Positions 1-64,000 of a stretch of 64,000 bases of DNA are shown one piece after another. Under the pieces are notes generated by a model. The model saw nothing but the letters and a program-made list of their open reading frames with translations, did no database searches and was not told where the DNA came from. Each line of letters opens with the position of its first letter. The first letter of the stretch is position 1. The position numbers were made by a program, and so were the translations under genes. The DNA is from an uncultured Lachnospiraceae bacterium (GTDB lineage Bacteria; Bacillota; Clostridia; Lachnospirales; Lachnospiraceae): positions 1 to 64,000 of the forward strand of contig CAMWTP010000023.1 in the NCBI GenBank assembly GCA_947177165.1. Reading direction: 5' to 3'.

Positions 1-626
1 TTGAAAGTCAGTCAACATGGACATTGAATATTATAATACGTGCGCTGATGTATCTTATACAAACATATCACGATTTTTTCAAGCGTACCAAGCAAAATTT
101 GTATGGTTTCAAAAAAGTGAATATGCCAAAACCTGAACTGTATGTGATATTTACGGGTGAAAAACCGAAAAATCCGCCCGACACCATATCGCTTTCAAAA
201 GACTTTTTTGACGGTGAAAAGATAGCGGTAGACGCAGAAATCAAGGTACTTTATCAAGAGGACGAGAACAACATAATCGGACAGTATATTATTTTCTGTA
301 AAGTGTATAATGAGCAGAGAAAGAAATATGGGCAAACAAAGAAAGCGGTAACGGAAACAATCCGTATTTGTAAAAATCGAAACGTGTTAAAAGAATATCT
401 CGAAAGTAAAGAACAGGAGGTTGTAGACATTATGATGACATTGTTTGATGATGAGCAGGTTTTGGAAGCATATGCAGAAGATATTAAAAATAGTGAAGCA
501 AGAGAAAATGCAAGGATAATGTTAAAAAATGGTAGAATTACAGTAGAAGAAATACCAAGTTTTTTTCCCAAATTAACATTAGAAGATGCGAAAGAACTTG
601 AAGCCGAAGTTATGCAGTTGGCGTAA
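1..626 (+). CDS. Rpn-family PD-(D/E)XK nuclease/transposase-like protein, 5' end outside window
   Basis: The frame is open from base 3, so the gene begins upstream of the window and only about the last 207 residues are present. The start of what remains (SQSTWTLNIIIRALMYLIQT) and the later PKPELYVIFTGEKP segment match, from memory, the middle and C-terminal part of Rpn (recombination-promoting nuclease, formerly transposase_31) proteins common in Clostridia. The TTG at 24 is internal and not a credible start. The C-terminal third is acidic and helical. Known family role: DNA endonuclease that promotes RecA-independent recombination; whether this copy is active cannot be judged because the catalytic N-terminal part is missing. 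A strong terminator follows 40 bp later. Confidence 0.75.
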   Translation, partial: ESQSTWTLNIIIRALMYLIQTYHDFFKRTKQNLYGFKKVNMPKPELYVIFTGEKPKNPPDTISLSKDFFDGEKIAVDAEIKVLYQEDENNIIGQYIIFCKVYNEQRKKYGQTKKAVTETIRICKNRNVLKEYLESKEQEVVDIMMTLFDDEQVLEAYAEDIKNSEARENARIMLKNGRITVEEIPSFFPKLTLEDAKELEAEVMQLA

Positions 627-664
627 TCACTCGTATCAATCAAAAGCAAATATAGTAACAGCGT

Positions 665-704
665 TAGAGCATATAGGAACGTAAATCTATATGCTCTATT
701 TTTT
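665..704 (+). terminator. Rho-independent terminator after the Rpn-type gene
   Basis: Perfect 12-bp inverted repeat TAGAGCATATAG / CTATATGCTCTA (665-676 and 687-698) with a 10-nt loop, followed by a T-run to 704. Confidence 0.85.
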
Positions 705-721
705 GCCATTAAGGAGGAACA

Positions 722-745
722 ATGGGCAGAAAAAGCGATGAATAG
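722..745 (+). pseudogene. Truncated gene start (seven codons behind a perfect Shine-Dalgarno)
   Basis: AAGGAGG at 711-717 sits 5 bp before ATG 722. The frame reads MGRKSDE and then stops at 745, where the sequence passes into the opposite-strand exonuclease/phosphatase fragment. This looks like the 5' stub of a gene cut off by a rearrangement; a genuine heptapeptide is possible but unsupported. Confidence 0.4.
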
Positions 746-1183
746 CTCAATTGTGTTCTTCGGCTCAGCGATACCCCAGCGTGGGTTTACACAGAAATTC
801 AGAGTTGCGAATGCTTTTGTTTCACTCATCCCGGCAAATACTTCTGCTAAATCAAAATAATAAGCATCCGCACCTAAAAGTGATTGTTCATTGGTTAAAA
901 AACGATGCACAGCTGAGTTTTCAGAACTGTTAAAATCGCCCATCAAAAATGTATAGTCAGCTTTTGGGTCTGAGATACTTTCTGCAATATTCACAATCGC
1001 CTTTTCTCTTAAAGATGCTCTTTCCCACGGCAAATGAACATTTATGACAAGTAGTGTTTTGCTCTCCATCTGTATGTAAGCAGACGTACCATATTCAAAA
1101 TCAACTGTTCTATCAATCGTTTGAAAGTGACCTTCTTTCAAACTTTTCCTCCGCGCACATTGCGGTTTTCCGAACTGTTTCAT
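745..1183 (-). pseudogene. Fragment of an endonuclease/exonuclease/phosphatase (EEP) family protein
   Basis: About 145 codons, read leftward from ATG 1183, resemble the C-terminal half of EEP-superfamily metallohydrolases: INVHLPWE (His-containing strand) and the hallmark FLMGDFNSSENS motif, where the D and N of GDFN bind metal. The N-terminal catalytic half (metal-binding Glu) is absent, and past about 745 the frame runs antisense through the Rpn gene with no family resemblance, so both ends are lost. No ribosome binding site precedes 1183. I read it as a non-functional remnant; the open frame extending to 254 is a coincidence of the antisense frame. Confidence 0.6.
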
Positions 1184-1244
1184 GTTATCATCTTACCACA
1201 TTCACACAGACAATTCAATTTCACTAATCTTCCTGTGCACCCCT

Positions 1245-1410
1245 CTAGAGCGTGTTTGAAAAATCATTCCTACCATCTGCACGTCCCACTTTGCGTGATA
1301 TTTGCACCAAATTCAGGTTACATAGCCCGCTATGCGCCCTTCATTTGGCACAAATCTCCCACAAATTGTGACGCACATCTGGCAGAAAGCATTTTTCAAA
1401 CACGCTCTAG
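1245..1410. mobile_element. MITE-like element with perfect 20-bp terminal inverted repeats
   Basis: CTAGAGCGTGTTTGAAAAAT at 1245-1264 is the exact reverse complement of 1391-1410, bounding a 166-bp segment with no coding capacity of its own. The inner part also has partial dyad symmetry around TAGCCCGCTATG. Short length, no transposase and perfect ends fit a miniature inverted-repeat transposable element. No clear target duplication is visible beyond the CTAG ends. A near-copy of one end (13 of 14 bases of AGAGTGTGTTTGAA) is seen at about 8341-8356 on the minus strand just after the GntR gene. From memory, similar sequences recur in Lachnospiraceae genomes, which needs a search. Confidence 0.75.
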
Positions 1411-2189
1411 GAACTCACGATAAGGCTATGAAGTTCCTTAATTTTATAGCCAACATCTTCAGGGCAGTGTGCATCAGACGAAGGAATGATTTTCACATGA
1501 TACTTTTTCAATATTCTGAGCAGTTCCTCATCCATACCAAGTGAAGCCGTTTCTGAACATCTTCTGGCGACGCCGCTGTTTTGATCTGCGTACATATTAC
1601 TTTTTGAGAGTTCCTTAGCCAGGCTCTCATAGTAGTCTGTCAGCGAATACGATGGTTTATGGCCAAATAATTTTATTGCATCCGGATGACCGATACCGTC
1701 AAATATTCTACTCTTTGCCAACAAAATGGAATCCTCAAAATATCTGCGATATATTTTATCAACATCAAGCCCCGCCCAATGTTCGGCTTTATGGTCGAAA
1801 GCAAAATCATCAACAAAATGAATGCTTCCCAATAAAAAATCAAAGCCTTTGCCCTTTGTATGTTCAGAAATAAAGCTTTCGAACTCTTTAAAATAACATA
1901 TTTCGAGGCCAAATCTGATTTCTACCGGAAACTGCTCGTTTCGAACTCGTTCGATAAGTTCCAGATAGTCTGCGAGCTTATGCGCACCTGCATTTCTATG
2001 AAACCATGCATCCACATATTCACTATATGCACACACAGAATCATACATTGGAACAAACTCTTCAAATCTATAACAATGCTCAAGAAGACGTATTTCATCA
2101 ATCTCCATTTCAACTGCTTTACTCACAAATTCATTAATCCAATCAAGCGTGTACGCCCCACGTTCAATATGAATATGTCCATCTATCAT
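1407..2189 (-). CDS. PHP-domain histidinol-phosphatase-like phosphoesterase
   Basis: 260 aa. N-terminal MIDGHIHIERG carries the HxH metal-binding motif of the PHP superfamily, and the C-terminal IIPSSDAHCPEDVG carries the closing DAH motif, so the metal-binding pattern runs end to end. Family knowledge: HisJ-type enzymes dephosphorylate L-histidinol phosphate in histidine biosynthesis, but no his genes are adjacent, and another phosphomonoester substrate is possible. Start chosen at ATG 2189, with AGGAGG 7 bp upstream; a longer frame to 2252 lacks a ribosome site. The stop codon TAG (1409-1407) lies inside the right end of the MITE, so the last residues after LHSLIVSS were probably replaced on insertion. 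The catalytic motifs are intact and the protein may still work. Confidence 0.8.
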   Translation of the reverse strand: MIDGHIHIERGAYTLDWINEFVSKAVEMEIDEIRLLEHCYRFEEFVPMYDSVCAYSEYVDAWFHRNAGAHKLADYLELIERVRNEQFPVEIRFGLEICYFKEFESFISEHTKGKGFDFLLGSIHFVDDFAFDHKAEHWAGLDVDKIYRRYFEDSILLAKSRIFDGIGHPDAIKLFGHKPSYSLTDYYESLAKELSKSNMYADQNSGVARRCSETASLGMDEELLRILKKYHVKIIPSSDAHCPEDVGYKIKELHSLIVSS

Positions 2190-2440
2190 TTCTCTCCTCC
2201 TTGTGCAGATAACTATAAAATTAAGATTTTTTGACTTGAGATAAACTTCCACATTTAAACATCATACCACATATCGTTATGTAAGCATAGCATTAACTTG
2301 CTTTTTCCGCTTTTGATTTTCGACCCGCAGGCGAAAATATTCGCCATTTTAAGCGAATACAAAGGCTTTGACTTCTGCTATAATCTAATAAAAGGAAACA
2401 CTTTTAAGACACCACCCATTGATTGCAGGAGGTTTTACAG

Positions 2441-3565
2441 ATGAATAAAGTATCATTGCGCATTGCCGATTTGCGTAAAAAGGCAAAAGTGACACAGCAG
2501 GAGCTGGCAGACAGTATCGGAGTATCATTTCAAACCATCAGCAAATGGGAAACCGGTGTCAATATGCCGGATATAACCATTCTTCCACTACTTGCAGACT
2601 ATTTTAAAGTATCTACAGATCAGTTATTAGGCTTAAAGCCGCTTGACGGTGAGATATATATTCCTGAAAAAACAGCCACAAAAGAGTTTTGGAATCAAAA
2701 ACTGGAATACCTTTTGAGGACACGAAAGAGTTATTGGAACGATGACTATGCCCACTTTCTTATTTCAAAGGTCTGGAAGATTGACAAACCAATTTCTGTA
2801 TTGGATTGCGGATGCGGATATGGATTTTTAGGGTTGCTGCTGCTTCCATATCTTCCCAGGGGAAGCACCTATACAGGAATTGATTTTGCAGAAGACCTGA
2901 TTAAAAAAGGAAAAGCTCTTTTTGAAAGTCAGAAATTAGAGGCAGACTTTCTCTGTGAAAATGTTTTTGAATATTCAGCCGAAAATCAATATGATTTCGT
3001 AGTATGTCAGGCAGTTCTCAGACATTTGGACAATCCGGCAGCTTTTATCCAGAAGATGATTCAGTTTGCAAAACCGGATGGTTATGTTGTATGTATTGAT
3101 GCAAACAGGGAATTCGAATGTTGTGGACTTTATATTGATGGCATGGATTATCAGAAGCTATGCAGACATGAAGGATTGGAAAAAAAGTGGCAGACGGAAC
3201 TTGCAATGCAGGGGCGGGATTATGCAGTGGCTATCAGGACTGCGCATATGATGCAGAAGCTGGGACTGATTGATGTTGACGTAAGAATGAACGATAAGGC
3301 AGAGTTTGTTACAACACAATCTGCAAATTATGAGGAAACAAAAAGTGATTTTATTGCATATAACGATTGGACTTCTGGCATACGTGATGAGCAAAAAGAA
3401 GGGCTGATTCTCCATTTATTAAGCCATGGTTTATCCCGCAAAGAAGCTGAAGATTATTGCAATCGAAATATTGAAATTGCAGATTTCTTTGCCGCCAACC
3501 CGACTGCCGGATATACATTTGTGAAAGGAAAAATGATTACTTATGGAAAAAAGACCAGGAAATAA
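2441..3565 (+). CDS. XRE helix-turn-helix fused to a SAM-dependent methyltransferase
   Basis: 374 aa with two modules. Residues about 1-65 are a Cro/C1-type HTH (RKKAKVTQQELADSIGVSFQ, then WETGVNMPDI and the STDQLLG end). From about residue 112 comes a class I Rossmann methyltransferase: motif I VLDCGCGYGFLGLL, an acidic residue in TYTGIDFAED, and a VVCQAVLRHLDNP segment typical of Methyltransf_11/25 families. Likely role: transcription regulator whose second domain methylates a small molecule or senses SAM; substrate unknown. ATG 2441 has GCAGGAGG 9 bp upstream and is preferred to ATG 2423. The end overlaps the next gene by 23 bp, so the two are translationally linked. Confidence 0.8.
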   Translation: MNKVSLRIADLRKKAKVTQQELADSIGVSFQTISKWETGVNMPDITILPLLADYFKVSTDQLLGLKPLDGEIYIPEKTATKEFWNQKLEYLLRTRKSYWNDDYAHFLISKVWKIDKPISVLDCGCGYGFLGLLLLPYLPRGSTYTGIDFAEDLIKKGKALFESQKLEADFLCENVFEYSAENQYDFVVCQAVLRHLDNPAAFIQKMIQFAKPDGYVVCIDANREFECCGLYIDGMDYQKLCRHEGLEKKWQTELAMQGRDYAVAIRTAHMMQKLGLIDVDVRMNDKAEFVTTQSANYEETKSDFIAYNDWTSGIRDEQKEGLILHLLSHGLSRKEAEDYCNRNIEIADFFAANPTAGYTFVKGKMITYGKKTRK

Positions 3566-4229
3566 GCGTATACTTCTGCTTGATATGTATGGCGTAATCA
3601 TAAAGGAAAGTAAAGGATATTTTATTCCATACACATTTGAGCATTTTGACAGAAATGAACATAACAGACTTACAAGAGCGTTCCGTGAGGAATTTTTATT
3701 TACAAAAGCCGGAAATGGAGAATTAAGTTCTGATGAATTTCTTTCCCTATTAGGATATCCGAATCCAGCGGAAACAATGCGGGATTATCTGACGAACTTT
3801 TTGACATTGGATCAGGAGTTCTTGTGGTTTGCTGAGCGCAATTACAGGCGATATGATTTTGTCCTGCTTTCAAATGATGTAAAAGAGTGGAGTAAATATT
3901 TATTTGAATTACATGGACTTCAAAAATATTTTAAGGAAAGTATTATCAGCGGAGAGATTCGTATGCGTAAGCCTGAAAACAGGATTTTTGACTATACCAT
4001 CAAACATCTGCAATGTATTTCGAAAGGAATACAATGTATTTCGAAAGGAATACATTGCATTCCGCAGGAATGTGTCTTTGTTGATAACAGTGTAAAGAAC
4101 CTGATTGCGGCACAAGAAGCAGGAATCAATACGGTTTTGTTCAACAGGGATAATGAGGTTTATTCCGGTGATATCGTAAATAATTTTTATGAACTGGAGC
4201 GTTTACTAAAAAAATATAATTCATTTTGA
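3543..4229 (+). CDS. HAD-superfamily hydrolase with an internal 21-bp tandem repeat
   Basis: 228 aa. HAD motif I is degenerate: LLLDMYGVII (D kept; the second Asp of the usual DxDG/T is replaced by Y in DMYG). Motif II is VLLSND, the motif III lysine is in RMRKPE, and motif IV is VFVDNS. The missing second Asp makes phosphatase activity uncertain, although some dehalogenase-type HADs have this form. ATG 3543 lies inside the end of the methyltransferase gene with GAAAGGAA upstream, giving translational coupling. Between motifs III and IV the peptide QCISKGI occurs twice in tandem before the natural-looking HCIPQECVFVD, so the gene carries a recent in-frame expansion. Confidence 0.75.
   Translation: MEKRPGNKRILLLDMYGVIIKESKGYFIPYTFEHFDRNEHNRLTRAFREEFLFTKAGNGELSSDEFLSLLGYPNPAETMRDYLTNFLTLDQEFLWFAERNYRRYDFVLLSNDVKEWSKYLFELHGLQKYFKESIISGEIRMRKPENRIFDYTIKHLQCISKGIQCISKGIHCIPQECVFVDNSVKNLIAAQEAGINTVLFNRDNEVYSGDIVNNFYELERLLKKYNSF
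4011..4073 (+). repeat. Three 21-bp tandem units inside the HAD gene
   Basis: CAATGTATTTCGAAAGGAATA occurs exactly at 4011-4031 and 4032-4052, followed by a diverged third unit at 4053-4073. Because 21 bp is seven codons, the reading frame is kept. Identity of the first two copies suggests a young duplication or slippage. Confidence 0.9.
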
Positions 4230-4290
4230 GTTATCAAATAAGGTACTATGTCCAAAAATCTTGTAAATATCATATGGAGATTTCGATTAT

Positions 4291-4577
4291 ATGAAAAAAC
4301 TTATTTTAGTTATTGGTCCTAATGGAGTTGGAAAATCTACAACAGCAGAAATACTATTACAGAAATTTATGCCGTGTTCAAAAATATTTATTTGCTGTTC
4401 AAAAACTATCTTCTGTGTGAGGATATAGAATATGTTATTTTTCCATATGGTTTCCATGGAGGACGTAAACAATTATTTGAACAAGTTCTTAGCAGATTGA
4501 GAGAAGATGCTGTACAATTTGAGGTATGTCCCATTATTCTTAAATGTTGTAAAGATGAAAATATCAGAAGGGCTATT
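4291..4577 (+). pseudogene. Broken P-loop ATPase/kinase-like gene
   Basis: ATG 4291 begins MKKLILVIGPNGVGKSTT, a clear Walker A (GPNGVGKST), but the frame stops after 46 codons. Homology-like sequence resumes in the +1 frame from about 4395 (NYLLCEDIEYVIFPYGFHGG, then LREDAVQFEV and ENIRRAI) and is lost at about 4577. The order and spacing suggest a roughly 170-190-aa small ATP-binding protein that suffered an internal deletion with frameshift and lost its C-terminus. A weak AGGTACTATG-type upstream gives no good ribosome site. Non-functional. Confidence 0.65.
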
Positions 4578-4931
4578 CTCGTTCTGCCTTTTTCGTCGGC
4601 TGCACGCTGTTTTTTTGATGATATTCTTTACCAATTCCTAATCTCCATTTGACTGCCTTTTCATTGAGGAAGTCCCTTGTTACAGTCCCTTTCTAAATCT
4701 ATCAATTCATTGTAGCGCGGGGAAGAAGAACATGGTATAATTTATCTGCAATGATTGTGCAATCCCGCTTTCAAAAAAAGCAAACAGACGAACACCCGCC
4801 ATGAACGCATACTATCGGGAGCGTTTGCGTTTGTGACGGTAAAGGATTGGGCATCAGATCAGGAACTGGCATGACAGGCAGTACATATACACGCACCGCC
4901 GCATTACAGATTTTATATGAAAGGATTTTAT
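4578..4931. other. Gene-free decayed stretch
   Basis: No convincing coding region on either strand. A TATAAT lies near 4736 without a well-placed -35, and CAAACAGACGAAC / GTTTGCGTTTG elements near 4777-4834 could form a weak hairpin. I cannot assign a function; it is probably rearrangement scar between the broken ATPase gene and the acetyltransferase. Confidence 0.4.
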
Positions 4932-5447
4932 ATGGTTTTCATCGAGACAGAACGCTTAGTGTTGAGAAATTACAAACCTGCCGATTTCAACGATGTTTTC
5001 GCTTATTTCTCAAAGGAAGAAGTAAGCCGATATGAGGACTTTTATCCAATGACAGAGGAGCAGGTTCAATCGCTCATTGACGAGTGGCAGACGATGGACA
5101 ACCGCCTTGTCGCCGAATTAAAAACAGGCGGTATCGTGATCGGAAGTATCGGATATTGGATTGACGAGGACGGACATCACTGCATTGACTATGACTTCAA
5201 TCCCTCATTTTGCGGAAACGGCTATGCCACAGAATCTGGAAAAGCATTGGTCAAATATCTGTTGGAAACTTTAGAAGTCACTGCCATTTACGGTGACTGC
5301 GATGTTGAAAACACAGCTTCCTGGAAGCTTTTGGAACGTCTGGGTTTTCAGCGTATGCAGCGGCTCGAGCAGCAATCCTATAAAAACGACCTGGACGGAA
5401 ACCCGATTTTTATCAGTACCTATCTGTATGAACTAAAGAACTGTTAA
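4932..5447 (+). CDS. GNAT family N-acetyltransferase (RimJ/RimL type)
   Basis: 171 aa. The opening FIETERLVLRNYKPADFNDV is the signature start of RimJ/RimL-like acetyltransferases (Acetyltransf_3). The acetyl-CoA-binding motif A region is NPSFCGNGYATESGKALVKY, a variant of the R/QxxGxG/A loop, followed by the ENTASWKLLERLGF motif that closes the fold. Such enzymes transfer acetyl from acetyl-CoA to N-terminal amines or small amines; the substrate here is unknown. ATG 4932 is preferred over ATG 4917 because AAAGGA at 4920-4925 is correctly spaced for it. Confidence 0.85.
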   Translation: MVFIETERLVLRNYKPADFNDVFAYFSKEEVSRYEDFYPMTEEQVQSLIDEWQTMDNRLVAELKTGGIVIGSIGYWIDEDGHHCIDYDFNPSFCGNGYATESGKALVKYLLETLEVTAIYGDCDVENTASWKLLERLGFQRMQRLEQQSYKNDLDGNPIFISTYLYELKNC

Positions 5448-5527
5448 CGCCGCCTTTTATGCCATTGACCACTCCGCCTTTAAGAAGCAACAACCTCATT
5501 CGAACAACAGGAACAAGGAGAACAGCC

Positions 5528-6634
5528 ATGAAAATCGCTATATTATTCCCTGGCATCGGATATCACTGTGATAAACCTCTGCTATATTACAGCGGCAAAC
5601 TAGCCGCGCAGTACCAATACGAAGTAATCAAAGTACCCTACACAAATCTGAGCCGCTCGATTCCGGAAGCCTTTGCAGACGCCTGCAGCCAGACAGAAAA
5701 CTATCTGAAAAACATCAACTGGAGCCAATACGAAGATATTTTATTTATATCCAAAAGCATCGGCACAGCCGTCGCTGCAGCTTATGCCCAAAAGCATGAC
5801 ATCCGCTGCCGAAATATTTATTATACACCGCTGGCGCAGACGTTTGATTTCGCGCCGCAGTTTGGGCTTGTATTTCACGGCACACGCGACTCATGGGCTG
5901 AAACAGCCGTGATTGAGAAGAAATGTCAGGAGCACCGTCTGCCGCTGTCCATCATTGAAAATGTCAACCACTCTCTTGAGCTCGAGCCAGCAGACACAAC
6001 CGCTCCCCGGCCTGTAAAAAGTGATATCATACAAAATATTCGTATCTTAGAAAGTGTCATGAATTTGACCGGACAGTATCTTGCATCCGGACTTTACTAC
6101 CGGGCACTCTCCGCGGACGAAATCTGCCGTGAGCTGTTCCGCAATTTTACCCGTCATCAGAATGTCGGAAAATGCTGGAGAAAAGAGGACGGAAAATGGG
6201 TAATCCGGGATGATCCTTTCATCGATGACTGGACAGAGGACGATTACCAGTTTTTAGTACAATGCCTGAAAAATACGGTGCAGACAGGCGGTTTTGTCTA
6301 TGCCGCCTTCTGCGAACACAGCTCCGGCCACATGCTGAAAGGCTTTGTCTCTGTGGAACCCGCTCTATTTGGCGGTGAGCAGGGATATCTTGACCTTTCC
6401 AGCATTCATGTGTCCGAGGATATGCGCGGACACGGAATCGGAAAATCACTCTTCCTTGCCGCTAAGAACTGGGCCAGGCAGAAAGGCGCCAGAAAACTGT
6501 ACCTCTCCACCCACTCCGCTGTCGAGACGCAGGCCTTCTACAAGGCCATGGGCTGTGTCGAAGCGCAGGTGTATGACCAGCACCACGTCGAGCAGGAGCC
6601 CTACGACTGCCAGTTGGAGTGTCCTCTTGGATAA
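5528..6634 (+). CDS. Alpha/beta-hydrolase-like domain fused to a GNAT acetyltransferase
   Basis: 368 aa, two modules. Residues about 1-180 resemble small alpha/beta hydrolases: MKIAILFPGIGYHCDKPLLY start, SKSIGT in place of a nucleophile elbow (no canonical GxSxG), and a late VNHSLE that could supply the histidine. Residues about 185-368 are a GNAT domain: DLSSIHVSEDMRGHGIGKSL contains the acetyl-CoA loop RGHGIG, followed by TQAFYKAMGC. In my recollection the two parts exist as separate proteins in related bacteria, so this is probably a gene fusion. ATG 5528 with CAAGGAG 9 bp upstream is chosen over the start at 5459. It ends 4 bp from the convergent permease gene. Confidence 0.75.
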   Translation: MKIAILFPGIGYHCDKPLLYYSGKLAAQYQYEVIKVPYTNLSRSIPEAFADACSQTENYLKNINWSQYEDILFISKSIGTAVAAAYAQKHDIRCRNIYYTPLAQTFDFAPQFGLVFHGTRDSWAETAVIEKKCQEHRLPLSIIENVNHSLELEPADTTAPRPVKSDIIQNIRILESVMNLTGQYLASGLYYRALSADEICRELFRNFTRHQNVGKCWRKEDGKWVIRDDPFIDDWTEDDYQFLVQCLKNTVQTGGFVYAAFCEHSSGHMLKGFVSVEPALFGGEQGYLDLSSIHVSEDMRGHGIGKSLFLAAKNWARQKGARKLYLSTHSAVETQAFYKAMGCVEAQVYDQHHVEQEPYDCQLECPLG

Positions 6635-6638
6635 CCCG

Positions 6639-7298
6639 CTAAAACTCTTTTTTCTCCATGAATCTGCATGAGATTTTGTAGGATATCATCACCAGCACTA
6701 CGAGGGCAGCCACAGCAAGCAATATAAGAACCCATGTTCCAAGTGCAGCAATGCTGCTGGCTGCCTCTGTGCTGTCAACACCTGTAAGCTCATGTAGAAT
6801 TCCGTATCCAATTGACGTGCATCCAAGCATCGACACTGATATTAGTCTGCTCTTTTCCGATCCAAATCTGACCAGCAGAGGAATCTCCAGCGCCAAAATC
6901 AAATATGCTACCGGAAGTGATACCACAACACTCAAAAGATACACACCGGGGTGTTCCGCCTCCCCCCACACACTATCAGCAATCCACAACATCATACTTG
7001 CTAAAATGGTTGGCAGTGTGCTGATCAGAAAACCAAACAGGTATTTTTCACGGATATAATCCCTCCTCAATACAGGCAGTGTAAACAAGTACACCGCGCC
7101 ATTCTCAAATTCATCATAACTGAATGTGGTAACTGTCAAAAAAGAAAACAACATTGCCGTGTATCCCACAATAAATGTACCGCCAAATTGACTTGCCATA
7201 AGAGCTCCCCATACAATCATAATGATTATGAAGAATCTCAGATTGATTTTCATCAATTTGAACTCCTTTATCAATAATCCTTTTATAGCTCTACGCAT
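6639..7298 (-). CDS. ABC-2 type transporter permease
   Basis: 219 aa, about six hydrophobic segments (first at about residues 22-55, last at about 185-207). Topology and the N-terminal LLIKEFKLMK segment fit ABC-2 family permeases of small GntR-controlled exporters (YtrCD-like). It presumably pairs with the ATPase encoded just upstream at 7444-8286. ATG 7298 has AGGAGGG 7 bp upstream; the TTG directly before it is disregarded. Third gene of the GntR-ABC-permease operon. Exported substrate unknown; such modules often respond to cell-envelope stress. Confidence 0.8.
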   Translation of the reverse strand: MRRAIKGLLIKEFKLMKINLRFFIIIMIVWGALMASQFGGTFIVGYTAMLFSFLTVTTFSYDEFENGAVYLFTLPVLRRDYIREKYLFGFLISTLPTILASMMLWIADSVWGEAEHPGVYLLSVVVSLPVAYLILALEIPLLVRFGSEKSRLISVSMLGCTSIGYGILHELTGVDSTEAASSIAALGTWVLILLAVAALVVLVMISYKISCRFMEKKEF

Positions 7299-7443
7299 CA
7301 ATATTCCCTCCTGTTTTCAATTCCCAATTGACCAGACTATACAGCCATCATTGGCCAAATTAGTAATTATCGTATTACGCAGCAAGCAAGAACGCCGCCC
7401 TTGCATTCTTTCCAAAATTCGTAAACCTTTACCTTTTACAGCC

Positions 7444-8286
7444 CTACGAATCATGTGTCATCATCGTAATCACTTCGTCAATACTGCCTCTCTCGATCAC
7501 GACCGACGGATAATTGTCCTGATAAAACTGTCTCTGCTTCGTCAGGCAGCTATAGCCAAAGCGCTCTTCCCTCGTCTTTAACAAGTATGTCCGGTCAAGT
7601 TTGTCAAACTGTTCCTTTGTCACCTTCAACAATCCATATTCATTTAAGAGGACATCCGTATCCTCATGCAGTACGATTTTACCATTATCTATCATATAGA
7701 CATCGTCACAGATTCCTTCCAAGTCACTGGAAATGTGCGAACTGATAACGATGCTGCGGTCTCCATTTTCCGCATACTCCCGCAGAAGCCCAAGGATTTC
7801 ATCCCTTGCCACCACATCAAGCCCTGCGGTCGGTTCATCTAGTATCAACAGCCTGGCATTGTGCGAAAGTGCTGCCAGTATCTGCAGTTTCCGCTTCATG
7901 CCAGTAGAAAACTCCTTAATCTTCTTTTTAATAGAAAGCCCCATTCTCTCACAGTCCGCCGCAAACTTTTCCCTTGAAAAGTCCTTATACATTGTATCCA
8001 GTACTGGCAGAAAATCCCTGATGGTAAGGTAACTGCAGAACCCGGAATCAGACAGCACAGCCCCAATCTGCTCTTTATCTGCCTGCGTGAGTTGTGCTAT
8101 ATCCTTTCCGAATATCTCGATCGTTCCCCCGTCTGTGTGAATCAGCCCCAGAATCGCCTTAAACGCCGTACTTTTTCCGGCTCCGTTTCTTCCGATCAGT
8201 CCTGTAACCTGCCCTGTCGGTATCTCCATCGAGCACTCCAACCGGAAATTGTCATATTGTTTGACCACATTGTTCAGCTTAACCAT
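7444..8286 (-). CDS. ABC transporter ATP-binding protein
   Basis: 280 aa. Walker A GLIGRNGAGKST, signature FSTGMKRKLQ (a variant of LSGGQ usual in this YtrB/BcrA-like subgroup), Walker B RLLILDEPTAGLD, switch histidine in SSHISSDLE. It has a C-terminal extension of about 80 residues beyond the nucleotide-binding domain. Start ATG 8286 (MVKLNNV) is preceded by a G-rich GGCGGGGGATG site; the upstream ATG at 8307 is rejected. It forms an operon with the GntR regulator (68 bp upstream) and the permease downstream. Confidence 0.88.
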   Translation of the reverse strand: MVKLNNVVKQYDNFRLECSMEIPTGQVTGLIGRNGAGKSTAFKAILGLIHTDGGTIEIFGKDIAQLTQADKEQIGAVLSDSGFCSYLTIRDFLPVLDTMYKDFSREKFAADCERMGLSIKKKIKEFSTGMKRKLQILAALSHNARLLILDEPTAGLDVVARDEILGLLREYAENGDRSIVISSHISSDLEGICDDVYMIDNGKIVLHEDTDVLLNEYGLLKVTKEQFDKLDRTYLLKTREERFGYSCLTKQRQFYQDNYPSVVIERGSIDEVITMMTHDS

Positions 8287-8354
8287 AGCATCCCCCGCCT
8301 TTCCCAATTACATACAAGTCTGTGTCCTCGCACACTTGTCAATTCAAACACACT

Positions 8355-8729
8355 CTAGCTGTCCTCGAGAACAATCTCGAACAATTCCTGTATCTCCTTA
8401 TCCTCCATGCCGCAGCTGCGCGCCTTCCGAATCGTCTGCTCAAACTCGGACTCCACTTCCTTTTTCTTCTCCTCAAGCATCTGTGCCTGATTCGCGCACG
8501 CCACAAAACTTCCCTTGCCGTGCACTGTGACGACAAACCCTTCCGCTTCCAGCTGGTCATACGCCTTCTTGACCGTCAGCGCACTGACCTTGATATCCTT
8601 TGCCAGCGTCCTGACAGACGGGAGCATCGTCTCCTCCATCAGTTCCCCATGCATAATCCTGTCCTTCACCTGACACACAATCTGCTCATAGACCGGCTGC
8701 ATTGAAGTGTGGTTAATTATCAAATTCAT
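8355..8729 (-). CDS. GntR family regulator (YtrA-like)
   Basis: 124 aa. Residues about 10-75 form a winged HTH: YEQIVCQVKDRIMHGELMEE, LPSVRTLAKDIKVSALTVKK, YDQLEAEGFV and the wing GKGSFVA. The short helical tail lacks a ligand-binding FadR/HutC domain, which is the YtrA subfamily architecture; these normally repress their own ABC transporter operon. ATG 8729 is chosen because the HTH begins just after it; the upstream frame to 8837 has no ribosome site. The stop lies against a MITE-end-like sequence (8341-8356). An operator array is seen about 225 bp upstream. Confidence 0.85.
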   Translation of the reverse strand: MNLIINHTSMQPVYEQIVCQVKDRIMHGELMEETMLPSVRTLAKDIKVSALTVKKAYDQLEAEGFVVTVHGKGSFVACANQAQMLEEKKKEVESEFEQTIRKARSCGMEDKEIQELFEIVLEDS

Positions 8730-8955
8730 CGTTTTACCCACATCCTTTATTTTCTGAGTACCTCGTCCTATGCCTCCATCACTGCGCAACGAACAGCGGG
8801 AACTGTTACCATATACAACAGGGCATTTCTGCAGCACTGTATATAGACTTTCAGGACGCGGAAACTCTATGTTATTTGTTCATGAACACACAGAAACTGC
8901 CGCAGGTCCAATCCAACAGTTTCCGGCAAAAGAGTTTTCATGCTCTCTTGATGTT

Positions 8956-8992
8956 AACAGTATATAACAGTTAAGAACTGTTGTCAACTGTT
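8956..8992 (-). promoter_or_regulatory. Sigma-A promoter embedded in four 10-bp-phased AACAGT(T) boxes
   Basis: On the minus strand -35 TTGACA (8987-8982) and -10 TATACT (8964-8959) are separated by exactly 17 bp. On the plus strand AACAGT starts at 8956 and 8966 and its reverse complement AACTGTT at 8976 and 8986, so four half-sites repeat every 10 bp with a central dyad across the spacer. Any bound dimer would block RNA polymerase. The GntR protein encoded next is the natural candidate. A further AACTGTT lies in the about 220-nt leader near 8799. Confidence 0.8.
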
Positions 8993-9098
8993 TTATGCTG
9001 TTTATTTATATTTCATTTCATTGAATACAAAAAATCCCCCAAAGCAGCAATGCCTCAACAGCATTCTCTGCTCCAGGAGATTTTCATAATAAAAAATA

Positions 9099-10382
9099 TT
9101 AATCAGCTAAATACTTCTCAATCGATGCCAGCTTCACGCAGTGCACAAAGACTGCACACGCCTGCTTGAGTTCTTCCGGCGTCGGAAGTGTCGGCGCGAT
9201 ACGGATACTCGTGTCTGCCGGATCTTTCATGTACGGGTAAGTCGAGCCAGCCGGTGTCATGACCACGCCGGCCTCCTTGCAGAGTTCCACGACACGCTTC
9301 GCGCAGCCCTCCAGGGTGTCAAATGCGATAAAGTATCCGCCGAGCGGTCTGATCCAGCTTCCGATTTCCAGCCCGCCAAGCTCTTCCTCGAGACAATTTA
9401 AAACCGCCTCAAACTTTGGCTTTAACAGCGCTGCATGCTTTTCCATATGCGCGTGCACACCCGCCGCGTTCTTAAAATACATCACATGGCGCATCTGATT
9501 GATCTTGTCAAATCCAATCGTCTGCAGGGACACTGTCTTTTTGACCTCCGCGAGGTTTGTGGGTGATGTGATGAGTGCTGCCACGCCCGCGCCCGGAAAT
9601 GTAACCTTCGATGTCGAACACACCTGGTAATACATATCGGGATTTCCTGCCTTCTCGCACTCCGTCACGATGTTGAGCATCTCCACCTTATTGTCCACAT
9701 AGACATGATGAAACGCGTATGCATTGTCCCAGTAAATTCTGAAATCAGGTGCCGCCGGCTTTAAGTTCGCAAATCTCCTGACAACCTCGTCAGAATACAC
9801 AACGCCTGCGGGATTGGTGTATTTCGGAACATTCCAGATTCCCTTGACAGCGGAATCGTTGTTGACATACTTCTCAACCAGATCCATATCCGGTCCGTTT
9901 TCGTCCATCGGAATATTGATCATCTCGATGCCAAAGCTCTCCGTGATGGCAAAATGTCTGTCATATCCCGGAACAGGACACAGGAATTTTACTTTCTCCT
10001 GTCTGCACCACGGCGTACTGCCGCCGATTCCATGTACCATCGCCCTTGAAATCAAATCATACATGATACTTAAGCTCGAATTGCCAAATACCATCACATG
10101 GTCAACAGGACACTCCATAAGCTCCGCAAAGAGCTGCTTCGCCTCCTTGATTCCGTCAAATGCCCCGTAATTTCTGAGATCCACTTTATCCTCGCCCTTA
10201 AACACAGACTTGCTGTTCAGCACGTCAAGCATGCCGACGGACAGGTCAAGCTGGTCTGCTGCCGGCTTTCCGCGCGACATGTCAAGTTTAATGTCTGATT
10301 CCTTCAGCGTCTCATACTCTTCCTGCAGCTTTGTCTGCAGTGCGCGCAGTTCTTCCTTGCTTAAATCCTTGTATGCCTTCAT
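9099..10382 (-). CDS. PLP-dependent aminotransferase (Aminotran_MocR type)
   Basis: 427 aa, fold-type I aminotransferase of the group annotated as aspartate aminotransferase subgroup Ic / PF12897. Visible features: DMSRGKPAADQL N-terminus, NSSLSIMYDL (phosphate cup), WNVPKYTNPAGVVYS, YWDNAYAFHH (Asp to pyridine N, Tyr), and STSKVTFPGAGVA where the Lys is the Schiff-base residue. The C-terminal IRPLGGYFIAF and SIRIAPTLP hold the substrate carboxylate arginine. Expected reaction: transamination of aspartate or alanine with 2-oxoglutarate in the cytoplasm. ATG 10382 with GGAGG upstream is chosen; the frame extends 10 codons further without a better site. It stands alone behind its own promoter. 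Confidence 0.85.
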   Translation of the reverse strand: MKAYKDLSKEELRALQTKLQEEYETLKESDIKLDMSRGKPAADQLDLSVGMLDVLNSKSVFKGEDKVDLRNYGAFDGIKEAKQLFAELMECPVDHVMVFGNSSLSIMYDLISRAMVHGIGGSTPWCRQEKVKFLCPVPGYDRHFAITESFGIEMINIPMDENGPDMDLVEKYVNNDSAVKGIWNVPKYTNPAGVVYSDEVVRRFANLKPAAPDFRIYWDNAYAFHHVYVDNKVEMLNIVTECEKAGNPDMYYQVCSTSKVTFPGAGVAALITSPTNLAEVKKTVSLQTIGFDKINQMRHVMYFKNAAGVHAHMEKHAALLKPKFEAVLNCLEEELGGLEIGSWIRPLGGYFIAFDTLEGCAKRVVELCKEAGVVMTPAGSTYPYMKDPADTSIRIAPTLPTPEELKQACAVFVHCVKLASIEKYLAD

Positions 10383-10435
10383 TTTTCCATAACCTCCATC
10401 ATTCATACGCAATCATGTACCAGTTTTCCTTTCCT

Positions 10436-10465
10436 ACTATATAACAACTATTCCCATTCTGTCAA
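10436..10465 (-). promoter_or_regulatory. Sigma-A promoter of the aminotransferase gene
   Basis: Minus strand TTGACA (10465-10460), then 18 bp to TATAGT (10441-10436), or 16 bp to TATATA (10443-10438). About 55 nt upstream of the start codon at 10382. Confidence 0.65.
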
Positions 10466-10542
10466 TAACTTGTATACGTGTATATTGGTATTTTTTAGCA
10501 GTTTATGCCGCTATGTGATTTTGGTACAGGTTTCTTGTCTCT

Positions 10543-10690
10543 TTATACTACAGCTTCAATGATTACTTTGTCGCCGACTTTTATCTCTCTGATACCAGCC
10601 GCTTTTGTCTTATTGAATTGAAAGCTGAGCAGGTATCCCGGACAAATAGCAAGATTTGCAGCATCACAGTTCCTTACCGTTCACGCGTCT
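10543..10690 (-). pseudogene. C-terminal remnant of an unidentified protein
   Basis: A 40-codon minus-strand frame ending at about 10548 reads as well-formed protein: CDAANLAICPGYLLSFQF followed by NKTKAAGIREIKVGDKVIIE. It has no start codon or ribosome site, and upstream sequence degenerates. I do not recognise the family. The remaining space 10383-10886 holds the aminotransferase promoter, this remnant and an imperfect hairpin CCCATA...TATGGG at 10780-10806. Confidence 0.4.
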
Positions 10691-10886
10691 GAAAAAAATA
10701 GTAGAGCGCTTGACGCAGCTTTTATCTGTTGATATGATGAAGAAGATAATATTTTCCGTCTATTGAGGGATTCAATTTATCCCATAGAATGCAATATTCC
10801 GTATGGGAAAAAATCTCGTACTAGATAAATATATTACACTTGGAAAATATCTTAATATATGAAAATATGAAGAAAGGAACATCATC

Positions 10887-11537
10887 ATGAAAATCCTGAT
10901 AGTGGAGGACGATCGCGCATTGAACAACGGCATTGCATTATCCCTGGGCAATGATGTCATTCTGCAGGCCTTTTGCGTAGAGGAGGCGAAAAAACTGTTG
11001 GACAGCAGCATTGATCTGATGATTCTGGACATCAATCTGCCTGACGGCAGCGGTCTTGATTTCTGCCGCAAAATCAGGCAGACAAGCAGCCTGCCCATCA
11101 TCTTTTTGACCGCCAACGATATGGAGATTGATATAGTGGCCGGTCTTGAGACGGGCGCCGATGACTATATCACAAAACCTTTTTCGCTCGCGGTCCTGCG
11201 CGCAAGGGTAAATGCCGTCTTGCGGCGCAGGCAAAGTGACAATGATGTTTTCCGCTCGGGAAACTTTGTGTTTGATTTTGACAGTATGAAATTCCTTGCC
11301 GGCAGCACACCAGTCGAGCTCAGCAAGACGGAACAGCGGCTCTTAAAAATTTTTACGCAAAATCCCGGACAAACCCTGCCGCGCGAAATGCTGCTTGACC
11401 GCGTCTGGATGGACCATGCGGAGTTTGTCGAGGAAAACGCACTGTCGGTCGCGGTGACACGGCTGCGCCAAAAACTGCCCGGTGTGCCAATCAAGTCCAT
11501 TTACGGAATCGGATATGTATGGGAGCCTCAGAAATGA
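10887..11537 (+). CDS. OmpR-family response regulator
   Basis: 216 aa. Receiver domain residues 1-115 with acidic pocket VEDD (7-9), phosphoacceptor D48 in MILDINLPDG, T in FLTAND and K in YITKPF. Winged-helix DNA-binding domain about 125-215 (LSKTEQRLLKIFTQNPGQTL, VAVTRLRQKL, IYGIGYVW). ATG 10887 has GAAAGGAA upstream. The stop overlaps the kinase start by ATGA, so both are translated together. The pair precedes a MacB/FtsX-like exporter that it probably controls, as BceRS-like systems do for antimicrobial-peptide or envelope-stress transporters. Confidence 0.92.
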   Translation: MKILIVEDDRALNNGIALSLGNDVILQAFCVEEAKKLLDSSIDLMILDINLPDGSGLDFCRKIRQTSSLPIIFLTANDMEIDIVAGLETGADDYITKPFSLAVLRARVNAVLRRRQSDNDVFRSGNFVFDFDSMKFLAGSTPVELSKTEQRLLKIFTQNPGQTLPREMLLDRVWMDHAEFVEENALSVAVTRLRQKLPGVPIKSIYGIGYVWEPQK

Positions 11538-12427
11538 ACTATATCGCCGGAATCGTCATCCTGATACTGCTCGCAGTCATTGTTGTGCTCTATCTGCACA
11601 CAGCAAAAATTTTATCCAAGCTTGACAAAATGCTGGACAGCGCGATCGACAACACCTTCACCGAGAGCACTTTTACCGAAGAAAAACTGTCCAAAATAGA
11701 ATCAAAAATGCACCGCTACCTGTCATCGGGAAGCATCTCCTTAAAACAGATCAATTCTGAAAAGGACAATATTAAGACGCTGATTGCGGATATCTCACAC
11801 CAGACAAAGACACCCATATCCAATATTTTACTGTACTCCCAGCTCCTCAAGGAGATCCCCGCGCTCGATGACAACGCCAGAAGAATCGCGGCCCAGATCG
11901 AGGAACAGACAGAGAAGCTGCGCTTCCTGACCGCATCCCTGATCAAGACTTCCCGTCTGGAAAACGGTATCATAAATGTCGTTCCAAAGGAAAACAGCAT
12001 CCAAAAACTTGTCGAATATATTGACTGCCGCGACGCTGCAGACGCAAAAGGGGTTCACTACCGCGTCACATCTGTACCCGGCTGCACCGCTGTTTTTGAC
12101 TTGAAATGGACGGCGGAGGCACTGTCAAATATTGTTGACAATGCGATCAAATACACAGCCGCCGGCGGCACAGTCACCGTCAGCGCAAAGGAATATGAAA
12201 TGTTTGCATGTGTCCAAATCACAGATACAGGCATCGGCCTGTCGGAGGAGGAAACCGCCAGGATATTTGCGCGCTTTTACCGCTCCCCCGAGGTGCGTGA
12301 CGAGAGCGGCGTTGGCATTGGGCTGTATCTGGCGCGGGAAATCCTCTCGAAGGAAAACGGATACATTAAAGTGTCCTCCGAAAAGGGAAAGGGTTCTGTA
12401 TTTTCTGTATTTTTACCGCGAAAATAA
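11534..12427 (+). CDS. Sensor histidine kinase, short sensor
   Basis: 297 aa. One N-terminal membrane helix (about residues 4-22) and no sizeable extracellular domain, then a helical linker and HisKA box ISHQTKTPISN with H89. The HATPase_c part has N box NIVDNAIKYTA, G1 DTGIGL, F box FARFYRS and G2 GVGIGLYLA. The lack of an outer sensor domain suggests it senses through the membrane or through the cognate transporter (intramembrane-sensing style). Start ATG 11534 overlaps the regulator's stop. Downstream are an inverted repeat and the ABC genes. Confidence 0.9.
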   Translation: MNYIAGIVILILLAVIVVLYLHTAKILSKLDKMLDSAIDNTFTESTFTEEKLSKIESKMHRYLSSGSISLKQINSEKDNIKTLIADISHQTKTPISNILLYSQLLKEIPALDDNARRIAAQIEEQTEKLRFLTASLIKTSRLENGIINVVPKENSIQKLVEYIDCRDAADAKGVHYRVTSVPGCTAVFDLKWTAEALSNIVDNAIKYTAAGGTVTVSAKEYEMFACVQITDTGIGLSEEETARIFARFYRSPEVRDESGVGIGLYLAREILSKENGYIKVSSEKGKGSVFSVFLPRK

Positions 12428-12488
12428 ATTTGGATTCTTTCAGAACTGTAAGATTTCAGAAAGAATTGAGAAAGAATTCCCTGTTACC

Positions 12489-12533
12489 ATAGTGTATGTA
12501 AGGAACGAAGCAGTTTTACATACACTATTTTTC
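12489..12533 (+). promoter_or_regulatory. 13-bp perfect inverted repeat with T-run between kinase and ABC genes
   Basis: ATAGTGTATGTAA (12489-12501) pairs with TTACATACACTAT (12516-12528) over a 14-nt loop and is followed by TTTTT. It can be a weak AT-rich terminator/attenuator after the kinase gene, or a regulator-binding palindrome ahead of the transporter; the sequence alone does not decide. A second inverted repeat ATTCTTTC/GAAAGAAT lies at 12434-12466. Confidence 0.6.
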
Positions 12534-12598
12534 ATGTGCAAGAGTACCTAAGGAACTGTTCCCAAAGTGATTCTGTTATTAGATTTGGAGGTAATGTG

Positions 12599-13276
12599 AT
12601 GGACATCTTAAAAGCAACCAATTTGAAAAAATACTACGGCAGCGGCGACACCGTCGTAAAAGCGCTGGACGGTATCAATTTATCGATTTCGGACGGTGAA
12701 TTTGCGGCGATTGTCGGAACTTCGGGCAGCGGCAAGTCAACGCTTCTGCACATGCTCGGCGGCCTTGACCGTCCGACGGATGGCTCCGTCGAGGTGGAGG
12801 GCAGCAATATCTTTTCCCTGAAAGACGACTCGCTGACAATCTTTCGCCGGCGAAAAATCGGCTTTATCTTTCAAAACTACAATCTCGTCCCTGTGTTGAA
12901 CGTATATGAAAACATTGTTCTGCCGATCGAGCTGGATGGAAACAAGATTGATAAATCCCACATTGAAACGATTCTGGAGACGCTCGGTCTGACCGAAAAG
13001 GTCAACAACCTGCCAAACCAGCTTTCCGGCGGACAGCAGCAAAGAGTCGCAATCGCCCGCGCACTTGCGTCCAAACCCGCGATCATCCTCGCCGATGAGC
13101 CGACCGGAAACCTCGACAGCAAAACAAGCCTCGACGTGATGGGACTGTTAAAGGTGACAAGCGCGCGCTTTTCACAGACAATTGTCATGATCACACACAA
13201 CGAGGAGATTGCACAGATGGCAGACAGAATCATACGCATTGAAGATGGAAGGATTATAGGTGATAAAAATGTTTGA
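12599..13276 (+). CDS. ABC transporter ATPase (MacB/LolD/BceA type)
   Basis: 225 aa. Walker [13 protein letters not shown]-loop [10 protein letters not shown], signature [18 protein letters not shown], Walker [15 protein letters not shown]-loop MITHNEE. All elements of the LolD/MacB-like export ATPases are intact. ATG 12599 follows GGAGG by 7 bp. The 3' end overlaps the permease gene by 8 bp, and it is probably translated with it. Energises the FtsX-like permease at 13269; likely function is extrusion or release of peptides or other envelope-active compounds. Confidence 0.92.
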
Positions 13277-15839
13277 GAAAACTTTGTTTCAAGTAGACAG
13301 CAAAAAAGCAGTCCGCCGTCTCTCCAGCCGCAGCTTTAGAGCCAATGCAGCGCGAAATTGGATTGCTGTGACGGCGATCGCACTCACCGCGATCCTGTTC
13401 ACCGCACTTTTTACAGTCGGCAGCGGAATGGTGGAAAATATCCAGAAGCAGACCATGCGCCAGGCGGGCGGCGACGGTATGGTCTGTTTAAAATATATCA
13501 CAGAAGAACAGTTTCAGGCGGTTGAAAACCATCCGCTGATTGACAGGATTTCATACAACAGGATCATGTGTGAAAGCGTGGAGAGCGATGCACTGTTAAA
13601 ACGCCATGCTGAGATTTATTATATGAATGATGCCGGCATGGAGCTTGGTTTCTGTGTCCCGACACACGGACATAAACCGGAAAAGGAAAACGAAATTATC
13701 ATGGATACAAGAGCCATGAAACTGCTTGGTCTTCCCGAGGAAATCGGCGCAGCCGTGACATTGCGCATGAAACTTCACGACGGCGAAATCGCAGAGCGGG
13801 AATTTGTACTGTCCGGCTGGTGGGAAGCGGACCCGGCCTTTAATGTGTCGATCATGGTGGTCTCGAAAGCCTATATGGACGCGCACATTGACGAGCTGTA
13901 CAACAGCTACAAAGAAAACAATGAGATGACCGGCGTTATCACCAGTTATATCATGTTTGGAAATTCGCTTGGCTTAGCGCAAAAGCTCGAGCGCGTGATC
14001 ACAGAGAGCGGTTATTCCATGGACGAAAATGCTCCGAACTATATTGCATCCAATGTAAACTGGTCTTACATCTCAAGTAATTTTACGCTGGATCTTCCAA
14101 CGGTTCTGGGGATATTGGCGGCAATTGCACTGATCGTATTTACAGGATACCTGATCATCTACAATATATTTCAGATATCCGTCACAAAGGATATCCGTTT
14201 CTATGGATTGTTAAAGACTATCGGAACGACCGGCAGACAGATCCGGCAGATGATCCGCAGACAGACGCTGATATTGTCATGTATTGGTATTCCGATCGGG
14301 CTGTTCACCGGATATTTTATCGGAACTGCAATTGTTCCGATGATCATGAATCACAGCGCCTATGCCGGAGCGGCATTTACCACAAGCGCAAACCCGGTTA
14401 TCTTCGTCGGCAGTACGGTTTTTGCCCTTGTCACCGTTGCAGTCAGCACCGCAAAACCCGGGCGGATTGCCGCGGGGGTGTCACCGGTCGAGGCCGTGCG
14501 GTACACGGATAACACATCTGTGAAAAAGAAAAACCGCAAGTCACGAAACGGTGCGAAGATCCGCGGCATGGCAGCGGCAAACTTAGGCAGAAACAAGAAG
14601 CGCACTGTACTTGTGGTGATATCGATGTCATTGTCTCTTGTGCTGTTTAACACTGCTTATACGTATAGTATCGGATTTGATATGGATAAGTACCTATCCA
14701 ACTTTGTTGACACAGATGTTCTTGTTTCCCATGCAAATCTTATCAATTATGCGTATCGCGGGGATGACGACACGGTGACGGACAGCATGATTTCATCCAT
14801 TGAGGCGCAGGACGGTTTCAAAGAAGGCGGACGCTTTTTTGCAGAGATTCGGGACGTCGAATGCTTCAGGGTTAAGCCCCGCGAAAACGAAACGCCGGCC
14901 TGGTTTGAAACCGAAGATGAAAACGGAAATTACTTCTGCGCGGTATATGGACTGGAAGATTTCCCGCTCGGCAATCTGGAAGTTCTGGAAGGCGAGATCG
15001 ACTATGAAAAACTCAGGACAGGCAGCTATATTTTGGAGGGCGTGGAGTTGGATGATCACCAAACCCCGCAATGGGATACATCACATTACGATATCGGCGA
15101 CACCGTGACACTCTGCAATTACAGAGGCGACGGCGAAACCGCAGCCGAAAACGAATATACCGAATATCAGTACGAAGTCATGGCAAAGGTTGCCGTCAAA
15201 TACTACACAAATACCTGCCGCATACATTTTCCTCATACCTATTATCTGCCCGCTGACGTCTACAAAACAATGGTTAAAAATCCCGGTGCCATGATGTATG
15301 CGTATGATGTTGAGGACGGCTCAGAGGCATCGATGGAAGCGTTTCTGCAAAATTATACTGAGAATATAGAACCTGTTATGACCTATTCCTCAAAGGATAC
15401 CTATGTAAAAGAATTCGAGGATACCTGCAATACCGTGCTCCTGGTTGGCGGAATATTAAGTCTCATCATCGGACTGATCGGAATCCTGAATTTTGTCAAC
15501 TCGATGCTTACCAGCATTTTCACGCGCAGGCGGGAGTTTGCAATGCTCCAGTCTGTCGGGATGACGACAAAGCAGCTGCGGAAAATGCTGATCACCGAAG
15601 GTCTCCTGTACACCGCTTCATCGGGACTGGCCTCAACTGCATTGAGTGTCATGGTGTCAGGTGTCATTGCAAACACCATCGCCAGCAATCTGTGGTTCTT
15701 CTCGTATCAGTTTACGCTGCTTCCAATTATCGTGACAATTCCGATACTGCTTTTCTTCGGAGCCCTGCTGCCAGTACTTGTACTGAAATCCATCGAAAAG
15801 CAAAGTATCGTCGACAGATTAAGGGAAGCAGAGGCGTAA
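13269..15839 (+). CDS. FtsX-like ABC transporter permease with two FtsX domains
   Basis: 856 aa. First membrane helix at about 35-55, an extracellular part of about 220 residues, then three helices (about 280-400: first FtsX domain). After a linker comes a second half with a helix at about 455-470, a second extracellular part of about 250 residues and three terminal helices (about 730-845: second FtsX domain, [14 protein letters not shown] at its coupling region). Duplicated FtsX architecture differs from BceB and fits the broader MacB/LolE-like exporters. ATG 13269, with AGGTG just upstream, is preferred to GTG 13260. It ends 10 bp from a convergent ABC exporter gene. Confidence 0.88.
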
Positions 15840-15849
15840 AGAACGCACT

Positions 15850-17736
15850 CTACGACGCATCTGAGACATAATACTGCGCCTGCGCGTTCCACAGCTCGCT
15901 GTACTTGCCCCCCTCCTGCATGAGGAGCGTCTCATGACTCCCCTGCTGCACCATGCTTCCCTCGTGAAAAACGATAATCTCATCGCAGAAGCGGCAGGAG
16001 GAGAGGCGGTGGCTGATATAGATCGCCGTCCTGTCCTCGACAATCTGATTCAGGCGCGTGTAGATCTCATACTCCGCTATCGGGTCGAGTGCGGCCGTCG
16101 GCTCGTCGAGAATCAGAAAAGCAGACTCGCGGTACATGGCCCGCGCAATCGCAATCTTCTGCTCCTCGCCGCCGGAAATCTCCACGCCGTCCTCCGTCAG
16201 ATTCTTGTACAATATCGTGTCCAATCCCTCAGGCATTGTCGCAACGCGCTCCCAGAAACCTGCCTTTTTACAGCAGCTCTCCGCCCTTTCCCGATCGTAC
16301 ACCGCACAGGCGGCAATATTTTGTCCCACGGAATAGGCAAGCAGCTGAAAATCCTGAAATACCACAGAGAACACACTCATATATTCCTGGTAATCATATT
16401 TCCGGATATCAATTCCATTCAGCTGAATCTCGCCTTCTGTCGGATCATACAGGCGGCACAGCAGCTTGATGAATGTCGTCTTGCCGGAACCATTCTGCCC
16501 GACCAGCGCAAGGCGTTCCCCGACTTTGAATTTCAGGGAAATATTTTTCAGCGCGTACACCTCTGTGCCAGGATAGCGAAAGCTCACATTGCGAAACTCC
16601 ACCTCATAATTCTTGTCAGAGCGCTTCTCCACAGTGAGAGAACCCTGATACATGCGGTTCGGAATGTCCAGAAACAAAAACTCCCGTTTCAGGTAAAAGG
16701 CATTGATGCCAGCATCACCCACAAGCTCCAGAAGCTTCGCCAGCCCGCCTGACATTGCAGTGATTGCACCGATATACTGTGTGACGGAACCGACGCCAAA
16801 GGCACCTCCCCACGCTTTCAGGCAGACAAAGAGATAGATCAGTCCGCCAAAAATCCTGGACACTGCCGCCGATGCCGCACAGGCAATCCCCATCCGCCCC
16901 CTCGAAAACCGCGCGATCTTCGAATCGACTCCAAAATCGTTCTGAATGGGATTCAATTGGGTAAAAAAGCGCTCCTGACCATATAAGCGCACATCCAGCG
17001 CCCGCTTATCCGCACTCATCAGAGATCCGAAAAAATTAAAAAAACGATTGCCCAGCTTAAGCTCCTCATCGCATTGGAGCACACATTTCTTGCCGATTGT
17101 TCCCAGCCACGGCGAGAACAGCGTCACACCGCACAGAAGCAGTCCCAGCAGCAGCATACACAAAGGATGGTTGAGCATGACAAGCCGCCCCGCGTCCGCC
17201 CGGACCGGCAGCCGGAACAAAGATACAGAGAGAACAATCCCGCCCAGCAGCTTAAACAGCGCCTCCAGAAACTCCTGATACTGTGTATACACTCTCCGCA
17301 CGCCATAGTTTCTCCACTTTGATGTCTGCTGTACCTCGCGCAGCAGCGCCTGTGCCCCGGAAGACTCCGCATCGCAGAAGTCCATGGACAGCAGTTTATA
17401 AAACTGGCGCCTGCGGTCATAGAAATAGATGCAGGTCCAATCTGACAACACGCTCTTCCACCGGAAAACCACTGCCCTAATCAGCAGCACAACAGCCTCC
17501 GCTGTGAGCAATATCACAATTTTCTGTATCAAGAGCTCTTTTCGCCGTGCTCCTGCCAGCTCATTTAACAGCTGCGCCGAGAAATACAGCGTGATATACG
17601 GAAACACCGTGTTGAGCAGGGAGTACAATGCCGTCGACACAAACAGCGCCGGATACTCCCTATACCAGACAGAAAACGCCCTTCTGTTCAGCCGGACTTT
17701 TTCCTTCCATGTCATCTTTTCATTTTCTCCGCTCAT
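15850..17736 (-). CDS. Type IV ABC exporter, fused permease and ATPase (second of pair)
   Basis: 628 aa. N-terminal six-helix transmembrane region (about residues 25-330), then the nucleotide-binding domain from about 375: Walker A VGQNGSGKTT, Q-loop VFQDFQLLA, signature ISGGEEQKIAIARA, Walker B FLILDEPTAALD, H-loop ISHRLSS. Signature is ISGGE, as in lantibiotic/peptide exporters of Clostridia. ATG 17736 overlaps the upstream gene's stop (ATGA) and lies 11 bp after AGGAGG. With its neighbour it probably forms a heterodimeric exporter; both ATPase sites look canonical. Confidence 0.88.
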   Translation of the reverse strand: MSGENEKMTWKEKVRLNRRAFSVWYREYPALFVSTALYSLLNTVFPYITLYFSAQLLNELAGARRKELLIQKIVILLTAEAVVLLIRAVVFRWKSVLSDWTCIYFYDRRRQFYKLLSMDFCDAESSGAQALLREVQQTSKWRNYGVRRVYTQYQEFLEALFKLLGGIVLSVSLFRLPVRADAGRLVMLNHPLCMLLLGLLLCGVTLFSPWLGTIGKKCVLQCDEELKLGNRFFNFFGSLMSADKRALDVRLYGQERFFTQLNPIQNDFGVDSKIARFSRGRMGIACAASAAVSRIFGGLIYLFVCLKAWGGAFGVGSVTQYIGAITAMSGGLAKLLELVGDAGINAFYLKREFLFLDIPNRMYQGSLTVEKRSDKNYEVEFRNVSFRYPGTEVYALKNISLKFKVGERLALVGQNGSGKTTFIKLLCRLYDPTEGEIQLNGIDIRKYDYQEYMSVFSVVFQDFQLLAYSVGQNIAACAVYDRERAESCCKKAGFWERVATMPEGLDTILYKNLTEDGVEISGGEEQKIAIARAMYRESAFLILDEPTAALDPIAEYEIYTRLNQIVEDRTAIYISHRLSSCRFCDEIIVFHEGSMVQQGSHETLLMQEGGKYSELWNAQAQYYVSDAS

Positions 17737-19607
17737 ACCTGATTTATCCTCCTCCCCGAAGAACACTGACCCTGCTCCGTTTTTTGATAATATCTGCTCT
17801 GCATCTCAAAAAGCTCCGCATAACGCTTCCCGTTTCCGAGAAGCTCCTCATGCGTCCCCTCCTCCGCGATTTTCCCATCCTCAATCAATAGAATCCTGTC
17901 GCAAAAACGGGTGGACGCAAGCCTGTGCGATATGAAGACCGCACTCTTTTCTTTGGTGAGCTCATTGTATTTCTGATAGATGTCATTCTCCGCAATGGGA
18001 TCAAGCGCGGCCGTCGGCTCATCCAGCACTACAATCGGACTGTCCTTGTACAAGAGTCTCGCAATCATCAGCCGCTGCAGTTCCCCGCCGGAAAGATCCA
18101 CGGCATTGGTGTGGACATCCCTGTCAAGGAGTGTCTCATATTTCTGGGGAAGCGTCTCGATCTTCTTTTTCAATCCCGCCTTCCCAACACAGTCCTGAAC
18201 CCTTTCCATGTCGATGTTCAGCGCGTCCTGCGCCACATTCACCGCCACCGACGCTGCGATCACGGAAAAATCCTGAAACACACCGGAGATCAGCTTATAG
18301 TAATCCCTGCGGTTGTATACCTTGATGTTGACGCCATTCAGCAGCACCTCACCCTCATCCGGGTCATAAAAACCGCAGATGAGTTTCACCAGCGTTGTCT
18401 TGCCGGCTCCGTTCAATCCCACGACCGCAAGCTTCTCGCCCGGATGAATCGTGAGATTGAGATGGGAAAATACTTCCCTCGCAGGCTCTGCCCCAGACCC
18501 GGCATAACGAAAGCTCACATCCCGCAGCTCAATCGTGTAATCCCGCCCCGCTTCCCGGTCAAGCGGCAGTCCTTCCTCCATACAGAATATCTCCTTGTAA
18601 TCCAGGAACTCCCGCACGGACTCCAGTTCCAATCCCTGTCTGTGAAGTGTGGATACGCCATCCATGATACCGCTGATCCACGCAGTAAACCCACTGACCG
18701 CCGTAAAATACAACAGAAATTCCGCAGCACCGATCTGACCGCCCAGCACCATATAGAGCAGATAGACATAGGCGATCCCATTGCGCAGTATCCCCAGTAC
18801 CAGGTCCGTCAGATCCGCCGCAAAATATCGACTTTCCCTTCTCCCGCAGAAATCAAGATAGAGCTTCATATACTTGTCGTGCAGCCCGCAAAGCCACTCC
18901 CGCATTCCGAAGATGCGGATATCCTTTGCCAGATAACGATCCTCCGCCCTGTCCAGAATGTACAGTACACGCTTAGAGATCTCCTCGTCCTCCTCCCGGT
19001 GCCGGTAATTCCACTCATTGACATAGTAATTGACCAGATATCCCAGAACGGCAGTGACCATTGTCGCAAGAATCACCACCATGTCCACACGCTTTAACAG
19101 ATACAGATAGATTGCAAATCCCAATATATTCTGCAGCAGTTCTGTAAACGTTCTCCAGATCGCCTCCCCTGCCTTATCGTTATCATTCAATGTATCATTT
19201 GTCTTAATCAGCAGATCCATAAAGTCCTGCCTGTCCCTCAGCGGATATGAGCTTGTGCTCATCTTATGCCTTACCTTATTCATGATATGAATCCGCACTT
19301 CAATCCTGCCGTAATTCAAATTCTGCTTTACATATGCCTGAAGTGCACTGGCTGCTGTAATTCCTGCCGTAAAAAGCAGAATCGTGCGCAGCAGTCCGGG
19401 TAACGTACTGTGCATTTCCAGTTTTTCCAGAATCGACGGCGCCACATACAGCTCTATCACAGATACCGCCACCGCAATCAGCCCATCCAGAACCGCGAGC
19501 CAGATGACGCTCGGAACATTTGTCTTTGCCTCCCGCAGCATAAAGAATGAATTCCTGAGTACACCGTACTTTTTCCTGTTTTTTTCTCCAAACGTTTTTG
19601 TGAGCAT
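17733..19607 (-). CDS. Type IV ABC exporter, fused permease and ATPase (first of pair)
   Basis: 624 aa. Membrane domain about residues 25-330 and nucleotide-binding domain from about 365: Walker A VGLNGAGKTT, Q-loop VFQDFSVIA, signature LSGGELQRLMIARL, Walker B IVVLDEPTAALD, H-loop ISHRLAS. ATG 19607 has GGGAGGAGGAG just upstream. It overlaps the following exporter gene by 4 bp. A terminator hairpin separates it from the upstream GHKL kinase, so it may have its own promoter as well as read-through. Likely exports a peptide or lipid; no precursor peptide gene is seen nearby. Confidence 0.88.
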   Translation of the reverse strand: MLTKTFGEKNRKKYGVLRNSFFMLREAKTNVPSVIWLAVLDGLIAVAVSVIELYVAPSILEKLEMHSTLPGLLRTILLFTAGITAASALQAYVKQNLNYGRIEVRIHIMNKVRHKMSTSSYPLRDRQDFMDLLIKTNDTLNDNDKAGEAIWRTFTELLQNILGFAIYLYLLKRVDMVVILATMVTAVLGYLVNYYVNEWNYRHREEDEEISKRVLYILDRAEDRYLAKDIRIFGMREWLCGLHDKYMKLYLDFCGRRESRYFAADLTDLVLGILRNGIAYVYLLYMVLGGQIGAAEFLLYFTAVSGFTAWISGIMDGVSTLHRQGLELESVREFLDYKEIFCMEEGLPLDREAGRDYTIELRDVSFRYAGSGAEPAREVFSHLNLTIHPGEKLAVVGLNGAGKTTLVKLICGFYDPDEGEVLLNGVNIKVYNRRDYYKLISGVFQDFSVIAASVAVNVAQDALNIDMERVQDCVGKAGLKKKIETLPQKYETLLDRDVHTNAVDLSGGELQRLMIARLLYKDSPIVVLDEPTAALDPIAENDIYQKYNELTKEKSAVFISHRLASTRFCDRILLIEDGKIAEEGTHEELLGNGKRYAELFEMQSRYYQKTEQGQCSSGRRINQV

Positions 19608-19659
19608 TGCTCCTCCTCCCTTACGCAGACCATTTCCGAAACATTCCTATCATAACATG

Positions 19660-19688
19660 AAAAGTCCCCAGCCATGCAATCCGGGGAC
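19660..19688 (-). terminator. Hairpin terminator after the GHKL kinase gene
   Basis: On the minus strand GTCCCC (19688-19683) pairs with GGGGAC (19669-19664) followed by TTTTC. A further GGGGACGAAATG copy at 19704-19715 makes a short direct repeat. Lies between the kinase stop (19723) and the exporter start (19607), so regulator genes and exporters may be separately expressed. Confidence 0.6.
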
Positions 19689-19722
19689 GAAATGCATATA
19701 CCGGGGGACGAAATGGATTTGC

Positions 19723-20382
19723 TCACTGCGGCAGCAGAATCTCCGTGGTGAAAGCTCCATCCTCGCTGTTTCTGCGGATATAGCCCTGATAGCGCTCAAT
19801 GATGGTGTCTATCCGCACCAGTCCGTAACCGTGCCCATTGCCTTTGGAGGTCCGGAAGCGCCCGTTTTCCTTATGCTGCTTCTTTACCGCAGTGCGGTTC
19901 GTAAAAGACATATAGAGCTGTGTATTTTTCATATCCATATAGACGCGGATCATCCGCTCTTCTTTTGGCAGCGCCATGCTCGCCTCGATGGCGTTGTCAA
20001 AAAGGTTCCCAATAATGATACACAGATCGATCTCCGCTGTCGTGAGCTCCACCGCCACATGGGCGTCCGCCGTCACTGCGATATCCTTCGACTTTGCCAG
20101 CGATATCTTGCTGTTGAGTATGATATCGGTCATCTTGTTTCCTGTCTTCAGCGCCATATCCACGGTATTTAAGTCTGTGTCCAGCTCGTCCAGATAGCGC
20201 CTGATATCATCCAGCGCGCCCATATCCGCATAGCTCTTGAGCACCTGGATATGGTTGCGGTAGTCGTGCCGCCACCCGCGCATCTGGCGGTACATATTCT
20301 CCACCTCCGCGTAGTGCGTTGCCAGCAGATCGCTCTGATAGGACGCAATGCGCCTGTCGATTATTTTGTCAAATATAGACAC
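19723..20382 (-). CDS. GHKL-type sensor histidine kinase without membrane segments
   Basis: 219 aa. Phosphoacceptor region MRGWRHDYRNHIQVLKSY (H39 is the likely phosphorylated residue, the HDxxNH motif of AgrC/CitA-like kinases), then HATPase_c_5 with NLFDNAIEAS and GHGYGLVRI. Typical AgrC-like kinases have about six membrane helices first; none is present here, so it is a soluble kinase core. Start is GTG 20382 with GGAGAG 7 bp upstream. It follows the LytTR regulator by 77 bp in the same operon. Confidence 0.85.
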   Translation of the reverse strand: MSIFDKIIDRRIASYQSDLLATHYAEVENMYRQMRGWRHDYRNHIQVLKSYADMGALDDIRRYLDELDTDLNTVDMALKTGNKMTDIILNSKISLAKSKDIAVTADAHVAVELTTAEIDLCIIIGNLFDNAIEASMALPKEERMIRVYMDMKNTQLYMSFTNRTAVKKQHKENGRFRTSKGNGHGYGLVRIDTIIERYQGYIRRNSEDGAFTTEILLPQ

Positions 20383-20459
20383 GGTAGTCTCTCCTTATAT
20401 TTTTATATTCTTATATTTTTATGTTCAAATTTGAAATGAATTTCTGGCGCCCGTTTCTC

Positions 20460-21158
20460 TTAAAAATACTGTATCATCGCGCGGTTAACCGCTTCATACA
20501 ATCCTCTGGAAAGCGGAACCTGCGTCCCATCCTTCAAGACAACCTGTGACTTTGTGATCTTTCTGACAAATCTCAAATTCACAATAAAAGACCTTCCTGT
20601 CCGGAAAAAGCTTTCGTCCAATTCCCGCTCCAGCTCGCCGAGCGTCCTTTTGACCGTGTAGTCCTCGCTGCCATGAAGCGTCACATAATTTCGCTGCACT
20701 TCCAAGTAACGGATCTCACTGACCGGAATGCGCACAATGCCCTCCGGCATCTGCAGACACAGCTCCCTCTCCCTATCCTTCACGCGCTGCACCGCCCTGT
20801 CGAGCACACTGGCCAGCCGTTCCTCCGCCACTGGTTTCAGCAGATAATGCAGCGCTTCCACATCATATCCCTCCGCAATGTAATCCATGTAGCCTGTGAC
20901 AAACACAATCTGAACCGCGCGGTCGCGCTCCCGTATCTTCGCCGCCAGTTCGATGCCGTTCATGCCGTCCGCCTTCATTTCAATATCAAGAAACAGAATA
21001 TCAAACGCCGGTTTCTCATACTGAAAAAGATATGCTTCCGCTGAGAAAAATTCTTCCACATGCACCATGACCGCACGGTCTGACGCCCATTTTTTTATAA
21101 AACCAGCCACATAGGACACATCCGCCTGCTCGTCGTCACAGACTGCTATTCTGTACAT
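20460..21158 (-). CDS. LytTR-family response regulator
   Basis: 232 aa. Receiver domain with CDDE at 7-10, phosphoacceptor D58 in ILFLDIEM and K in LLKPVAEE; LytTR DNA-binding domain from about 130 (IPVSEIRYLEVQRNYVTLHG, FFRTGRSFIVNLRFVRKI). ATG 21158 has GGGGAGGAG 8 bp upstream; the 41 codons before it in frame have no support. Such regulators bind imperfect direct repeats ahead of exporter or bacteriocin-type genes. Partner kinase is directly downstream, followed by two ABC exporters. Confidence 0.9.
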   Translation of the reverse strand: MYRIAVCDDEQADVSYVAGFIKKWASDRAVMVHVEEFFSAEAYLFQYEKPAFDILFLDIEMKADGMNGIELAAKIRERDRAVQIVFVTGYMDYIAEGYDVEALHYLLKPVAEERLASVLDRAVQRVKDRERELCLQMPEGIVRIPVSEIRYLEVQRNYVTLHGSEDYTVKRTLGELERELDESFFRTGRSFIVNLRFVRKITKSQVVLKDGTQVPLSRGLYEAVNRAMIQYF

Positions 21159-21237
21159 CGCAACGTACTCCTCCCCTGCAGAAAAATATTTATGCTCACG
21201 ATTCGCGCTGCTTTGACGCGGCAGCAAACAATAACTT

Positions 21238-21267
21238 ATTATACAATGAAATGCGGCCAATATGCAA
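21238..21267 (-). promoter_or_regulatory. Promoter of the LytTR/GHKL operon
   Basis: Minus strand TTGCAT (21267-21262), 18-bp spacer, TATAAT (21243-21238), about 80 nt before the start codon. Confidence 0.6.
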
Positions 21268-21286
21268 CGATGCCGCAGCATTTCGC

Positions 21287-21315
21287 TTTACACTCCGCTC
21301 CGAATCCGCTATAAT
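21287..21315 (+). promoter_or_regulatory. Promoter of the Cof-type HAD gene
   Basis: TTTACA (21287-21292), 17-bp spacer, TATAAT (21310-21315). Divergent from the LytTR promoter with only about 20 bp between their -35 boxes. Confidence 0.7.
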
Positions 21316-21404
21316 ATACATAAAATACAGGAATCCAGCCCTGATCGGGGCAAAACTTAAAAACTACAAAACTGCGGAAACCAAAACAAGGATACAACAC
21401 CATC

Positions 21405-22268
21405 ATGAAAAGAAATCCAAAAGTACTATATGTAACAGACTTAGACGGCACACTGCTGCATCACAACGAGCGCATCTCCGCATGGAGCTGTGACACACTG
21501 AACGGTCTCATAGAAAAGGGAATGCTTTTTTCTTACGCCACGGCACGCTCCATATTTACATCCAGCGTCGTCACGGAAGGATTGAACCCCCAATTACCTG
21601 TTATCGTCAACAATGGCAGCTTCCTCATGAATCCCCACTCCAGAAAGCGGATCTTAGTCAATCAGTTCAGCCGTGAGGAGGCACAGGACATCTATGCGAC
21701 ACTTTGCAGACACCAGATCACACCGCTTGTGGACGCCATCATCGATGACCGCGAACGCTTCTCCTATTTTGAGGAAGCGGTCAATCCTGCCCTCGCCGAA
21801 TTTATTGCGGGGCGCAAAGATGACGGGCGCGACAATCCATTAAAATCCGCAGACTTCCGCAATGACCGAAGCACAGAAAATGACACCGGTGTCATTTTGC
21901 GGGGCGATGTGTTTTATTTCACCTGCATCGGAGAGGAGGAAAAGCTCCGTGCGGCCTACGCGGAATTAAAGCCTGCCTGCAACTGCATTTTCCAGTATGA
22001 CATTTATTCCCATGAACCATGGCTGGAAGTGATGCCTCACACTGCGTCAAAAGCCCACGCCATCCAGCAGTTAAAAGAGCTCTACAAATGTGACAAGGTT
22101 GTCGTATTCGGCGACGGCGCAAACGATATTCCCATGTTTGAAATTGCCGACGAAGGCTATGCGATGGCAAACGCGATCGATGCGCTAAAAGAGATTGCGA
22201 CCGCCGTCATCGACAGCAACGGGAATGACGGCGTGGCAAGATGGCTGATTGAGAATGCTGTGTATTAA
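21405..22268 (+). CDS. Cof-type HAD-IIB phosphatase
   Basis: 287 aa. Motif I YVTDLDGTLL (DxDGT), motif II YATARS, a cap domain (about 90-200), and motifs III/IV with K in ASKAHAIQQL and VVFGDGANDIPMFE. These are all of the Cof/YidA-like sugar-phosphate or nucleotide phosphatase group. A SHEPWLEVMPHTASK segment precedes motif III as usual. Substrate unknown. Start ATG 21405 has a weak AAGGA 13 nt upstream; no better start exists. It is monocistronic and closed by a strong terminator. Confidence 0.88.
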   Translation: MKRNPKVLYVTDLDGTLLHHNERISAWSCDTLNGLIEKGMLFSYATARSIFTSSVVTEGLNPQLPVIVNNGSFLMNPHSRKRILVNQFSREEAQDIYATLCRHQITPLVDAIIDDRERFSYFEEAVNPALAEFIAGRKDDGRDNPLKSADFRNDRSTENDTGVILRGDVFYFTCIGEEEKLRAAYAELKPACNCIFQYDIYSHEPWLEVMPHTASKAHAIQQLKELYKCDKVVVFGDGANDIPMFEIADEGYAMANAIDALKEIATAVIDSNGNDGVARWLIENAVY

Positions 22269-22313
22269 AAAGCGGAACAGAGCGCGTTATCATGCACCCT
22301 GTTCCGCTTTTTT
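22267..22313. terminator. Bidirectional terminator overlapping the EAL gene's last codons
   Basis: AAAAAGCGGAACAG (22267-22280) pairs with CTGTTCCGCTTTTTT (22299-22313). It terminates the HAD gene on the plus strand and the EAL gene on the minus strand; its right arm lies inside the last codons of the EAL gene. Confidence 0.88.
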
Positions 22314-24200
22314 ACTCTCAAGATATGCTATAAATTCATCTTCCGGCAGCGGCTTTGAGAAATAATACCCCTGTATGTGGCTGATTCCCAAATCCTCCAT
22401 CGTCTGGTACTGTTCCTTCGTCTCGATGCCCTCCGACACGATTTCCAGATTCATGCCATGGATCATATGGATCGCCGCCTCCATGACATATTTCGCCTTG
22501 CCGTTTTCAAAGTAAGAGTTTGTCATGCTCCTGTCAAACTTGACAATATCTACCGGCATATCGACGATGTAGTTTAAGTTGGACTGCCCTGTACCGAAAT
22601 CGTCCAATGAAAAATGCACTCCGTATTCCATCAGATTTTCCATATTGCCGAGCAGCGTCTTTTTGGCATTGGTGGAAGCCGACTCTGTGATTTCCAGATT
22701 GATGTACCTGGGGTCAACGCCGTACCGCTCCATAATGTTGATGTAGTCCTGCGCCAGATTTTCGTAGGCACACTGTACCACAGACAGATTCACTTCAATA
22801 TAGTGCATGCCGTACTGCTCCAGCGGATGTTTTCGAATAAATCCGCACACCTTCTCAAACACGAGCTCCCCTAGCTTTAAGATCATACCGCTCTCCTCCG
22901 CAGTGTCGATAAACACGCCCGGCGGAACGATTTTATTCTCCCGGTCACGGATGCGCACCAGCGCCTCCGCCGATGTGATATGCTGCTCACTCGTCGAGTA
23001 TATTGGCTGGTAAAATACTTCCACGCGGTCATTCTCAATCGCGTCTATGATCAGCTGCTCCACTTCCCTCTTGCGGTACATTTTGTCGACACTGTCCTTT
23101 TCAATGCGGAAGAAATCATTCTCAGAAAACTCTTTCTCCTCCTGCCTGATGTAGCGGACAAGATACAGCAGGTTTTCCGTCTGGTCCACTACATCCGCAT
23201 GCGGCAGATACAGCCAGCGCGGATGAACCAGACTGGCGTTGCCGTCTCCCCAGCCCGCCTGAAACCGTCTGCGGATTTCCGCAACGCCTGCCTCGGCAGT
23301 TTCCGGTTCCGCAAACAATACGAAATATTCATCCTCCGCATTTTTGAAAGCAAGGGCGTCCGGCAGTTTTAATAAATACTCGACGATTTCCATTCTGACC
23401 AGATCACGCTTTTCCAGCTGTACATTCTGATATGCGTTGTTTTCAAAAAGAATCACCAATACCGCGAAGTCTTTCTCTTTTGCAAATAGCTGTTTCATAT
23501 ACTGATACAGCGCACCGCTGTTGAACAATCCCGTACTTCTGTCCAGATTTGTCTCCGGATTTTCCAATTTCAGATACAGCACCATGATCCCGATCGAACC
23601 GGCATATCCCACAATCAGGACATTGGTGTACATGAACTGTATCTGTGACGCGACGATCCATGCCACGAGCCAGATACATACCGCCTCTCTGCGCCGGGGA
23701 TTGATTCTCGCTTTCTCCTTCTTCATCAGATAAAAAATCCTGACGAAAAAGATAAGTGCCACCCCATAAGTGACATAGACGCTGGGACCATACGTGTACA
23801 GCACTTCTGTGCCGTCCGGCGAATAATTGTAATACAGAGGTGCCGCATATGTGCCAATCACGCCAAGAACCTCAAGAACCAGATATTTCCTCATATCGCG
23901 CCAGTACTCATCCCGCTTTGCATAGATATCCACGCACATGTACCCCAGCGCGCTGATTGCAACGCCGAGCAGCGTGATCAAATATGTCTTTGCGATAAAT
24001 TTTGCAAACGGCTCAGACAGCACATGGCGGTATTCAATCACAATAATAGAAAAAATATCAAAGGCAATGCAGAGAAAAGACGCCCAGAAAACCACGAGAA
24101 ATGCTTTTTGGGTTTCCAGGGCGATCCGCTTCTGACGCACATAGAAATAAAAAAGTACCAACATCAAAACAACACCGCAGCATTGAATCTGTATATGCAT
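22290..24200 (-). CDS. Membrane c-di-GMP phosphodiesterase (degenerate GGDEF + EAL)
   Basis: 636 aa. About seven hydrophobic helices in residues 5-210 form a membrane sensor. A GGDEF-like region (about 225-345) begins TGLFNSGALYQYM but has no GG(D/E)EF motif, so it cannot be a cyclase. The EAL domain (about 385-625) has SAEALVRIRD, NLEITES, DDFGTGQSN, KFDRSM and EGIETKEQ, that is, all metal- and substrate-binding motifs. Expected reaction: hydrolysis of c-di-GMP to pGpG. ATG 24200 with GAGAGG upstream is preferred to ATG 24224. It has its own promoter. Confidence 0.9.
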   Translation of the reverse strand: MHIQIQCCGVVLMLVLFYFYVRQKRIALETQKAFLVVFWASFLCIAFDIFSIIVIEYRHVLSEPFAKFIAKTYLITLLGVAISALGYMCVDIYAKRDEYWRDMRKYLVLEVLGVIGTYAAPLYYNYSPDGTEVLYTYGPSVYVTYGVALIFFVRIFYLMKKEKARINPRRREAVCIWLVAWIVASQIQFMYTNVLIVGYAGSIGIMVLYLKLENPETNLDRSTGLFNSGALYQYMKQLFAKEKDFAVLVILFENNAYQNVQLEKRDLVRMEIVEYLLKLPDALAFKNAEDEYFVLFAEPETAEAGVAEIRRRFQAGWGDGNASLVHPRWLYLPHADVVDQTENLLYLVRYIRQEEKEFSENDFFRIEKDSVDKMYRKREVEQLIIDAIENDRVEVFYQPIYSTSEQHITSAEALVRIRDRENKIVPPGVFIDTAEESGMILKLGELVFEKVCGFIRKHPLEQYGMHYIEVNLSVVQCAYENLAQDYINIMERYGVDPRYINLEITESASTNAKKTLLGNMENLMEYGVHFSLDDFGTGQSNLNYIVDMPVDIVKFDRSMTNSYFENGKAKYVMEAAIHMIHGMNLEIVSEGIETKEQYQTMEDLGISHIQGYYFSKPLPEDEFIAYLESKKAEQGA

Positions 24201-24251
24201 TGTATCATCCTCTCGCAGTTCCAATTTTTTCCTTCACTCTCACATATCCTT

Positions 24252-24280
24252 ATTATACAAAACAATATCTGCGGGCGCAA
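24252..24280 (-). promoter_or_regulatory. Promoter of the EAL gene
   Basis: Minus strand TTGCGC (24280-24275), 17-bp spacer, TATAAT (24257-24252), about 50 nt before ATG 24200. Confidence 0.6.
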
Positions 24281-24310
24281 GTCTTTAAAAGGATGAAATT
24301 CTCACAGCTT

Positions 24311-26371
24311 TTACTCTGGGTCAGACGCCCCTTCCTCAGCCTCGTACTTCTCCTCCTGCGCTTCCGAATCACGCTTTGCTTCATCGGATTCCTCCTCGGC
24401 GAAATTCCAGTCCGGCAATTCCTCTCCGCCAAACAGCGCTGTCACTTCCTCCTCAGTCATATACGCTGCACTCAGGATCTTGTTCCTGATGCTGCGGGTT
24501 ACTTTCACATCCACTGTGCCGGCGGGATTCCACTGAAGTGTCCTGATCACCTGCTCCCCGTCATACGCATCGAAAAATACGCGGACAAGCTGGTTCTGAT
24601 AGTAAAAATCCTGTCCGTTCCTGGTAATGCCCCACTCCTGATACTGTATGGCATCCTCCTGTTCGGCTTTCAATTTCCATTGCTCCAAGTCCTCTGAACC
24701 CATCAGAAGATACCGGAAATCAACAGCCATATCCTCCTCCTCTGCCCTGTCCTGCCAGCTTTTGTATAGGTCTGCACTCATTTCCTCTACAAGAACAGCG
24801 AAAAAATCAATCGCGCCATCCGCATATGCTCTCTCGGCATACTCCGCAATCAGCGGGCTGCCGCTGTCCAGACTGCCTGTCAATATCGCAAAAAAACTGA
24901 TGGCATCATCCGCATATGCCCTTTTGGAATACTCCGCAATCAGCGGACTGCCGCTGTCCAGCCGAAAGACCGCCGCGGAAAAGAAACTGCTGGCATCATC
25001 TGTATACACTTTGTCAAGCCATCTTCTCTGGGCAGACTCATCCAGTGCCGAAAACACTGCGCCAAACTGAGACGGCATATCCGCCTCGTAATACTGCGCT
25101 ACCAGCTCCTCCATGGATTTCCTGTTTTTGTCGTCTACATTGACATTCCCACTCAGCGCACTCTGAACTCCGGCGCTTTCATATTCGATATTCTGTTTTC
25201 CGCTTTTCTGTTTTTGTGTATTTTCAATCTTTGTCGGTTCAATTGATGTGTCGTTTATCTCTACCTGGGCAACATTCACTATTTTGACCGGTTCCACATA
25301 GGCTCCCATCACCGTCGCTCCCATCGCCATCGCAGCGGCAGACACGACGGATACCGTCGTAACCAGCTTTGAACTTTTTCTGAATTTCATTATCGCACCC
25401 AGCCTTTCTTTCAGCAGATCTGCACTCTCGTTGAGCGTCACAGAGACAGGGTAATCCCTGAAACTCCCACCTGTTCCCATCGCACGCATCAGCATATCCC
25501 CATAGGCACGCCGTTCCTCTTCCCCGATCGCCCTGACCACCGCCTCATCACAGGAAAGCTCACAGGCACGGTTGATTTCCCGCCCCATCAGCCAGACCAG
25601 CGGATTGAACCAGTGCAGACAGACCGTAAACTGCACCAGCCATTTGTAAAACATATCTTTTCTCTTATAATGAATCAATTCATGCCAGACGGTGTACGTA
25701 AAATCTTCCTTCGTCAAATCTGCTGTCGGCAGAATGATGCAGGGGCGCAGGAAACCAATCAGCAGCGGCGATGAAACCAGACTATTGACATACAATTCCA
25801 CCGGGCGCCTCACACCGGTCTGCTCCCCGGTCTGTGCCAGTCTGTCCAGCAGATCCGTATCAGAAATTTCCCTGTGTCCAGCCTTGACATATTTCACAAA
25901 GCTCTGGTAGATCGTCACTTTCCGAAGCAGCAGGAGCAGGGCAGCCGCAAGCCATGGAATCCACAGATTCTGCAGCAGCTTTTCCCCAACGCTGTCTATG
26001 GAAATTTTTGTAATCGAATCCCCGACAACCAGCGCCCTGCTGACACTCTGCCCTGATTCCTGATCCTGTATGGAAGACTCCTCCATCGGAACAGCCTGTC
26101 TGGTGCCTTTCTCCGCCTCAGCGGCTGTCGACGCCTGAATACTGGCATCTTCTGCCTGGTCTATCTGATTCATGTTTGTAAAAAGCGCCCCGACAATGTT
26201 CGTTTCCGGTGCAATCGGCAAAAGCAGGCGCGCAATCACCACCAGCCAGATATAGTACTGCCACTGTCTGCTGAACCTGTTTTTAACCAGAGACTTGCAG
26301 AGAAGCAAAACAACAATCAGCAGTGAACCTGACAGCGACAGCGAAAAGACAATTTTCATCACAACGCTCAT
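24311..26371 (-). CDS. BlaR1/M56-family membrane metallopeptidase
   Basis: 686 aa. N-terminal membrane helices (about 5-27, 35-55, 135-150), a zinc-peptidase M56 core with WHELIHYKRKD (HExxH) near residue 230 and ACELSCDEAVV as the downstream zinc-ligand helix, then a helix near 340. The extracellular part has no penicillin-binding SxxK/SxN domain; instead it has 30-residue repeats and an acidic tail. Family logic: an outside signal activates the protease, which leads to loss of the BlaI-type repressor encoded just upstream. Start ATG 26371 overlaps the repressor stop by ATGA. The ligand is probably not a beta-lactam. Confidence 0.87.
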   Translation of the reverse strand: MSVVMKIVFSLSLSGSLLIVVLLLCKSLVKNRFSRQWQYYIWLVVIARLLLPIAPETNIVGALFTNMNQIDQAEDASIQASTAAEAEKGTRQAVPMEESSIQDQESGQSVSRALVVGDSITKISIDSVGEKLLQNLWIPWLAAALLLLLRKVTIYQSFVKYVKAGHREISDTDLLDRLAQTGEQTGVRRPVELYVNSLVSSPLLIGFLRPCIILPTADLTKEDFTYTVWHELIHYKRKDMFYKWLVQFTVCLHWFNPLVWLMGREINRACELSCDEAVVRAIGEEERRAYGDMLMRAMGTGGSFRDYPVSVTLNESADLLKERLGAIMKFRKSSKLVTTVSVVSAAAMAMGATVMGAYVEPVKIVNVAQVEINDTSIEPTKIENTQKQKSGKQNIEYESAGVQSALSGNVNVDDKNRKSMEELVAQYYEADMPSQFGAVFSALDESAQRRWLDKVYTDDASSFFSAAVFRLDSGSPLIAEYSKRAYADDAISFFAILTGSLDSGSPLIAEYAERAYADGAIDFFAVLVEEMSADLYKSWQDRAEEEDMAVDFRYLLMGSEDLEQWKLKAEQEDAIQYQEWGITRNGQDFYYQNQLVRVFFDAYDGEQVIRTLQWNPAGTVDVKVTRSIRNKILSAAYMTEEEVTALFGGEELPDWNFAEEESDEAKRDSEAQEEKYEAEEGASDPE
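24740..25010 (-). repeat. 90-bp (30-aa) tandem repeats in the M56 ectodomain
   Basis: Homologous positions recur every 90 bp (for example at 24821, 24911 and 25001). The two best copies share SLDSGSPLIAEY-type cores after DDAxSFFA-type starts; the third is more diverged. Units look like short helical hairpins, possibly a ligand-binding or spacer array. Confidence 0.8.
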
Positions 26372-26748
26372 TTCCCATCACGCTCCTTCTCCCAGAACTG
26401 TCTCAACTCCTCGTAATCTTCCGCCGAAATCATCTCTCTTTGAATCAGTGTTGTCACCAGCCCTTTCGCATCTCCCTCATAGAGTTTGTTGAGCAGGGTC
26501 TGCGTCTGCGCTGCCTGATAATCGGACTCTGATACGATTGCCGTATATTCGTTGCGGCGGCCGATTTTATTTGTCCTGAGCAGTCCTTTCTCCACCAGGC
26601 GGGACAGCAGCGTGATGATGGTATTCTTCTGCCATGTGCGCCCGCTGTTGGTCAATTCCTCCATAATCTGCGCATAGAGCGCACTGCCGCCGTTCTCCCA
26701 CACAATTTTCATCAATTCCAGCTCGGAATCAGAAACCTGTTGTATCAT
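26368..26748 (-). CDS. BlaI/MecI/CopY-family repressor
   Basis: 126 aa. Winged HTH of the penicillinase-repressor family: VSDSELELMKIVWENGGS, WQKNTIITLLSRLVEKGLL, and a C-terminal dimerisation helix region (QTLLNKLYEGDAKGLVTTLI). ATG 26748 has AGGAGGG 8 bp upstream. Overlaps the M56 gene by 4 bp, the normal blaI-blaR1 arrangement. Two direct-repeat boxes overlie its promoter, consistent with autorepression. Confidence 0.92.
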   Translation of the reverse strand: MIQQVSDSELELMKIVWENGGSALYAQIMEELTNSGRTWQKNTIITLLSRLVEKGLLRTNKIGRRNEYTAIVSESDYQAAQTQTLLNKLYEGDAKGLVTTLIQREMISAEDYEELRQFWEKERDGK

Positions 26749-26837
26749 ATATCATTCCCTCCTTCTATCTTTGATCGGGACAGAGCCAAAATGCTTTGGT
26801 ATCTGCAAAATTACACGGCATATGCAGATACACCTAT

Positions 26838-26891
26838 GATAACATTTTGTAGTCCTGACATAAAGATAACACTTTGTAGTCCATATGTCAA
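26838..26891 (-). promoter_or_regulatory. Promoter with two 18-bp repressor boxes upstream of the BlaI-like gene
   Basis: Minus strand TTGACA (26891-26886), 17-bp spacer, TATCTT (26868-26863). GATAACATTTTGTAGTCC (26838-26855) and GATAACACTTTGTAGTCC (26865-26882) differ at one base and are 27 bp apart; one overlies the spacer and -10, the other the transcription start. Each contains a TACA...TGT dyad core on the minus strand resembling BlaI/CopY operators. Confidence 0.82.
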
Positions 26892-26937
26892 CATTAAAAA
26901 TTGAATGGGATTTGATAGCTTTGTATCGCATTTTAAA

Positions 26938-26965
26938 AAGAAACAGGTATCATTCCTGTTCCTTT
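26938..26965 (-). terminator. Hairpin terminator
   Basis: GAAACAGG / CCTGTTCC arms (26940-26947, 26955-26962) around a 7-nt loop, with T-rich sequence after it on the minus strand. Probably ended the now decayed flavodoxin gene. Confidence 0.55.
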
Positions 26966-27061
26966 TCTGCTGTTTTTATGCCATCTGATCAAATCTGTTG
27001 TGCATAATATCCGCATTGGAAAGATCTTGTAATATTCCGTCCTGATATCCGATGCTCAGAT

Positions 27062-27240
27062 TTAAGTCTGGAATGCGGAAAAGTCCTCTGCCAGAAGTTT
27101 CCTGCCGCCATGAGTGCAAAACGGGATGATTGTTTTTCCGGTGAAATCATACCCGTCTAAGAATCTATACACAGCCATAGGCACCTTTCCTGGGGACAGC
27201 ATTTCGTTCCGGCTCCCCGGTGCCATCAGGCACACTGCGA
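27062..27240 (-). pseudogene. Flavodoxin-like remnant
   Basis: Minus-strand frame ending at TAA 27062 includes AVYRFLDGYDFTGKTIIPFC followed by THGG, which matches the FMN-site region of Clostridial flavodoxins (normally ...SGKTIIPFCTHEGSG). The sequence before and after is eroded, and there is no start or ribosome site. It sits next to two intact flavin reductase-like genes. Confidence 0.55.
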
Positions 27241-27279
27241 AAAGGCCGCAGACTCCCCCATAGCGGGTGCCTGCGGCCT
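27241..27279 (-). terminator. Terminator after the first NAD(P)H oxidoreductase gene
   Basis: AGGCCGCAG (27243-27251) pairs with CTGCGGCCT (27271-27279) and is followed by TTTTC on the minus strand, 7 bp after the stop at 27286. Confidence 0.8.
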
Positions 27280-27285
27280 CCTGAT

Positions 27286-27837
27286 CTAATGGATTGATTT
27301 TCCAAGTTCATAAGCTTCCTTAAGTTCCGGTTTTCCTTCAATGTCACCGACTGCCATATTCCCTCCGGCAAGAACAGCCCCGAGATTTTTCCATCGTAAA
27401 TGCTCCATCAAATGGTCATAGTACACCACCACATCCTCAAAGCCACTGCCTTCCGCAGCCATCAGCAGGGCAGAAGACCTTCCATTCCCGCGGAGAAGAT
27501 TGCCGTCCCCTTCCTCCAGTGCAAACAGCCGGTCAACAGCCGTCCGAAGCTGCCCGCTCATATTCCAGTAATACAGCGGCGTGGCAAGCACGACAACATC
27601 ACAGTCCTTTACCGCCGGGTAGATCTGGCTCATATCATCCTTCTGTACACAGGGGCATTCCTTGCTGCTTTTGCCCCCAAAACAGCCCAGACATCCATGG
27701 ATATCCATGCTGTTAAGGAAAAACTCCGTAACGGTGTTGCCCACACTTTCCGCTCCTTTGCTAAATTCCCTGACCAGGGCAGATGTATTCCCTGTCTTTC
27801 GCGGACTTCCGTTCAACACCACTATTTTCTTACCCAT
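27286..27837 (-). CDS. Flavodoxin-fold NAD(P)H-dependent FMN reductase-like protein
   Basis: 183 aa. KIVVLNGSPRKTGNTSALV is the phosphate-binding loop of NADPH-dependent FMN reductases, and TPLYYWNMSGQLRTAVDRLF is the second family motif. A cysteine cluster (GCLGCFGGKSSKECPC) near residues 55-70 is typical of iron-sulfur or redox-flavin variants. Cytoplasmic electron transfer or quinone/nitro-group reduction is expected. ATG 27837 has GGAGG upstream. Paralogue of the next gene upstream (27860-28405), same operon, 22 bp apart. Confidence 0.85.
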   Translation of the reverse strand: MGKKIVVLNGSPRKTGNTSALVREFSKGAESVGNTVTEFFLNSMDIHGCLGCFGGKSSKECPCVQKDDMSQIYPAVKDCDVVVLATPLYYWNMSGQLRTAVDRLFALEEGDGNLLRGNGRSSALLMAAEGSGFEDVVVYYDHLMEHLRWKNLGAVLAGGNMAVGDIEGKPELKEAYELGKSIH

Positions 27838-27859
27838 ATTTTCGCTCCTCCATTTCCCT

Positions 27860-28405
27860 TTATATTTTTTCTGCCAATGCAGCCGCCTGACTGCAGCCAT
27901 CGGTTTTTTCAATATCCCCGGCATTCAAAACCCCGGGCACAAGCACTTCGCCTACCATCTTCCATTTCAGCAGCGCCGCTGAACGCTCAACGGGAATGCG
28001 GACACCATCCAGGACCGACATATCATCTTCTTCACAACACGCTATCAATGCACACTCTTTCCCTGCCACGTCCTTACCGGCAACGCAGAAAGAAAACAGT
28101 TTGTCGATGACTCCTTTGATCTGTGCCGGGATCGAATACCAGTAAACAGGCATCGTAAACACAACGGTATCCGCCTCCATGATTGCCGGCGCAACAGCAT
28201 TAAAATCATCATCAAAAGAACAGGCTTTTCCTGACTTAAAGCAGGTTTCACACGCATGGCATCCACCCACATTTTTCATGGCGGCATCAAACCTGGTAAC
28301 TGTATATCCTTTCTCCTCGGCAGCTTTAATAAATGCATCTGTCATAGCAAAGCTATTACCATTTTTGCGTGGACTTCCTGTAATAACAACAACCTTTTTG
28401 CCCAT
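27860..28405 (-). CDS. Flavodoxin-fold NAD(P)H-dependent oxidoreductase
   Basis: 181 aa. KVVVITGSPRKNGNSFAMTD phosphate loop, GGCHACETCFKSGKAC cysteine motif (positions about 47-62) and MPVYWYSIPAQIKGVIDKLF. About the same length and order of motifs as its downstream paralogue, so the pair is probably a tandem duplication. ATG 28405 follows GGAGG by 8 bp. Role: flavin-dependent reductase, perhaps in oxidative-stress or xenobiotic reduction; electron donor and substrate not deducible. Confidence 0.85.
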   Translation of the reverse strand: MGKKVVVITGSPRKNGNSFAMTDAFIKAAEEKGYTVTRFDAAMKNVGGCHACETCFKSGKACSFDDDFNAVAPAIMEADTVVFTMPVYWYSIPAQIKGVIDKLFSFCVAGKDVAGKECALIACCEEDDMSVLDGVRIPVERSAALLKWKMVGEVLVPGVLNAGDIEKTDGCSQAAALAEKI

Positions 28406-28491
28406 AAGATCATTCCTCCATAATTTTCATATTAATTTTTATCCAACACTTCCACTTGTACGAACTCAAAACATTTGAATCCACTCCATGG

Positions 28492-28530
28492 AAAAGCAGG
28501 CAGACAGCCTTTCTGATATACCTGCCTGTT
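28492..28530 (-). terminator. Terminator after the SnoaL-like gene
   Basis: CAGGCAG (28497-28503) and CTGCCTG (28522-28528) form the stem; the minus strand continues with TTTT (28495-28492). Confidence 0.65.
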
Positions 28531-28558
28531 CTTCACTTTATATAATCATTTATTTTGC

Positions 28559-28942
28559 TTACTTTTGGATCGTATCCGAATTTTGGTTGTACGTCTTGGC
28601 AACACATTTCCATTCGCCGTCCATCTTCAAAAGGAGCAGCACATCCGTAAAGTCAATGCGGTTGCCCCAGCCTTCTTCCAGCACACGCACGACAGCAAGG
28701 GATTCCTCCACCATCAGGACATCCACACGGGCCTTGAAGTTATCACCGCCGGGAACCGTATCCACATTGTGATAGAACTGTTCGATCGATCCATGCTCCA
28801 GTTTGCCGTCCAGATAACCGAACAAAACAGCCTCGTCAGTGAAAAGCTCTTTTGCATAGGCGCTGTTGCCCTCGGCAACACTCTTGACAAACTTCATAGC
28901 AGCAGCTTCCACTGCCTGATATTCCTTTAATTCTGCTCTCAT
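28559..28942 (-). CDS. SnoaL / putative lumazine-binding-like NTF2-fold protein
   Basis: 127 aa. Cone-shaped NTF2-like fold expected from EAAAMKFVKSVAEGNSAYAK, a central LDGKLEHGSIEQFYHNVDTV and a final VLLLLKMDGEWKCVAKTY strand pair; matches the PF12893-type lumazine-binding-like group. No catalytic residues can be assigned. ATG 28942 has AAGGAGG 9 bp upstream; the longer hydrophobic frame to 29032 crosses the promoter and is rejected. Divergent from the HxlR regulator, which probably controls it. Confidence 0.75.
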   Translation of the reverse strand: MRAELKEYQAVEAAAMKFVKSVAEGNSAYAKELFTDEAVLFGYLDGKLEHGSIEQFYHNVDTVPGGDNFKARVDVLMVEESLAVVRVLEEGWGNRIDFTDVLLLLKMDGEWKCVAKTYNQNSDTIQK

Positions 28943-28994
28943 TGTAATAGCCTCCTTACCTGCAGGATTGACTTTTCCTGCTGTTGATATTATA

Positions 28995-29057
28995 ATTATA
29001 GCGAGAATAAAACATAAAACAAGTACGCACATTTAGGTGCGATACTTACATATAAGT
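28995..29057. promoter_or_regulatory. Divergent promoter region with HxlR-type palindromes
   Basis: For the minus-strand gene: TTGTTT (29022-29017), 16 bp, TATAAT (29000-28995). Overlapping its -35 is an imperfect palindrome AAGTACGCAC (29021-29030) / GTGCGATACTT (29037-29047). Next to it ACTTACATATAAGT (29044-29057) is a perfect 5-bp-arm palindrome. These are good candidate operators for the HxlR protein. Confidence 0.6.
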
Positions 29058-29086
29058 TATATACTTACCTAAAGGAGAGTGCAAAA

Positions 29087-29419
29087 ATGGGTGAACGCTG
29101 TATATCGCAGGAATGCCTGGAAACAACAGGTTTCAGCTACACATTATCCCTCATCAATGGGAAATACAAAATGACGATTCTTTATACGCTTATGGAATTT
29201 GGCATTGTCCGCTTTAACGAAATGAAAAAATATATTGGAGAAATTTCTTTCAAGACCCTCAGCTCTACTTTAAAAGAATTAGAAGCAGACCAGTTGGTAC
29301 ACAGAAAAGAATATCCCCAGATTCCGCCAAAGGTAGAATACAGCCTGACGGAACGCGGCAAGTCTTTAATACCAATTCTTGACGGAATGTGCGAATGGGG
29401 AGATAAAAACAGGCTATAA
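29087..29419 (+). CDS. HxlR-family winged-helix regulator
   Basis: 110 aa. Typical HxlR pattern: a Cys near the N-terminus (C5, C10), INGKYKMTILYTLMEFGI, FNEMKKYIGEISFKTLSSTL recognition part, wing KVEYSLTERGKSL. Family members sense reactive electrophiles or oxidants by cysteine chemistry and control neighbouring redox genes. ATG 29087 has AAAGGAG 10 bp upstream. The divergent SnoaL-like gene and nearby flavin reductases are likely targets. Confidence 0.88.
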   Translation: MGERCISQECLETTGFSYTLSLINGKYKMTILYTLMEFGIVRFNEMKKYIGEISFKTLSSTLKELEADQLVHRKEYPQIPPKVEYSLTERGKSLIPILDGMCEWGDKNRL

Positions 29420-29741
29420 CATATTTTCCCATAGTAAAAATGCACTCAAACTCATGCTCGGGTGCATTGTGATACACAAATAAGCGGAAAGATATAACAA
29501 AAATCCTCCAATTCAACCTTTTAACGATTCCCGCTATCGTTAAAAGGAGGTGCAAATTCAGAAAACGGAGCAGTCCCCACAACAGAAAAAAGGCTCAAAA
29601 AGCGAAAAAATAAAACCGCAGAATCCGTGAAAAGGCTTATTTTCACGCATTTTAGCGGTTTTCCATTGCAAATGTCGTATAATAAAAATGCTGTAAAAAT
29701 CAACCGGCACGAGCATGCGCACCAGAATATGAAATGTTGAA
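29420..29741. other. Gene-free stretch with inverted repeats
   Basis: No credible coding region. Contains AATGCAC/GTGCATT arms at 29438-29467 and the 12-bp perfect inverted repeat described separately. A TATAAT-like AT-rich block lies near 29679. Possibly the scar of a lost mobile element. Confidence 0.45.
29517..29547. repeat. 12-bp perfect inverted repeat
   Basis: CCTTTTAACGAT (29517-29528), 7-nt loop, ATCGTTAAAAGG (29536-29547). Followed by AGGTG, so it resembles a Shine-Dalgarno-bearing hairpin, but no gene follows. Confidence 0.7.
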
Positions 29742-29783
29742 CGTAAAAAGCGGCAGCGGGAAAATCCATGGTTCTCCCGCTGC
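29742..29783 (-). terminator. Terminator of the DUF2871 operon
   Basis: GCAGCGGGA (29753-29761) pairs with TCCCGCTGC (29775-29783); the minus strand then reads CGCTTTTT to 29745. Lies 40 bp after the stop at 29822. Confidence 0.8.
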
Positions 29784-29821
29784 TTAAAGTGTTTTTGCGC
29801 TTTAGTCTTTACAACTTCTAA

Positions 29822-30241
29822 TCAGCTCTGTGATAATGATACACTTCGCTTGATTTGAACCAGCAGAAGCACCATGCTGACACCCAACAGGATATGTCCG
29901 ATTCCGGCAACACCAGAGATCGCCGCATCCATGCCAGAGGAAAGTGCAGGCATCAGCACCTGGACCATTCCCCGCACGCCAAACATCACAGCGGTAAGGT
30001 TCAGGCCAATGTGATAGGCAGTCAGTATCTGACCAGTTTTCGCACCTGTGAAAGAAAAGTTCTTTTCCAACAAGAGTAACAGCAGGAAAAACACCATGCC
30101 CAGCAAAAAATAATGGGTATGGACAACTGAGAGTGTGGTTTTGGCAGTAAAACCGTTGCATTTAGTAAACTCCCGATAAAACACACCACCAATCATTGCA
30201 AGAACAGCATACAGCAGAGCTGCATTCATATAGCGTTTCAT
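29822..30241 (-). CDS. DUF2871 family membrane protein
   Basis: 139 aa, four membrane helices (about 5-22, 42-60, 75-93, 108-128). VVHTHYFLLGMVFFLLLLLL with its central His, and YHIGLNLTAVMFGVRGMVQ, are characteristic of DUF2871 proteins. Biochemical role unknown. ATG 30241 follows AGGAGG by 3-4 bp. Second gene of a two-gene operon with the hypothetical membrane protein 12 bp upstream; in my recollection these families often sit under TetR control. Confidence 0.8.
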   Translation of the reverse strand: MKRYMNAALLYAVLAMIGGVFYREFTKCNGFTAKTTLSVVHTHYFLLGMVFFLLLLLLEKNFSFTGAKTGQILTAYHIGLNLTAVMFGVRGMVQVLMPALSSGMDAAISGVAGIGHILLGVSMVLLLVQIKRSVSLSQS

Positions 30242-30252
30242 AATCCTTCCTC

Positions 30253-30693
30253 CTATGTTTTATTTTTTTGAACTGTGGCGGCGGCGAAAACCGCTCTGCC
30301 ATAGTTGCAGCCAAACAACAATCCAGCCACCAGAAGCGATGCACCCAGGCCGGTATAAAAAACTGCTATAAACCGCTCCGGTGCAAGCCCGCTTGCCCGC
30401 AGCCCAATGCCGCCGGTCATCATCACTGCCATGACCGCAAATGCTTTTCCGTCAAAGAACTTCAGGAAAAAATGCCGTTCTTCCAAATAGGCGCTGATCC
30501 TGGCGGTATGCTTTTTTACCAGCTTTCCAAAAATAAATCTTTGAAACACCACAAAAACCAGCACAGACAACAGACAGTTCAACACGGTAATGTGGTCTGG
30601 ATATGCCCCCAAACCAATGCGAAGAATATTAAACCCTGCTGCGCTCCACACCAGACAGGCGAGTAGCAACAGGGTATTTCGTTTTACTTTCAT
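30253..30693 (-). CDS. Hypothetical four-helix membrane protein
   Basis: 146 aa, hydrophobic helices at about 6-24, 36-52, 85-100 and 112-130, with a basic loop (KLVKKHTAR). I do not recognise a named family. ATG 30693 with GGAGGAG upstream is chosen. The frame stays open 83 further codons upstream, through the leader to 30942, but crosses a promoter, so that part is likely not translated with it. The operon leader carries two identical-type palindromes. Confidence 0.65.
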   Translation of the reverse strand: MKVKRNTLLLLACLVWSAAGFNILRIGLGAYPDHITVLNCLLSVLVFVVFQRFIFGKLVKKHTARISAYLEERHFFLKFFDGKAFAVMAVMMTGGIGLRASGLAPERFIAVFYTGLGASLLVAGLLFGCNYGRAVFAAATVQKNKT

Positions 30694-30709
30694 AACCTGA
30701 CTCCTCCAA

Positions 30710-30722
30710 TGAACATCGTTCA
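30710..30722. promoter_or_regulatory. Proximal TGAAC-N3-GTTCA palindrome
   Basis: TGAACATCGTTCA directly before the Shine-Dalgarno of the gene starting at 30693. Same half-sites and spacing as the promoter-proximal copy at 30875-30887. Confidence 0.65.
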
Positions 30723-30874
30723 ATTTATAGGGTAAAAAATCCAGGATACTGTCTGCATCCATATTCCATCCGCCCATATATCCATGTAATACAGGCCATA
30801 GTGTCCTGAAACACAGCACTGTCCTCCGGACAATGAAAAATGTCACAACTGTATTCATAACAATCACCTTAATA

Positions 30875-30915
30875 TGAACCATGTTCAGTATAGCAAGCCG
30901 CATTCTTCTTGTCAA
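30875..30915 (-). promoter_or_regulatory. Sigma-A promoter with TGAAC-N3-GTTCA operator
   Basis: Minus strand TTGACA (30915-30910), exactly 17 bp, TATACT (30892-30887). The palindrome TGAACCATGTTCA (30875-30887) covers the edge of the -10 and the start site. Drives the DUF2871 operon with a leader of about 185 nt. A TetR-type repressor is the likely ligand, but none is encoded here. Confidence 0.8.
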
Positions 30916-31084
30916 GTATTTCTCAAAAAAATACTTGTACATATAAACCGTGGAATGAAAAATAAAATTCTACTTCATGGGGATGCAAAGATTCTATACT
31001 GAAGCAGCCCTTGGCATTATTGAGGAACTGATTTTCAAAATTCCTTTTATTCTTCACAGGTTTACTCTTTGATGGCATCCTGTC

Positions 31085-31229
31085 ACGGATTCCACTGATC
31101 CTCTTCCTCAAAGCTTCTTCTGTATATTTCCCCGTCATCATGCAGATAGGCCGTGATATTGGGCAGGAAATCTCCCGCACATGGATACGAATATTCTTCT
31201 TTGTTCCATAAATCAATTGCCCTTGTCAT
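31085..31229 (-). pseudogene. 5' fragment of an alpha/beta hydrolase (esterase) gene
   Basis: ATG 31229 with a perfect AGGAGG starts MTRAIDLWNKEEYSYPCAGD and continues FLPNITAYLHDDGEIYRRS to a stop after 50 codons. This matches the N-terminus of acetyl-esterase-like alpha/beta hydrolases as I know them; the catalytic region is missing and stops accumulate afterwards. It lies 9 bp downstream of an intact esterase gene. The about 140 bp to its left are unassigned. Confidence 0.55.
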
Positions 31230-31238
31230 GATAACCTC

Positions 31239-32177
31239 CTATTTTAATTCAATCAACTGGTTTCCGAACGCTGTCTTCCCTCCCATCACCTCGTCCATGC
31301 GATGCTTCATGATTTTCAGATCCTTTTTCGCCTCTGGGAATGACGGCGTCGCCACATACTGGTGCATCATATGATCCCGAAGATACAACTCGCAGTCCTG
31401 TCCGCAGGCCTTCAACTTTTTATATAAATAAATACTGTCATCCCGAAGCACCTCCGACTTGGAAGCCCATAGAAAAATAGGCGGACAGCCGGAATAATCC
31501 CCATAATAGGGTGCCACAAACGGGTTTGTTAACACTGATTTATCCCTTGACTGCAGATACATGTCACATACTTCTTCCGACAGATAACCAACCATACAGT
31601 CCGTATTCAGATTCTCTGTATAACTCGGCAGTACCTTGTCGTACTGCACTGTCGGCGAAAGTGCAAAAACGGCTGCCGGAAGCGGCAGATTTTTCTCTTT
31701 TGCGCGCAGCAGTGTGGAAAGTACCAGATTGCCTCCAGCGCTCTCCCCGACAAACAGGATCTTTTTGGAATCATACCGTTTCAGGAGAGCTTCATATACT
31801 GTAAGGCAGTCCGTTGCCCCCGCGGGATACGGATATTCCGGCGCCAGCCGGTAATTGACCGCAGCTACATTATAGTGAAGCTTTCCGGCAAGATACACTG
31901 TAAAAAACCGTCTGGTTGCCGACTCCCCAAGAACAAACCCGCCTCCATGGATATAATAAATGAGCTGATTTTGCGGATTCCTCTTTGCTGTTACCAGCTC
32001 AACCGGAATTCCCCCTAACTTCCCCTCTTTCATTGCTACATTTTTTAAAAGCGGAATCCGTTCTGCCTGCCTCCGCTCTTCCTGTCTTTTTTTGTCATAA
32101 TCAATTTTACAGTCCGGTGAATACAGAACCTTTGATTTCATTATCTGTTTGAAAACGATTGCATGGATAAGACTCAT
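31239..32177 (-). CDS. HSL-family alpha/beta hydrolase (esterase/lipase)
   Basis: 312 aa. Oxyanion motif YYIHGGGFVLG (HGGG), nucleophile elbow FVGESAGGN (GxSxG), acidic residue region around SKSEVLRDD and late His in DHMMHQY, giving a complete hormone-sensitive-lipase-type catalytic set. No signal peptide; cytoplasmic. Expected activity: hydrolysis of short-chain or acetyl esters. ATG 32177 has GAAAGGAG 9 bp upstream. It follows the rhamnosidase operon by 145 bp on the same strand, so it could deacetylate imported glycosides, but co-transcription is unproven. Confidence 0.85.
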   Translation of the reverse strand: MSLIHAIVFKQIMKSKVLYSPDCKIDYDKKRQEERRQAERIPLLKNVAMKEGKLGGIPVELVTAKRNPQNQLIYYIHGGGFVLGESATRRFFTVYLAGKLHYNVAAVNYRLAPEYPYPAGATDCLTVYEALLKRYDSKKILFVGESAGGNLVLSTLLRAKEKNLPLPAAVFALSPTVQYDKVLPSYTENLNTDCMVGYLSEEVCDMYLQSRDKSVLTNPFVAPYYGDYSGCPPIFLWASKSEVLRDDSIYLYKKLKACGQDCELYLRDHMMHQYVATPSFPEAKKDLKIMKHRMDEVMGGKTAFGNQLIELK

Positions 32178-32321
32178 ATCTGCTTTCTCCTTTCTAATCT
32201 AAAAAGTACGAACCCCGTTTAGATGCGAATGGTTACGCCATTATTCTCACCTTCTTACTGAACAAGTGCAATAAATAAAGTACCCGAGGGCGCTATTTGT
32301 CATAGCAAAATAAAGCTGTAT

Positions 32322-35090
32322 TCAGACTTCTGCCATAAAGCATCCATTGCCAAGCATCTGTTCACTTCCGTCAGGCAGTACCAGGACAGCCTCTGTATTT
32401 GCCGGGATTTTCCCGGAAATACGGACTCCCTGTGTCCCTGATTTCTCCCACCGAACCTGAATCAGGCCGTTCGGACTCCTATGCTCCCCCGCTGCCCACT
32501 CAAGGCCGCAGCCATACAACGGTGCAATGCGGATTTTGTCATAGGCATTGCCCACGTTCTGGATTCCGACAATGCGGCGGTACATAAAATCACCGACACA
32601 GCCAAACGCATAGTGGTTGAATGAGCATTTGTCCACTGCACCGTTTTCTCTGACTGCGTCCCAGTTTTCCCAGACAGTTGTGGCACCATGCTCGATTTCG
32701 TACAGCCAGGAAGGACATTTCGTCTGCCACAATATTTTCCACGCCGTCTCCTCATACCCGTAATCACACAGGACATCCAACAGATAGGGCACGGACATAA
32801 ACCCTGTGTCCAGACAATAACCGTTTTGCCGGATCAGTTCATCCAGATGTCCAGCCATCACAGGCTCCGTCTCTTTCGGAACCATATGGCACTTCAGAGC
32901 CAGAATATAGTTTCCCTGCATCTCCTGACGGATTTTTCCATTCTCATCCACATACTCCTCGAAAAAGGCTTCCCGCACTCTCTTCGCATATGCACGGAAG
33001 TCCTCCGCCTTATCACTGTGTCCAAGCAGTTCAGACACTCCGGCAAACAGATCCGCATCCGCGGCCAGAAGCGCGGTGTCCACATAATTCATTGTCAGGA
33101 ATGATGACGCCGGTCCGTCCGAAAATCCCTGTGCATTTTTCACGCTCGGCACCAGCCAGTCCCCGAAATGAAAACCGGTATTGATCAGATAATGCTGGTT
33201 GTCCTGCCGGCGTTCAGGCATGGCCGCAAACTGTTCTGCTGTTACCGCCCCCATCGGATTTGCTGTCGGAAGTTCATACGCGCTCTTTTTCATTGCTTCC
33301 ATCCATTTCTCCATTGCCGGGTAATTCTCTTCCAGAACGCGGATATCCCCTTTCAGATGATACAGCTGCAGTGGAAGCGTCAGGATCACGTCTCCCCAGC
33401 CCAGAGAGCCCGCCATCGTCTGCTGGATATAGTTTTTGATCAGTGGCACCGTATTGAGCACATGACCGTTTTCTGTCTGCTCCAGACGGACACTTTTCAG
33501 CCAGTCCTCATAAAATGCCGTCATGTCCTGATTATAAAGCGCGGTTGCTCCGTACACCACCACGTCACCGGTCCATCCTGCCTTTTCCCTGGTAGGACAG
33601 TCTGTGGGAATCGTGATATTATTGGAACGCTGGCTCCAGTAAATATTGTGCTGCAGCTGGTTCAGCCGTTTATCCGAACAGCTGAAATGCCCTGTGACCG
33701 GATTATCCGTGCTGACCGCAAGTGCCGTGAACTGCTCCTTCGCCCAGCCCTGTCCTCCCTTTACCCGCACATAACGGAATCCGTGGTAGGTAAATCGGGG
33801 CGAAAACACCTCATGCCCGGTTCCGGCACAGATATAGCAGTCTTTCTGCGCCCTCGTCTCATCACCCTCAAATGCATAGGTAAAATTCCCGTTTTCGTCC
33901 AGCACCTCTCCGTGCTCAAATGTGATCTCTTCCCCTGGCTGTCCATAGATGTCAGCACGGATAACGCCAGCCATATTCTGTCCAAAATCCACAAGTGTAT
34001 CCCCGTTCGGCGCGGTCCATACCCGCTGTGCCGCAATCTCGGCAAATACCTTTGCCAGCGGCGAACACTGTGCGTCCACCGCCTGAACAGATTTCTTTTT
34101 TTGGCGGACACTTTTCCATGCCTGCGCATCATACGTGCACAGCGAGGGTTCCCCATCGTCCATCCTGGCATCAACCGTCTGGCCGAAAAACAGATCTGCC
34201 ATGCGGACAGGTCCATCAAATGAATACTGCCACGATTCGTCAGAACACAGAACACATCTTGTGCCATCTGCATATTTGATTTCCAGCTGCAGCAGAAGCC
34301 CCGGCACCTCGCCGTACTCACAGCCCCTCCCGAGAGCGATCTTTCCTTTATACCAGCCGTCTGCAACTGTAACGGCAATCGCATTTTCCCCGCACTGCAG
34401 AAGCGTTTCCACCGGAAATACCTGATATTTGAGCCGTCTGTCATAAGTGGTAAACCCCGGATTCAGCACGGAGTCCGTCACCGGTTTTCCATTGATCTTT
34501 GCCTCGTAAATACCATGTGCCGTGATATAAAGCCGCGCCCGCTCCACCTCTTTTTCCAGATGGAACACCCTGCGCATCCGCACTGGCGGGTCATAGGGTT
34601 CCAATGGCTGTGCCCTCAGATTCTCCTCATCAGAAATAATCTCGGGATTCTCCCCCCGCATCATTGCGCCAAGCACTTCCAACCAAACTTTTCCAGCTTC
34701 TTCCAACGGGTTTTTTTCCAATTGAGGCAGGGGTACGGGTTCAATCCATCCTGCCTTCCACTCCTCGGGTTTTAGGATAGCCGTCTCAAAATATTCCTGT
34801 TCGCTCTTTATTTCCAGTCCTTCCTGATTCCACACCGTGATCTGGTAGAGATATCTGCACATTGTGTCCAGCGGTTGTCCTGCATACTCTATGTCTGTCG
34901 TGCTTCTGCCCGCTGTCTTTGTGCTGTCCCAGACAATGGTGCCGTCATCTTTCTGTACCATGATCTGATACGCACTTTGATATACATTGTTTTCTTCCGC
35001 ATCCCATTCCCATGAAAACCGCGGTTTTTCCACGGTAACTGCCAGTGGCCTGTACATGTGCTCACACTGGATATTTTTAATCTGATACAT
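32322..35090 (-). CDS. GH78 alpha-L-rhamnosidase, divergent copy
   Basis: 922 aa, no signal peptide, so intracellular. Architecture as in GH78: N-terminal Bac_rhamnosid_N (about 155-325), concanavalin-like domain, (alpha/alpha)6 catalytic barrel from about 460 and C-terminal beta domain. The barrel motif reads DCPTREKAGWTGDVVVYG, where the GH78 consensus is DCPQRDERLGWTGDAQ, so the acid/base glutamate is retained but its surroundings differ. WLYEIEHGATTVWENWD supplies the second conserved acidic region. Hydrolyses terminal alpha-L-rhamnose; linkage preference may differ from its partner. ATG 35090 with AAGGAG upstream. Last gene of the operon. Confidence 0.9.
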   Translation of the reverse strand: MYQIKNIQCEHMYRPLAVTVEKPRFSWEWDAEENNVYQSAYQIMVQKDDGTIVWDSTKTAGRSTTDIEYAGQPLDTMCRYLYQITVWNQEGLEIKSEQEYFETAILKPEEWKAGWIEPVPLPQLEKNPLEEAGKVWLEVLGAMMRGENPEIISDEENLRAQPLEPYDPPVRMRRVFHLEKEVERARLYITAHGIYEAKINGKPVTDSVLNPGFTTYDRRLKYQVFPVETLLQCGENAIAVTVADGWYKGKIALGRGCEYGEVPGLLLQLEIKYADGTRCVLCSDESWQYSFDGPVRMADLFFGQTVDARMDDGEPSLCTYDAQAWKSVRQKKKSVQAVDAQCSPLAKVFAEIAAQRVWTAPNGDTLVDFGQNMAGVIRADIYGQPGEEITFEHGEVLDENGNFTYAFEGDETRAQKDCYICAGTGHEVFSPRFTYHGFRYVRVKGGQGWAKEQFTALAVSTDNPVTGHFSCSDKRLNQLQHNIYWSQRSNNITIPTDCPTREKAGWTGDVVVYGATALYNQDMTAFYEDWLKSVRLEQTENGHVLNTVPLIKNYIQQTMAGSLGWGDVILTLPLQLYHLKGDIRVLEENYPAMEKWMEAMKKSAYELPTANPMGAVTAEQFAAMPERRQDNQHYLINTGFHFGDWLVPSVKNAQGFSDGPASSFLTMNYVDTALLAADADLFAGVSELLGHSDKAEDFRAYAKRVREAFFEEYVDENGKIRQEMQGNYILALKCHMVPKETEPVMAGHLDELIRQNGYCLDTGFMSVPYLLDVLCDYGYEETAWKILWQTKCPSWLYEIEHGATTVWENWDAVRENGAVDKCSFNHYAFGCVGDFMYRRIVGIQNVGNAYDKIRIAPLYGCGLEWAAGEHRSPNGLIQVRWEKSGTQGVRISGKIPANTEAVLVLPDGSEQMLGNGCFMAEV

Positions 35091-35205
35091 CAGCCTTACT
35101 CCTTCCTCCCCCAATAAATAGGAATCAAAATCTTCCCCATGTGCCTAATTCTGTACTCACGGCAAATTTCATTCAGCGTGAGCACAGTATTCCAAATGTG
35201 CAGTT

Positions 35206-37656
35206 TTACTGCATGTTCTCCATCATTGCCGCCAGCTGTGCCGCCGCATCCGGATCATTGTTGGCCGCTCCGACCGCCGCCTGCATCAATGCGAGCGGTG
35301 TCATTCCTCCTCCCTGCTGTACAAGGCGGATTAAAGGCGTGCTGAATACGATACTTATCGTAAACAGAAACTCCGGGCTGTTCTCATCACCACCGCAACT
35401 CTTCAGAATTCCGCCCTTCATGCCCTCCATGATCTGCTGCACGACAGGATTTTCTTTCATGTCATTCATTGTGTTTAACAGGGTATACTCACCCGGCTTT
35501 TCCAGCTCGAAAGGCATGATCCTGCACCCGTAGAGCTTCTCAAAATCAGAGACTGAGGGCTTTCCTGATGGGCAGACATACCACTGCGGCAGTCTTTCGT
35601 ACCCCAGAGTGTCTACCGTTCCCTGCACCCTGATATCCTGCACCAGACAAATATCCGCGCTGGAGGTTCCCACTTGAATCTGATACTGCCCTGTCAGCAC
35701 TTCCCAGCCTTTGGTATGCACATCATAGTGCGCAAAGGCTCTCCGGTTCAGTGTGACCGTCACTTCCTTTTCCTCTCCGGCTTCCAGGTACACCTTGCAA
35801 AAACCTTTCAACTCTTTCTCTGCCTTGAATATATCCGGTGTCCGGTCAGACACATAAATCTGCACGACCTCTGCACCCGCACGGCTTCCTGTATTTTTCA
35901 CCCTGCAGGAAACTGCCAATTCTTTGTCCTTTTCTGAAAGATTCCATATAGAATCTTTGCTTATTTCATTATTATCATATCTTATTATTAAATCTGAAAG
36001 TTCAAACCGCGTATAACTCAGTCCGTATCCAAACGGAAACCGCACTGGAATCCCCGCTTTTTCATAATAGCGATAACCGACGTAGATACTCTCCGCATAC
36101 TCCACCTGTCTCGGATTGATGCCAAATGTCTCCGCCGAAGAGCAGTCCCTGTAGGAAACCGGATATGTCTCCGCAAGCTTTCCGCTGGGATTTACAGCGC
36201 CATACAGTAAATCAACACCCGCCTCGCCAACCGCCTGTCCGCCAAGGTACAGGTTCAGAACAGCATTTGCCTCCGTAAGCCATGGCATCTCCACAGGACT
36301 TCCACCCATCAGCACAACGACGACATTCGGATTTACTTTCGCGATCTCGCTGACCAGCTCGCAGTGGCTTTCCGGCATCGCCATATGCGTTCTGTCGTAG
36401 CCTTCCGACTCATAGGAATCTGGAAGCCCCACGACAAGAACTGCCACGTCTGCATCCTTTGCGCCGTCCACTGCCCGTTTCAGTTCCGTTTCATTCTTTT
36501 CTCCATTTAATTCATAGGAGGGATAATATGTAACTGTCCCGCCTGCCGCTTCCATGGCTGCACGCAGACTGGGAAGCTTTGTCGGATTGATGTGCGAAGA
36601 ACCCGCGCCCTGATGACGCACCGTCTCCGCCATCGCGCCGCACAGGGCGATTTTCGCTGTCTTCTGTAATGGCAGGATACCCTTCTCATTTTTAAGCAAA
36701 ACAGCGCTCTCTGCCGCAATTTTTTTTGCAAGGTTATGATGCGCCTCCGCATCAAACAGGTATCCGTCATGAATCCTTTTCCGTGTTTCCTGCGCTTTCC
36801 ATGCCAGCCTGATAATCCGCTCCACACAGGCATCAATGTCAGTCTCCAACAGCCTCCCTTCCTCCACTGCCCGCTTTACGTCCGAATCAAACATTCCATT
36901 GCTGCTTGGCATTTCCAGGTCGCAGCCCGCCTGAAACGCCCGAATCCTGTCATTCATTGCGCCCCAGTCTGTCACAACCAGTCCCTCAAAGCCCCACTCA
37001 TCACGTAAAATATCTGTCAGAAGGGATTTGTTGTCACTCGAAAAGGTTCCGTTTATCTTGTTGTAGGAGCACATCACGGTATCCGGCTGGCTCTCTTTCA
37101 CTGCCATCTCAAAGGCAGACAGATAGATTTCGCGCAGTGCACGCTCGTCCACCATACTGTTCCCCATCATGCGGTCCTGTTCCTGATTATTTGCCGCATA
37201 ATGCTTTAAACTGGTTCCGACACCCTTGCACTGCACACCCTGAATCCAGCTTGCCCCCATCATGCCTGACAGATACGGGTCCTCACTGAAATATTCAAAG
37301 TTGCGCCCGCAGAGAGGATTTCGTTTCATGCACACGCCCGGCCCTAAGACCACGTCCACGCCGTGGTGCAGCGCTTCCTCGCCTATCGCCTCCCCCATCT
37401 CATACAGCAAATCCGGATTCCACGACGATGCGCTGGCGGACGCCGTCGGAAAACAGGTAGACTGTTCGCTCTGGTTGATTCCCAGGTGGTCGGATTCCCC
37501 CTTCTGTGTCCGCAGGCCATGCGGCCCGTCAGACATAAAGAAGGAAGGAATACCATACTGTTCCATATTCTCAGATTCCCAGAAACTTGCACCCGAACAA
37601 AGTTTTATTTTATCTTCCAGTGTCATTTTTGTAATCACTTCTCTGATTTTTTCCAT
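35206..37656 (-). CDS. GH3 beta-glycosidase
   Basis: 816 aa, cytoplasmic. GH3 N-terminal domain with MSDGPHGLR, KHYAANNQEQDR and the nucleophile D230 in LVVTDWGA. C-terminal alpha/beta domain with VLLKNEKGILPL and GLPDSYESEGYDR, followed by a fibronectin-like domain (SRAGAEVVQIYVSDR). The last about 90 residues form an extra helical tail also seen in related sugar hydrolases. Likely removes beta-linked glucose or similar from glycosides after rhamnose has been cut off. ATG 37656 follows AGGAGG by 8 bp. Third gene in the rhamnoside operon. Confidence 0.92.
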   Translation of the reverse strand: MEKIREVITKMTLEDKIKLCSGASFWESENMEQYGIPSFFMSDGPHGLRTQKGESDHLGINQSEQSTCFPTASASASSWNPDLLYEMGEAIGEEALHHGVDVVLGPGVCMKRNPLCGRNFEYFSEDPYLSGMMGASWIQGVQCKGVGTSLKHYAANNQEQDRMMGNSMVDERALREIYLSAFEMAVKESQPDTVMCSYNKINGTFSSDNKSLLTDILRDEWGFEGLVVTDWGAMNDRIRAFQAGCDLEMPSSNGMFDSDVKRAVEEGRLLETDIDACVERIIRLAWKAQETRKRIHDGYLFDAEAHHNLAKKIAAESAVLLKNEKGILPLQKTAKIALCGAMAETVRHQGAGSSHINPTKLPSLRAAMEAAGGTVTYYPSYELNGEKNETELKRAVDGAKDADVAVLVVGLPDSYESEGYDRTHMAMPESHCELVSEIAKVNPNVVVVLMGGSPVEMPWLTEANAVLNLYLGGQAVGEAGVDLLYGAVNPSGKLAETYPVSYRDCSSAETFGINPRQVEYAESIYVGYRYYEKAGIPVRFPFGYGLSYTRFELSDLIIRYDNNEISKDSIWNLSEKDKELAVSCRVKNTGSRAGAEVVQIYVSDRTPDIFKAEKELKGFCKVYLEAGEEKEVTVTLNRRAFAHYDVHTKGWEVLTGQYQIQVGTSSADICLVQDIRVQGTVDTLGYERLPQWYVCPSGKPSVSDFEKLYGCRIMPFELEKPGEYTLLNTMNDMKENPVVQQIMEGMKGGILKSCGGDENSPEFLFTISIVFSTPLIRLVQQGGGMTPLALMQAAVGAANNDPDAAAQLAAMMENMQ

Positions 37657-37702
37657 CACTTTCTCCTCCTGACATTCTCACAAACGCTGATACAAATCTA
37701 TT

Positions 37703-39106
37703 TTACCACTGCGACTTGCGCTTTTCGAGTTCCTCCCTGATTGCTGGCAGCTTCTCTTCCAGGTCAAATTTGACTGCGCAGACCAGCATCACAGCAAACA
37801 GTAAGAGCGGAATATAGATATTAAATGCATAGATCGCCTGCCTTGTCGCCGTTGTCGCAACAGCCGCTGTCGCGTCATAGTGCGCGATCGCAAGGCACCA
37901 GCCGATCACAGACACGCCCAGACCATTTCCAACCTTGCCGCCAAATCCAACCGCACTTTGGGAGGATGCCACCATCCTGTTCCCATATTTGTATGCATTG
38001 TAGTCAATCGCCATGGCCGTCGTAACGCCCAGCAGACACATCATCGGAATGTTTGCAAACGACCCCACGCACCCTAGAATCGTGTTATACCAGAAATGTG
38101 TCGGATTCAGGAGCCTTAAAGCAGTTGCTGCAGTCCCCATGAAAAAGCATACACGCAGCGTTTTCACAACACCCAGCTTCTTGTTCATGGGACCTACCGC
38201 TGCAAACCCGAGAATCGTCGGTATCATGCCCACTGCCCCGAGAATCGCCACAAGATTGTCATCCCCGTAAATCCACTTGCAGTAATAGGTGCCTGACGAA
38301 TTTGCCAGACCATAGGTGACATTCGACATCAGTCCCATGATAAGCGCCAGAACCCAGTATTTATTTCCAAAAAGTTTTTTGACAGCCTCGCCTAACGAAA
38401 CCGGAGCGTCAAATTCATCCGGCTCGGGAGCAGCTGCCGCCACATCGTCAGCAGTTGCCGTTTCCTTGCTTTTCTTGTAACAGAACAGCAGGCAGAGCAG
38501 GGAAATCAGCGCCAGGACTGCCGCATACTTTATCCATGCACTCTTTGTACCGCCCAGTGCATTGGTAACCGGAATGACTGTCAGAACGATTGCCATTCCC
38601 GGAACATATCCTGCCAGCGCACGGTATACGCCCATCTTGCCGCGCTCCTCGGTACTATTTGTGCGCACTACCATTAGAGAGCCATATGGAATTGCGATCG
38701 CAGTGTAAATGACGGATGTCATCAGCAGGTTTGTGACCAGCATATAGGCAATCTGAAGCGTGGAATTTCCCTGCGGTACGGTAAACAACATCAGCATCAG
38801 TACAGCCGCAGGTACAGACATTTTCAGCAGCCATGGCCGGTAACGTTCCTTTCCCGGCTTGGTGTGATCTATAATGTTTCCCATGATGATGTCTGTAAAT
38901 GCGTCAATAACCTTTGTAATCATGAATACGGTCGCGACCACGGCCGCCGCAAGACCTGCCTTGTCCGTGTAAAAATAAGTTAACTGTCCCACCATACCGT
39001 TGATTGCATTTAATGCAAACTGTCCCATGGCATCTCCAAAATAATCGCTTCCGCGCATGACCTTCTGAATGCCGAACTGGTCTTTTCCCAATGGTTTTCT
39101 TGCCAT
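37703..39106 (-). CDS. GPH (glycoside-pentoside-hexuronide) cation symporter
   Basis: 467 aa, twelve membrane helices. QKVMRGSDYFGDAMGQFALN start, TKVIDAFTDIIMGNIIDHTK (the conserved D-x-x-x-D/GxxxD-type motif of MelB-like carriers) and RYRPWLLK after it. Expected to import the rhamnosylated glycoside with Na+ or H+. ATG 39106 follows AGGAGG by 11 bp. It lies between the first rhamnosidase and the GH3 gene with 30-46 bp gaps, so one operon. Being a symporter rather than an ABC system, it suggests small di- or trisaccharide substrates. Confidence 0.9.
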   Translation of the reverse strand: MARKPLGKDQFGIQKVMRGSDYFGDAMGQFALNAINGMVGQLTYFYTDKAGLAAAVVATVFMITKVIDAFTDIIMGNIIDHTKPGKERYRPWLLKMSVPAAVLMLMLFTVPQGNSTLQIAYMLVTNLLMTSVIYTAIAIPYGSLMVVRTNSTEERGKMGVYRALAGYVPGMAIVLTVIPVTNALGGTKSAWIKYAAVLALISLLCLLFCYKKSKETATADDVAAAAPEPDEFDAPVSLGEAVKKLFGNKYWVLALIMGLMSNVTYGLANSSGTYYCKWIYGDDNLVAILGAVGMIPTILGFAAVGPMNKKLGVVKTLRVCFFMGTAATALRLLNPTHFWYNTILGCVGSFANIPMMCLLGVTTAMAIDYNAYKYGNRMVASSQSAVGFGGKVGNGLGVSVIGWCLAIAHYDATAAVATTATRQAIYAFNIYIPLLLFAVMLVCAVKFDLEEKLPAIREELEKRKSQW

Positions 39107-39136
39107 AATAATCTTTCCCTCCTGTGTGAAATATTT

Positions 39137-41893
39137 TTACTTGTTCTGCTGGTTCAGTACCGCAAGCACTGTCTGGAATACCCCGATCCCCTCCGGCGGC
39201 ATCACCGCCGCAATTTCGGTAATGGTCATACCGTAGGCAAACTGTATCATCGGGCCGTCCAGCATTCCGGGCATATACTGATTGAACAGCTCTACCGCCA
39301 CTGGCTCCTGAAGCAGCGCTCCGAGCGTAGTGTCCATGGTGAATCTATCCAGTTCCAGTTCTGTGTCTGTCCCGTACTCGTAATGCCACGAACCAGAACC
39401 AACTTTCACTGCACCATCCTTTTCTGGCAGATAAATTTCCGCTGTCGTGTTCGCCGGGATTGTCACATCCACTGTGATTTTTCCGTCCTTACAGCTCCAC
39501 GCGCTGCGGATCACACCGTACACCGAATCAAACGACGCATCCACGCCTGTAATCCCCTTGATAAACCTTGGCTGGATTCGGATTTCCTTATAGCCGGGCT
39601 TTGTCGGGTTGATGCCCGCCAGTTTCCTGTACATCCAGTCGCCAATGGAGCCGTATGCATAGTGGTTTAAGCTGTTCATACCGGATTCGTCAAAGCTGCC
39701 GTCCGGCATGATGGAATTCCAGCGCTCCCAGATGGTTGTCGCACCTTTTTTCACCGCATACAGCCACGACGGATAGTCCTCTTTCAGGAAAATGGTACCT
39801 GCGAGCTCATGCATGCCGTTCTCCGACAGTACATGACACAGATAGGGCGTCCCCACAAAACCGGTCGAGAGGTGGTTCTTGTGATTTGCAATGTTTGTCT
39901 CCAGCGATCTTGCAATTCTTTCGCGATATTTTTCCTGCGCCAGTCCGAAGTGCAGTGCCAGCACGCATCCCGTCTGCGTCTCGCTCACCATCCTGCCCGT
40001 GCGCGTGATGTACTCCTCGTCAAACAGCTTTACAACCTTTTGATGAAGCGCAGCGTACTTTTCCGCATCCTCCTCATACCCGAGCACTTTTGCGGCCCTG
40101 CACACAATATCCGAGGAATAGGCATAGTACGCATTTGCCACCAGATACTTGTCCGTCGCGCCTGTGCGGTCCGCACTCTCCTCCTTGTCCAACGCCAGCC
40201 AGTCGCCATACTGGTAGCCCGTCTGCCACAGACCGTTCTCCCCGCAGTGCGCTGTGATATAGTCCACATAGCCCTTCATGCTCTCATACTGGTCTTGAAG
40301 CACCCGCTTATCCCCGAACATCTGATAGACCGTCCACGGAATCACTGTCGCCGCATCGCTCCACGCTGCCGCTGCGTCCTGATCCGAGAGGATATTGGGA
40401 ACCACGTGCGGCGGGCCAAACTGTACAGTCTGTTCACTCTTTAAGTCATGCAGCCACTTTGCAAAAAACAACGCTGTCTCCATGTTATAGGAAGCCGTCC
40501 GGCAAAAGACCTGCGCGTCCCCTGTCCAGCCAAGCCGCTCGTCACGCTGCGGGCAGTCCGTGGGAATGTCGAGAAAATTACTCCGCTGCCCCCACTGGAT
40601 ATTGTGCTGTAATTGATTCACCATCTCGTTAGAACATGAAAAGCTTCCAGTCACCTTCATATCCGTATGCAGCGTACACGCCACAAAATCAGCGGGATTC
40701 ACCTCGTCCAGCCCCTCCACACAGATGTAGCGAAAGCCATGAAATGTAAAATGTGGTAAAAAGGTCTGTTTCGTGCCGTCGCAGATATATGTATCCACCG
40801 ATTTCGCCTGCCGCAGCGTCCCGGAATAAAAGTTCCCATTTTTGTCCAGTGTCTCCGCGTGGCGCACGACGATCTTCTGCCCCGTTTTCCCCTGCACTGT
40901 CACCTCCACAAACCCTGCCATATTCTGTCCGAAATCCAACACCTTCTCGCCATTTGGTGTCAAAATCAGCTCCTTTGCGGGTGTGCGATTGGTGATCCGC
41001 ACCGGCTCGCACTCCTGCGCCGTGATGTTCTCCAAAGGGTAAGAAAACGATGTCACAGCAACCGGGTTTGTGTCTGAAAATGTACTGTCAATCGTCTCGC
41101 CCATATAGATTTCACTGTACCGGACCGAACCGGTTTTCACCTGCCAGCCCTGGTCTGTGGCAATCACTTCCGTGGAACCATCCTCATAAGTCACATGAAG
41201 TTCTGCAAGCAAAGCCACCTGATCCCCATAATGATCCGGCGTGCAGGTAAACCCGAAAATCCCTTTGTACCAGCCATTTCCCACCATAATCTCCAGCGTA
41301 TGCTCCGCAGACATGTCCTGATTCAGAAATGCTGTCACATCATATGTCTGATACTGCAGACGTTTTTTGTAATTCGTCCAGCCCGGTGAAAAAAAAGTGT
41401 CACCAACTTTTTCTCCGTCAAATTTTATCTCGTAGACACCAAGTGCCGTTGTGTAGATGCGTGCCCTTTTTATTGATTGATTCACTGATTTTTTCAAGGC
41501 TATTGTTTTCACAAATATTGGACAGGCTGTCTCCTCTTTTGCAAAAGGATGGGTAATCCACTCTGCCTGAAAGTTTGTCCCCGCAAGCAGTCCAGTCTCA
41601 AAACTGCCACATGCCTCCGCCGTCTCTGCGTGATTATCCCACACCATCACGCGGTATGCATAAATCTGTTCCGCCTGCAGCGCCGGACCTGCATACTCCA
41701 CAAGCACGGACTGATCAGACTCCTGGCGCCCGCTGTCCCACATCATCTGACCTTCCAGTATAACCTGAACCTGATATGCGGTCTGCATGGTACCTGCCTT
41801 GTCTGATTCCATTTTCCATGAAAACCGCGGCCTTGCAGTGTCCAGTCCCAGCGGATTCTCCTGGTACTCTGTACGCAAATTTGTTACCTGCAT
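39137..41893 (-). CDS. GH78 alpha-L-rhamnosidase, canonical copy
   Basis: 918 aa, intracellular. N-terminal strand domain (NPLGLDTARPRFSWKM), Bac_rhamnosid_N, and catalytic barrel with DCPQRDERLGWTGDAQVF, the textbook GH78 motif containing the general acid Glu and substrate-binding Asp residues. WLYAVKKGATTIWERWNS and MNSLNHYAYGSIGDWMYR follow. The last about 60 residues (from LGALLQEPVAVELFNQYM) form a small helical module with YGMTITEIA, also hinted at in the GH3 tail. ATG 41893 has AGGAGG upstream. First gene of the operon, divergent from the AraC regulator. Confidence 0.93.
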   Translation of the reverse strand: MQVTNLRTEYQENPLGLDTARPRFSWKMESDKAGTMQTAYQVQVILEGQMMWDSGRQESDQSVLVEYAGPALQAEQIYAYRVMVWDNHAETAEACGSFETGLLAGTNFQAEWITHPFAKEETACPIFVKTIALKKSVNQSIKRARIYTTALGVYEIKFDGEKVGDTFFSPGWTNYKKRLQYQTYDVTAFLNQDMSAEHTLEIMVGNGWYKGIFGFTCTPDHYGDQVALLAELHVTYEDGSTEVIATDQGWQVKTGSVRYSEIYMGETIDSTFSDTNPVAVTSFSYPLENITAQECEPVRITNRTPAKELILTPNGEKVLDFGQNMAGFVEVTVQGKTGQKIVVRHAETLDKNGNFYSGTLRQAKSVDTYICDGTKQTFLPHFTFHGFRYICVEGLDEVNPADFVACTLHTDMKVTGSFSCSNEMVNQLQHNIQWGQRSNFLDIPTDCPQRDERLGWTGDAQVFCRTASYNMETALFFAKWLHDLKSEQTVQFGPPHVVPNILSDQDAAAAWSDAATVIPWTVYQMFGDKRVLQDQYESMKGYVDYITAHCGENGLWQTGYQYGDWLALDKEESADRTGATDKYLVANAYYAYSSDIVCRAAKVLGYEEDAEKYAALHQKVVKLFDEEYITRTGRMVSETQTGCVLALHFGLAQEKYRERIARSLETNIANHKNHLSTGFVGTPYLCHVLSENGMHELAGTIFLKEDYPSWLYAVKKGATTIWERWNSIMPDGSFDESGMNSLNHYAYGSIGDWMYRKLAGINPTKPGYKEIRIQPRFIKGITGVDASFDSVYGVIRSAWSCKDGKITVDVTIPANTTAEIYLPEKDGAVKVGSGSWHYEYGTDTELELDRFTMDTTLGALLQEPVAVELFNQYMPGMLDGPMIQFAYGMTITEIAAVMPPEGIGVFQTVLAVLNQQNK

Positions 41894-42150
41894 AAAAACA
41901 TCTCCTCCTTTTTTATGGTCTCAATTTGGTTTGCTTAATTGCCCGATGTTTATATACATATTTTATCCTGTTGGAAAGCATCTGTATTGTAATTGTGTTT
42001 AATATTTTGTAAGTTTGTTCCGTTATGTAATTTTTTAAACATGAAATTCCGTGAATCTTTATTGTAATTATATCTGATTTGTTTTAAAGTTAATTTAAGC
42101 ACAACTTATAGTCCCTGTTTTATCCCAGCATATATGTACAGGAGGTTATT
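41894..42150. promoter_or_regulatory. Divergent control region of the rhamnoside cluster
   Basis: 257 bp, very AT-rich, containing both start regions (AGGAGG for GH78 near 41904-41909, CAGGAGG for AraC near 42138-42144). I see AT-rich possible -10 elements but no confident sigma-A pair and no clear palindrome; AraC-type sites are hard to see by eye. Confidence 0.5.
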
Positions 42151-43347
42151 ATGGATTCCGTTTATTCGTTCTGCCAGACACTTTACAACTGTATCTATCT
42201 GCCAATACACTATTACAAAGACGGACATCTGCAGCTGGTACTGCCAGATACCGGATTTCCTTTCGACCTGGCAGTGCCGCATCTGTCCGAACTGGCTTCC
42301 AGGGAACAGGCTGTCGCCTATCATATCACAAAAGAATTTCATTATATCGGACTTGTGCAGAACAAAGAAACAGGTCAGACCGTTTTGATCGGCCCCGTAA
42401 TCAGTATTCCTCCCTCTCCTGCATCTGTCAGGAACATTATGAAAGAATATTCTATCCCACAGGAACACAGGGAACTGCTGGCAGAACTCTATCAGTTTAT
42501 ACCACAGTACTCCTTCCATCAGTTCTGTCATTTTCTTTCGTTGTTTTATCAGGAATTATTCAATGATAGGATTGATATTGACGCTTATCTGAACATATAC
42601 ACAGACACAGGAAGCACGACTGTGGCTTCTCTGCACTCGGCCAAAATCTATGATGCCAAAGAGATGGAACAGTTTCACAATACATATCATTATGAACAAT
42701 TATATCTGGACTATATCCGAAGTGGAAATGTAGATGGACTGAAAAAGTTTTTCTCCAACGCTTTTTCTATACAAGCCGGGAAGCTTGCGGACAATACCCT
42801 GCGCCAGGAAAAAAATATTTTGATTGTCTCAGTTACACTGGCGACCCGCTGTGCGATAGAGGGTGGACTCGACATGGAATCTGCGTACCAGCTCAGCGAT
42901 ATCTATATCCAGGAAAGCGAAAAACTCCAGAGTGCGGAAGACCTCTATCATCTGCAGTATAATATGCTGCTGGATTTTACACGCCGCGTGGCACAGGCGC
43001 AACTTCCTCACGATACCACCTCAGATATCTACAAATGCATCCAGTATATCAAACAGCACACCAACCAAGCCATCTCCACGTCTGACGTGGCTGCATATGT
43101 CGGAAAAAGCCGCTCATACCTCTCACATTGCTTTAAGAAAGAACTTGGATTTGAGATGCGTGAATTTATCATGCGCTGCAAGCTGGAAGAAGCGAAATCG
43201 CTACTGACCTACTCGGACAAATCCATTAGTGAGATCAGCAGTTATCTCTGCTTTTCCAGCCAGGCTTATTTTCAGAATGTGTTTAAAAAGAAATTTGGCG
43301 TCACGCCAAATGAATACCGACGACGGCCGAGTGTTCCGACATATTGA
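42151..43347 (+). CDS. AraC-family transcriptional regulator
   Basis: 398 aa. A long N-terminal sensor region (about 1-290, no membrane helices) followed by two HTH motifs: ISTSDVAAYVGKSRSYLSHC and ISEISSYLCFSSQAYFQNVF with the closing KKFGVTPNEYRR signature. Genes of this form next to glycosidases act as sugar-responsive activators; rhamnose or a rhamnoside is the natural inducer guess. ATG 42151 follows CAGGAGG by 6 bp. Divergent from the GH78-symporter-GH3-GH78 operon. Confidence 0.88.
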   Translation: MDSVYSFCQTLYNCIYLPIHYYKDGHLQLVLPDTGFPFDLAVPHLSELASREQAVAYHITKEFHYIGLVQNKETGQTVLIGPVISIPPSPASVRNIMKEYSIPQEHRELLAELYQFIPQYSFHQFCHFLSLFYQELFNDRIDIDAYLNIYTDTGSTTVASLHSAKIYDAKEMEQFHNTYHYEQLYLDYIRSGNVDGLKKFFSNAFSIQAGKLADNTLRQEKNILIVSVTLATRCAIEGGLDMESAYQLSDIYIQESEKLQSAEDLYHLQYNMLLDFTRRVAQAQLPHDTTSDIYKCIQYIKQHTNQAISTSDVAAYVGKSRSYLSHCFKKELGFEMREFIMRCKLEEAKSLLTYSDKSISEISSYLCFSSQAYFQNVFKKKFGVTPNEYRRRPSVPTY

Positions 43348-43369
43348 TATATGCTAAGAAAAGCAAATC

Positions 43370-43625
43370 ATGCCTTTTCCGCCCCGCTCGCGGTTCTATG
43401 GCGTTCCTCGCTATATTGGGCAGTCATACAGAAAGAAAAGCGCAACTTTTTTCCTCGTCTGTGCCAGTCTGGCATAGACGGCAGGCCCGCCTTTTCAATG
43501 CGGTGTTAAGAAACTGTTCAGAAATAACCTGTTCAGCTTGCGCAGGTTATTTCTTCAAGTGTGCATGTCAAAAAACGTAGTCGCAGCAGGATACGGCGAG
43601 GATTTTTGACAATTGCTAAACACTA
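43370..43625. repeat. Non-coding palindrome-rich repeat-like element
   Basis: Three nested dyads: CGTCTGTGCCAG / CTGGCATAGACG near 43458-43482, GAAATAACCTG / CAGGTTATTTC (43521-43531, 43543-43553), and TGTCAAAAA / TTTTTGACA (near 43567-43611). No coding signal. Sequence of this kind recurs, as I remember, between genes of several Lachnospiraceae. It may be a MITE or REP-like composite; also possible terminators for the AraC gene. The rest to 43796 is unassigned. Confidence 0.45.
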
Positions 43626-43796
43626 GAGGTTTCAGCATAAATGCAATCAGAAGTCCAGGCGGCTCCATGCCCGAAACGCTGACTTTCTCTGAGGCATTAT
43701 ACCACTACACCTTATAGTACTCTTTCGTATACCCGATCCATGTGAAGCGTATCCGCCAACAAAAAGAACCGAAGTAAGCTATTTGAATCCCTAGCT

Positions 43797-44333
43797 TTAC
43801 TCCGGCCATTCGGAAGCTTGTTTCTCCAGAATTACCCAATTTTTACTTTTGCCGGGACAGTGGGCAAACATTTGTCCCGGCAAGATCACTGAATCTCCGC
43901 TTTCTTCAGATGCCCAAAACAGAAGTGAAATATTAAGCATACTGTCAATAATTGTCCATCCCCTGCTGTCACCATCATCAAAATCATTCCAGGCACGGAT
44001 AAATTTTGAAATCTCGATGTACTCACTCCCAACTGTCAGGAGCAGATTCACATATTCATCCGAAAACGCCCTGCGCTGGTCGTTTGAAACTAAATCCACA
44101 CCTCCGCTCCGAAGCAGTTCGTACAATTCTTCATGGTTGCCATACTCAATTTTCACCGACACATCGGGGTACTTTGCAGAAAATTCCTCCAATGCCTGTA
44201 TCTGCTGTGAAATGGCAGACTGTGAAATGTGGCATTCTTCCGCCGCTTCTTTTACAGAAATATAGTCCGGCATCTCTGCCGCCTCCAAAGAGTAAGAAAA
44301 CAAAATCAAAACGCTGGAGATAACAAATGCCAT
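43797..44333 (-). pseudogene. Chimeric LysR-regulator remnant
   Basis: An open frame of 178 codons, but made of pieces. Residues about 26-49 (ISVKEAAEECHISQSAISQQ) are the recognition part of a LysR HTH with its N-terminus replaced. The next piece (FSAKYPDVSVKIEYGNHEEL and RSGGVDLVSNDQRRAF) is the start of a LysR effector domain. The roughly 35-40-residue linker helix between them is missing. From about 108 (KFIRAWNDF...) it changes to unrelated sequence ending WVILEKQASEWPE. No ribosome site at 44333. I regard it as a deletion/fusion product without function. Confidence 0.5.
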
Positions 44334-44419
44334 GACAAATCATGTCATAGCATTTTCTTTTTTGACCAACAACTTTGTTTTTGCTTATTCCGCAGCCATC
44401 CCGGCTGCACCTGCATTTC

Positions 44420-44719
44420 TTAATCTAACAGCTTATCATATGTCGTTTCCAGCGCATCTCTGATCGCCCGAAGCTGCTGGATCTGTATGTGCTGAATCCC
44501 CCGCTCAATCTTGACCAGACATTCTCTTGTGATCGGAATACCCTGCAGATTCATCATCCGCACAAGCTCAACCTGTCCGATCCCTCTCGATTTCCGAATC
44601 TTCCTGATGTTATGCCCTATCGTCCCTGTCGTATCCTGCTTAATCTTCTGTTCCGTTCTATCACACCCTCTGAACTCAACCAGTACAGTACCATATCTCT
44701 CCTCCGGCCTCTTCTCCAC
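44420..44719 (-). CDS. Small XRE-type helix-turn-helix protein
   Basis: 99 aa from GTG 44719. Residues about 35-98 form an HTH_3-like fold: HNIRKIRKSRGIGQVELVRM, a long turn LQGIPITRECLVKIERG, and QLRAIRDALETTYDKLLD. The N-terminal 30 residues have no recognisable fold and the GTG lacks a Shine-Dalgarno, so the true start is uncertain. The recognition helix has a longer insert than standard XRE proteins, as in some Clostridial phage-like regulators. No partner gene is visible. The 244 bp to its right hold nothing else I can support. Confidence 0.6.
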   Translation of the reverse strand: MEKRPEERYGTVLVEFRGCDRTEQKIKQDTTGTIGHNIRKIRKSRGIGQVELVRMMNLQGIPITRECLVKIERGIQHIQIQQLRAIRDALETTYDKLLD

Positions 44720-44963
44720 TGCATTTCTGCAACCCTGTACCTGTCCAGCATTTGTTTCCTTGTATCTGTTCAGGACAGGGTTTTATACTACACTGCAGCC
44801 CCGCAAGAAAGCATAGCGGCTTATGCACGGCTTGTTGCCTGTAACTATGAAGGTACTGAATCGTTACGTTTATTTTATGAAATAATCATACTATAATGGG
44901 ACTGAAAATAGTCCATTTATAGAAATACATACCCCACGCTAAACTGATCAGTTGAAATTTATG

Positions 44964-45134
44964 TTAAAGAACTTTTATTATTCCATGCTCTTTCTCGAAT
45001 TCAGCGATATGTCTTTTTACAAGAACCTCCAATTCCCTGTTTGCAGAACGCGCATCATACTCCGCAACATAACGGAGCTTTTTCAATATTTCTTCATCTG
45101 TCCGAAATGTAAACTTTGCGATCTTATCTGCCAT
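44964..45134 (-). CDS. Arc-type ribbon-helix-helix protein, 56 aa
   Basis: Short gene: ATG 45134, stop TAA ending at 44964. Begins MADKIAKFTFRTDEEILKKL; the KFTFRT strand, then helices DEEILKKLRYVAEYDARS and ANRELEVLVKRHIAEFE, is the classic ribbon-helix-helix layout of Arc/MetJ-like DNA binders. AAAGGGG lies 8 bp upstream. Such proteins are often antitoxins or plasmid/phage regulators; no toxin lies directly downstream. It is divergent from the unknown gene at 45284, so autoregulation from the shared region is plausible. Confidence 0.75.
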   Translation of the reverse strand: MADKIAKFTFRTDEEILKKLRYVAEYDARSANRELEVLVKRHIAEFEKEHGIIKVL

Positions 45135-45199
45135 TTCACAATACCCCTTTGATGACTTTTTGATTTCATTATACCTTTAAATTGACGGCAAAGTTTAAG

Positions 45200-45228
45200 T
45201 TGACGGCGTTCTGACGTCATATTATAAT
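45200..45228 (+). promoter_or_regulatory. Sigma-A promoter of the 125-aa gene
   Basis: TTGACG (45200-45205), 17-bp spacer, TATAAT (45223-45228). TTGACGGC is duplicated 18 bp upstream at 45182-45189, a possible operator for the divergent RHH protein. GACGTC inside the spacer is a perfect 6-bp palindrome. Confidence 0.75.
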
Positions 45229-45283
45229 AGAAGCAGGTATAAAAAGGAAATAAATGCAAAGTATATACAAAAAGGAAATAAAC

Positions 45284-45661
45284 ATGAATCACAAAATATA
45301 CATTACGGATGAGGAACGCAGGAAATGCCGCAAGGTTGCAGATACCTTTGCGGAACTGGAAAACAGAGACACCGCCATCGTGGTGACAGACGCCGGAAGA
45401 TATGGTTTTGTAAGACTCTCACATTATGATGAGCTGTATGGTTTCGGGAAAGCAGTCTGCTACACGGACAGCATAGCGCTGTTCGACGCTCTGTGGAAAG
45501 ACTGGATGAATGAACAGCTCTTTCAGATCGCACTTGAAAATCCGCCGCTGATGGATTTGGATTACGAGGATATCTTCAACGCACTTCCCAAAGAAAAGCA
45601 GGCGGAATTGATGAGCAAACGCGGCTATTTTGCGCAAAAATCAGGCATTACAAATGCCTGA
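45284..45661 (+). CDS. Unknown 125-aa protein
   Basis: 125 aa, no signal or membrane segment. Starts MNHKIYITDEERRKCRKVAD and has VVTDAGRYGFVRLSHYDELY, then an acidic ALENPPLMDLDYEDIFNALP region. I do not recognise a family. Good promoter 55 bp upstream; ATG 45284 has AAAAAGGAA 7 bp before it, and an imperfect copy of the same ribosome-site sequence precedes ATG 45254, giving an alternative start. Its last 14 bp overlap the convergent DUF2809 gene. Could be the partner of the divergent RHH protein. Confidence 0.7.
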   Translation: MNHKIYITDEERRKCRKVADTFAELENRDTAIVVTDAGRYGFVRLSHYDELYGFGKAVCYTDSIALFDALWKDWMNEQLFQIALENPPLMDLDYEDIFNALPKEKQAELMSKRGYFAQKSGITNA

Positions 45662-45665
45662 TTTT
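45637..45665. terminator. Bidirectional terminator inside two overlapping 3' ends
   Basis: AAAATCAGGCATT (45637-45649) and AATGCCTGATTTT (45653-45665) form a perfect 13-bp stem with a 3-nt loop. It lies within the last codons and stops of the plus-strand unknown gene and the minus-strand DUF2809 gene. Confidence 0.85.
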
Positions 45666-46016
45666 CCGCTCCGCCGCCCATACCAGCACACAGCCTGCGG
45701 CATAACACAGAATATCCTTCACATCAAAAGACGTCCCCAGCAGTATGCGCCAAAACCGATTGTCACCCACGCCAAGCAGCTCCACAAAATTGAAATACTG
45801 CAAAATCTCCACTCCAGTGGCAAAGAGAAAGACATACAATGGCAGCCGCCGCACCGAATCCGGTATCCAAATCCGCATAAACGTGTAAATGACGACCACT
45901 ACCAGCATGTCGCCGATATACGGTCTCACAATCCTATCATGGACAAACAGTGCGATCAGCACCTCCACTACCAGTAAAATAATTGTTAATACAATATAGA
46001 CTACCGTTTTTCTCAT
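45648..46016 (-). CDS. DUF2809 family membrane protein
   Basis: 122 aa, four membrane helices (about 5-24, 33-48, 58-72, 95-115). PYIGDMLVVVVIYTFMR and the YFNFVELLGVGDNRFWRILL/GTSFDVKDILCYAAGC segment are hallmarks of DUF2809, with conserved D and N. Function unknown. ATG 46016 has GAGGTT upstream. Converges with and overlaps the neighbouring gene by 14 bp. Confidence 0.85.
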   Translation of the reverse strand: MRKTVVYIVLTIILLVVEVLIALFVHDRIVRPYIGDMLVVVVIYTFMRIWIPDSVRRLPLYVFLFATGVEILQYFNFVELLGVGDNRFWRILLGTSFDVKDILCYAAGCVLVWAAERKIRHL

Positions 46017-46174
46017 TTTCTGAACCTCACAACATAAAGGTCCTTACTTTTCAGCATCGGACATTTTCTCTACACTAATATATTAACGAATCTAACCACG
46101 GCCGTCAAGCGTGCGAAAAGTAGTGGGAATCATGCGCCAAATTGATGCCCTTTATCAATTTGTGTGCAAAATCT

Positions 46175-46237
46175 GTTATAATTCACACCTCAATAACTTA
46201 TAAGATGATAAAAACTGGCGTAGGTGTGAATTGTAAC
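46175..46237. repeat. 16-bp near-perfect inverted repeat
   Basis: GTTATAATTCACACCT (46175-46190) and AGGTGTGAATTGTAAC (46222-46237) match 15 of 16, with a 31-nt loop. The left arm contains TATAAT. Upstream of the CD3324 leader; could be an operator, an element end or a long hairpin. The rest of 46017-46326 shows no gene. Confidence 0.7.
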
Positions 46238-46326
46238 CAGTATCCTGTAACGGGTTATGGGCGCAAAAGAAACAGGTAGCATTATAAGAAGCGCTGTGGT
46301 AAAATGAAAATGGAAACGGAAAACAA

Positions 46327-46391
46327 ATGAACATACCACAGAACATCAGAAAGGGGCTTTTCATATGAAACGATATGTTATGACTGCATAG
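46327..46391 (+). other. Two overlapping tiny leader ORFs
   Basis: MNIPQNIRKGLFI (46327-46368) overlaps, by ATGA, MKRYVMTA (46365-46391), whose ATG is preceded by AAAGGGG. They sit directly before a hairpin that starts at 46391, the arrangement of a translated attenuator leader. Not proof of translation. Confidence 0.45.
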
Positions 46392-46440
46392 CACTGGCTA
46401 TTGCAATGAGATCATACAATTGTTATAGCCAATGCTTTTC
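46391..46440 (+). terminator. Attenuator-like hairpin before the CD3324 gene
   Basis: GCACTGGCTATTGCAA (46391-46406) pairs with TTGTTATAGCCAATGC (46420-46435) at 13 of 16 positions, followed by TTTTC. The last codon of the second tiny leader ORF ends at the foot of the stem. Confidence 0.55.
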
Positions 46441-46469
46441 CTAATAAAATATGAATTTAGGAGGCAGAC

Positions 46470-46745
46470 ATGGGCTATATCCGAGCAGAAGAGATTCTGC
46501 CCAATGAGGTAATCGAACTGATACAACAGTATATTGACGGAACCAACATATACATTCCAAGAAAACCGGAACACAGACAGGTGTGGGGAGCCAGAACCAC
46601 ATACAAATGCGAACTGCAGCGCAGAAACCAGTTGATCTATCAGGACTTCATGTCCGGCAAAACAGTTCGCGAACTGGCAGAATGTTATTACCTGTCTGAA
46701 AAAAGTATCCAGCGGATTATCCGGGCAGAAAAATGCACTTTGTAA
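46470..46745 (+). CDS. CD3324 family protein
   Basis: 91 aa. MGYIRAEEILPNEVIELIQQ, IYIPRKPEHRQVWG and a C-terminal HTH-like VRELAECYYLSEKSIQRIIR are the recognised features of the CD3324 family of Clostridia, whose role is unknown but probably DNA-binding (the C-terminus resembles a Mor/sigma-like HTH). ATG 46470 follows AGGAGG by 6 bp. It has a structured leader and its own terminator, so it is monocistronic and probably conditionally expressed. Confidence 0.82.
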   Translation: MGYIRAEEILPNEVIELIQQYIDGTNIYIPRKPEHRQVWGARTTYKCELQRRNQLIYQDFMSGKTVRELAECYYLSEKSIQRIIRAEKCTL

Positions 46746-46761
46746 ACCAAAGTGCATTTTT
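46729..46761 (+). terminator. Terminator formed by the last codons of the CD3324 gene
   Basis: AAAAATGCACTTTG (46729-46742) pairs with CAAAGTGCATTTTT (46748-46761); the stop codon TAA lies in the 5-nt loop. Confidence 0.88.
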
Positions 46762-46845
46762 GATATTTATTCAGTCAGACACTGTTTTCCATGAAACGCA
46801 AATCTATGATACAGGCGTAATATCAGACAATGAATCCAAAATCAC

Positions 46846-49800
46846 TCACACACCAAAATGAATCATATACTTCCCTTCCTGAACCGCCTTCTGGATTAAC
46901 TGCGCAAGCAGTACCAGCTGCTCATCCTCATTGATTCTATGGTCCGCCAACACGATATCCTGAAAAGCGTGCAATGATTCCGGGGGAATCAGGGTGACAC
47001 CATATCTTGCCAGCCCCATCTCCGGACGGCTAAAACGATGAAAATAGGTTTTCATCAGCCTCAAACGTTCCCACCAGTCATCGATATAGCGGTCGTCATC
47101 GATATAGACACAATGATACTGCTCCGGCTCATACACTCCATAATCCTTTGTCTCATCAAAACAATCAATGATTCCAAACTCTGTTTTTATCAATACCGTT
47201 TCCTCCATTACCTGCTCCTTGTCTATCCAATAGGCGATATCTATCCGGCGCATTGACTTTAACTGACTGCCATAAGTTCCCTTTTCCAGATACCACGCAA
47301 GCATATCCTTCAAGCGTTTAAAGTTAGCAGCCCCTCTGCAATTGCGCTTCCAGACAAACACCTCATCTCCAAATATACGTTCTTCATCAAGGGCGTGGGC
47401 ACCATAATATTGGGGACGGCTCACCACCTCCACCAGGCAGAACCCGTTCGTCTGCTGCCGAAAATCCAGCTGAATCCGCTGCACTTCTGTCTCATGCGCC
47501 AAAAGCAGGTTATCAAGCCATGATACCAGTTTCATCAAAATTCCCGTCTCTGTAAACACCGACAAAAAATCAGCGCCTGTTTTTTCCAGACTGTGTACCG
47601 ACTCACACTGCCCACGCTCGCCATAACAATATTCCAGGTGTCCGTCAATCTGCGAAATACTTAAATATCCGCTAAAGCACTCTACTTCCGTCACATTCGC
47701 CAAATCAAACATCTCTGGCAGAAGCGCTGCCAAACTATCTCCGCGGCGCATACGGAATGATTGATAATAATAATATGTCCCGCTTTCTCCAATCGCAAAC
47801 GGCTTCGGATCACAGACTTCTTTGGGCGTATAGGAATCTCCCCATCCCAGAAAACCGGCAATGCGATGCTTCTCCTTTACCTTTTTATTCAACTCCTGAC
47901 ATGAAAATCCATACTGTTTGGCAATCTCCGCATTGCGCTGTGTCAAATCGGCCCCAAAGGGATTCATCGCACAGTATAATACGCGTTCGCCCGTCCGCTC
48001 CGCTCCATAACGCAGCACACAGTAAGTTTCCGTTAAAAGGCTGCTGTTTGTTTCATGCCGCTTTAACGCCTCCATAATCTGTTTTGCCTTTTCTTTTGAT
48101 TCCATTCCGTCAAGCGAAACGGTGCCAAGAGAAACGGGTAATGGCTGTTTTAATCCTTGCAAAAACGCCGTAACCGATTGTTTCGTCTGCTCCCCCCACG
48201 CGCTGTCTACTATTGTCATTTCGTGGAATTTCTGCCATGCAAAATCCCTTAACGCATAAAATACCACCTTTTCCTTCCTTACCACCGCGCGAATGCAAAG
48301 TTGTTCCTGCTCCATATAATAGACTTCTCTCGTCCTTTTGCTCTCCTCGTTTCTTCTTCTGCAACAGTCCACCAGCAAGCGGGCAATATCTGGAATCGTC
48401 TGTGGATAGAGCGGCGTTTTTTGCAGCCATTTTTCAACCATAGAGATTGCTTTGCCACACTCATTCTGCTCTATCGAAGTGATTGCTAACAAGAAGAAAA
48501 ACAGTTCTGCTTTTTCCAATGACGCAGAAAGCCTCACAAAATCATCAAATGTATACTCCATATTGTGTACCAGCTGACCGTCTATCCAATAGAGAACATA
48601 GTGCAGATGAAACGCTGCCTTAAGCGTCCGCTGATCTGGAAGACTCCATTCCATGCTCACTGGATTGCTGATTTCCTTCGTCCTCTCATCAAATCCGGTA
48701 AAACATTTCTGCCATGTAAGAGAGGGATAATAGGTATATTCCATATAAGCGGGGAGATATTCCCGATTATCCCGGTTATATTTGTGCGGTCGGATTCCAT
48801 CTTCTTCTGAGGCATCGCGCAGACCAAATCCCCAGGTCAGATAATACTGCCAGAAATCAAGATTATTATCACCAATATCCTCCACTCCAGTTTTATTCAA
48901 TGCAATGGGCAGCCCTTCGATCTCTCTTATTCTGCGGTTAAATCCCAATGATGGTATCAGCCCCTCCAGCATAAGCTGCCGCGCCCTGTCCTCCGCTCTC
49001 CATTGTTCTTCCTGGGAATAGTGGGCAATCAGCCTTTCCGAAAGTGATACTGGCATGACATGCCTGAAATGAAACTGGGAATATATTTTGTCAAACAATT
49101 CCAAATCATACTGAAGCTCCTGCCACATAGAGCTGGCAAACAAAGTCTGTATCCTGTTTTTAATTTCTAACGATTCCTCGTAGAGACCCTTGTCATAATT
49201 GGAATGATTATCCGAAACAATTCTCGACAGTTCCCGAAAGCAGTCCGCAATTCTCTGGGCTCTGGCACCTTCTCCGTACAACGTGCTCTCAATATCGGGG
49301 TACTGCCTGAGAATTTCCTGTTTTAACGGCGCATACAATTTCCGATTCATTGAATGCTCCACATTCTTCAGGTTATATTCCTGATACATGCACTCCAAAA
49401 CACATTTTGGCACCGTTTCATTCTGAATCCAGAAAGTAAACAATACAATCAGACATTCTCCCCGGTATTCCTCGTACAAATATCCTTCGTTGGTATTCTG
49501 TTCATATAGACATCTCGCTTGTCCATTCAACAGTATTTTGGACCACATTCCCTTATTTCCCGGGCTAATCTTATTTTCCGCATTCATATGCCTTAATTGC
49601 AGATAGTCCTGAAATGCCCGCATCCGCACCACACATTCGGGCGTATTCAAAATGCGTGCTGGCGAATTCCCCATCTTATTCATCTCAATGTCCCATCTCT
49701 TTGCAACGATTTCCCTTGTCGGAAAAGTGTTCGACACATCTGCGGCGCTCTGTCCCTGATCCAGTCTCAAAGCATACGCTATAGCTAACTCCGTGAGAAA

Positions 49801-50223
49801 TCCTGCTGGCAGACTTACCTCATCCGGAGCAGTATTATGAATAACACGATTCCTTCTGAACTGCTGAAAAAAATGCTTGATGGTATTTATCAAACAGCCC
49901 AGTATCTTTGTTATGACTGCACGATTTTTGCTGTTATCCTCTCTATCCTCCTGTTTCTGCCAATAAGATAAATATTGTATCATGTCATTGACAAATCCCT
50001 CGGAATACTGTTCCCGCAAAAAGTCCTCCGACAAAAAGAACTTCTTCCACACATCCGCGTTTTTAAAATCTTCTTTACTGTCAAAAATGGCTGTCAACTG
50101 CCTCATAGCCTTGGATTTTGCACCCTCGTCTAAATGCTTCTCCTGCCGCAAATCTACTGCACCGCCTTTCTGTATGTCTTTGATTACAGTATACACGACT
50201 GGCGCCGTTTGCACAATGAACAA
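46846..50223 (-). CDS. Very large protein of unknown function (about 1,085-1,125 aa)
   Basis: No signal peptide, membrane helix or ATPase motif. The protein is rich in Trp, Tyr and Glu, for example ECMYQEYNLKNVEHSMNRKL, KQEILRQYPDIESTLYGEGA, YYLTWGFGLRDA and EQYHCVYIDDDRYIDDWWER. I recall similar long Lachnospiraceae proteins with an N-terminal J domain; here there is no HPD motif, so it would be a J-less or N-terminally shortened relative. The start is uncertain: TTG 50223 has no Shine-Dalgarno, TTG at about 50151 follows AAAGGCGG, and ATG near 50106 follows GAGGGTG. It lies 90 bp after rarA on the same strand, in sequence beside the SMC-type operon. Function cannot be inferred. Confidence 0.6.
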   Translation of the reverse strand: MFIVQTAPVVYTVIKDIQKGGAVDLRQEKHLDEGAKSKAMRQLTAIFDSKEDFKNADVWKKFFLSEDFLREQYSEGFVNDMIQYLSYWQKQEDREDNSKNRAVITKILGCLINTIKHFFQQFRRNRVIHNTAPDEVSLPAGFLTELAIAYALRLDQGQSAADVSNTFPTREIVAKRWDIEMNKMGNSPARILNTPECVVRMRAFQDYLQLRHMNAENKISPGNKGMWSKILLNGQARCLYEQNTNEGYLYEEYRGECLIVLFTFWIQNETVPKCVLECMYQEYNLKNVEHSMNRKLYAPLKQEILRQYPDIESTLYGEGARAQRIADCFRELSRIVSDNHSNYDKGLYEESLEIKNRIQTLFASSMWQELQYDLELFDKIYSQFHFRHVMPVSLSERLIAHYSQEEQWRAEDRARQLMLEGLIPSLGFNRRIREIEGLPIALNKTGVEDIGDNNLDFWQYYLTWGFGLRDASEEDGIRPHKYNRDNREYLPAYMEYTYYPSLTWQKCFTGFDERTKEISNPVSMEWSLPDQRTLKAAFHLHYVLYWIDGQLVHNMEYTFDDFVRLSASLEKAELFFFLLAITSIEQNECGKAISMVEKWLQKTPLYPQTIPDIARLLVDCCRRRNEESKRTREVYYMEQEQLCIRAVVRKEKVVFYALRDFAWQKFHEMTIVDSAWGEQTKQSVTAFLQGLKQPLPVSLGTVSLDGMESKEKAKQIMEALKRHETNSSLLTETYCVLRYGAERTGERVLYCAMNPFGADLTQRNAEIAKQYGFSCQELNKKVKEKHRIAGFLGWGDSYTPKEVCDPKPFAIGESGTYYYYQSFRMRRGDSLAALLPEMFDLANVTEVECFSGYLSISQIDGHLEYCYGERGQCESVHSLEKTGADFLSVFTETGILMKLVSWLDNLLLAHETEVQRIQLDFRQQTNGFCLVEVVSRPQYYGAHALDEERIFGDEVFVWKRNCRGAANFKRLKDMLAWYLEKGTYGSQLKSMRRIDIAYWIDKEQVMEETVLIKTEFGIIDCFDETKDYGVYEPEQYHCVYIDDDRYIDDWWERLRLMKTYFHRFSRPEMGLARYGVTLIPPESLHAFQDIVLADHRINEDEQLVLLAQLIQKAVQEGKYMIHFGV

Positions 50224-50312
50224 ATTACCACTTACCTGTCCGGTTCGATTTACAGATGAGAACCAAACTCAAGTTCTTATGGATAATTTTATGTTTTCGA
50301 TGGTGCCTTTTG

Positions 50313-51629
50313 TCAATGCCGTCTTCTCCACTCCCTGACCTGTTCCAGCCTCTCTTTCATCGCTGCTTCCTTTCCCTGACTGGTCGGCCGATAGTACTCC
50401 CTGTCTGCCAGCGAATCCGGCAGACACTGCATATTGGTCAGCTTCTCCTCCGTGTCGTGGGCATACTGATAGCCTTTTCCGTAATCCAGCTCCCCCATCA
50501 GATCTGTGACGGCGTTGCGAATCACAAGTGGAACGGGCTCCGCCAGCTGCTCTATGGCATCAATCTTTGCGTGCTCATATGCCATGTAAAGCGCGTTGGA
50601 CTTTGGCGCAAGCGACATGTAGACTACCGCCTGTGTCAGATGCACCGTACATTCCGGCATTCCGATGAAATGGCACGCCTGATACGCCGCCACTGCGATC
50701 TGCAGCGCCTGCGGGTCGGCAAGTCCGATATCCTCACTCGCAAAACGCGTCACCCTCCGCGCGACATACAGTGGGTCCTCCCCCGCTTCCAGCATGCGCG
50801 CAAGCCAGTACACCGCCGCATCCGGGTCAGAATTGCGCATGGACTTGTGCAGCGCGGAAATCAGATTGTAGTGCTCTTCACCCTTCTTGTCATACAGTAA
50901 CGATTTTTTGGAAGTGCACTGTTCTAATGTCTCCTCCGTGACTGTGACGCCGCCGTTTTCATCAATCTCACCGTTCAGGACCACCATCTCCAGCGTCGAC
51001 AGCGCATTTCGCGCATCTCCGTTGGCAAAATTCGCTATCGCCTGAATCATGTCGTCCGGGATGTTGACCTGCTGCATCCCAAACCCTCTGTTGTCTTTCA
51101 GCGCGCGATGCAGCAGCCCCGTCAGCTCTTCCGCGGTGAGCGCGTGCAGCACAAACACCTTGCACCTCGACAATAGCGCGCTGTTAATCTCAAACGACGG
51201 ATTCTCTGTCGTAGCGCCAATTAAGATAATACTTCCCTTCTCCACAAACGGCAGAAATGCATCCTGCTGCGCCTTGTTAAACCGGTGAATCTCGTCCACA
51301 AAGACGATCGTCCGCTCCCCGAAATGGCGGTTGTGCTCCGCCTGTTCCATGACAGTGCGGATTTCCTTGATACCGCTTGTCACCGCTGAGAAATCGATAA
51401 ATGCAGACTTCGTCCTGCCCGCGATAATCCGCGCAAGCGTCGTCTTTCCCACCCCGGGCGGTCCCCAGAAGATCATGGACGACACCTGGTCACTCTCAAT
51501 CAGGCGGCGCAGCACCTTTCCCCTTCCCAGCAAATGTGTCTGCCCCGCGTATTCGTCAAGACTCTGCGGCCGCAGTCTCGCCGCCAGCGGCTGCGGCATC
51601 TCCCTGTCAAAAAGTGTCATCTGTTCCAT
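50313..51629 (-). CDS. rarA: Replication-associated recombination protein A (MgsA/RarA AAA+ ATPase)
   Basis: 438 aa. AAA+ core with Walker A WGPPGVGKTT (about 55-64), Walker B TIVFVDEIHRF, sensor 1 GATTENPSFE and arginine-finger region LLSRC, then the tetramerisation domain (RNSDPDAAVYWLARMLEAGE and SLAPKSNALYMAYEHA). Acts at stalled replication forks on single-stranded DNA ends. ATG 51629 has AGGGGG 9 bp upstream and begins MEQMTLFD, the usual start. It lies 41 bp after jetC on the same strand, so it may be read from the same transcript. Confidence 0.95.
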   Translation of the reverse strand: MEQMTLFDREMPQPLAARLRPQSLDEYAGQTHLLGRGKVLRRLIESDQVSSMIFWGPPGVGKTTLARIIAGRTKSAFIDFSAVTSGIKEIRTVMEQAEHNRHFGERTIVFVDEIHRFNKAQQDAFLPFVEKGSIILIGATTENPSFEINSALLSRCKVFVLHALTAEELTGLLHRALKDNRGFGMQQVNIPDDMIQAIANFANGDARNALSTLEMVVLNGEIDENGGVTVTEETLEQCTSKKSLLYDKKGEEHYNLISALHKSMRNSDPDAAVYWLARMLEAGEDPLYVARRVTRFASEDIGLADPQALQIAVAAYQACHFIGMPECTVHLTQAVVYMSLAPKSNALYMAYEHAKIDAIEQLAEPVPLVIRNAVTDLMGELDYGKGYQYAHDTEEKLTNMQCLPDSLADREYYRPTSQGKEAAMKERLEQVREWRRRH

Positions 51630-51670
51630 ATTGATACCCCCTGCGTGCCCTTGCGCGCACACCAATCAAA

Positions 51671-54600
51671 TCACTCGCCATCTTCCCCCTCGAGCATACT
51701 GAGATAATTTCCTTTGTCAATGTGCATCATCGATATCCGGTTCTGGAATCTGCGGAAACCGTACACGCAGTCAACATTTTGAATCAATGACTGCAGGCGC
51801 TCGTCGGGCACGCAGACAATCAGCTGCAGGTCCATCTTCCGCGCGTATTTCAGACAGACTGCACTGCGCTCCTGGTCCATCTTGGAAAATGCCTCATCCA
51901 GGAGCACCAGTTTAATCCTGGAATCCCTGTTGTTCTGCGCATTGTACAGCATGGCAAAGCCTGCAAGCAGCGCCACATACTTCGGGTTCTGTCCCTCGCC
52001 GCCGGAGTCGCGCCCCGCCATCTCGTCCACATAATTCTCGCGTATCACCGTACCATTCTCGTCCGTCACCTGCTCATACATCGTAAAGGACAGATAATTT
52101 CTGTAATCCGCAAACTCCTCCATATCCCGCATACGCTGTTCCCTGACACGGCCGTCCTCCTCGCGGATTGGCATAAACTTGTCCGTCAGGAGCTTTATTT
52201 TCTGCTCGTATTTCTGATAAAATGAGTCCTCTCCAAGACTTAGCTGCCCCTCGATCACATCTGCGCCGACATTCTTGCTGTCGAGCTCCGGCGCTGTCAG
52301 CATCTCATAAAACTGCCCTTTCTCATCGTGTGCCGGCTCAATCTTTATCTGATAGGTGCTGTCTGCAAAGTTTGTCTTCCGCAGCAGGCGGTTAATGTCA
52401 TATGTGTGCCGCTTTGCAGCTTTGATGTCGCCGTGAATCGTGGCAATCACATTCTCGCGCAGACTCTTGTATATGAGACTGCACTGCCGCTCAAACGCAC
52501 TCTCATACTTTGGCTCATAGTCATTCTGATAGTCCTGCAGCAGACGGTCATACACGGTATTGTCCTTTTCCGCGCCGTTAAAGCCAACCGACGGGTACTC
52601 CCTGTTAAAACGGTTTCTGGCATTCTGGAGCGTCTCCGTCTCCTCCTGCTCCTTTTCCTCCAGCGTGTTAATCTGCGCGGCAAGTCTGTTGCGGATCGTC
52701 TGACCAGAACGCGTCTTTAACTGCTCTGTAATCTCTGCCTCAATCTGGGTGTCCGCTTTGTACCCGATACGCTTCTCGTCCAAATCTGCCCGAAGCCGGT
52801 TGACTTCGCCTTCCTTCTGGCTCATCATTCTGGTGCGCTCATTGGTGAGGTTCTGGTTCTGGTTCTGCTGTATTTTTTTCTCCTTCTTTTTCTCCTCAAG
52901 CCTGTCCTTTCGCTCCTGAAGCTCCCTGTACTCCCCTTCTTTGAGCCTTGCAATATCCTGCCGGAGCTTTATGATATGTCCCGTAACCTTGTCCAGCTCT
53001 TTTCCTGCCCGCGACAATCGCTCGAAATACGCCGCGTCATTGTCCAGACGTTCAAAACCTGCTGCCGTCTTCAGACTCTCAATCCGCCGCCTGCGTTCTG
53101 CGCACTCCGTCTCCTGTCTAAGCAGATTCTCCTGATATTCTGCAAGTTTTGTCTTTGAAACCTTTGTCCCGATGCATGCGTATTTCTCATAATCATTTTT
53201 GCGGAGATGGCGGAAGATAAAGTTGCTGTACGAATAGCAGTCCGGCGTGACGCCGTCGCGGACACGCTCCAATTCCTCCACTGTATGACATTTCTGAATT
53301 CGCCCCAGATACCGTTTCAGACATGCATCAATGTATGGAATCTCCGTCTGCACCGCCTCGTAGAGGGAGTTGTCCTCGACAGAACCGTTCTGTTTTGCGA
53401 TGGCATCTGTATTGATCAGGTCGACCTCCTCATACTTTTTCATCCCGCGAAAAAGGGCTGCCGCATCATGGGCGTATTTGGGTTCGGTCACAAGCGACAG
53501 CTTCAGTCTGCCCATTCTGCCCTCGACGGCGTCCTTCCACTCCGCGTCCTCTACATTAAACAAATCTGCAAAAATATTCACTTTAATCAAACGCCCGTAA
53601 CGGTCTGTCAGTCTGCGCTCCAACGCCGCCCGCGCTTCTCTCAGCACTGCCGGATAAGGTTTTCTGTCGTTTTGCAGATCATCTACCAGACGGCTCAGTT
53701 CCTTGATTTCTTTTTCAAGCTCCCTGCGCTGCTCATTGTACTCCTCGAGCACCTCATCAATATTCTCGCGCGCATCCTGTATGCTTTTTTTGAGACTTTC
53801 ACACAGTTCTGCATCAACCTTTCCCCGGCAGAAATCTTCGATCTTGTTGAGCATGGGATTGCTGACATAATCCGTAATGACCGTATCTTCCTCCCATTTT
53901 CTCAGCCCCTGCGCAACTTTCCGCCACTGTTCACTGTCCGCCGCATACATTTTCTGAAGCGTCACAAGTTCTTCGAGCTGGCTCTCCTTCACCCCCAAAT
54001 CACTCGACTGCAGATCCGCAGATACCTGAATCAGTTCCTTCTCGATTTCCTCCATCTCCGCATCAAGTTTTGTCTTCTCCATCTCCAGGCGCACTAATTC
54101 CTCCGCGGCAGTTTGGATTCCCTCCTCGTCTGCGGCAATCTTATCCTGAAGCTCCATGACTTCCGTGCACCGTATCATTGCACGCGAACGAATGATGTCG
54201 GTGCTGACTGCTGACTTTCGTTTTCCAGCCTCCTGCACTTCTCCCAAAAGTTCGATTCTATGGCGCATATCCTTGATTTTTTCCTGGATATCGCGGTAGG
54301 AACCCAGCTGCTCGCTGATTTTGCCGATGATATCCCCGTCGTTTTTCGGAAACATGTAATCCTTGATAAACTGACCTGTGCCGTCTGTCATTTTAAGTGC
54401 AATGGCGCTCTTTTCCATCACGGTAAAACGCTTGCCATCTATATAACCCAACAGGGAATCATAGAGCGCGTTCGTGTACGCTTCCTTTGACGGATAGATG
54501 CGGTTGATGTCCCTTCCCCTGTTTTCTGCACTGTTTGCGCGCTCCTCCACAAGTTTTCGGATTTCCTGATTGGTGTACGGACAGCCCTCCTGGGTAAGAT

Positions 54601-55027
54601 ACCCCGAATCCGGCATCTTTCCTGCATGGCTGAAATACATCATTTTCTTGATTTCAGAATCGTTTTTCCGGACCTCGAAAGCCAGCCCCACACAGCTGCT
54701 CAGATGACTTCCCGTGTCTATAATTTCAAGCACAATGTTTGAACAAAAATCACTCCCGCCGCGGTTGGCTGTGCCGTCTTTCTGCTCTCCCTTAAGATAA
54801 CTCAGCACACTCCGCTTATTCCTGGCATCGTCCGCCGCCTTATTCAGGAAGCTGGACGAAATACTTCCGTACAAAATAACCTGTATTGCGTCCATCACTG
54901 TCGACTTTCCGGACCCGCTCATCCCGCTGAACAGGTTGACATACTCGTGGAATGTCAGCACCTGATGCGTGATTCCGCCCCAGTTATTGAGACACATTCT
55001 CGTAAATATTTTCTTCGCTTTCTTCAC
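51671..55027 (-). CDS. jetC: Wadjet JetC-like SMC/MukB-type ATPase
   Basis: 1,118 aa. N-terminal ATPase half: LNNWGGITHQVLTFHEYVNL then Walker A GMSGSGKST (35-43). Long coiled-coil arms around about 260-470 and 600-800 (Glu/Lys/Arg-rich), separated by a hinge-like part (about 480-590). C-terminal half has a GGEGQ signature (SGGEGQNPKYVALLAGF) and Walker B LVLLDEAFSKMD with ERLQSLI after it. This is the motor of JetABC complexes that extrude DNA loops and recognise circular plasmids. Start: GTG 55027 with GAGGAG 8 bp upstream, inside the end of jetB; ATG 54997 is the alternative. Confidence 0.9.
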   Translation of the reverse strand: MKKAKKIFTRMCLNNWGGITHQVLTFHEYVNLFSGMSGSGKSTVMDAIQVILYGSISSSFLNKAADDARNKRSVLSYLKGEQKDGTANRGGSDFCSNIVLEIIDTGSHLSSCVGLAFEVRKNDSEIKKMMYFSHAGKMPDSGYLTQEGCPYTNQEIRKLVEERANSAENRGRDINRIYPSKEAYTNALYDSLLGYIDGKRFTVMEKSAIALKMTDGTGQFIKDYMFPKNDGDIIGKISEQLGSYRDIQEKIKDMRHRIELLGEVQEAGKRKSAVSTDIIRSRAMIRCTEVMELQDKIAADEEGIQTAAEELVRLEMEKTKLDAEMEEIEKELIQVSADLQSSDLGVKESQLEELVTLQKMYAADSEQWRKVAQGLRKWEEDTVITDYVSNPMLNKIEDFCRGKVDAELCESLKKSIQDARENIDEVLEEYNEQRRELEKEIKELSRLVDDLQNDRKPYPAVLREARAALERRLTDRYGRLIKVNIFADLFNVEDAEWKDAVEGRMGRLKLSLVTEPKYAHDAAALFRGMKKYEEVDLINTDAIAKQNGSVEDNSLYEAVQTEIPYIDACLKRYLGRIQKCHTVEELERVRDGVTPDCYSYSNFIFRHLRKNDYEKYACIGTKVSKTKLAEYQENLLRQETECAERRRRIESLKTAAGFERLDNDAAYFERLSRAGKELDKVTGHIIKLRQDIARLKEGEYRELQERKDRLEEKKKEKKIQQNQNQNLTNERTRMMSQKEGEVNRLRADLDEKRIGYKADTQIEAEITEQLKTRSGQTIRNRLAAQINTLEEKEQEETETLQNARNRFNREYPSVGFNGAEKDNTVYDRLLQDYQNDYEPKYESAFERQCSLIYKSLRENVIATIHGDIKAAKRHTYDINRLLRKTNFADSTYQIKIEPAHDEKGQFYEMLTAPELDSKNVGADVIEGQLSLGEDSFYQKYEQKIKLLTDKFMPIREEDGRVREQRMRDMEEFADYRNYLSFTMYEQVTDENGTVIRENYVDEMAGRDSGGEGQNPKYVALLAGFAMLYNAQNNRDSRIKLVLLDEAFSKMDQERSAVCLKYARKMDLQLIVCVPDERLQSLIQNVDCVYGFRRFQNRISMMHIDKGNYLSMLEGEDGE

Positions 55028-55646
55028 TTGTAAACTCCTCTGACTCCTCCGCATCTTCCACTGCATCCGCATAATTTTTCACCAGCTCATTGATATCCGC
55101 CGATGCGCAGAAAATGTTGATCGTGCTGTATATGTAAATCGGTGAATCATCCTCGAGACTGCCGATTGCTCCCGGAAGTTCTATGATCTGGTGCGTTTTC
55201 AGCATCGCCAGCGCGTCCTGCCATTCCTGTACGGTCAGCTTTCGCGCAAGCAGGTTGGTGCTGCGGCCGACTTCCCTGATTTCCTCCAGACTCGTAACGG
55301 TCGCATTCAGCCCTTCCCCCATAATCTTATCCCTGTAGATCACTTTCAGAATGAGCAGGATGCGCGTGCCGGTCAGCGTCAGTCTGTCCGTCGGCATCCC
55401 CTCGCCCCTGATGCGGAAAATGTGCTCATGCGGGTCATGTACCAGTTCACAGTCAAGCACCGACAGGTAATCCGCGATAAATTCCCTGTGGTTTGCGCAG
55501 ATGCGGTATCGCGGATTGTCCCGCTGCACCAGCGTCACCGGATCACATTTTACCTGCAAAATGCAGGTCTGCCGGAACAGATCCTGTATCGTCTTCTTGA
55601 TTCCTGCCGCCTCACCAGGCGACAGCTCCTCTATGTATCTAATCAT
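54984..55646 (-). CDS. jetB: Wadjet JetB-like (DUF4194, MukE/kite-type) protein
   Basis: 220 aa. Compact winged-helix protein: IKKTIQDLFRQTCILQVKCD, NPRYRICANHREFIADYLSV, RLTLTGTRILLILKVIYRDK and NLLARKLTVQEWQDALAMLK give the DUF4194 pattern of MukE/JetB subunits. Acidic C-terminal tail (SEESEENIYENV). ATG 55646 overlaps the jetA stop by 8 bp and has GGAGG just upstream; its own end overlaps jetC. It bridges the kleisin-like JetA and the SMC heads. Confidence 0.88.
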   Translation of the reverse strand: MIRYIEELSPGEAAGIKKTIQDLFRQTCILQVKCDPVTLVQRDNPRYRICANHREFIADYLSVLDCELVHDPHEHIFRIRGEGMPTDRLTLTGTRILLILKVIYRDKIMGEGLNATVTSLEEIREVGRSTNLLARKLTVQEWQDALAMLKTHQIIELPGAIGSLEDDSPIYIYSTINIFCASADINELVKNYADAVEDAEESEEFTSEESEENIYENVSQ

Positions 55647-57072
55647 CCAATCCTCCGTTTTTTAAATCGATGCTCAGCTCCGTAAACGCAAAACCGTTCT
55701 CACTGTGAAGTTCCTCACCGAGTTTCACATAATCCTGCCCTTCCTGCTTTCCCACGATATCCTGCCACAAAAAGATCATTTTCTCCAAATCCGCAACGGA
55801 TTGCACCGTGTCGGCGGTGGTCTGGAACACGCCGTCTCTCACATTCTTATCGCAGAATGCCTTCAGCTGCTTTTTCGTGTACAGCGGCTTTGGCACAAAA
55901 TCCGTGATTGCGGTATTGTCTGTCTCCTCCTCCCTCTCAATTGCCAAGGGCTCGAACCGGTTTTCCGAACTGTCGCGCCGTCTGTACATACTGTTGTCGT
56001 CAAACATTTTAAACGGCGCTGTCAGACCGATTTTAGCGCGCACGCCGTCCAGTATGGCATCTGGGTCGCTGCTCCTGTCAATCATCTGAATCAGCCGGAG
56101 CACACTGTCCTCCTTTGCCGATCCCTCCTGAAAAATGTACTGGATTCTGGCGAGTGCGCGCTTTGCAAAGATCGCCTTCTGCTCCACAAGCTTGTTATAT
56201 TTGCGTTCAATTAAGTCAAATTCCCGCTCGATTTTGTACACAAGCTCATCGGCCTCCTCATTGTACGTTACTGCCTTTTGGGCACGCAGATATGCAGCAG
56301 TATTCTTTTCACACTGGTTCATGGCGTTCCTCAGCTCTGGTTTTTGTCTGTCATTCTCGTTCAAAATCTGGCTGATCAGCTCCTTCACGGATTCCTTATA
56401 GCGGTAAAAGCTGTCTGTGGTTGTGAGAATGGCATACTTCTCGCTGTCGCTGTTGTTGATCTCATTCACCAGCACCTGCTGTATTTCGATGAAATTTTTA
56501 CTTCTGGAAAGCTTGTCAAAATAGGTGCGCATACCGTTCTGCATACTGGACAGCAGCAGTTCGAGATTTTTGGACGTGTGCAGCGCACTTTTTAATATTT
56601 CGTTGTTTTTTTCCTGATCCGACTGGTAGGTGTACAGCGCACTGTAAACAGAGAGAATGCTCTCCCGCTCCCTGCTGTCATCCTCGCTCTGCAGTTTTTT
56701 GAAAAGCTCCACGTAGAGCTGGCTGTACTCTGGAAATGACAGAATGTAAGTATTCAGCCGTTCATCATAATCGCTCCGCATCCAGCCCCAGCCAATCAGC
56801 GTATTCAGAATCGCGGAGGGCGTTCCCGCCGTCTCAAAAACTGCATTTCCCGCCGGACTCTGTGTCTCCTCGACATCTTCCATCCACTCGATCTGCATCC
56901 CGCTGATCGTCTCGCCGATAATCGACTGCCCTTCCTCGATTGTCAGTCCGGACGCTGTGTAAACCGCGTTGCTTTCATCGTAGACCGCGGTCAGAAACAT
57001 CATGTAGGCATCCATGTTTCTGGTGCGGAATAACTTGTAAAAATCTTTGGGTATTCTCTTTTTTAATAGCAT
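55639..57072 (-). CDS. jetA: Wadjet JetA-like kleisin (PF18982/DUF5716 type)
   Basis: 477 aa. Opens with MLLKKRIPKDFYKLFRTRNM and has TSKNLELLLSSMQNGMRTYF and a long helical middle (about 130-320), as in JetA proteins of the type carrying the DUF5716/JetA domain. N- and C-terminal parts (about 60-110 and 385-470) would bind SMC neck and cap. Expected role: MukF-like kleisin that closes the JetC ring. ATG 57072 lies 11 bp after the lipoprotein stop, with AAGG upstream. The three jet genes overlap, so they are one translation unit. Confidence 0.85.
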   Translation of the reverse strand: MLLKKRIPKDFYKLFRTRNMDAYMMFLTAVYDESNAVYTASGLTIEEGQSIIGETISGMQIEWMEDVEETQSPAGNAVFETAGTPSAILNTLIGWGWMRSDYDERLNTYILSFPEYSQLYVELFKKLQSEDDSRERESILSVYSALYTYQSDQEKNNEILKSALHTSKNLELLLSSMQNGMRTYFDKLSRSKNFIEIQQVLVNEINNSDSEKYAILTTTDSFYRYKESVKELISQILNENDRQKPELRNAMNQCEKNTAAYLRAQKAVTYNEEADELVYKIEREFDLIERKYNKLVEQKAIFAKRALARIQYIFQEGSAKEDSVLRLIQMIDRSSDPDAILDGVRAKIGLTAPFKMFDDNSMYRRRDSSENRFEPLAIEREEETDNTAITDFVPKPLYTKKQLKAFCDKNVRDGVFQTTADTVQSVADLEKMIFLWQDIVGKQEGQDYVKLGEELHSENGFAFTELSIDLKNGGLDD

Positions 57073-57083
57073 GACGGTTGTCC

Positions 57084-57761
57084 TTACTTCCCCTCGGAGA
57101 GCTGTTTTTGGATCGCCTCACAGATCCATTTATTTGAGGAATTGAATTCCACGCGGTTCCATCCCCCGTCCGTGATCAAAGAAATCCTGATCAGCCGGGA
57201 ATCCTGTATGAACTGATCCCAATTTTCCTCATTCAAACCATATTGGTAAAATTCCCAGGGTTCTCTGTAATCTTTCCGTTCGTCTGCCGGGATTACCTCC
57301 GCCACACTTCCGAGTGCCCAACTGGTCACGCTGTCCAGATCTTTCGCCTCATAAGGCATTAAGGTGTCCAAAGCAGAATAAGGATAGTAGAACGTCACGT
57401 CAGGATCTGGTTCACCATACACCTTCTGCATTTCTGCTGACACATGATCCATATCCGCATCCGAAGGGTAAGTGACAAACACCTGCATTAATTTCGGCTC
57501 TCCATTTCCTTCAAAATCATAATACTGGAATTGGATGGATTCCGTCTCTTCGCCAAACAGCTCATATCCCTCTATCACAAATACGTCATCGCGATCATAG
57601 TCCTTGACTGTTTCCTCTGTGACGCCCCACGCATCCATGGCTTCCTCCATGCTCATATCCCATGTCGTCCTGGGAAACTCCAGATTCTCGTTCGCTTCCT
57701 TTTTGCCGCATGAACTTAGCATCGCGGCGGCTATAAATGCTGTTACGATATGTTTCTTCAT
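57084..57761 (-). CDS. Lipoprotein of unknown function leading the jet operon
   Basis: 225 aa. Type II signal peptide: MKKHIVTAFIAAAMLSSC, with lipobox LSSC and Cys at residue 18. The mature part is acidic with YDFEGNGEPKLMQVFVTYPS, EMQKVYGEPDPDV and VEFNSSNKWICEAIQK; no named domain recognised. ATG 57761 has AAAGGAGG 8 bp upstream. Only 11 bp separate it from jetA, which implies co-transcription with the SMC-like genes although the protein should sit outside the membrane. It could be an accident of local gene order. Confidence 0.8.
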   Translation of the reverse strand: MKKHIVTAFIAAAMLSSCGKKEANENLEFPRTTWDMSMEEAMDAWGVTEETVKDYDRDDVFVIEGYELFGEETESIQFQYYDFEGNGEPKLMQVFVTYPSDADMDHVSAEMQKVYGEPDPDVTFYYPYSALDTLMPYEAKDLDSVTSWALGSVAEVIPADERKDYREPWEFYQYGLNEENWDQFIQDSRLIRISLITDGGWNRVEFNSSNKWICEAIQKQLSEGK

Positions 57762-57923
57762 TGATTGGCCTCCTTTTCTCATTATCGTTCTCAATGTAAC
57801 TTTGTAAATTATTTGTACTTCCATATTGCGGCACGCTCAAAACCACTGGAAGCAGACACCCAGTCAGCCATTCGTGCCCTGCCATGCATTTGTTTCATGT
57901 GTATGTTTTCCCTCGCCCGCCGG

Positions 57924-59471
57924 CTATAACCCAACTGTGTATCTGCCGTTCTGCTGCCATGTAATCGTCAAAGGCTGCAAATCGTACTCCGTGATCTCAT
58001 ATCCCTCCGGCGTCAGCGACACGCTAAACTCCGCCATGCCGCCCTTCGTGCAGCTCATTTCCGGCTGGGCGCTGATGTAATTTCCAAGGGAATAGTAGAC
58101 GAGCATCTGGTGTCCGCTGTCATCTGTGAGCATCTCATAAGGCTGCAGCACATGCGGATGCGTGCCGACCACAACATCCACACCACTCTCCAGAAACACC
58201 TGCGTCCACTTCCGCTGAAATTCGTCCGGCTCCTTTGAATACTCCGTTCCCCAATGCGCAAACACAATCACAAAATCCGCCTCGGACTGCGCCTGTGCAA
58301 TATCCTTTTGCACCTTTCCTTCGTCTGAAAACAGATGTACCATATTCGGATTCTCCTCTGGAACACGGATTCCGTTCGTGCCATAGGTGTAGTTCAATAA
58401 CGCAAAGCTGACACCGTTTCTCCGAATCACTGCATATGGTTTGTCCTCCTTTTCATCCGCCGTCTGTATTCCGAGGCATGTTACCTGATTTTCATCAAAA
58501 AAGCGCTTTGTAAAAGTGACTCCCTCCGCCCCTCTGTCAAGCGCGTGGTTGGTCGCACAGGTGACTGCATCAAAGCCTGCATCCACAATCGCCTGCCCCA
58601 CGTTCACCGGCGTGCCAAACCGGGGATAATCGCTCACCATCGCGGGGTCATCTGTCAGCGGTGTCTCCTGATTAATGACGGCGACATCGCTGTCCGAAAT
58701 GATATCCTGCATCTTTTCAAACAGGAAACCAAAGGACTCGTCATTTTGCAGGCCATACTTGTAAATCGGTTCGTGCGCCAGAATATCTCCAAACGCTGTG
58801 AAAGTAATCTTTGTCTCTTCCTTCTTAAACCCCCACGAATCCCACATCCAGCTGGTCATCTGATCGTCGGGAGCGCGAAACCACAGACGCATGTACGGCG
58901 CTTCCTTTCCATTGGAAGTGATATCCGCAACATCCTGTCCCATGTATGAGGACATCCATTTGGGACTGATTTGGTCAGCATTATATTCATATACAAACAG
59001 ATGCTGTGACCATGTATCCTCGTCCTTTTCCACCCAGAATGGCTTGTGCGCTCCATACCGTCCCTGCTTCCAGCACAGAAGGACCAGCTCGTCTGTTTTG
59101 TCGTTGTCGATATCACACGACAGTACTTTTTGCACTTTAACTTCTGCCGGAGATGTCCAGATGACAGTTGTGTCATTTCTGACATTCGTGTCACTTTCGA
59201 CACTTGTGTCATTTTTGCCATTCATGGCACTTTCGACACTTGTGTCATTTCTGACAGTTGTGTCGCTTTTGTCGTTCATATCGTATTTCACGCTGACTGT
59301 CTTGTTGTTTAACTCAATCTCATACTTTCCTGTCGAATCACAAAAGACACTGTCCTCCCATATCACCCAGAACGGTATTCCAGTACTCAAATACACCCCC
59401 ACGCCTGACAGGAGAGTAGCGGCGCTGACCGCTGCCAGCGCCCCAATAATAATCTTCTTACTCCCATTCAT
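57924..59471 (-). CDS. CapA-family (PGA_cap) metallophosphoesterase-like protein
   Basis: 515 aa. One N-terminal membrane anchor (about 5-27), an unusual low-complexity repeat (about 70-107), a VCBS-like segment CDIDNDKTDELVLLCWKQGR, then the CapA domain from about 210: FTAFGDILAHEP, INQETPL, CATNHALDRG, FAHWGTEY and GTHPHVLQP, all metal- or substrate-site motifs of PGA_cap proteins. In Bacilli CapA helps export or anchor poly-gamma-glutamate; here no capB/C neighbours are present. ATG 59471 lies within the last codons of the DUF3160 gene (14-bp overlap). Confidence 0.85.
   Translation of the reverse strand: MNGSKKIIIGALAAVSAATLLSGVGVYLSTGIPFWVIWEDSVFCDSTGKYEIELNNKTVSVKYDMNDKSDTTVRNDTSVESAMNGKNDTSVESDTNVRNDTTVIWTSPAEVKVQKVLSCDIDNDKTDELVLLCWKQGRYGAHKPFWVEKDEDTWSQHLFVYEYNADQISPKWMSSYMGQDVADITSNGKEAPYMRLWFRAPDDQMTSWMWDSWGFKKEETKITFTAFGDILAHEPIYKYGLQNDESFGFLFEKMQDIISDSDVAVINQETPLTDDPAMVSDYPRFGTPVNVGQAIVDAGFDAVTCATNHALDRGAEGVTFTKRFFDENQVTCLGIQTADEKEDKPYAVIRRNGVSFALLNYTYGTNGIRVPEENPNMVHLFSDEGKVQKDIAQAQSEADFVIVFAHWGTEYSKEPDEFQRKWTQVFLESGVDVVVGTHPHVLQPYEMLTDDSGHQMLVYYSLGNYISAQPEMSCTKGGMAEFSVSLTPEGYEITEYDLQPLTITWQQNGRYTVGL
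59163..59276 (-). repeat. 18-bp (6-aa) tandem repeats in the CapA-like gene
   Basis: Six hexapeptide units of the type NDTSVE / SDTNVR / NDTTVR in a row, one diverged (SAMNGK). A 36-bp higher-order unit is visible (NDTSVE occurs twice exactly). Located between membrane anchor and enzyme domain, so it acts as a spacer and may vary in length. Confidence 0.85.
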
Positions 59472-61719
59472 ACTGGTATCGGTAACTCTCCGTCCAGTCT
59501 GGTCTCTGAACCGGTTTGTCATAATTGTAGTTTCCATTCTCGTCCGCCTGGATTCCCATCATCTGACGCCACTTTGTGTCGGTCAGTCTGTCGCCCGACG
59601 GCCATGGGAACTGGTAAAACGAATAGACACTTCCCCTTGCGACCTTGATTATCCCGTCAACGCTGACCACCACATAAATCTCAGAAGGATTTCCAGTCGC
59701 AACCTCAAGCGCCAACCCATTGTCAGGATCAGTCGCGATATCTGCGACGATCGCCGCCGGATATTCAGGCGTGTCGAAATACTCGTCGCCAAACATATCC
59801 TTTGCCGCCTCATACCAGAAATGCTCAATGTTCCCGCCATAACTTCTGATAAATTCATATTCCCCGTCTGTCAGGACTTCGTCCTGAAGCTCCTTGTTGG
59901 AAATCACAAGCAGCTGCTCCGCAATCTCACACAGACGTGATAGGTTCTCTTCATCCGACGCGGCAAGCATACCATACTTTTTGAGTCCCTCCGCTGTCTG
60001 GCTGGAAAGCGCTGCAAAACGCTCATACACAAGCGGCTCCGGCTCGACGTATCCCCTGTCGTCAGGCTCCTGATCCAGGCCGCCGCCCATCTCTGCGATC
60101 ACCTGCTTTGCGTACAGTATCGTGTCATGCTTTAACTCCGCATAGCTTCCGGCAAAACACTCGAGATTCTTCTTGGTCCACTCCTCGTTCTGCATGAACA
60201 CGGGATACCCTTCGCCTTTCACCTCAAGCAACGGGCGTAGCGTGTTGAGCCAGCCTGCATAGAGACTTGCAGACCACAGCATCGGATTGTCCTGCGCCAG
60301 CCCTTCCCTGAGCTTTGACATATTTTCCATATATCCTTCATAGTCTGCCGCTCCCTTTTCCTCAAGGATTGCAAGTGCCATATCACTGCCGAGCGCTGCC
60401 GGCACATCGAGTGTGTCTGGAAGCATCCGCTTCTCTCCCGCGCTGTTTCTCTGTACATTCTGATAAATCAGCCGCTGCATCACCGCCGCATCTATCGTAA
60501 AGCGCTGTCCCATAAACCGGAACCCGGGAATCACATTCTCCTCGTCCTCCCCGATCGGTATCGAGTTAATCTGCGGCGCGGGGAGATTTGCTGTCGCATC
60601 GTGAAACTGCAAAAACGCTTCTGCATTTCCCGCCAAATCACTGACTGCAAAATCATCGCCGTATGCCTTTTTCATGATCGGTGCATACTCGCACACGCCA
60701 AGATCATCACTCGCACCTGCAAAGAAGGAAGTCACCGCATAGACCGATTCCCACAGACGATAGGCCTCCGCGTCGTCCGTGAGTGCTTTTGTGATCAGAA
60801 GCGCGCTTCTGTCCATATCCTCCGCTTCCTGCGTGAAATGAATCCGCCCATACCACATCATCGCCCTGAAATAACGCTCCAGCTGCTCGTCACCCTCGTA
60901 ATATCCGCGCGGAATATACTGCGAATAATCCTCGTGTTCGGTGGTGATCTGCGATGCCGCAATGCCCTCCGCGCTGCTGATATGATCAAGCTCATACGCC
61001 ACGATCTCCGCCACGTCTCCGTTCACCGTGGCACTGTCATCCAGCAGTTTCAGGCCAACTGTAAAAAATGCCACATTCCGCTTTGCCGCTTCCTCCCACT
61101 CGCTGCCCTTTAACTGCTCATACTGGGTAGTGCTGTCGTCGAGCATTCGTCTGCCCAGTGCGGCCACACTATCCGACAGATAATTTTTCTCGATGTTTTT
61201 GAGCAGGTACGCAAAATATAAATGATATGTGTGCATCAGCGAATCGACTGTCACAAAACTCGGAATCATTTCATATCTGTTGATCTCATAAATTTCAAAA
61301 AACTCCGCCCCGGCGCTGCCGCACACCACAAAGCCGTTCTTTGCCAGCTTATCCGCCATCTCCTGATTGTTCTGCAATACATAAAACTGCCACAGGTTTT
61401 CGATATTGCCAAGGTCTGCGTCCACTGTATAGGGCGCCACGTCAGGCGTCACACTGACAGAATCGCGCTGCACTGTCGTCTGCAGCAGCAGCGGACGCGC
61501 ACCTGCATACAAATTGTTCTGCTGTCCTTTCTGCCCATTCTCCCCTTCCATCTCCGATAACATGATATCTTCATACTGTACTGTCTCGCCGGGATTTGTC
61601 TCCTTTTCTGCCGGTTTTGGCGATGCGCAGCCGCCGAGCATGCTCACCGCCACAGTCAGCGCCGCTGCCTTCCTGAACCTGCATTTCATATTTGTCTTCT
61701 TTTTCACAATTAACAACAC
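59458..61719 (-). CDS. DUF3160 lipoprotein
   Basis: 753 aa. Signal peptide with lipobox: AALTVAVSMLGGC, then an acidic linker and the DUF3160 domain (about 110-750): FEIYEINRYEMIPSFVTVDS, MHTYHLYFAYLLKNIE, MMWYGRIHFTQEAED, GFRFMGQRFTIDAAV. Function unknown; extracellular or membrane-tethered. Start: GTG 61719 (GGAGG 3 bp upstream, tight), GTG 61707 or ATG 61689 are alternatives; the Lys-rich KKKTNMKCRFRK stretch fits a signal n-region either way. Overlaps the CapA-like gene by 14 bp, so they form an operon. Confidence 0.87.
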   Translation of the reverse strand: MLLIVKKKTNMKCRFRKAAALTVAVSMLGGCASPKPAEKETNPGETVQYEDIMLSEMEGENGQKGQQNNLYAGARPLLLQTTVQRDSVSVTPDVAPYTVDADLGNIENLWQFYVLQNNQEMADKLAKNGFVVCGSAGAEFFEIYEINRYEMIPSFVTVDSLMHTYHLYFAYLLKNIEKNYLSDSVAALGRRMLDDSTTQYEQLKGSEWEEAAKRNVAFFTVGLKLLDDSATVNGDVAEIVAYELDHISSAEGIAASQITTEHEDYSQYIPRGYYEGDEQLERYFRAMMWYGRIHFTQEAEDMDRSALLITKALTDDAEAYRLWESVYAVTSFFAGASDDLGVCEYAPIMKKAYGDDFAVSDLAGNAEAFLQFHDATANLPAPQINSIPIGEDEENVIPGFRFMGQRFTIDAAVMQRLIYQNVQRNSAGEKRMLPDTLDVPAALGSDMALAILEEKGAADYEGYMENMSKLREGLAQDNPMLWSASLYAGWLNTLRPLLEVKGEGYPVFMQNEEWTKKNLECFAGSYAELKHDTILYAKQVIAEMGGGLDQEPDDRGYVEPEPLVYERFAALSSQTAEGLKKYGMLAASDEENLSRLCEIAEQLLVISNKELQDEVLTDGEYEFIRSYGGNIEHFWYEAAKDMFGDEYFDTPEYPAAIVADIATDPDNGLALEVATGNPSEIYVVVSVDGIIKVARGSVYSFYQFPWPSGDRLTDTKWRQMMGIQADENGNYNYDKPVQRPDWTESYRYQYEWE

Positions 61720-61809
61720 TCTCCTCCCTTTACCAGTATATATAAAACCATTTTAACATCATGTTCAGAATATGTAAACAAAGGAATTTACCTGCCGTTC
61801 CTGTCAAAC

Positions 61810-61852
61810 AAAAGTCTGGTGCAAAGCCGTCTCCGCCTTACACCAGACTTTT
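61810..61852. terminator. Bidirectional terminator after rubrerythrin
   Basis: AAAAGTCTGGTG (61810-61821) and CACCAGACTTTT (61841-61852), a perfect 12-bp stem. 10 bp after the rubrerythrin stop at 61863. Confidence 0.9.
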
Positions 61853-61862
61853 CATGCAATAA

Positions 61863-62402
61863 TTAATAATTCTCCGCCTGCACCTCGAAATAGCTCTGCG
61901 GGTGATTGCACACCGGGCATACCTCAGGCGCTTTTGTGCCCACTACAATATGTCCGCAGTTGCGGCACTCCCACACCTTGACTTCGCTCTTCTCAAATAC
62001 CGCTGCCGTCTCCACATTCTTTAACAGCGCGCGATACCGCTCCTCATGGTGCTTCTCGATCTCGCCTACTGCGCGGAACTTGGCAGCAAGCTCAGGAAAT
62101 CCCTCCGCCTCTGCAGTCTTTGCGAAGTCCTCATACATATCAGTCCACTCATAGTTCTCTCCGTTTGCCGCCGCATCCAGATTTTCCGCTGTACTGCCAA
62201 TCCCCTGCAGCTCCTTGAGCCACAACTTGGCGTGTTCCTTCTCGTTGTCAGCTGTCTTTAAGAAAATCGAGGAAATCTGCTCATATCCCTCCTTCTTTGC
62301 CACGGAAGCAAAATAAGTGTACTTGTTGCGCGCCTGGGACTCACCTGCAAAAGCAGCCTCAAGATTTTTCTCTGTCTGTGTTCCTGCGTATTTGTTTGCC
62401 AT
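61863..62402 (-). CDS. rbr: Rubrerythrin
   Basis: 179 aa. Ferritin-like diiron domain (about 1-130): [20 protein letters not shown] (first iron-ligand Glu), NEKEHAKLW (ExxH), [10 protein letters not shown] (second ExxH). C-terminal rubredoxin-like domain: [10 protein letters not shown] and [12 protein letters not shown] give the CxxC pair that binds iron. NADH-dependent hydrogen peroxide reduction in anaerobes. ATG 62402 or the adjacent ATG 62405 could start it (AGGAG 9 or 6 bp upstream). Monocistronic. Confidence 0.95.
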
Positions 62403-62536
62403 CATTTCATTCTCCTGTTCTCTTTTTATTCGCCAATTTGTTGATGCACCGTTACAATTCAGCCCAGAACTTTGCGCTTTTCTGAAAAATGTATACGCAA
62501 AACGCACTGGCCGGAATGTATCAGCTGCTATCTCCC

Positions 62537-62564
62537 ATTATACCTTATTTCCAGTTTTTGACAA
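62537..62564 (-). promoter_or_regulatory. Promoter of the rubrerythrin gene
   Basis: Minus strand TTGTCA (62564-62559), 16-bp spacer, TATAAT (62542-62537), about 130 nt before the start codon. Confidence 0.6.
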
Positions 62565-62586
62565 TCATTTTATCGTCTTATCTTCA

Positions 62587-63945
62587 TCACTCATTTTTTA
62601 ACAGATTCCGCTTCTTCCAGTTTCCCGTGCGGTACCAGAGATAGGAAATCAGATAATTTGTCGCCCAGCCCATCGGAACTGCATACCAGATCATCTGGAT
62701 TCCCCATACTGGCGAGCACAGCTGTGCCACTGCGACGCGGATTGCAAGGTTGATCAGGTTTGCGAGCATGTACACCTTGATATCCCCTGCGCCCCGCAGG
62801 ATTCCGTCCGTTATCGCCTTAAATCCCAAAAAGGAAAAGAAGAATCCGATAAAGCGAAAATAGGCCGTCCCCGTCTCAAATGCCACCGCCGACTCACCCT
62901 GCTCGACAAAGGCCGACAGGATTGGATTGTAAAAAAGCTGTGAAACCGCAATCAGCAGCACGCCAAAGCCAATGATAATGCCGTACGCCGCACGGTATCC
63001 CTGCCGCACGCGCTCCGGCTTTCCCGCCCCGAGATTCTGTGCGGTAAAGGTGGACATCGCATTTCCCGTGGCGATCATCGGCACGATACAGAGCGACTCC
63101 AGCCGCGTTCCGGCAGAATACCCCGCGAGCGCGGAGGAGCCAAACTGATTGACCGCCGACTGCGTGAGCAGCATACCGATACTCACAATCGACTGCTGCA
63201 CGATTGACGGAACCGCGACCTTGACGCCCGTCACAAACATGTCACTGCGAAACCGCTTCACCTTTCCCTCAACCGCATAAGTGGACAGCAGCCGCATCAG
63301 GATGACAAGCGAGATCACAACCGCTATCCCCTGCGCGATCACCGTCGCAACTGCCGCCCCGGCTACGCCCATCTTTAAGCTGCCCACCATCCACAGGTCC
63401 AGTACGATATTCAATATGGAAGAAAAAATCAGTAAAAACAATGGGATCTTTGACCGCCCAAGCGCGTTGAAATTGGAGGATAATATGTTGTACATAAACA
63501 TAAACGGCAGTCCCGCAAAATAGATCTGCAGATACGAGACCGCGTCCGCCATGATATTGTCCGGCGTCTTTAGCAGCCTGAGCACTGTCGGGTTGACTGC
63601 AAATCCCAGTATCGCCAACAGTGTACTAAATACCGCAAAAGTAATCAGAAAAGTGTACACCGAACTTTTCATCTCCCTGTAATGTCCCGCGCCGAGATAC
63701 TGGCTTGTCAGCACCGACGCGCCGATACCGCCGCCGATTGCGATCATGATAAAAACCGTCGTAAAGGAGTAAGATGCCCCCACTGCCGCAAGCGCATCCT
63801 CTCCCACGAGATTTCCAACAATGATGGAATCTGCCATATTGTAAAACTGCTGAAATAGATTTCCGATAATCATCGGAAGCGCAAAGAAAAACAAACTCCG
63901 CGCAGGTGGTTGTGTAATCAGGTTTTCTTTTGCATTCTGTGCCAT
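62587..63945 (-). CDS. MATE family efflux transporter
   Basis: 452 aa, twelve membrane helices. ALPMIIGNLFQQFYNMADSI and VGEDALAAVGASYSFTTVF are the N-terminal MatE signature; the second half repeats it (VPSIVQQSIVSIGMLLTQSA, GSSALAGYSAGTRLESL, FTAQNLGAGKPERV). Cation-coupled drug or metabolite exporter of the DinF/NorM superfamily. ATG 63945 has AAGGAG 8 bp upstream; the start at 63963 is rejected. It ends 22 bp before the rbr promoter region on the same strand. Confidence 0.92.
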   Translation of the reverse strand: MAQNAKENLITQPPARSLFFFALPMIIGNLFQQFYNMADSIIVGNLVGEDALAAVGASYSFTTVFIMIAIGGGIGASVLTSQYLGAGHYREMKSSVYTFLITFAVFSTLLAILGFAVNPTVLRLLKTPDNIMADAVSYLQIYFAGLPFMFMYNILSSNFNALGRSKIPLFLLIFSSILNIVLDLWMVGSLKMGVAGAAVATVIAQGIAVVISLVILMRLLSTYAVEGKVKRFRSDMFVTGVKVAVPSIVQQSIVSIGMLLTQSAVNQFGSSALAGYSAGTRLESLCIVPMIATGNAMSTFTAQNLGAGKPERVRQGYRAAYGIIIGFGVLLIAVSQLFYNPILSAFVEQGESAVAFETGTAYFRFIGFFFSFLGFKAITDGILRGAGDIKVYMLANLINLAIRVAVAQLCSPVWGIQMIWYAVPMGWATNYLISYLWYRTGNWKKRNLLKNE

Positions 63946-64000
63946 GTTTTCTCTCCTTAGCAATCGTAGTATCCTTTTCTCTTTCTGGTATGATATTGAT

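Follow-up and report, generated by a model that had tools for sequence, protein, structure and literature searches.

Wadjet systems contain a plasmid-cutting component, the Toprim nuclease JetD. MksBEF of Pseudomonas aeruginosa is a three-subunit SMC/kleisin/KITE complex that is nuclease-free, and a review speculates that MukBEF and MksBEF both arose from Wadjet, MksBEF by the loss of JetD (PMC10586767). Corynebacterium glutamicum has MksBEFG, described as a Wadjet type I complex coexisting with Smc-ScpAB (PMC10123090).

We compared with these systems a 64,000-nucleotide stretch of DNA from an uncultured Lachnospiraceae bacterium, hereafter the window. Its JetA, JetB, and JetC match the type I Wadjet models of PADLOC and the ATPase motifs are intact, but unlike in type I Wadjet there is no Toprim nuclease JetD in the locus or in the assembled genome. 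In gene content the locus resembles MksBEF, with SMC, kleisin, and KITE genes in a nuclease-free operon. It differs from MksBEF in that its proteins fall outside the MksBEF families (MksE, PF21980, 13.6 bits with a cut-off of 27; MukB, PF04310, 20.2 bits with a cut-off of 23) and in that it still has nuclease-bearing sisters. MksBEFG is likewise of type I, but has its own nuclease, MksG, and acts on plasmids. Of Smc-ScpAB, the ScpA subunit was searched for in the window's genome and found.

The jetABC locus of the window

The preliminary description of this DNA reported an overlapping jetA-jetB-jetC set. All three ORFs were found on the minus strand where it had placed them, with Pfam and PADLOC type I matches (Table 1), and by ORF coordinates jetA overlaps with jetB and jetB with jetC. 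The length given for JetC is that of the longest ORF, and the real start may lie further in. Besides the PADLOC JetC1 match, JetC has Pfam matches to SbcC_Walker_B (71 bits) and AAA_29 (48 bits). As had been claimed, its ATPase motifs are intact: GMSGSGKST as Walker A, SGGEGQ as signature, and LVLLDEAFSKMD as Walker B, all invariant across a 13-row JetC alignment with the M of Walker A as the sole exception. JetB carries an N-terminal LFRQTCIL stretch that is kept in relatives with JetD and in relatives without it. With JetA (DUF5716), JetB (DUF4194), and an SMC-like ATPase with intact motifs all present, the profile and motif matches identify jetABC as a genuine type I Wadjet core whose genes are intact.

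Table 1. Genes and spacer of the jet locus, in window coordinates
Feature	Position	Strand	Description	Profile match
rarA, jet-linked paralogue	50313..51629	-	MgsA/WRNIP1-type AAA+ ATPase	MgsA_C 228 bits
jetC-rarA spacer	51630..51670	-	41 bp; position of jetD in G253 and G275	
jetC	51671..55072	-	SMC-like ATPase, 1133 aa as longest ORF	PADLOC JetC1 1420 bits (PDLC00505)
jetB	54984..55646	-	KITE/MukE-like subunit, DUF4194, 220 aa	PF13835 43.2 bits (cut-off 32.7); PADLOC JetB1 358 bits (PDLC00471)
jetA	55639..57072	-	type I Wadjet kleisin subunit, DUF5716/PF18982, 477 aa	PF18982 226 bits (cut-off 26.2); PADLOC JetA1 702 bits (PDLC00450)
lipoprotein-like 246-aa ORF	57084..57824	-	ends 11 bp before jetA	
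PGA_cap-family gene	57924..59537	-	upstream of jetA	

The short gap reported between jetC and rarA is there as well (jetC stop at 51671, likely rarA ATG at 51629). The lipoprotein gene placed before jetA fared less clearly: the ORF exists and looks lipoprotein-like by eye, but a Pfam search returned no match and the NCBIfam lipoprotein match was sub-threshold (16.3 bits; cut-off 70). Relatives of this ORF occur in the congeners G253, G276, and G277. A PGA_cap-family gene lies upstream of jetA in 10 of the 15 jetA-carrying genomes of the genus, and this gene order indicates that the jet locus occupies a fixed chromosomal context in the genus. The window and G277 have the jetC-rarA junction in common, and the 700 bp 3′ of jetC are 92% identical between the window's locus (L133) and L120.

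No jetD lies at the locus, in agreement with the preliminary description, and the genome-wide searches gave the same result. JetD_C (PF09983, E ≤ 0.001) had no match in the window's genome, an assembly of 247 contigs with 95.54% completeness and 6.96% contamination; DUF3322 (PF11795) had none even at E ≤ 10, and tblastn with all JetDs (E ≤ 0.01) around the window's locus found no trace of JetD. The PF09983 search picks up jetD in the congeners G253 and G275 and is thus able to detect a JetD of such kind. A JetD present but too diverged to be detected was rejected, since a profile built from 16 JetDs, together with tblastn (E ≤ 0.01), gave no trace in the JetD-less loci examined; the single weak profile match among them, in L170, is a fragment of a broken JetD. 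Because no JetD was found in the locus or the assembled genome, the window's locus is classified, by gene content, as a JetD-less derivative rather than a Wadjet system.

jetD and rarA in the genus and the family

In two congeners, G253 (locus L121) and G275 (L136), jetD sits between jetC and rarA. The JetC of G253 is 92% identical to that of the window, and the JetC of G275 is 82% identical over the part seen; in G253 the full jetABCD set stands at this site, and in G275 the same genes are split over two contigs. Counting the window's, eight genomes of this genus have jetC followed by rarA with no jetD between. Because jetD adjoins jetC in close relatives, it was most likely lost locally in the window. 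The JetDs of G253 and G275 are sisters (SH-aLRT 100) and share 65% identity at a JetC identity of 82%, which falls on the relation between JetC and JetD seen in other pairs. The JetD of L163 lies off this relation (52–56% at JetC 83–88%), and a swapped JetD is therefore detectable. As the two JetDs are sisters that diverged as vertical descent predicts, three or more losses of jetD are probable within a group of seven genomes.

Separate insertions of jetD into G253 and G275 are unlikely, the two JetDs being sisters at the same site that fit the JetC/JetD relation. JetD could have been gained at the base of the seven-genome group and lost afterwards. A single loss followed by regain in G253 via recombination is a slight possibility: the jetC-rarA junctions differ between G000/G277, G268/G273, and G265, which argues against it, although small later indels could also have produced these differences.

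JetD is missing from 35 of 71 related loci, mostly from MAGs, and on the tree of these loci its state changes at least 16 times, not every one of which need be a loss. Since the JetD and JetABC trees conflict in their deeper branches, JetD has at times been exchanged, and some state changes may not be losses. The many separate branches without JetD nonetheless suggest that its loss, with the core kept, probably happened repeatedly in Lachnospiraceae. The preliminary suggestion that JetD lies elsewhere fails for this genome as assembled but describes a few other lineages, in which between 3 kb and hundreds of kb separate jetABC from an intact JetD. In G191 the two are on one contig, with jetABC at 75 kb and a type I JetD at 537 kb; such a JetD is about 9 kb away in G304, about 12 kb in G306, 3 kb in L181, about 7 kb in L072, and on a different contig in G295. 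The loci L063, L179, L202, and L205 have a displaced JetD.

The preliminary description had also raised RarA as a possible partner of JetABC. The order jetABC-rarA is frequent within the genus, where rarA is the next gene in 8 of 10 cases of a JetD-less jetC, but not among the other family loci examined, with L145 as the sole exception. In L145 jetC is directly followed by the other paralogue, which shares 81% identity with the second rarA in the window's genome and 47% with the jet-linked copy; this second, independent jetC-rarA association favours a RarA link. L204 has the other paralogue (76%) three genes downstream of jetC. In JetD-bearing congeners, rarA follows too, behind jetD. Ten congeners in which jetA had no match (G251, G252, G254, G257, G258, G267, G270, G274, G279, and G285) carry the jet-linked rarA all the same, and it has other neighbours in the eight that were fetched (all but G257 and G274). 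Because rarA follows with jetD as well, occurs without jetA, and is mostly not near jetC in the family, RarA is best regarded as a neighbour, and a functional partnership with JetABC is weakened and not supported by these comparisons.

Selection on jetABC with and without JetD

We estimated dN/dS of JetC in JetD-less sister pairs sharing the downstream flank, and obtained 0.077 for G277/G000 (dS 0.41), 0.049 for G268/G273 (0.12), 0.047 for L127/L131 (0.51), 0.055 for L127/L128 (1.06), 0.095 for L177/L185 (1.11), and 0.037 for L148/L207 (0.23). Seven JetD-bearing pairs gave 0.037–0.070 and mixed pairs, with JetD in one member, 0.053–0.081. The JetD-less pair L128/L131 (0.057) agrees with the others; values were 0.063 for L177/L212, which have no common flank, and 0.073 for L168/L201, whose flank is common only with an offset. 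JetA and JetC are saturated in the JetD-less pair L127/L130, and L179/L205 (0.141) was left out of the JetD-less evidence because both loci have a displaced JetD. Between the window and its nearest sister, G276, synonymous and nonsynonymous differences number 10 and 4 in jetA, 3 and 0 in jetB, and 41 and 15 in jetC, setting aside an in-frame stop about two-thirds along the jetC of G276. When half of the observed jetC differences were placed randomly, the share of trials in which the frame stayed open was 0 to 1% for five of the six pairs and 10.6% for the youngest. These estimates indicate that jetABC remained under purifying selection after the loss of jetD, up to a dS of about 1.1, and for this reason the loss does not appear to have been followed by decay. 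The preliminary description had named a jetD adjacent in relatives, or a recent deletion, as evidence against its reading; the adjacent jetD does exist, in G253 and G275, but decay did not ensue.

Constraint is not identical in the two groups. JetA dN/dS was 0.063–0.19 without JetD versus 0.030–0.099 with it, and column-wise conservation was higher in JetD-bearing than in the more varied JetD-less copies by a mean of 0.09 for JetA, 0.05 for JetB, and 0.07 for JetC (30 JetD-bearing versus 39 JetD-less rows, with the displaced-JetD loci L063, L179, L202, and L205 counted as JetD-less). Because JetA dN/dS is higher and all three proteins are slightly more variable without JetD, some relaxation of constraint is possible. 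Counting against a core that is kept without JetD are the stop in the jetC of the nearest sister, G276, the jetC ORFs split in L197 and in L202, which has a displaced JetD, and the lineages where JetD has merely moved; the JetC ORF is also short (1009 aa) in the JetD-bearing L210.

Inspection by eye, column by column, of JetA, JetB, and JetC found no localised loss of conservation of the kind expected for a JetD-facing patch, and the N-terminus of JetB is unaltered in JetD-less copies. In other Wadjets the JetD contact (IFDR) is reported at the N-terminus of JetB (PMC10586767); a search with the JetB profile (E ≤ 1) returned no JetB of solved structure onto which to map it. If the JetB N-terminus corresponds to this contact, erosion would be expected once the nuclease is gone, and its conservation would count against a nuclease-free role.

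Possible roles of JetABC without its nuclease

The reading we prefer, with a probability of roughly 0.55, is that a Wadjet core turned into a nuclease-free, MksBEF-like condensin and was kept for a nuclease-independent job after a clean deletion of jetD; the preliminary description had offered a role without cleavage as one option, and it is the better one. The ancestor would have been a complete jetABCD operon from which jetD was lost cleanly between jetC and rarA. JetABC would still build a dimeric motor and extrude DNA loops, without cutting, and the likeliest job would be nucleoid organisation or segregation beside canonical Smc-ScpAB, a role that Pseudomonas MksBEF is reported to have. 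The next likeliest would be to compact or silence small DNA circles while leaving them uncut.

The strongest competitor, though an unlikely one, is that JetABC still defends without cleavage, loading small circles, extruding them fully, and holding them compacted and silent, neither copied nor transcribed. Nowhere in the motor subunits, the N-terminus of JetB included, does conservation drop locally when JetD is missing, and current models have JetABC as the shape and size sensor and JetD as the cutter (PMC10586767). Against this, plasmid suppression in B. subtilis required all four subunits (PMC10586767). Improbable to a greater degree is a nuclease serving JetABC in trans, be it an unassembled JetD, one that belongs to a different Wadjet, or a nuclease of some other kind. 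The conserved JetB N-terminus would fit, as would the lineages with an intact type I JetD away from jetABC (G191, G304, G306, G295, L181, and L072). However, twelve genomes of the genus have jetABC with no adjacent jetD seen, and the window's and eight more of these have no PF09983 match; the matches in the remaining three belong to a type III Wadjet (G264, PADLOC-confirmed, and G265, with the same layout) or lie beside a second JetC (G276). Moreover, no candidate nuclease recurs next to the JetD-less jetC in the genus, where rarA is the usual next gene. Slow decay of the defence system, with jetD gone first and jetABC to follow, has an equally poor prospect, because the stop codon in the G276 jetC, the split jetC of L197 and L202, the broken jetD of L170, and the slightly less constrained JetA are set against JetC dN/dS of 0.04–0.10 up to dS 1.1 in pairs sharing a jetD-less flank and against reading frames that random differences would rarely leave open.

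Returning to the nuclease-free condensin, a motor kept in good repair without its cutter suggests a second job. We tentatively extend this to gut Lachnospiraceae at large, where the second job of JetABC may predate the loss of jetD, which might be why jetD was lost repeatedly and a Wadjet motor became a housekeeping condensin. The presence of jetABC genes alone should not be equated with a working anti-plasmid defence. One genus offers, at one chromosomal site, natural sisters with and without jetD together with selection on the cutter-less motor, and these sisters make the idea of a Wadjet origin of MksBEF directly testable. If our reading is true, the genus would have been caught midway between a defence system and a chromosome machine, at the step proposed for the origin of MksBEF.

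A type I Wadjet core without JetD

The jetA, jetB, and jetC genes of the window form successive, overlapping ORFs and were firmly assigned to type I Wadjet by Pfam and PADLOC. JetC retains its ATPase motifs intact: across a 13-row JetC alignment, Walker A, Walker B, and the SGGEGQ signature vary at a single residue. Genome-wide searches with the profiles of the Toprim nuclease JetD, JetD_C (PF09983) and DUF3322 (PF11795), gave zero matches in the draft genome (247 contigs, completeness 95.54%, contamination 6.96%), confirming the preliminary description of jetABC lacking jetD at this locus. The window JetC had no further match in this genome at E ≤ 0.001. With JetD lacking, these genes amount to a derivative of type I Wadjet and not to a complete Wadjet system; by the profiles used, they fall outside MksBEF. 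Elsewhere in the window lies a sugar-degradation cluster.

Features of the jetABC locus and of other regions of the window
Feature	Position	Strand	Evidence or content
jetA	55639-57072	minus	PADLOC JetA1 702 bits; Pfam
jetB	54984-55646	minus	PADLOC JetB1 358 bits; Pfam
jetC	51671-55072	minus	PADLOC JetC1 1420 bits; Pfam
rarA	likely ATG at 51629	minus	41-bp gap after jetC
1125-aa ORF	46846-50223	minus	downstream of rarA
Sugar-degradation cluster	32322-43347		two alpha-L-rhamnosidases, family 3 glycosidase, MFS sugar transporter, AraC-type regulator

Absence, displacement, and exchange of JetD

JetA was detected in 15 of the 38 genomes of the genus, counting the window's (G000; G numbers denote genomes, L numbers jet loci cut from genomes). 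Because 10 of these 15 genomes have the window's arrangement of a PGA_cap gene upstream of jetA, jetABC looks to occupy a fixed chromosomal site and not a travelling island. In three genomes jetD adjoins jetC: it sits between jetC and rarA in G253 and G275 (a contig end cuts jetC of G275, the remainder being on a second contig), and rarA is not found there in the more distant congener G262. Ten genomes have a visible downstream side without jetD; the next gene after jetC is rarA in eight (G000, G277, G268, G273, G265, G284, G255, and G256) but not in G264 and G250. The contigs of G276 and G272 stop within jetC. PF09983 had no match genome-wide in 9 of the 12 genus genomes without adjacent jetD, and the remaining three have a JetD belonging to another locus: beside a second JetC, 26% identical, in G276, in a type III Wadjet (PADLOC-confirmed) in G264, and in an operon with that layout in G265. 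The G264 system (L265, 1-7500) comprises JetD3, JetA3, JetB3, and JetC3, the last cut by the stretch end, and coexists with a JetD-less type I core.

Among 35 family loci outside the genus (L061-L095), the profile detected JetD in 14, one of them (L072) with JetD about 7 kb away. The other 21 gave no JetD; of these, L074, L081, and L089 have just 0.7-1.2 kb of contig past jetC. For a wider tree, 78 loci from a GTDB scan (the best 80 of 113 confirmed matches) were combined with the nearest family and genus loci into 79 rows, duplicates removed. Adding the window's row and removing G276 (broken jetC), the G272 fragment, and L146 (no jetA or jetB) gave 77 tree rows, and excluding six too near a contig end left 71 scored for JetD. 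JetD was present in 36 (adjacent, displaced, or broken in L170) and missing from 35, and the tree requires at least 16 state changes. At E ≤ 0.001, genome-wide PF09983 searches gave no match for 19 of the 35 JetD-absent rows, a strong JetD beside a second JetC for four (G009, G210, G291, and G302), and weak matches alone (19 to 35 bits) for 12. For G264, G265, G286, and G296, which are among these 12, the gene neighbourhood was inspected; it had the type III Wadjet layout in G264, where PADLOC was run, and in G265 and G296, assigned by layout. In L122, L164, L174, and L185 the sequence available upstream of jetA is short, and JetD absence there was judged from the genome-wide searches (a weak, 19-bit match in the genome of L164, none in the other three). 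JetD lies upstream of jetA, in the order jetD-jetA-jetB-jetC, in L149, L151, L155, L156, L191, and L204 (Roseburia, Agathobacter, and others).

The preliminary description had proposed that JetD might be encoded elsewhere. Because intact type I JetDs were found away from jetABC in G304 (L202, about 9 kb), G306 (L205, about 12 kb), G295 (L179, other contig), and G191 (L063, where one contig carries jetABC at 75 kb and JetD at 537 kb), some lineages could plausibly rely on a JetD in trans; at L181, JetD lies 3 kb from jetC. No displaced JetD was visible in the window's genome. The displaced JetDs of G191 (L261) and G304 (L259) share 88% identity and their JetCs only 73%, as though JetD had travelled independently of jetABC in these lineages.

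Sequence comparison suggests that the absence of jetD in the genus is most likely loss and not gain. The JetDs of G253 and G275 group as sisters (SH-aLRT 100) and have 65% identity, against 82% for their JetCs; other pairs with JetC at 77-83% have JetDs 60-69% identical, except the L163-L172 pair. In the control L163, the JetD just downstream of jetC is only 52-56% identical to those of relatives though the JetCs are 83-88% identical, which appears as the pattern of a swapped JetD at an otherwise ordinary locus. In the JetA+B+C tree (without G276, whose jetC is broken), the successive branches are G275, G265, and G268/G273, followed by G253 together with G277/G000. If G253 and G275 both inherited JetD from their shared ancestor, jetD would have been lost at least three times among these seven genomes. 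The jetC-rarA junctions are of three kinds: a 41-bp spacer (G000/G277), an overlap (G268/G273), and a different overlap (G265). Less probably, the JetD of G253 was regained by recombination. In deeper branches of the family the trees of JetD and JetABC conflict; L149, L151, and L204, for example, cluster with Faecalicatena-type JetDs in the JetD tree only. JetD has thus been exchanged as well, and the 16 state changes are therefore counted as changes and not as losses. At L170, jetD is split into two ORFs (87 and 239 aa) just downstream of a jetC of full length, which may represent an ongoing loss.

Selection on the remaining genes

We calculated dN/dS (Nei-Gojobori) for sister pairs that are both JetD-less at the locus and have a common downstream flank (with a 125-bp insertion in L131). 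JetC values were 0.077 for G277/G000 (dS 0.41), 0.049 for G268/G273 (dS 0.12), 0.047 for L127/L131 (dS 0.51), 0.055 for L127/L128 (dS 1.06), 0.095 for L177/L185 (dS 1.11), and 0.037 for L148/L207 (dS 0.23), and 0.037-0.070 in seven JetD-bearing pairs. Only the genome of L148 among these JetD-less pairs had a PF09983 match, a weak one (31.5 bits). Without JetD, JetB values were not raised and those of JetA were somewhat raised (0.063-0.19 versus 0.030-0.099 with JetD); RarA values were 0.025-0.063 in the JetD-less pairs having rarA. In simulations that placed half of the observed jetC differences at random, five of the six pairs kept an open frame in 0 to 1% of trials and the youngest in 10.6%.

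Compared with G276, its nearest relative, the window has 41/15 synonymous/non-synonymous differences in jetC, 10/4 in jetA, and 3/0 in jetB. Some findings run counter to a motor kept in use without JetD. The G276 jetC has an in-frame stop about two-thirds along, which may be real or an assembly fault; jetC ORFs are split in L197 and L202, and short in the JetD-bearing L210. A further such finding is that the N-terminal JetB stretch LFRQTCIL is equally conserved with and without JetD. For other Wadjets, the available text of PMC10586767 describes contact with JetD through an IFDR motif at the N-terminus of JetB; a search for a solved JetB structure to relate the two gave no match. If LFRQTCIL is the IFDR site, it has another use, or JetD docks from elsewhere.

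The rarA neighbourhood and the role of JetABC

The genus has two rarA paralogues. RarA had been put forward as a partner of jetABC; against this, ten congeners with no jetA match have the jet-linked rarA. This paralogue lies apart from jetABC in G250 and G272, and its downstream gene there is also found in G256, where jetABC lies upstream. In favour, rarA directly follows jetC at a single locus outside the genus, L145 (L145:10372-11697), where JetD is absent; the gene there belongs to the other paralogue (81% identity with the second rarA of the window's genome), giving two separate jetABC-rarA neighbourhoods. At L204 the other paralogue is three genes away from jetC. We take the link as probably reflecting chromosomal position. 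Relatives of the 1125-aa ORF downstream of rarA occur in G276, G277, G268, and G273; Pfam, NCBIfam, and PADLOC searches with it gave nothing at E ≤ 0.1.

In Wadjet generally, JetABC serves as a dimeric sensor, thought to extrude loops, with JetD as the cutter (PMC10586767, available text). Without JetD, JetABC would still reel DNA and cut nothing, and the motor would be retained because reeling is useful, most likely in nucleoid organisation, a role reported for the MksBEF of Pseudomonas, beside Smc-ScpAB, whose ScpA is present in the window's genome; silencing of small circles would be a less likely use. The locus most likely works like a nuclease-free condensin. Because the nuclease-bearing MksB of C. 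glutamicum had no effect on chromosome organisation (PMC10123090, available text), a chromosomal role is not to be assumed.

In the literature searched on JetD-less Wadjets, JetD loss was raised only for MksBEF, in the available text of PMC10586767. The accessible portion of the survey PMC12287153 counts jetD orthologues in Bacillota and reports nine strains with small plasmids that lack at least one jet gene; that portion contains nothing on selection or repeated jetD loss. What appears to be new is that, within one genus, jetD is repeatedly missing from a single syntenic site and the remaining genes are under purifying selection; this absence most likely arose by repeated loss.
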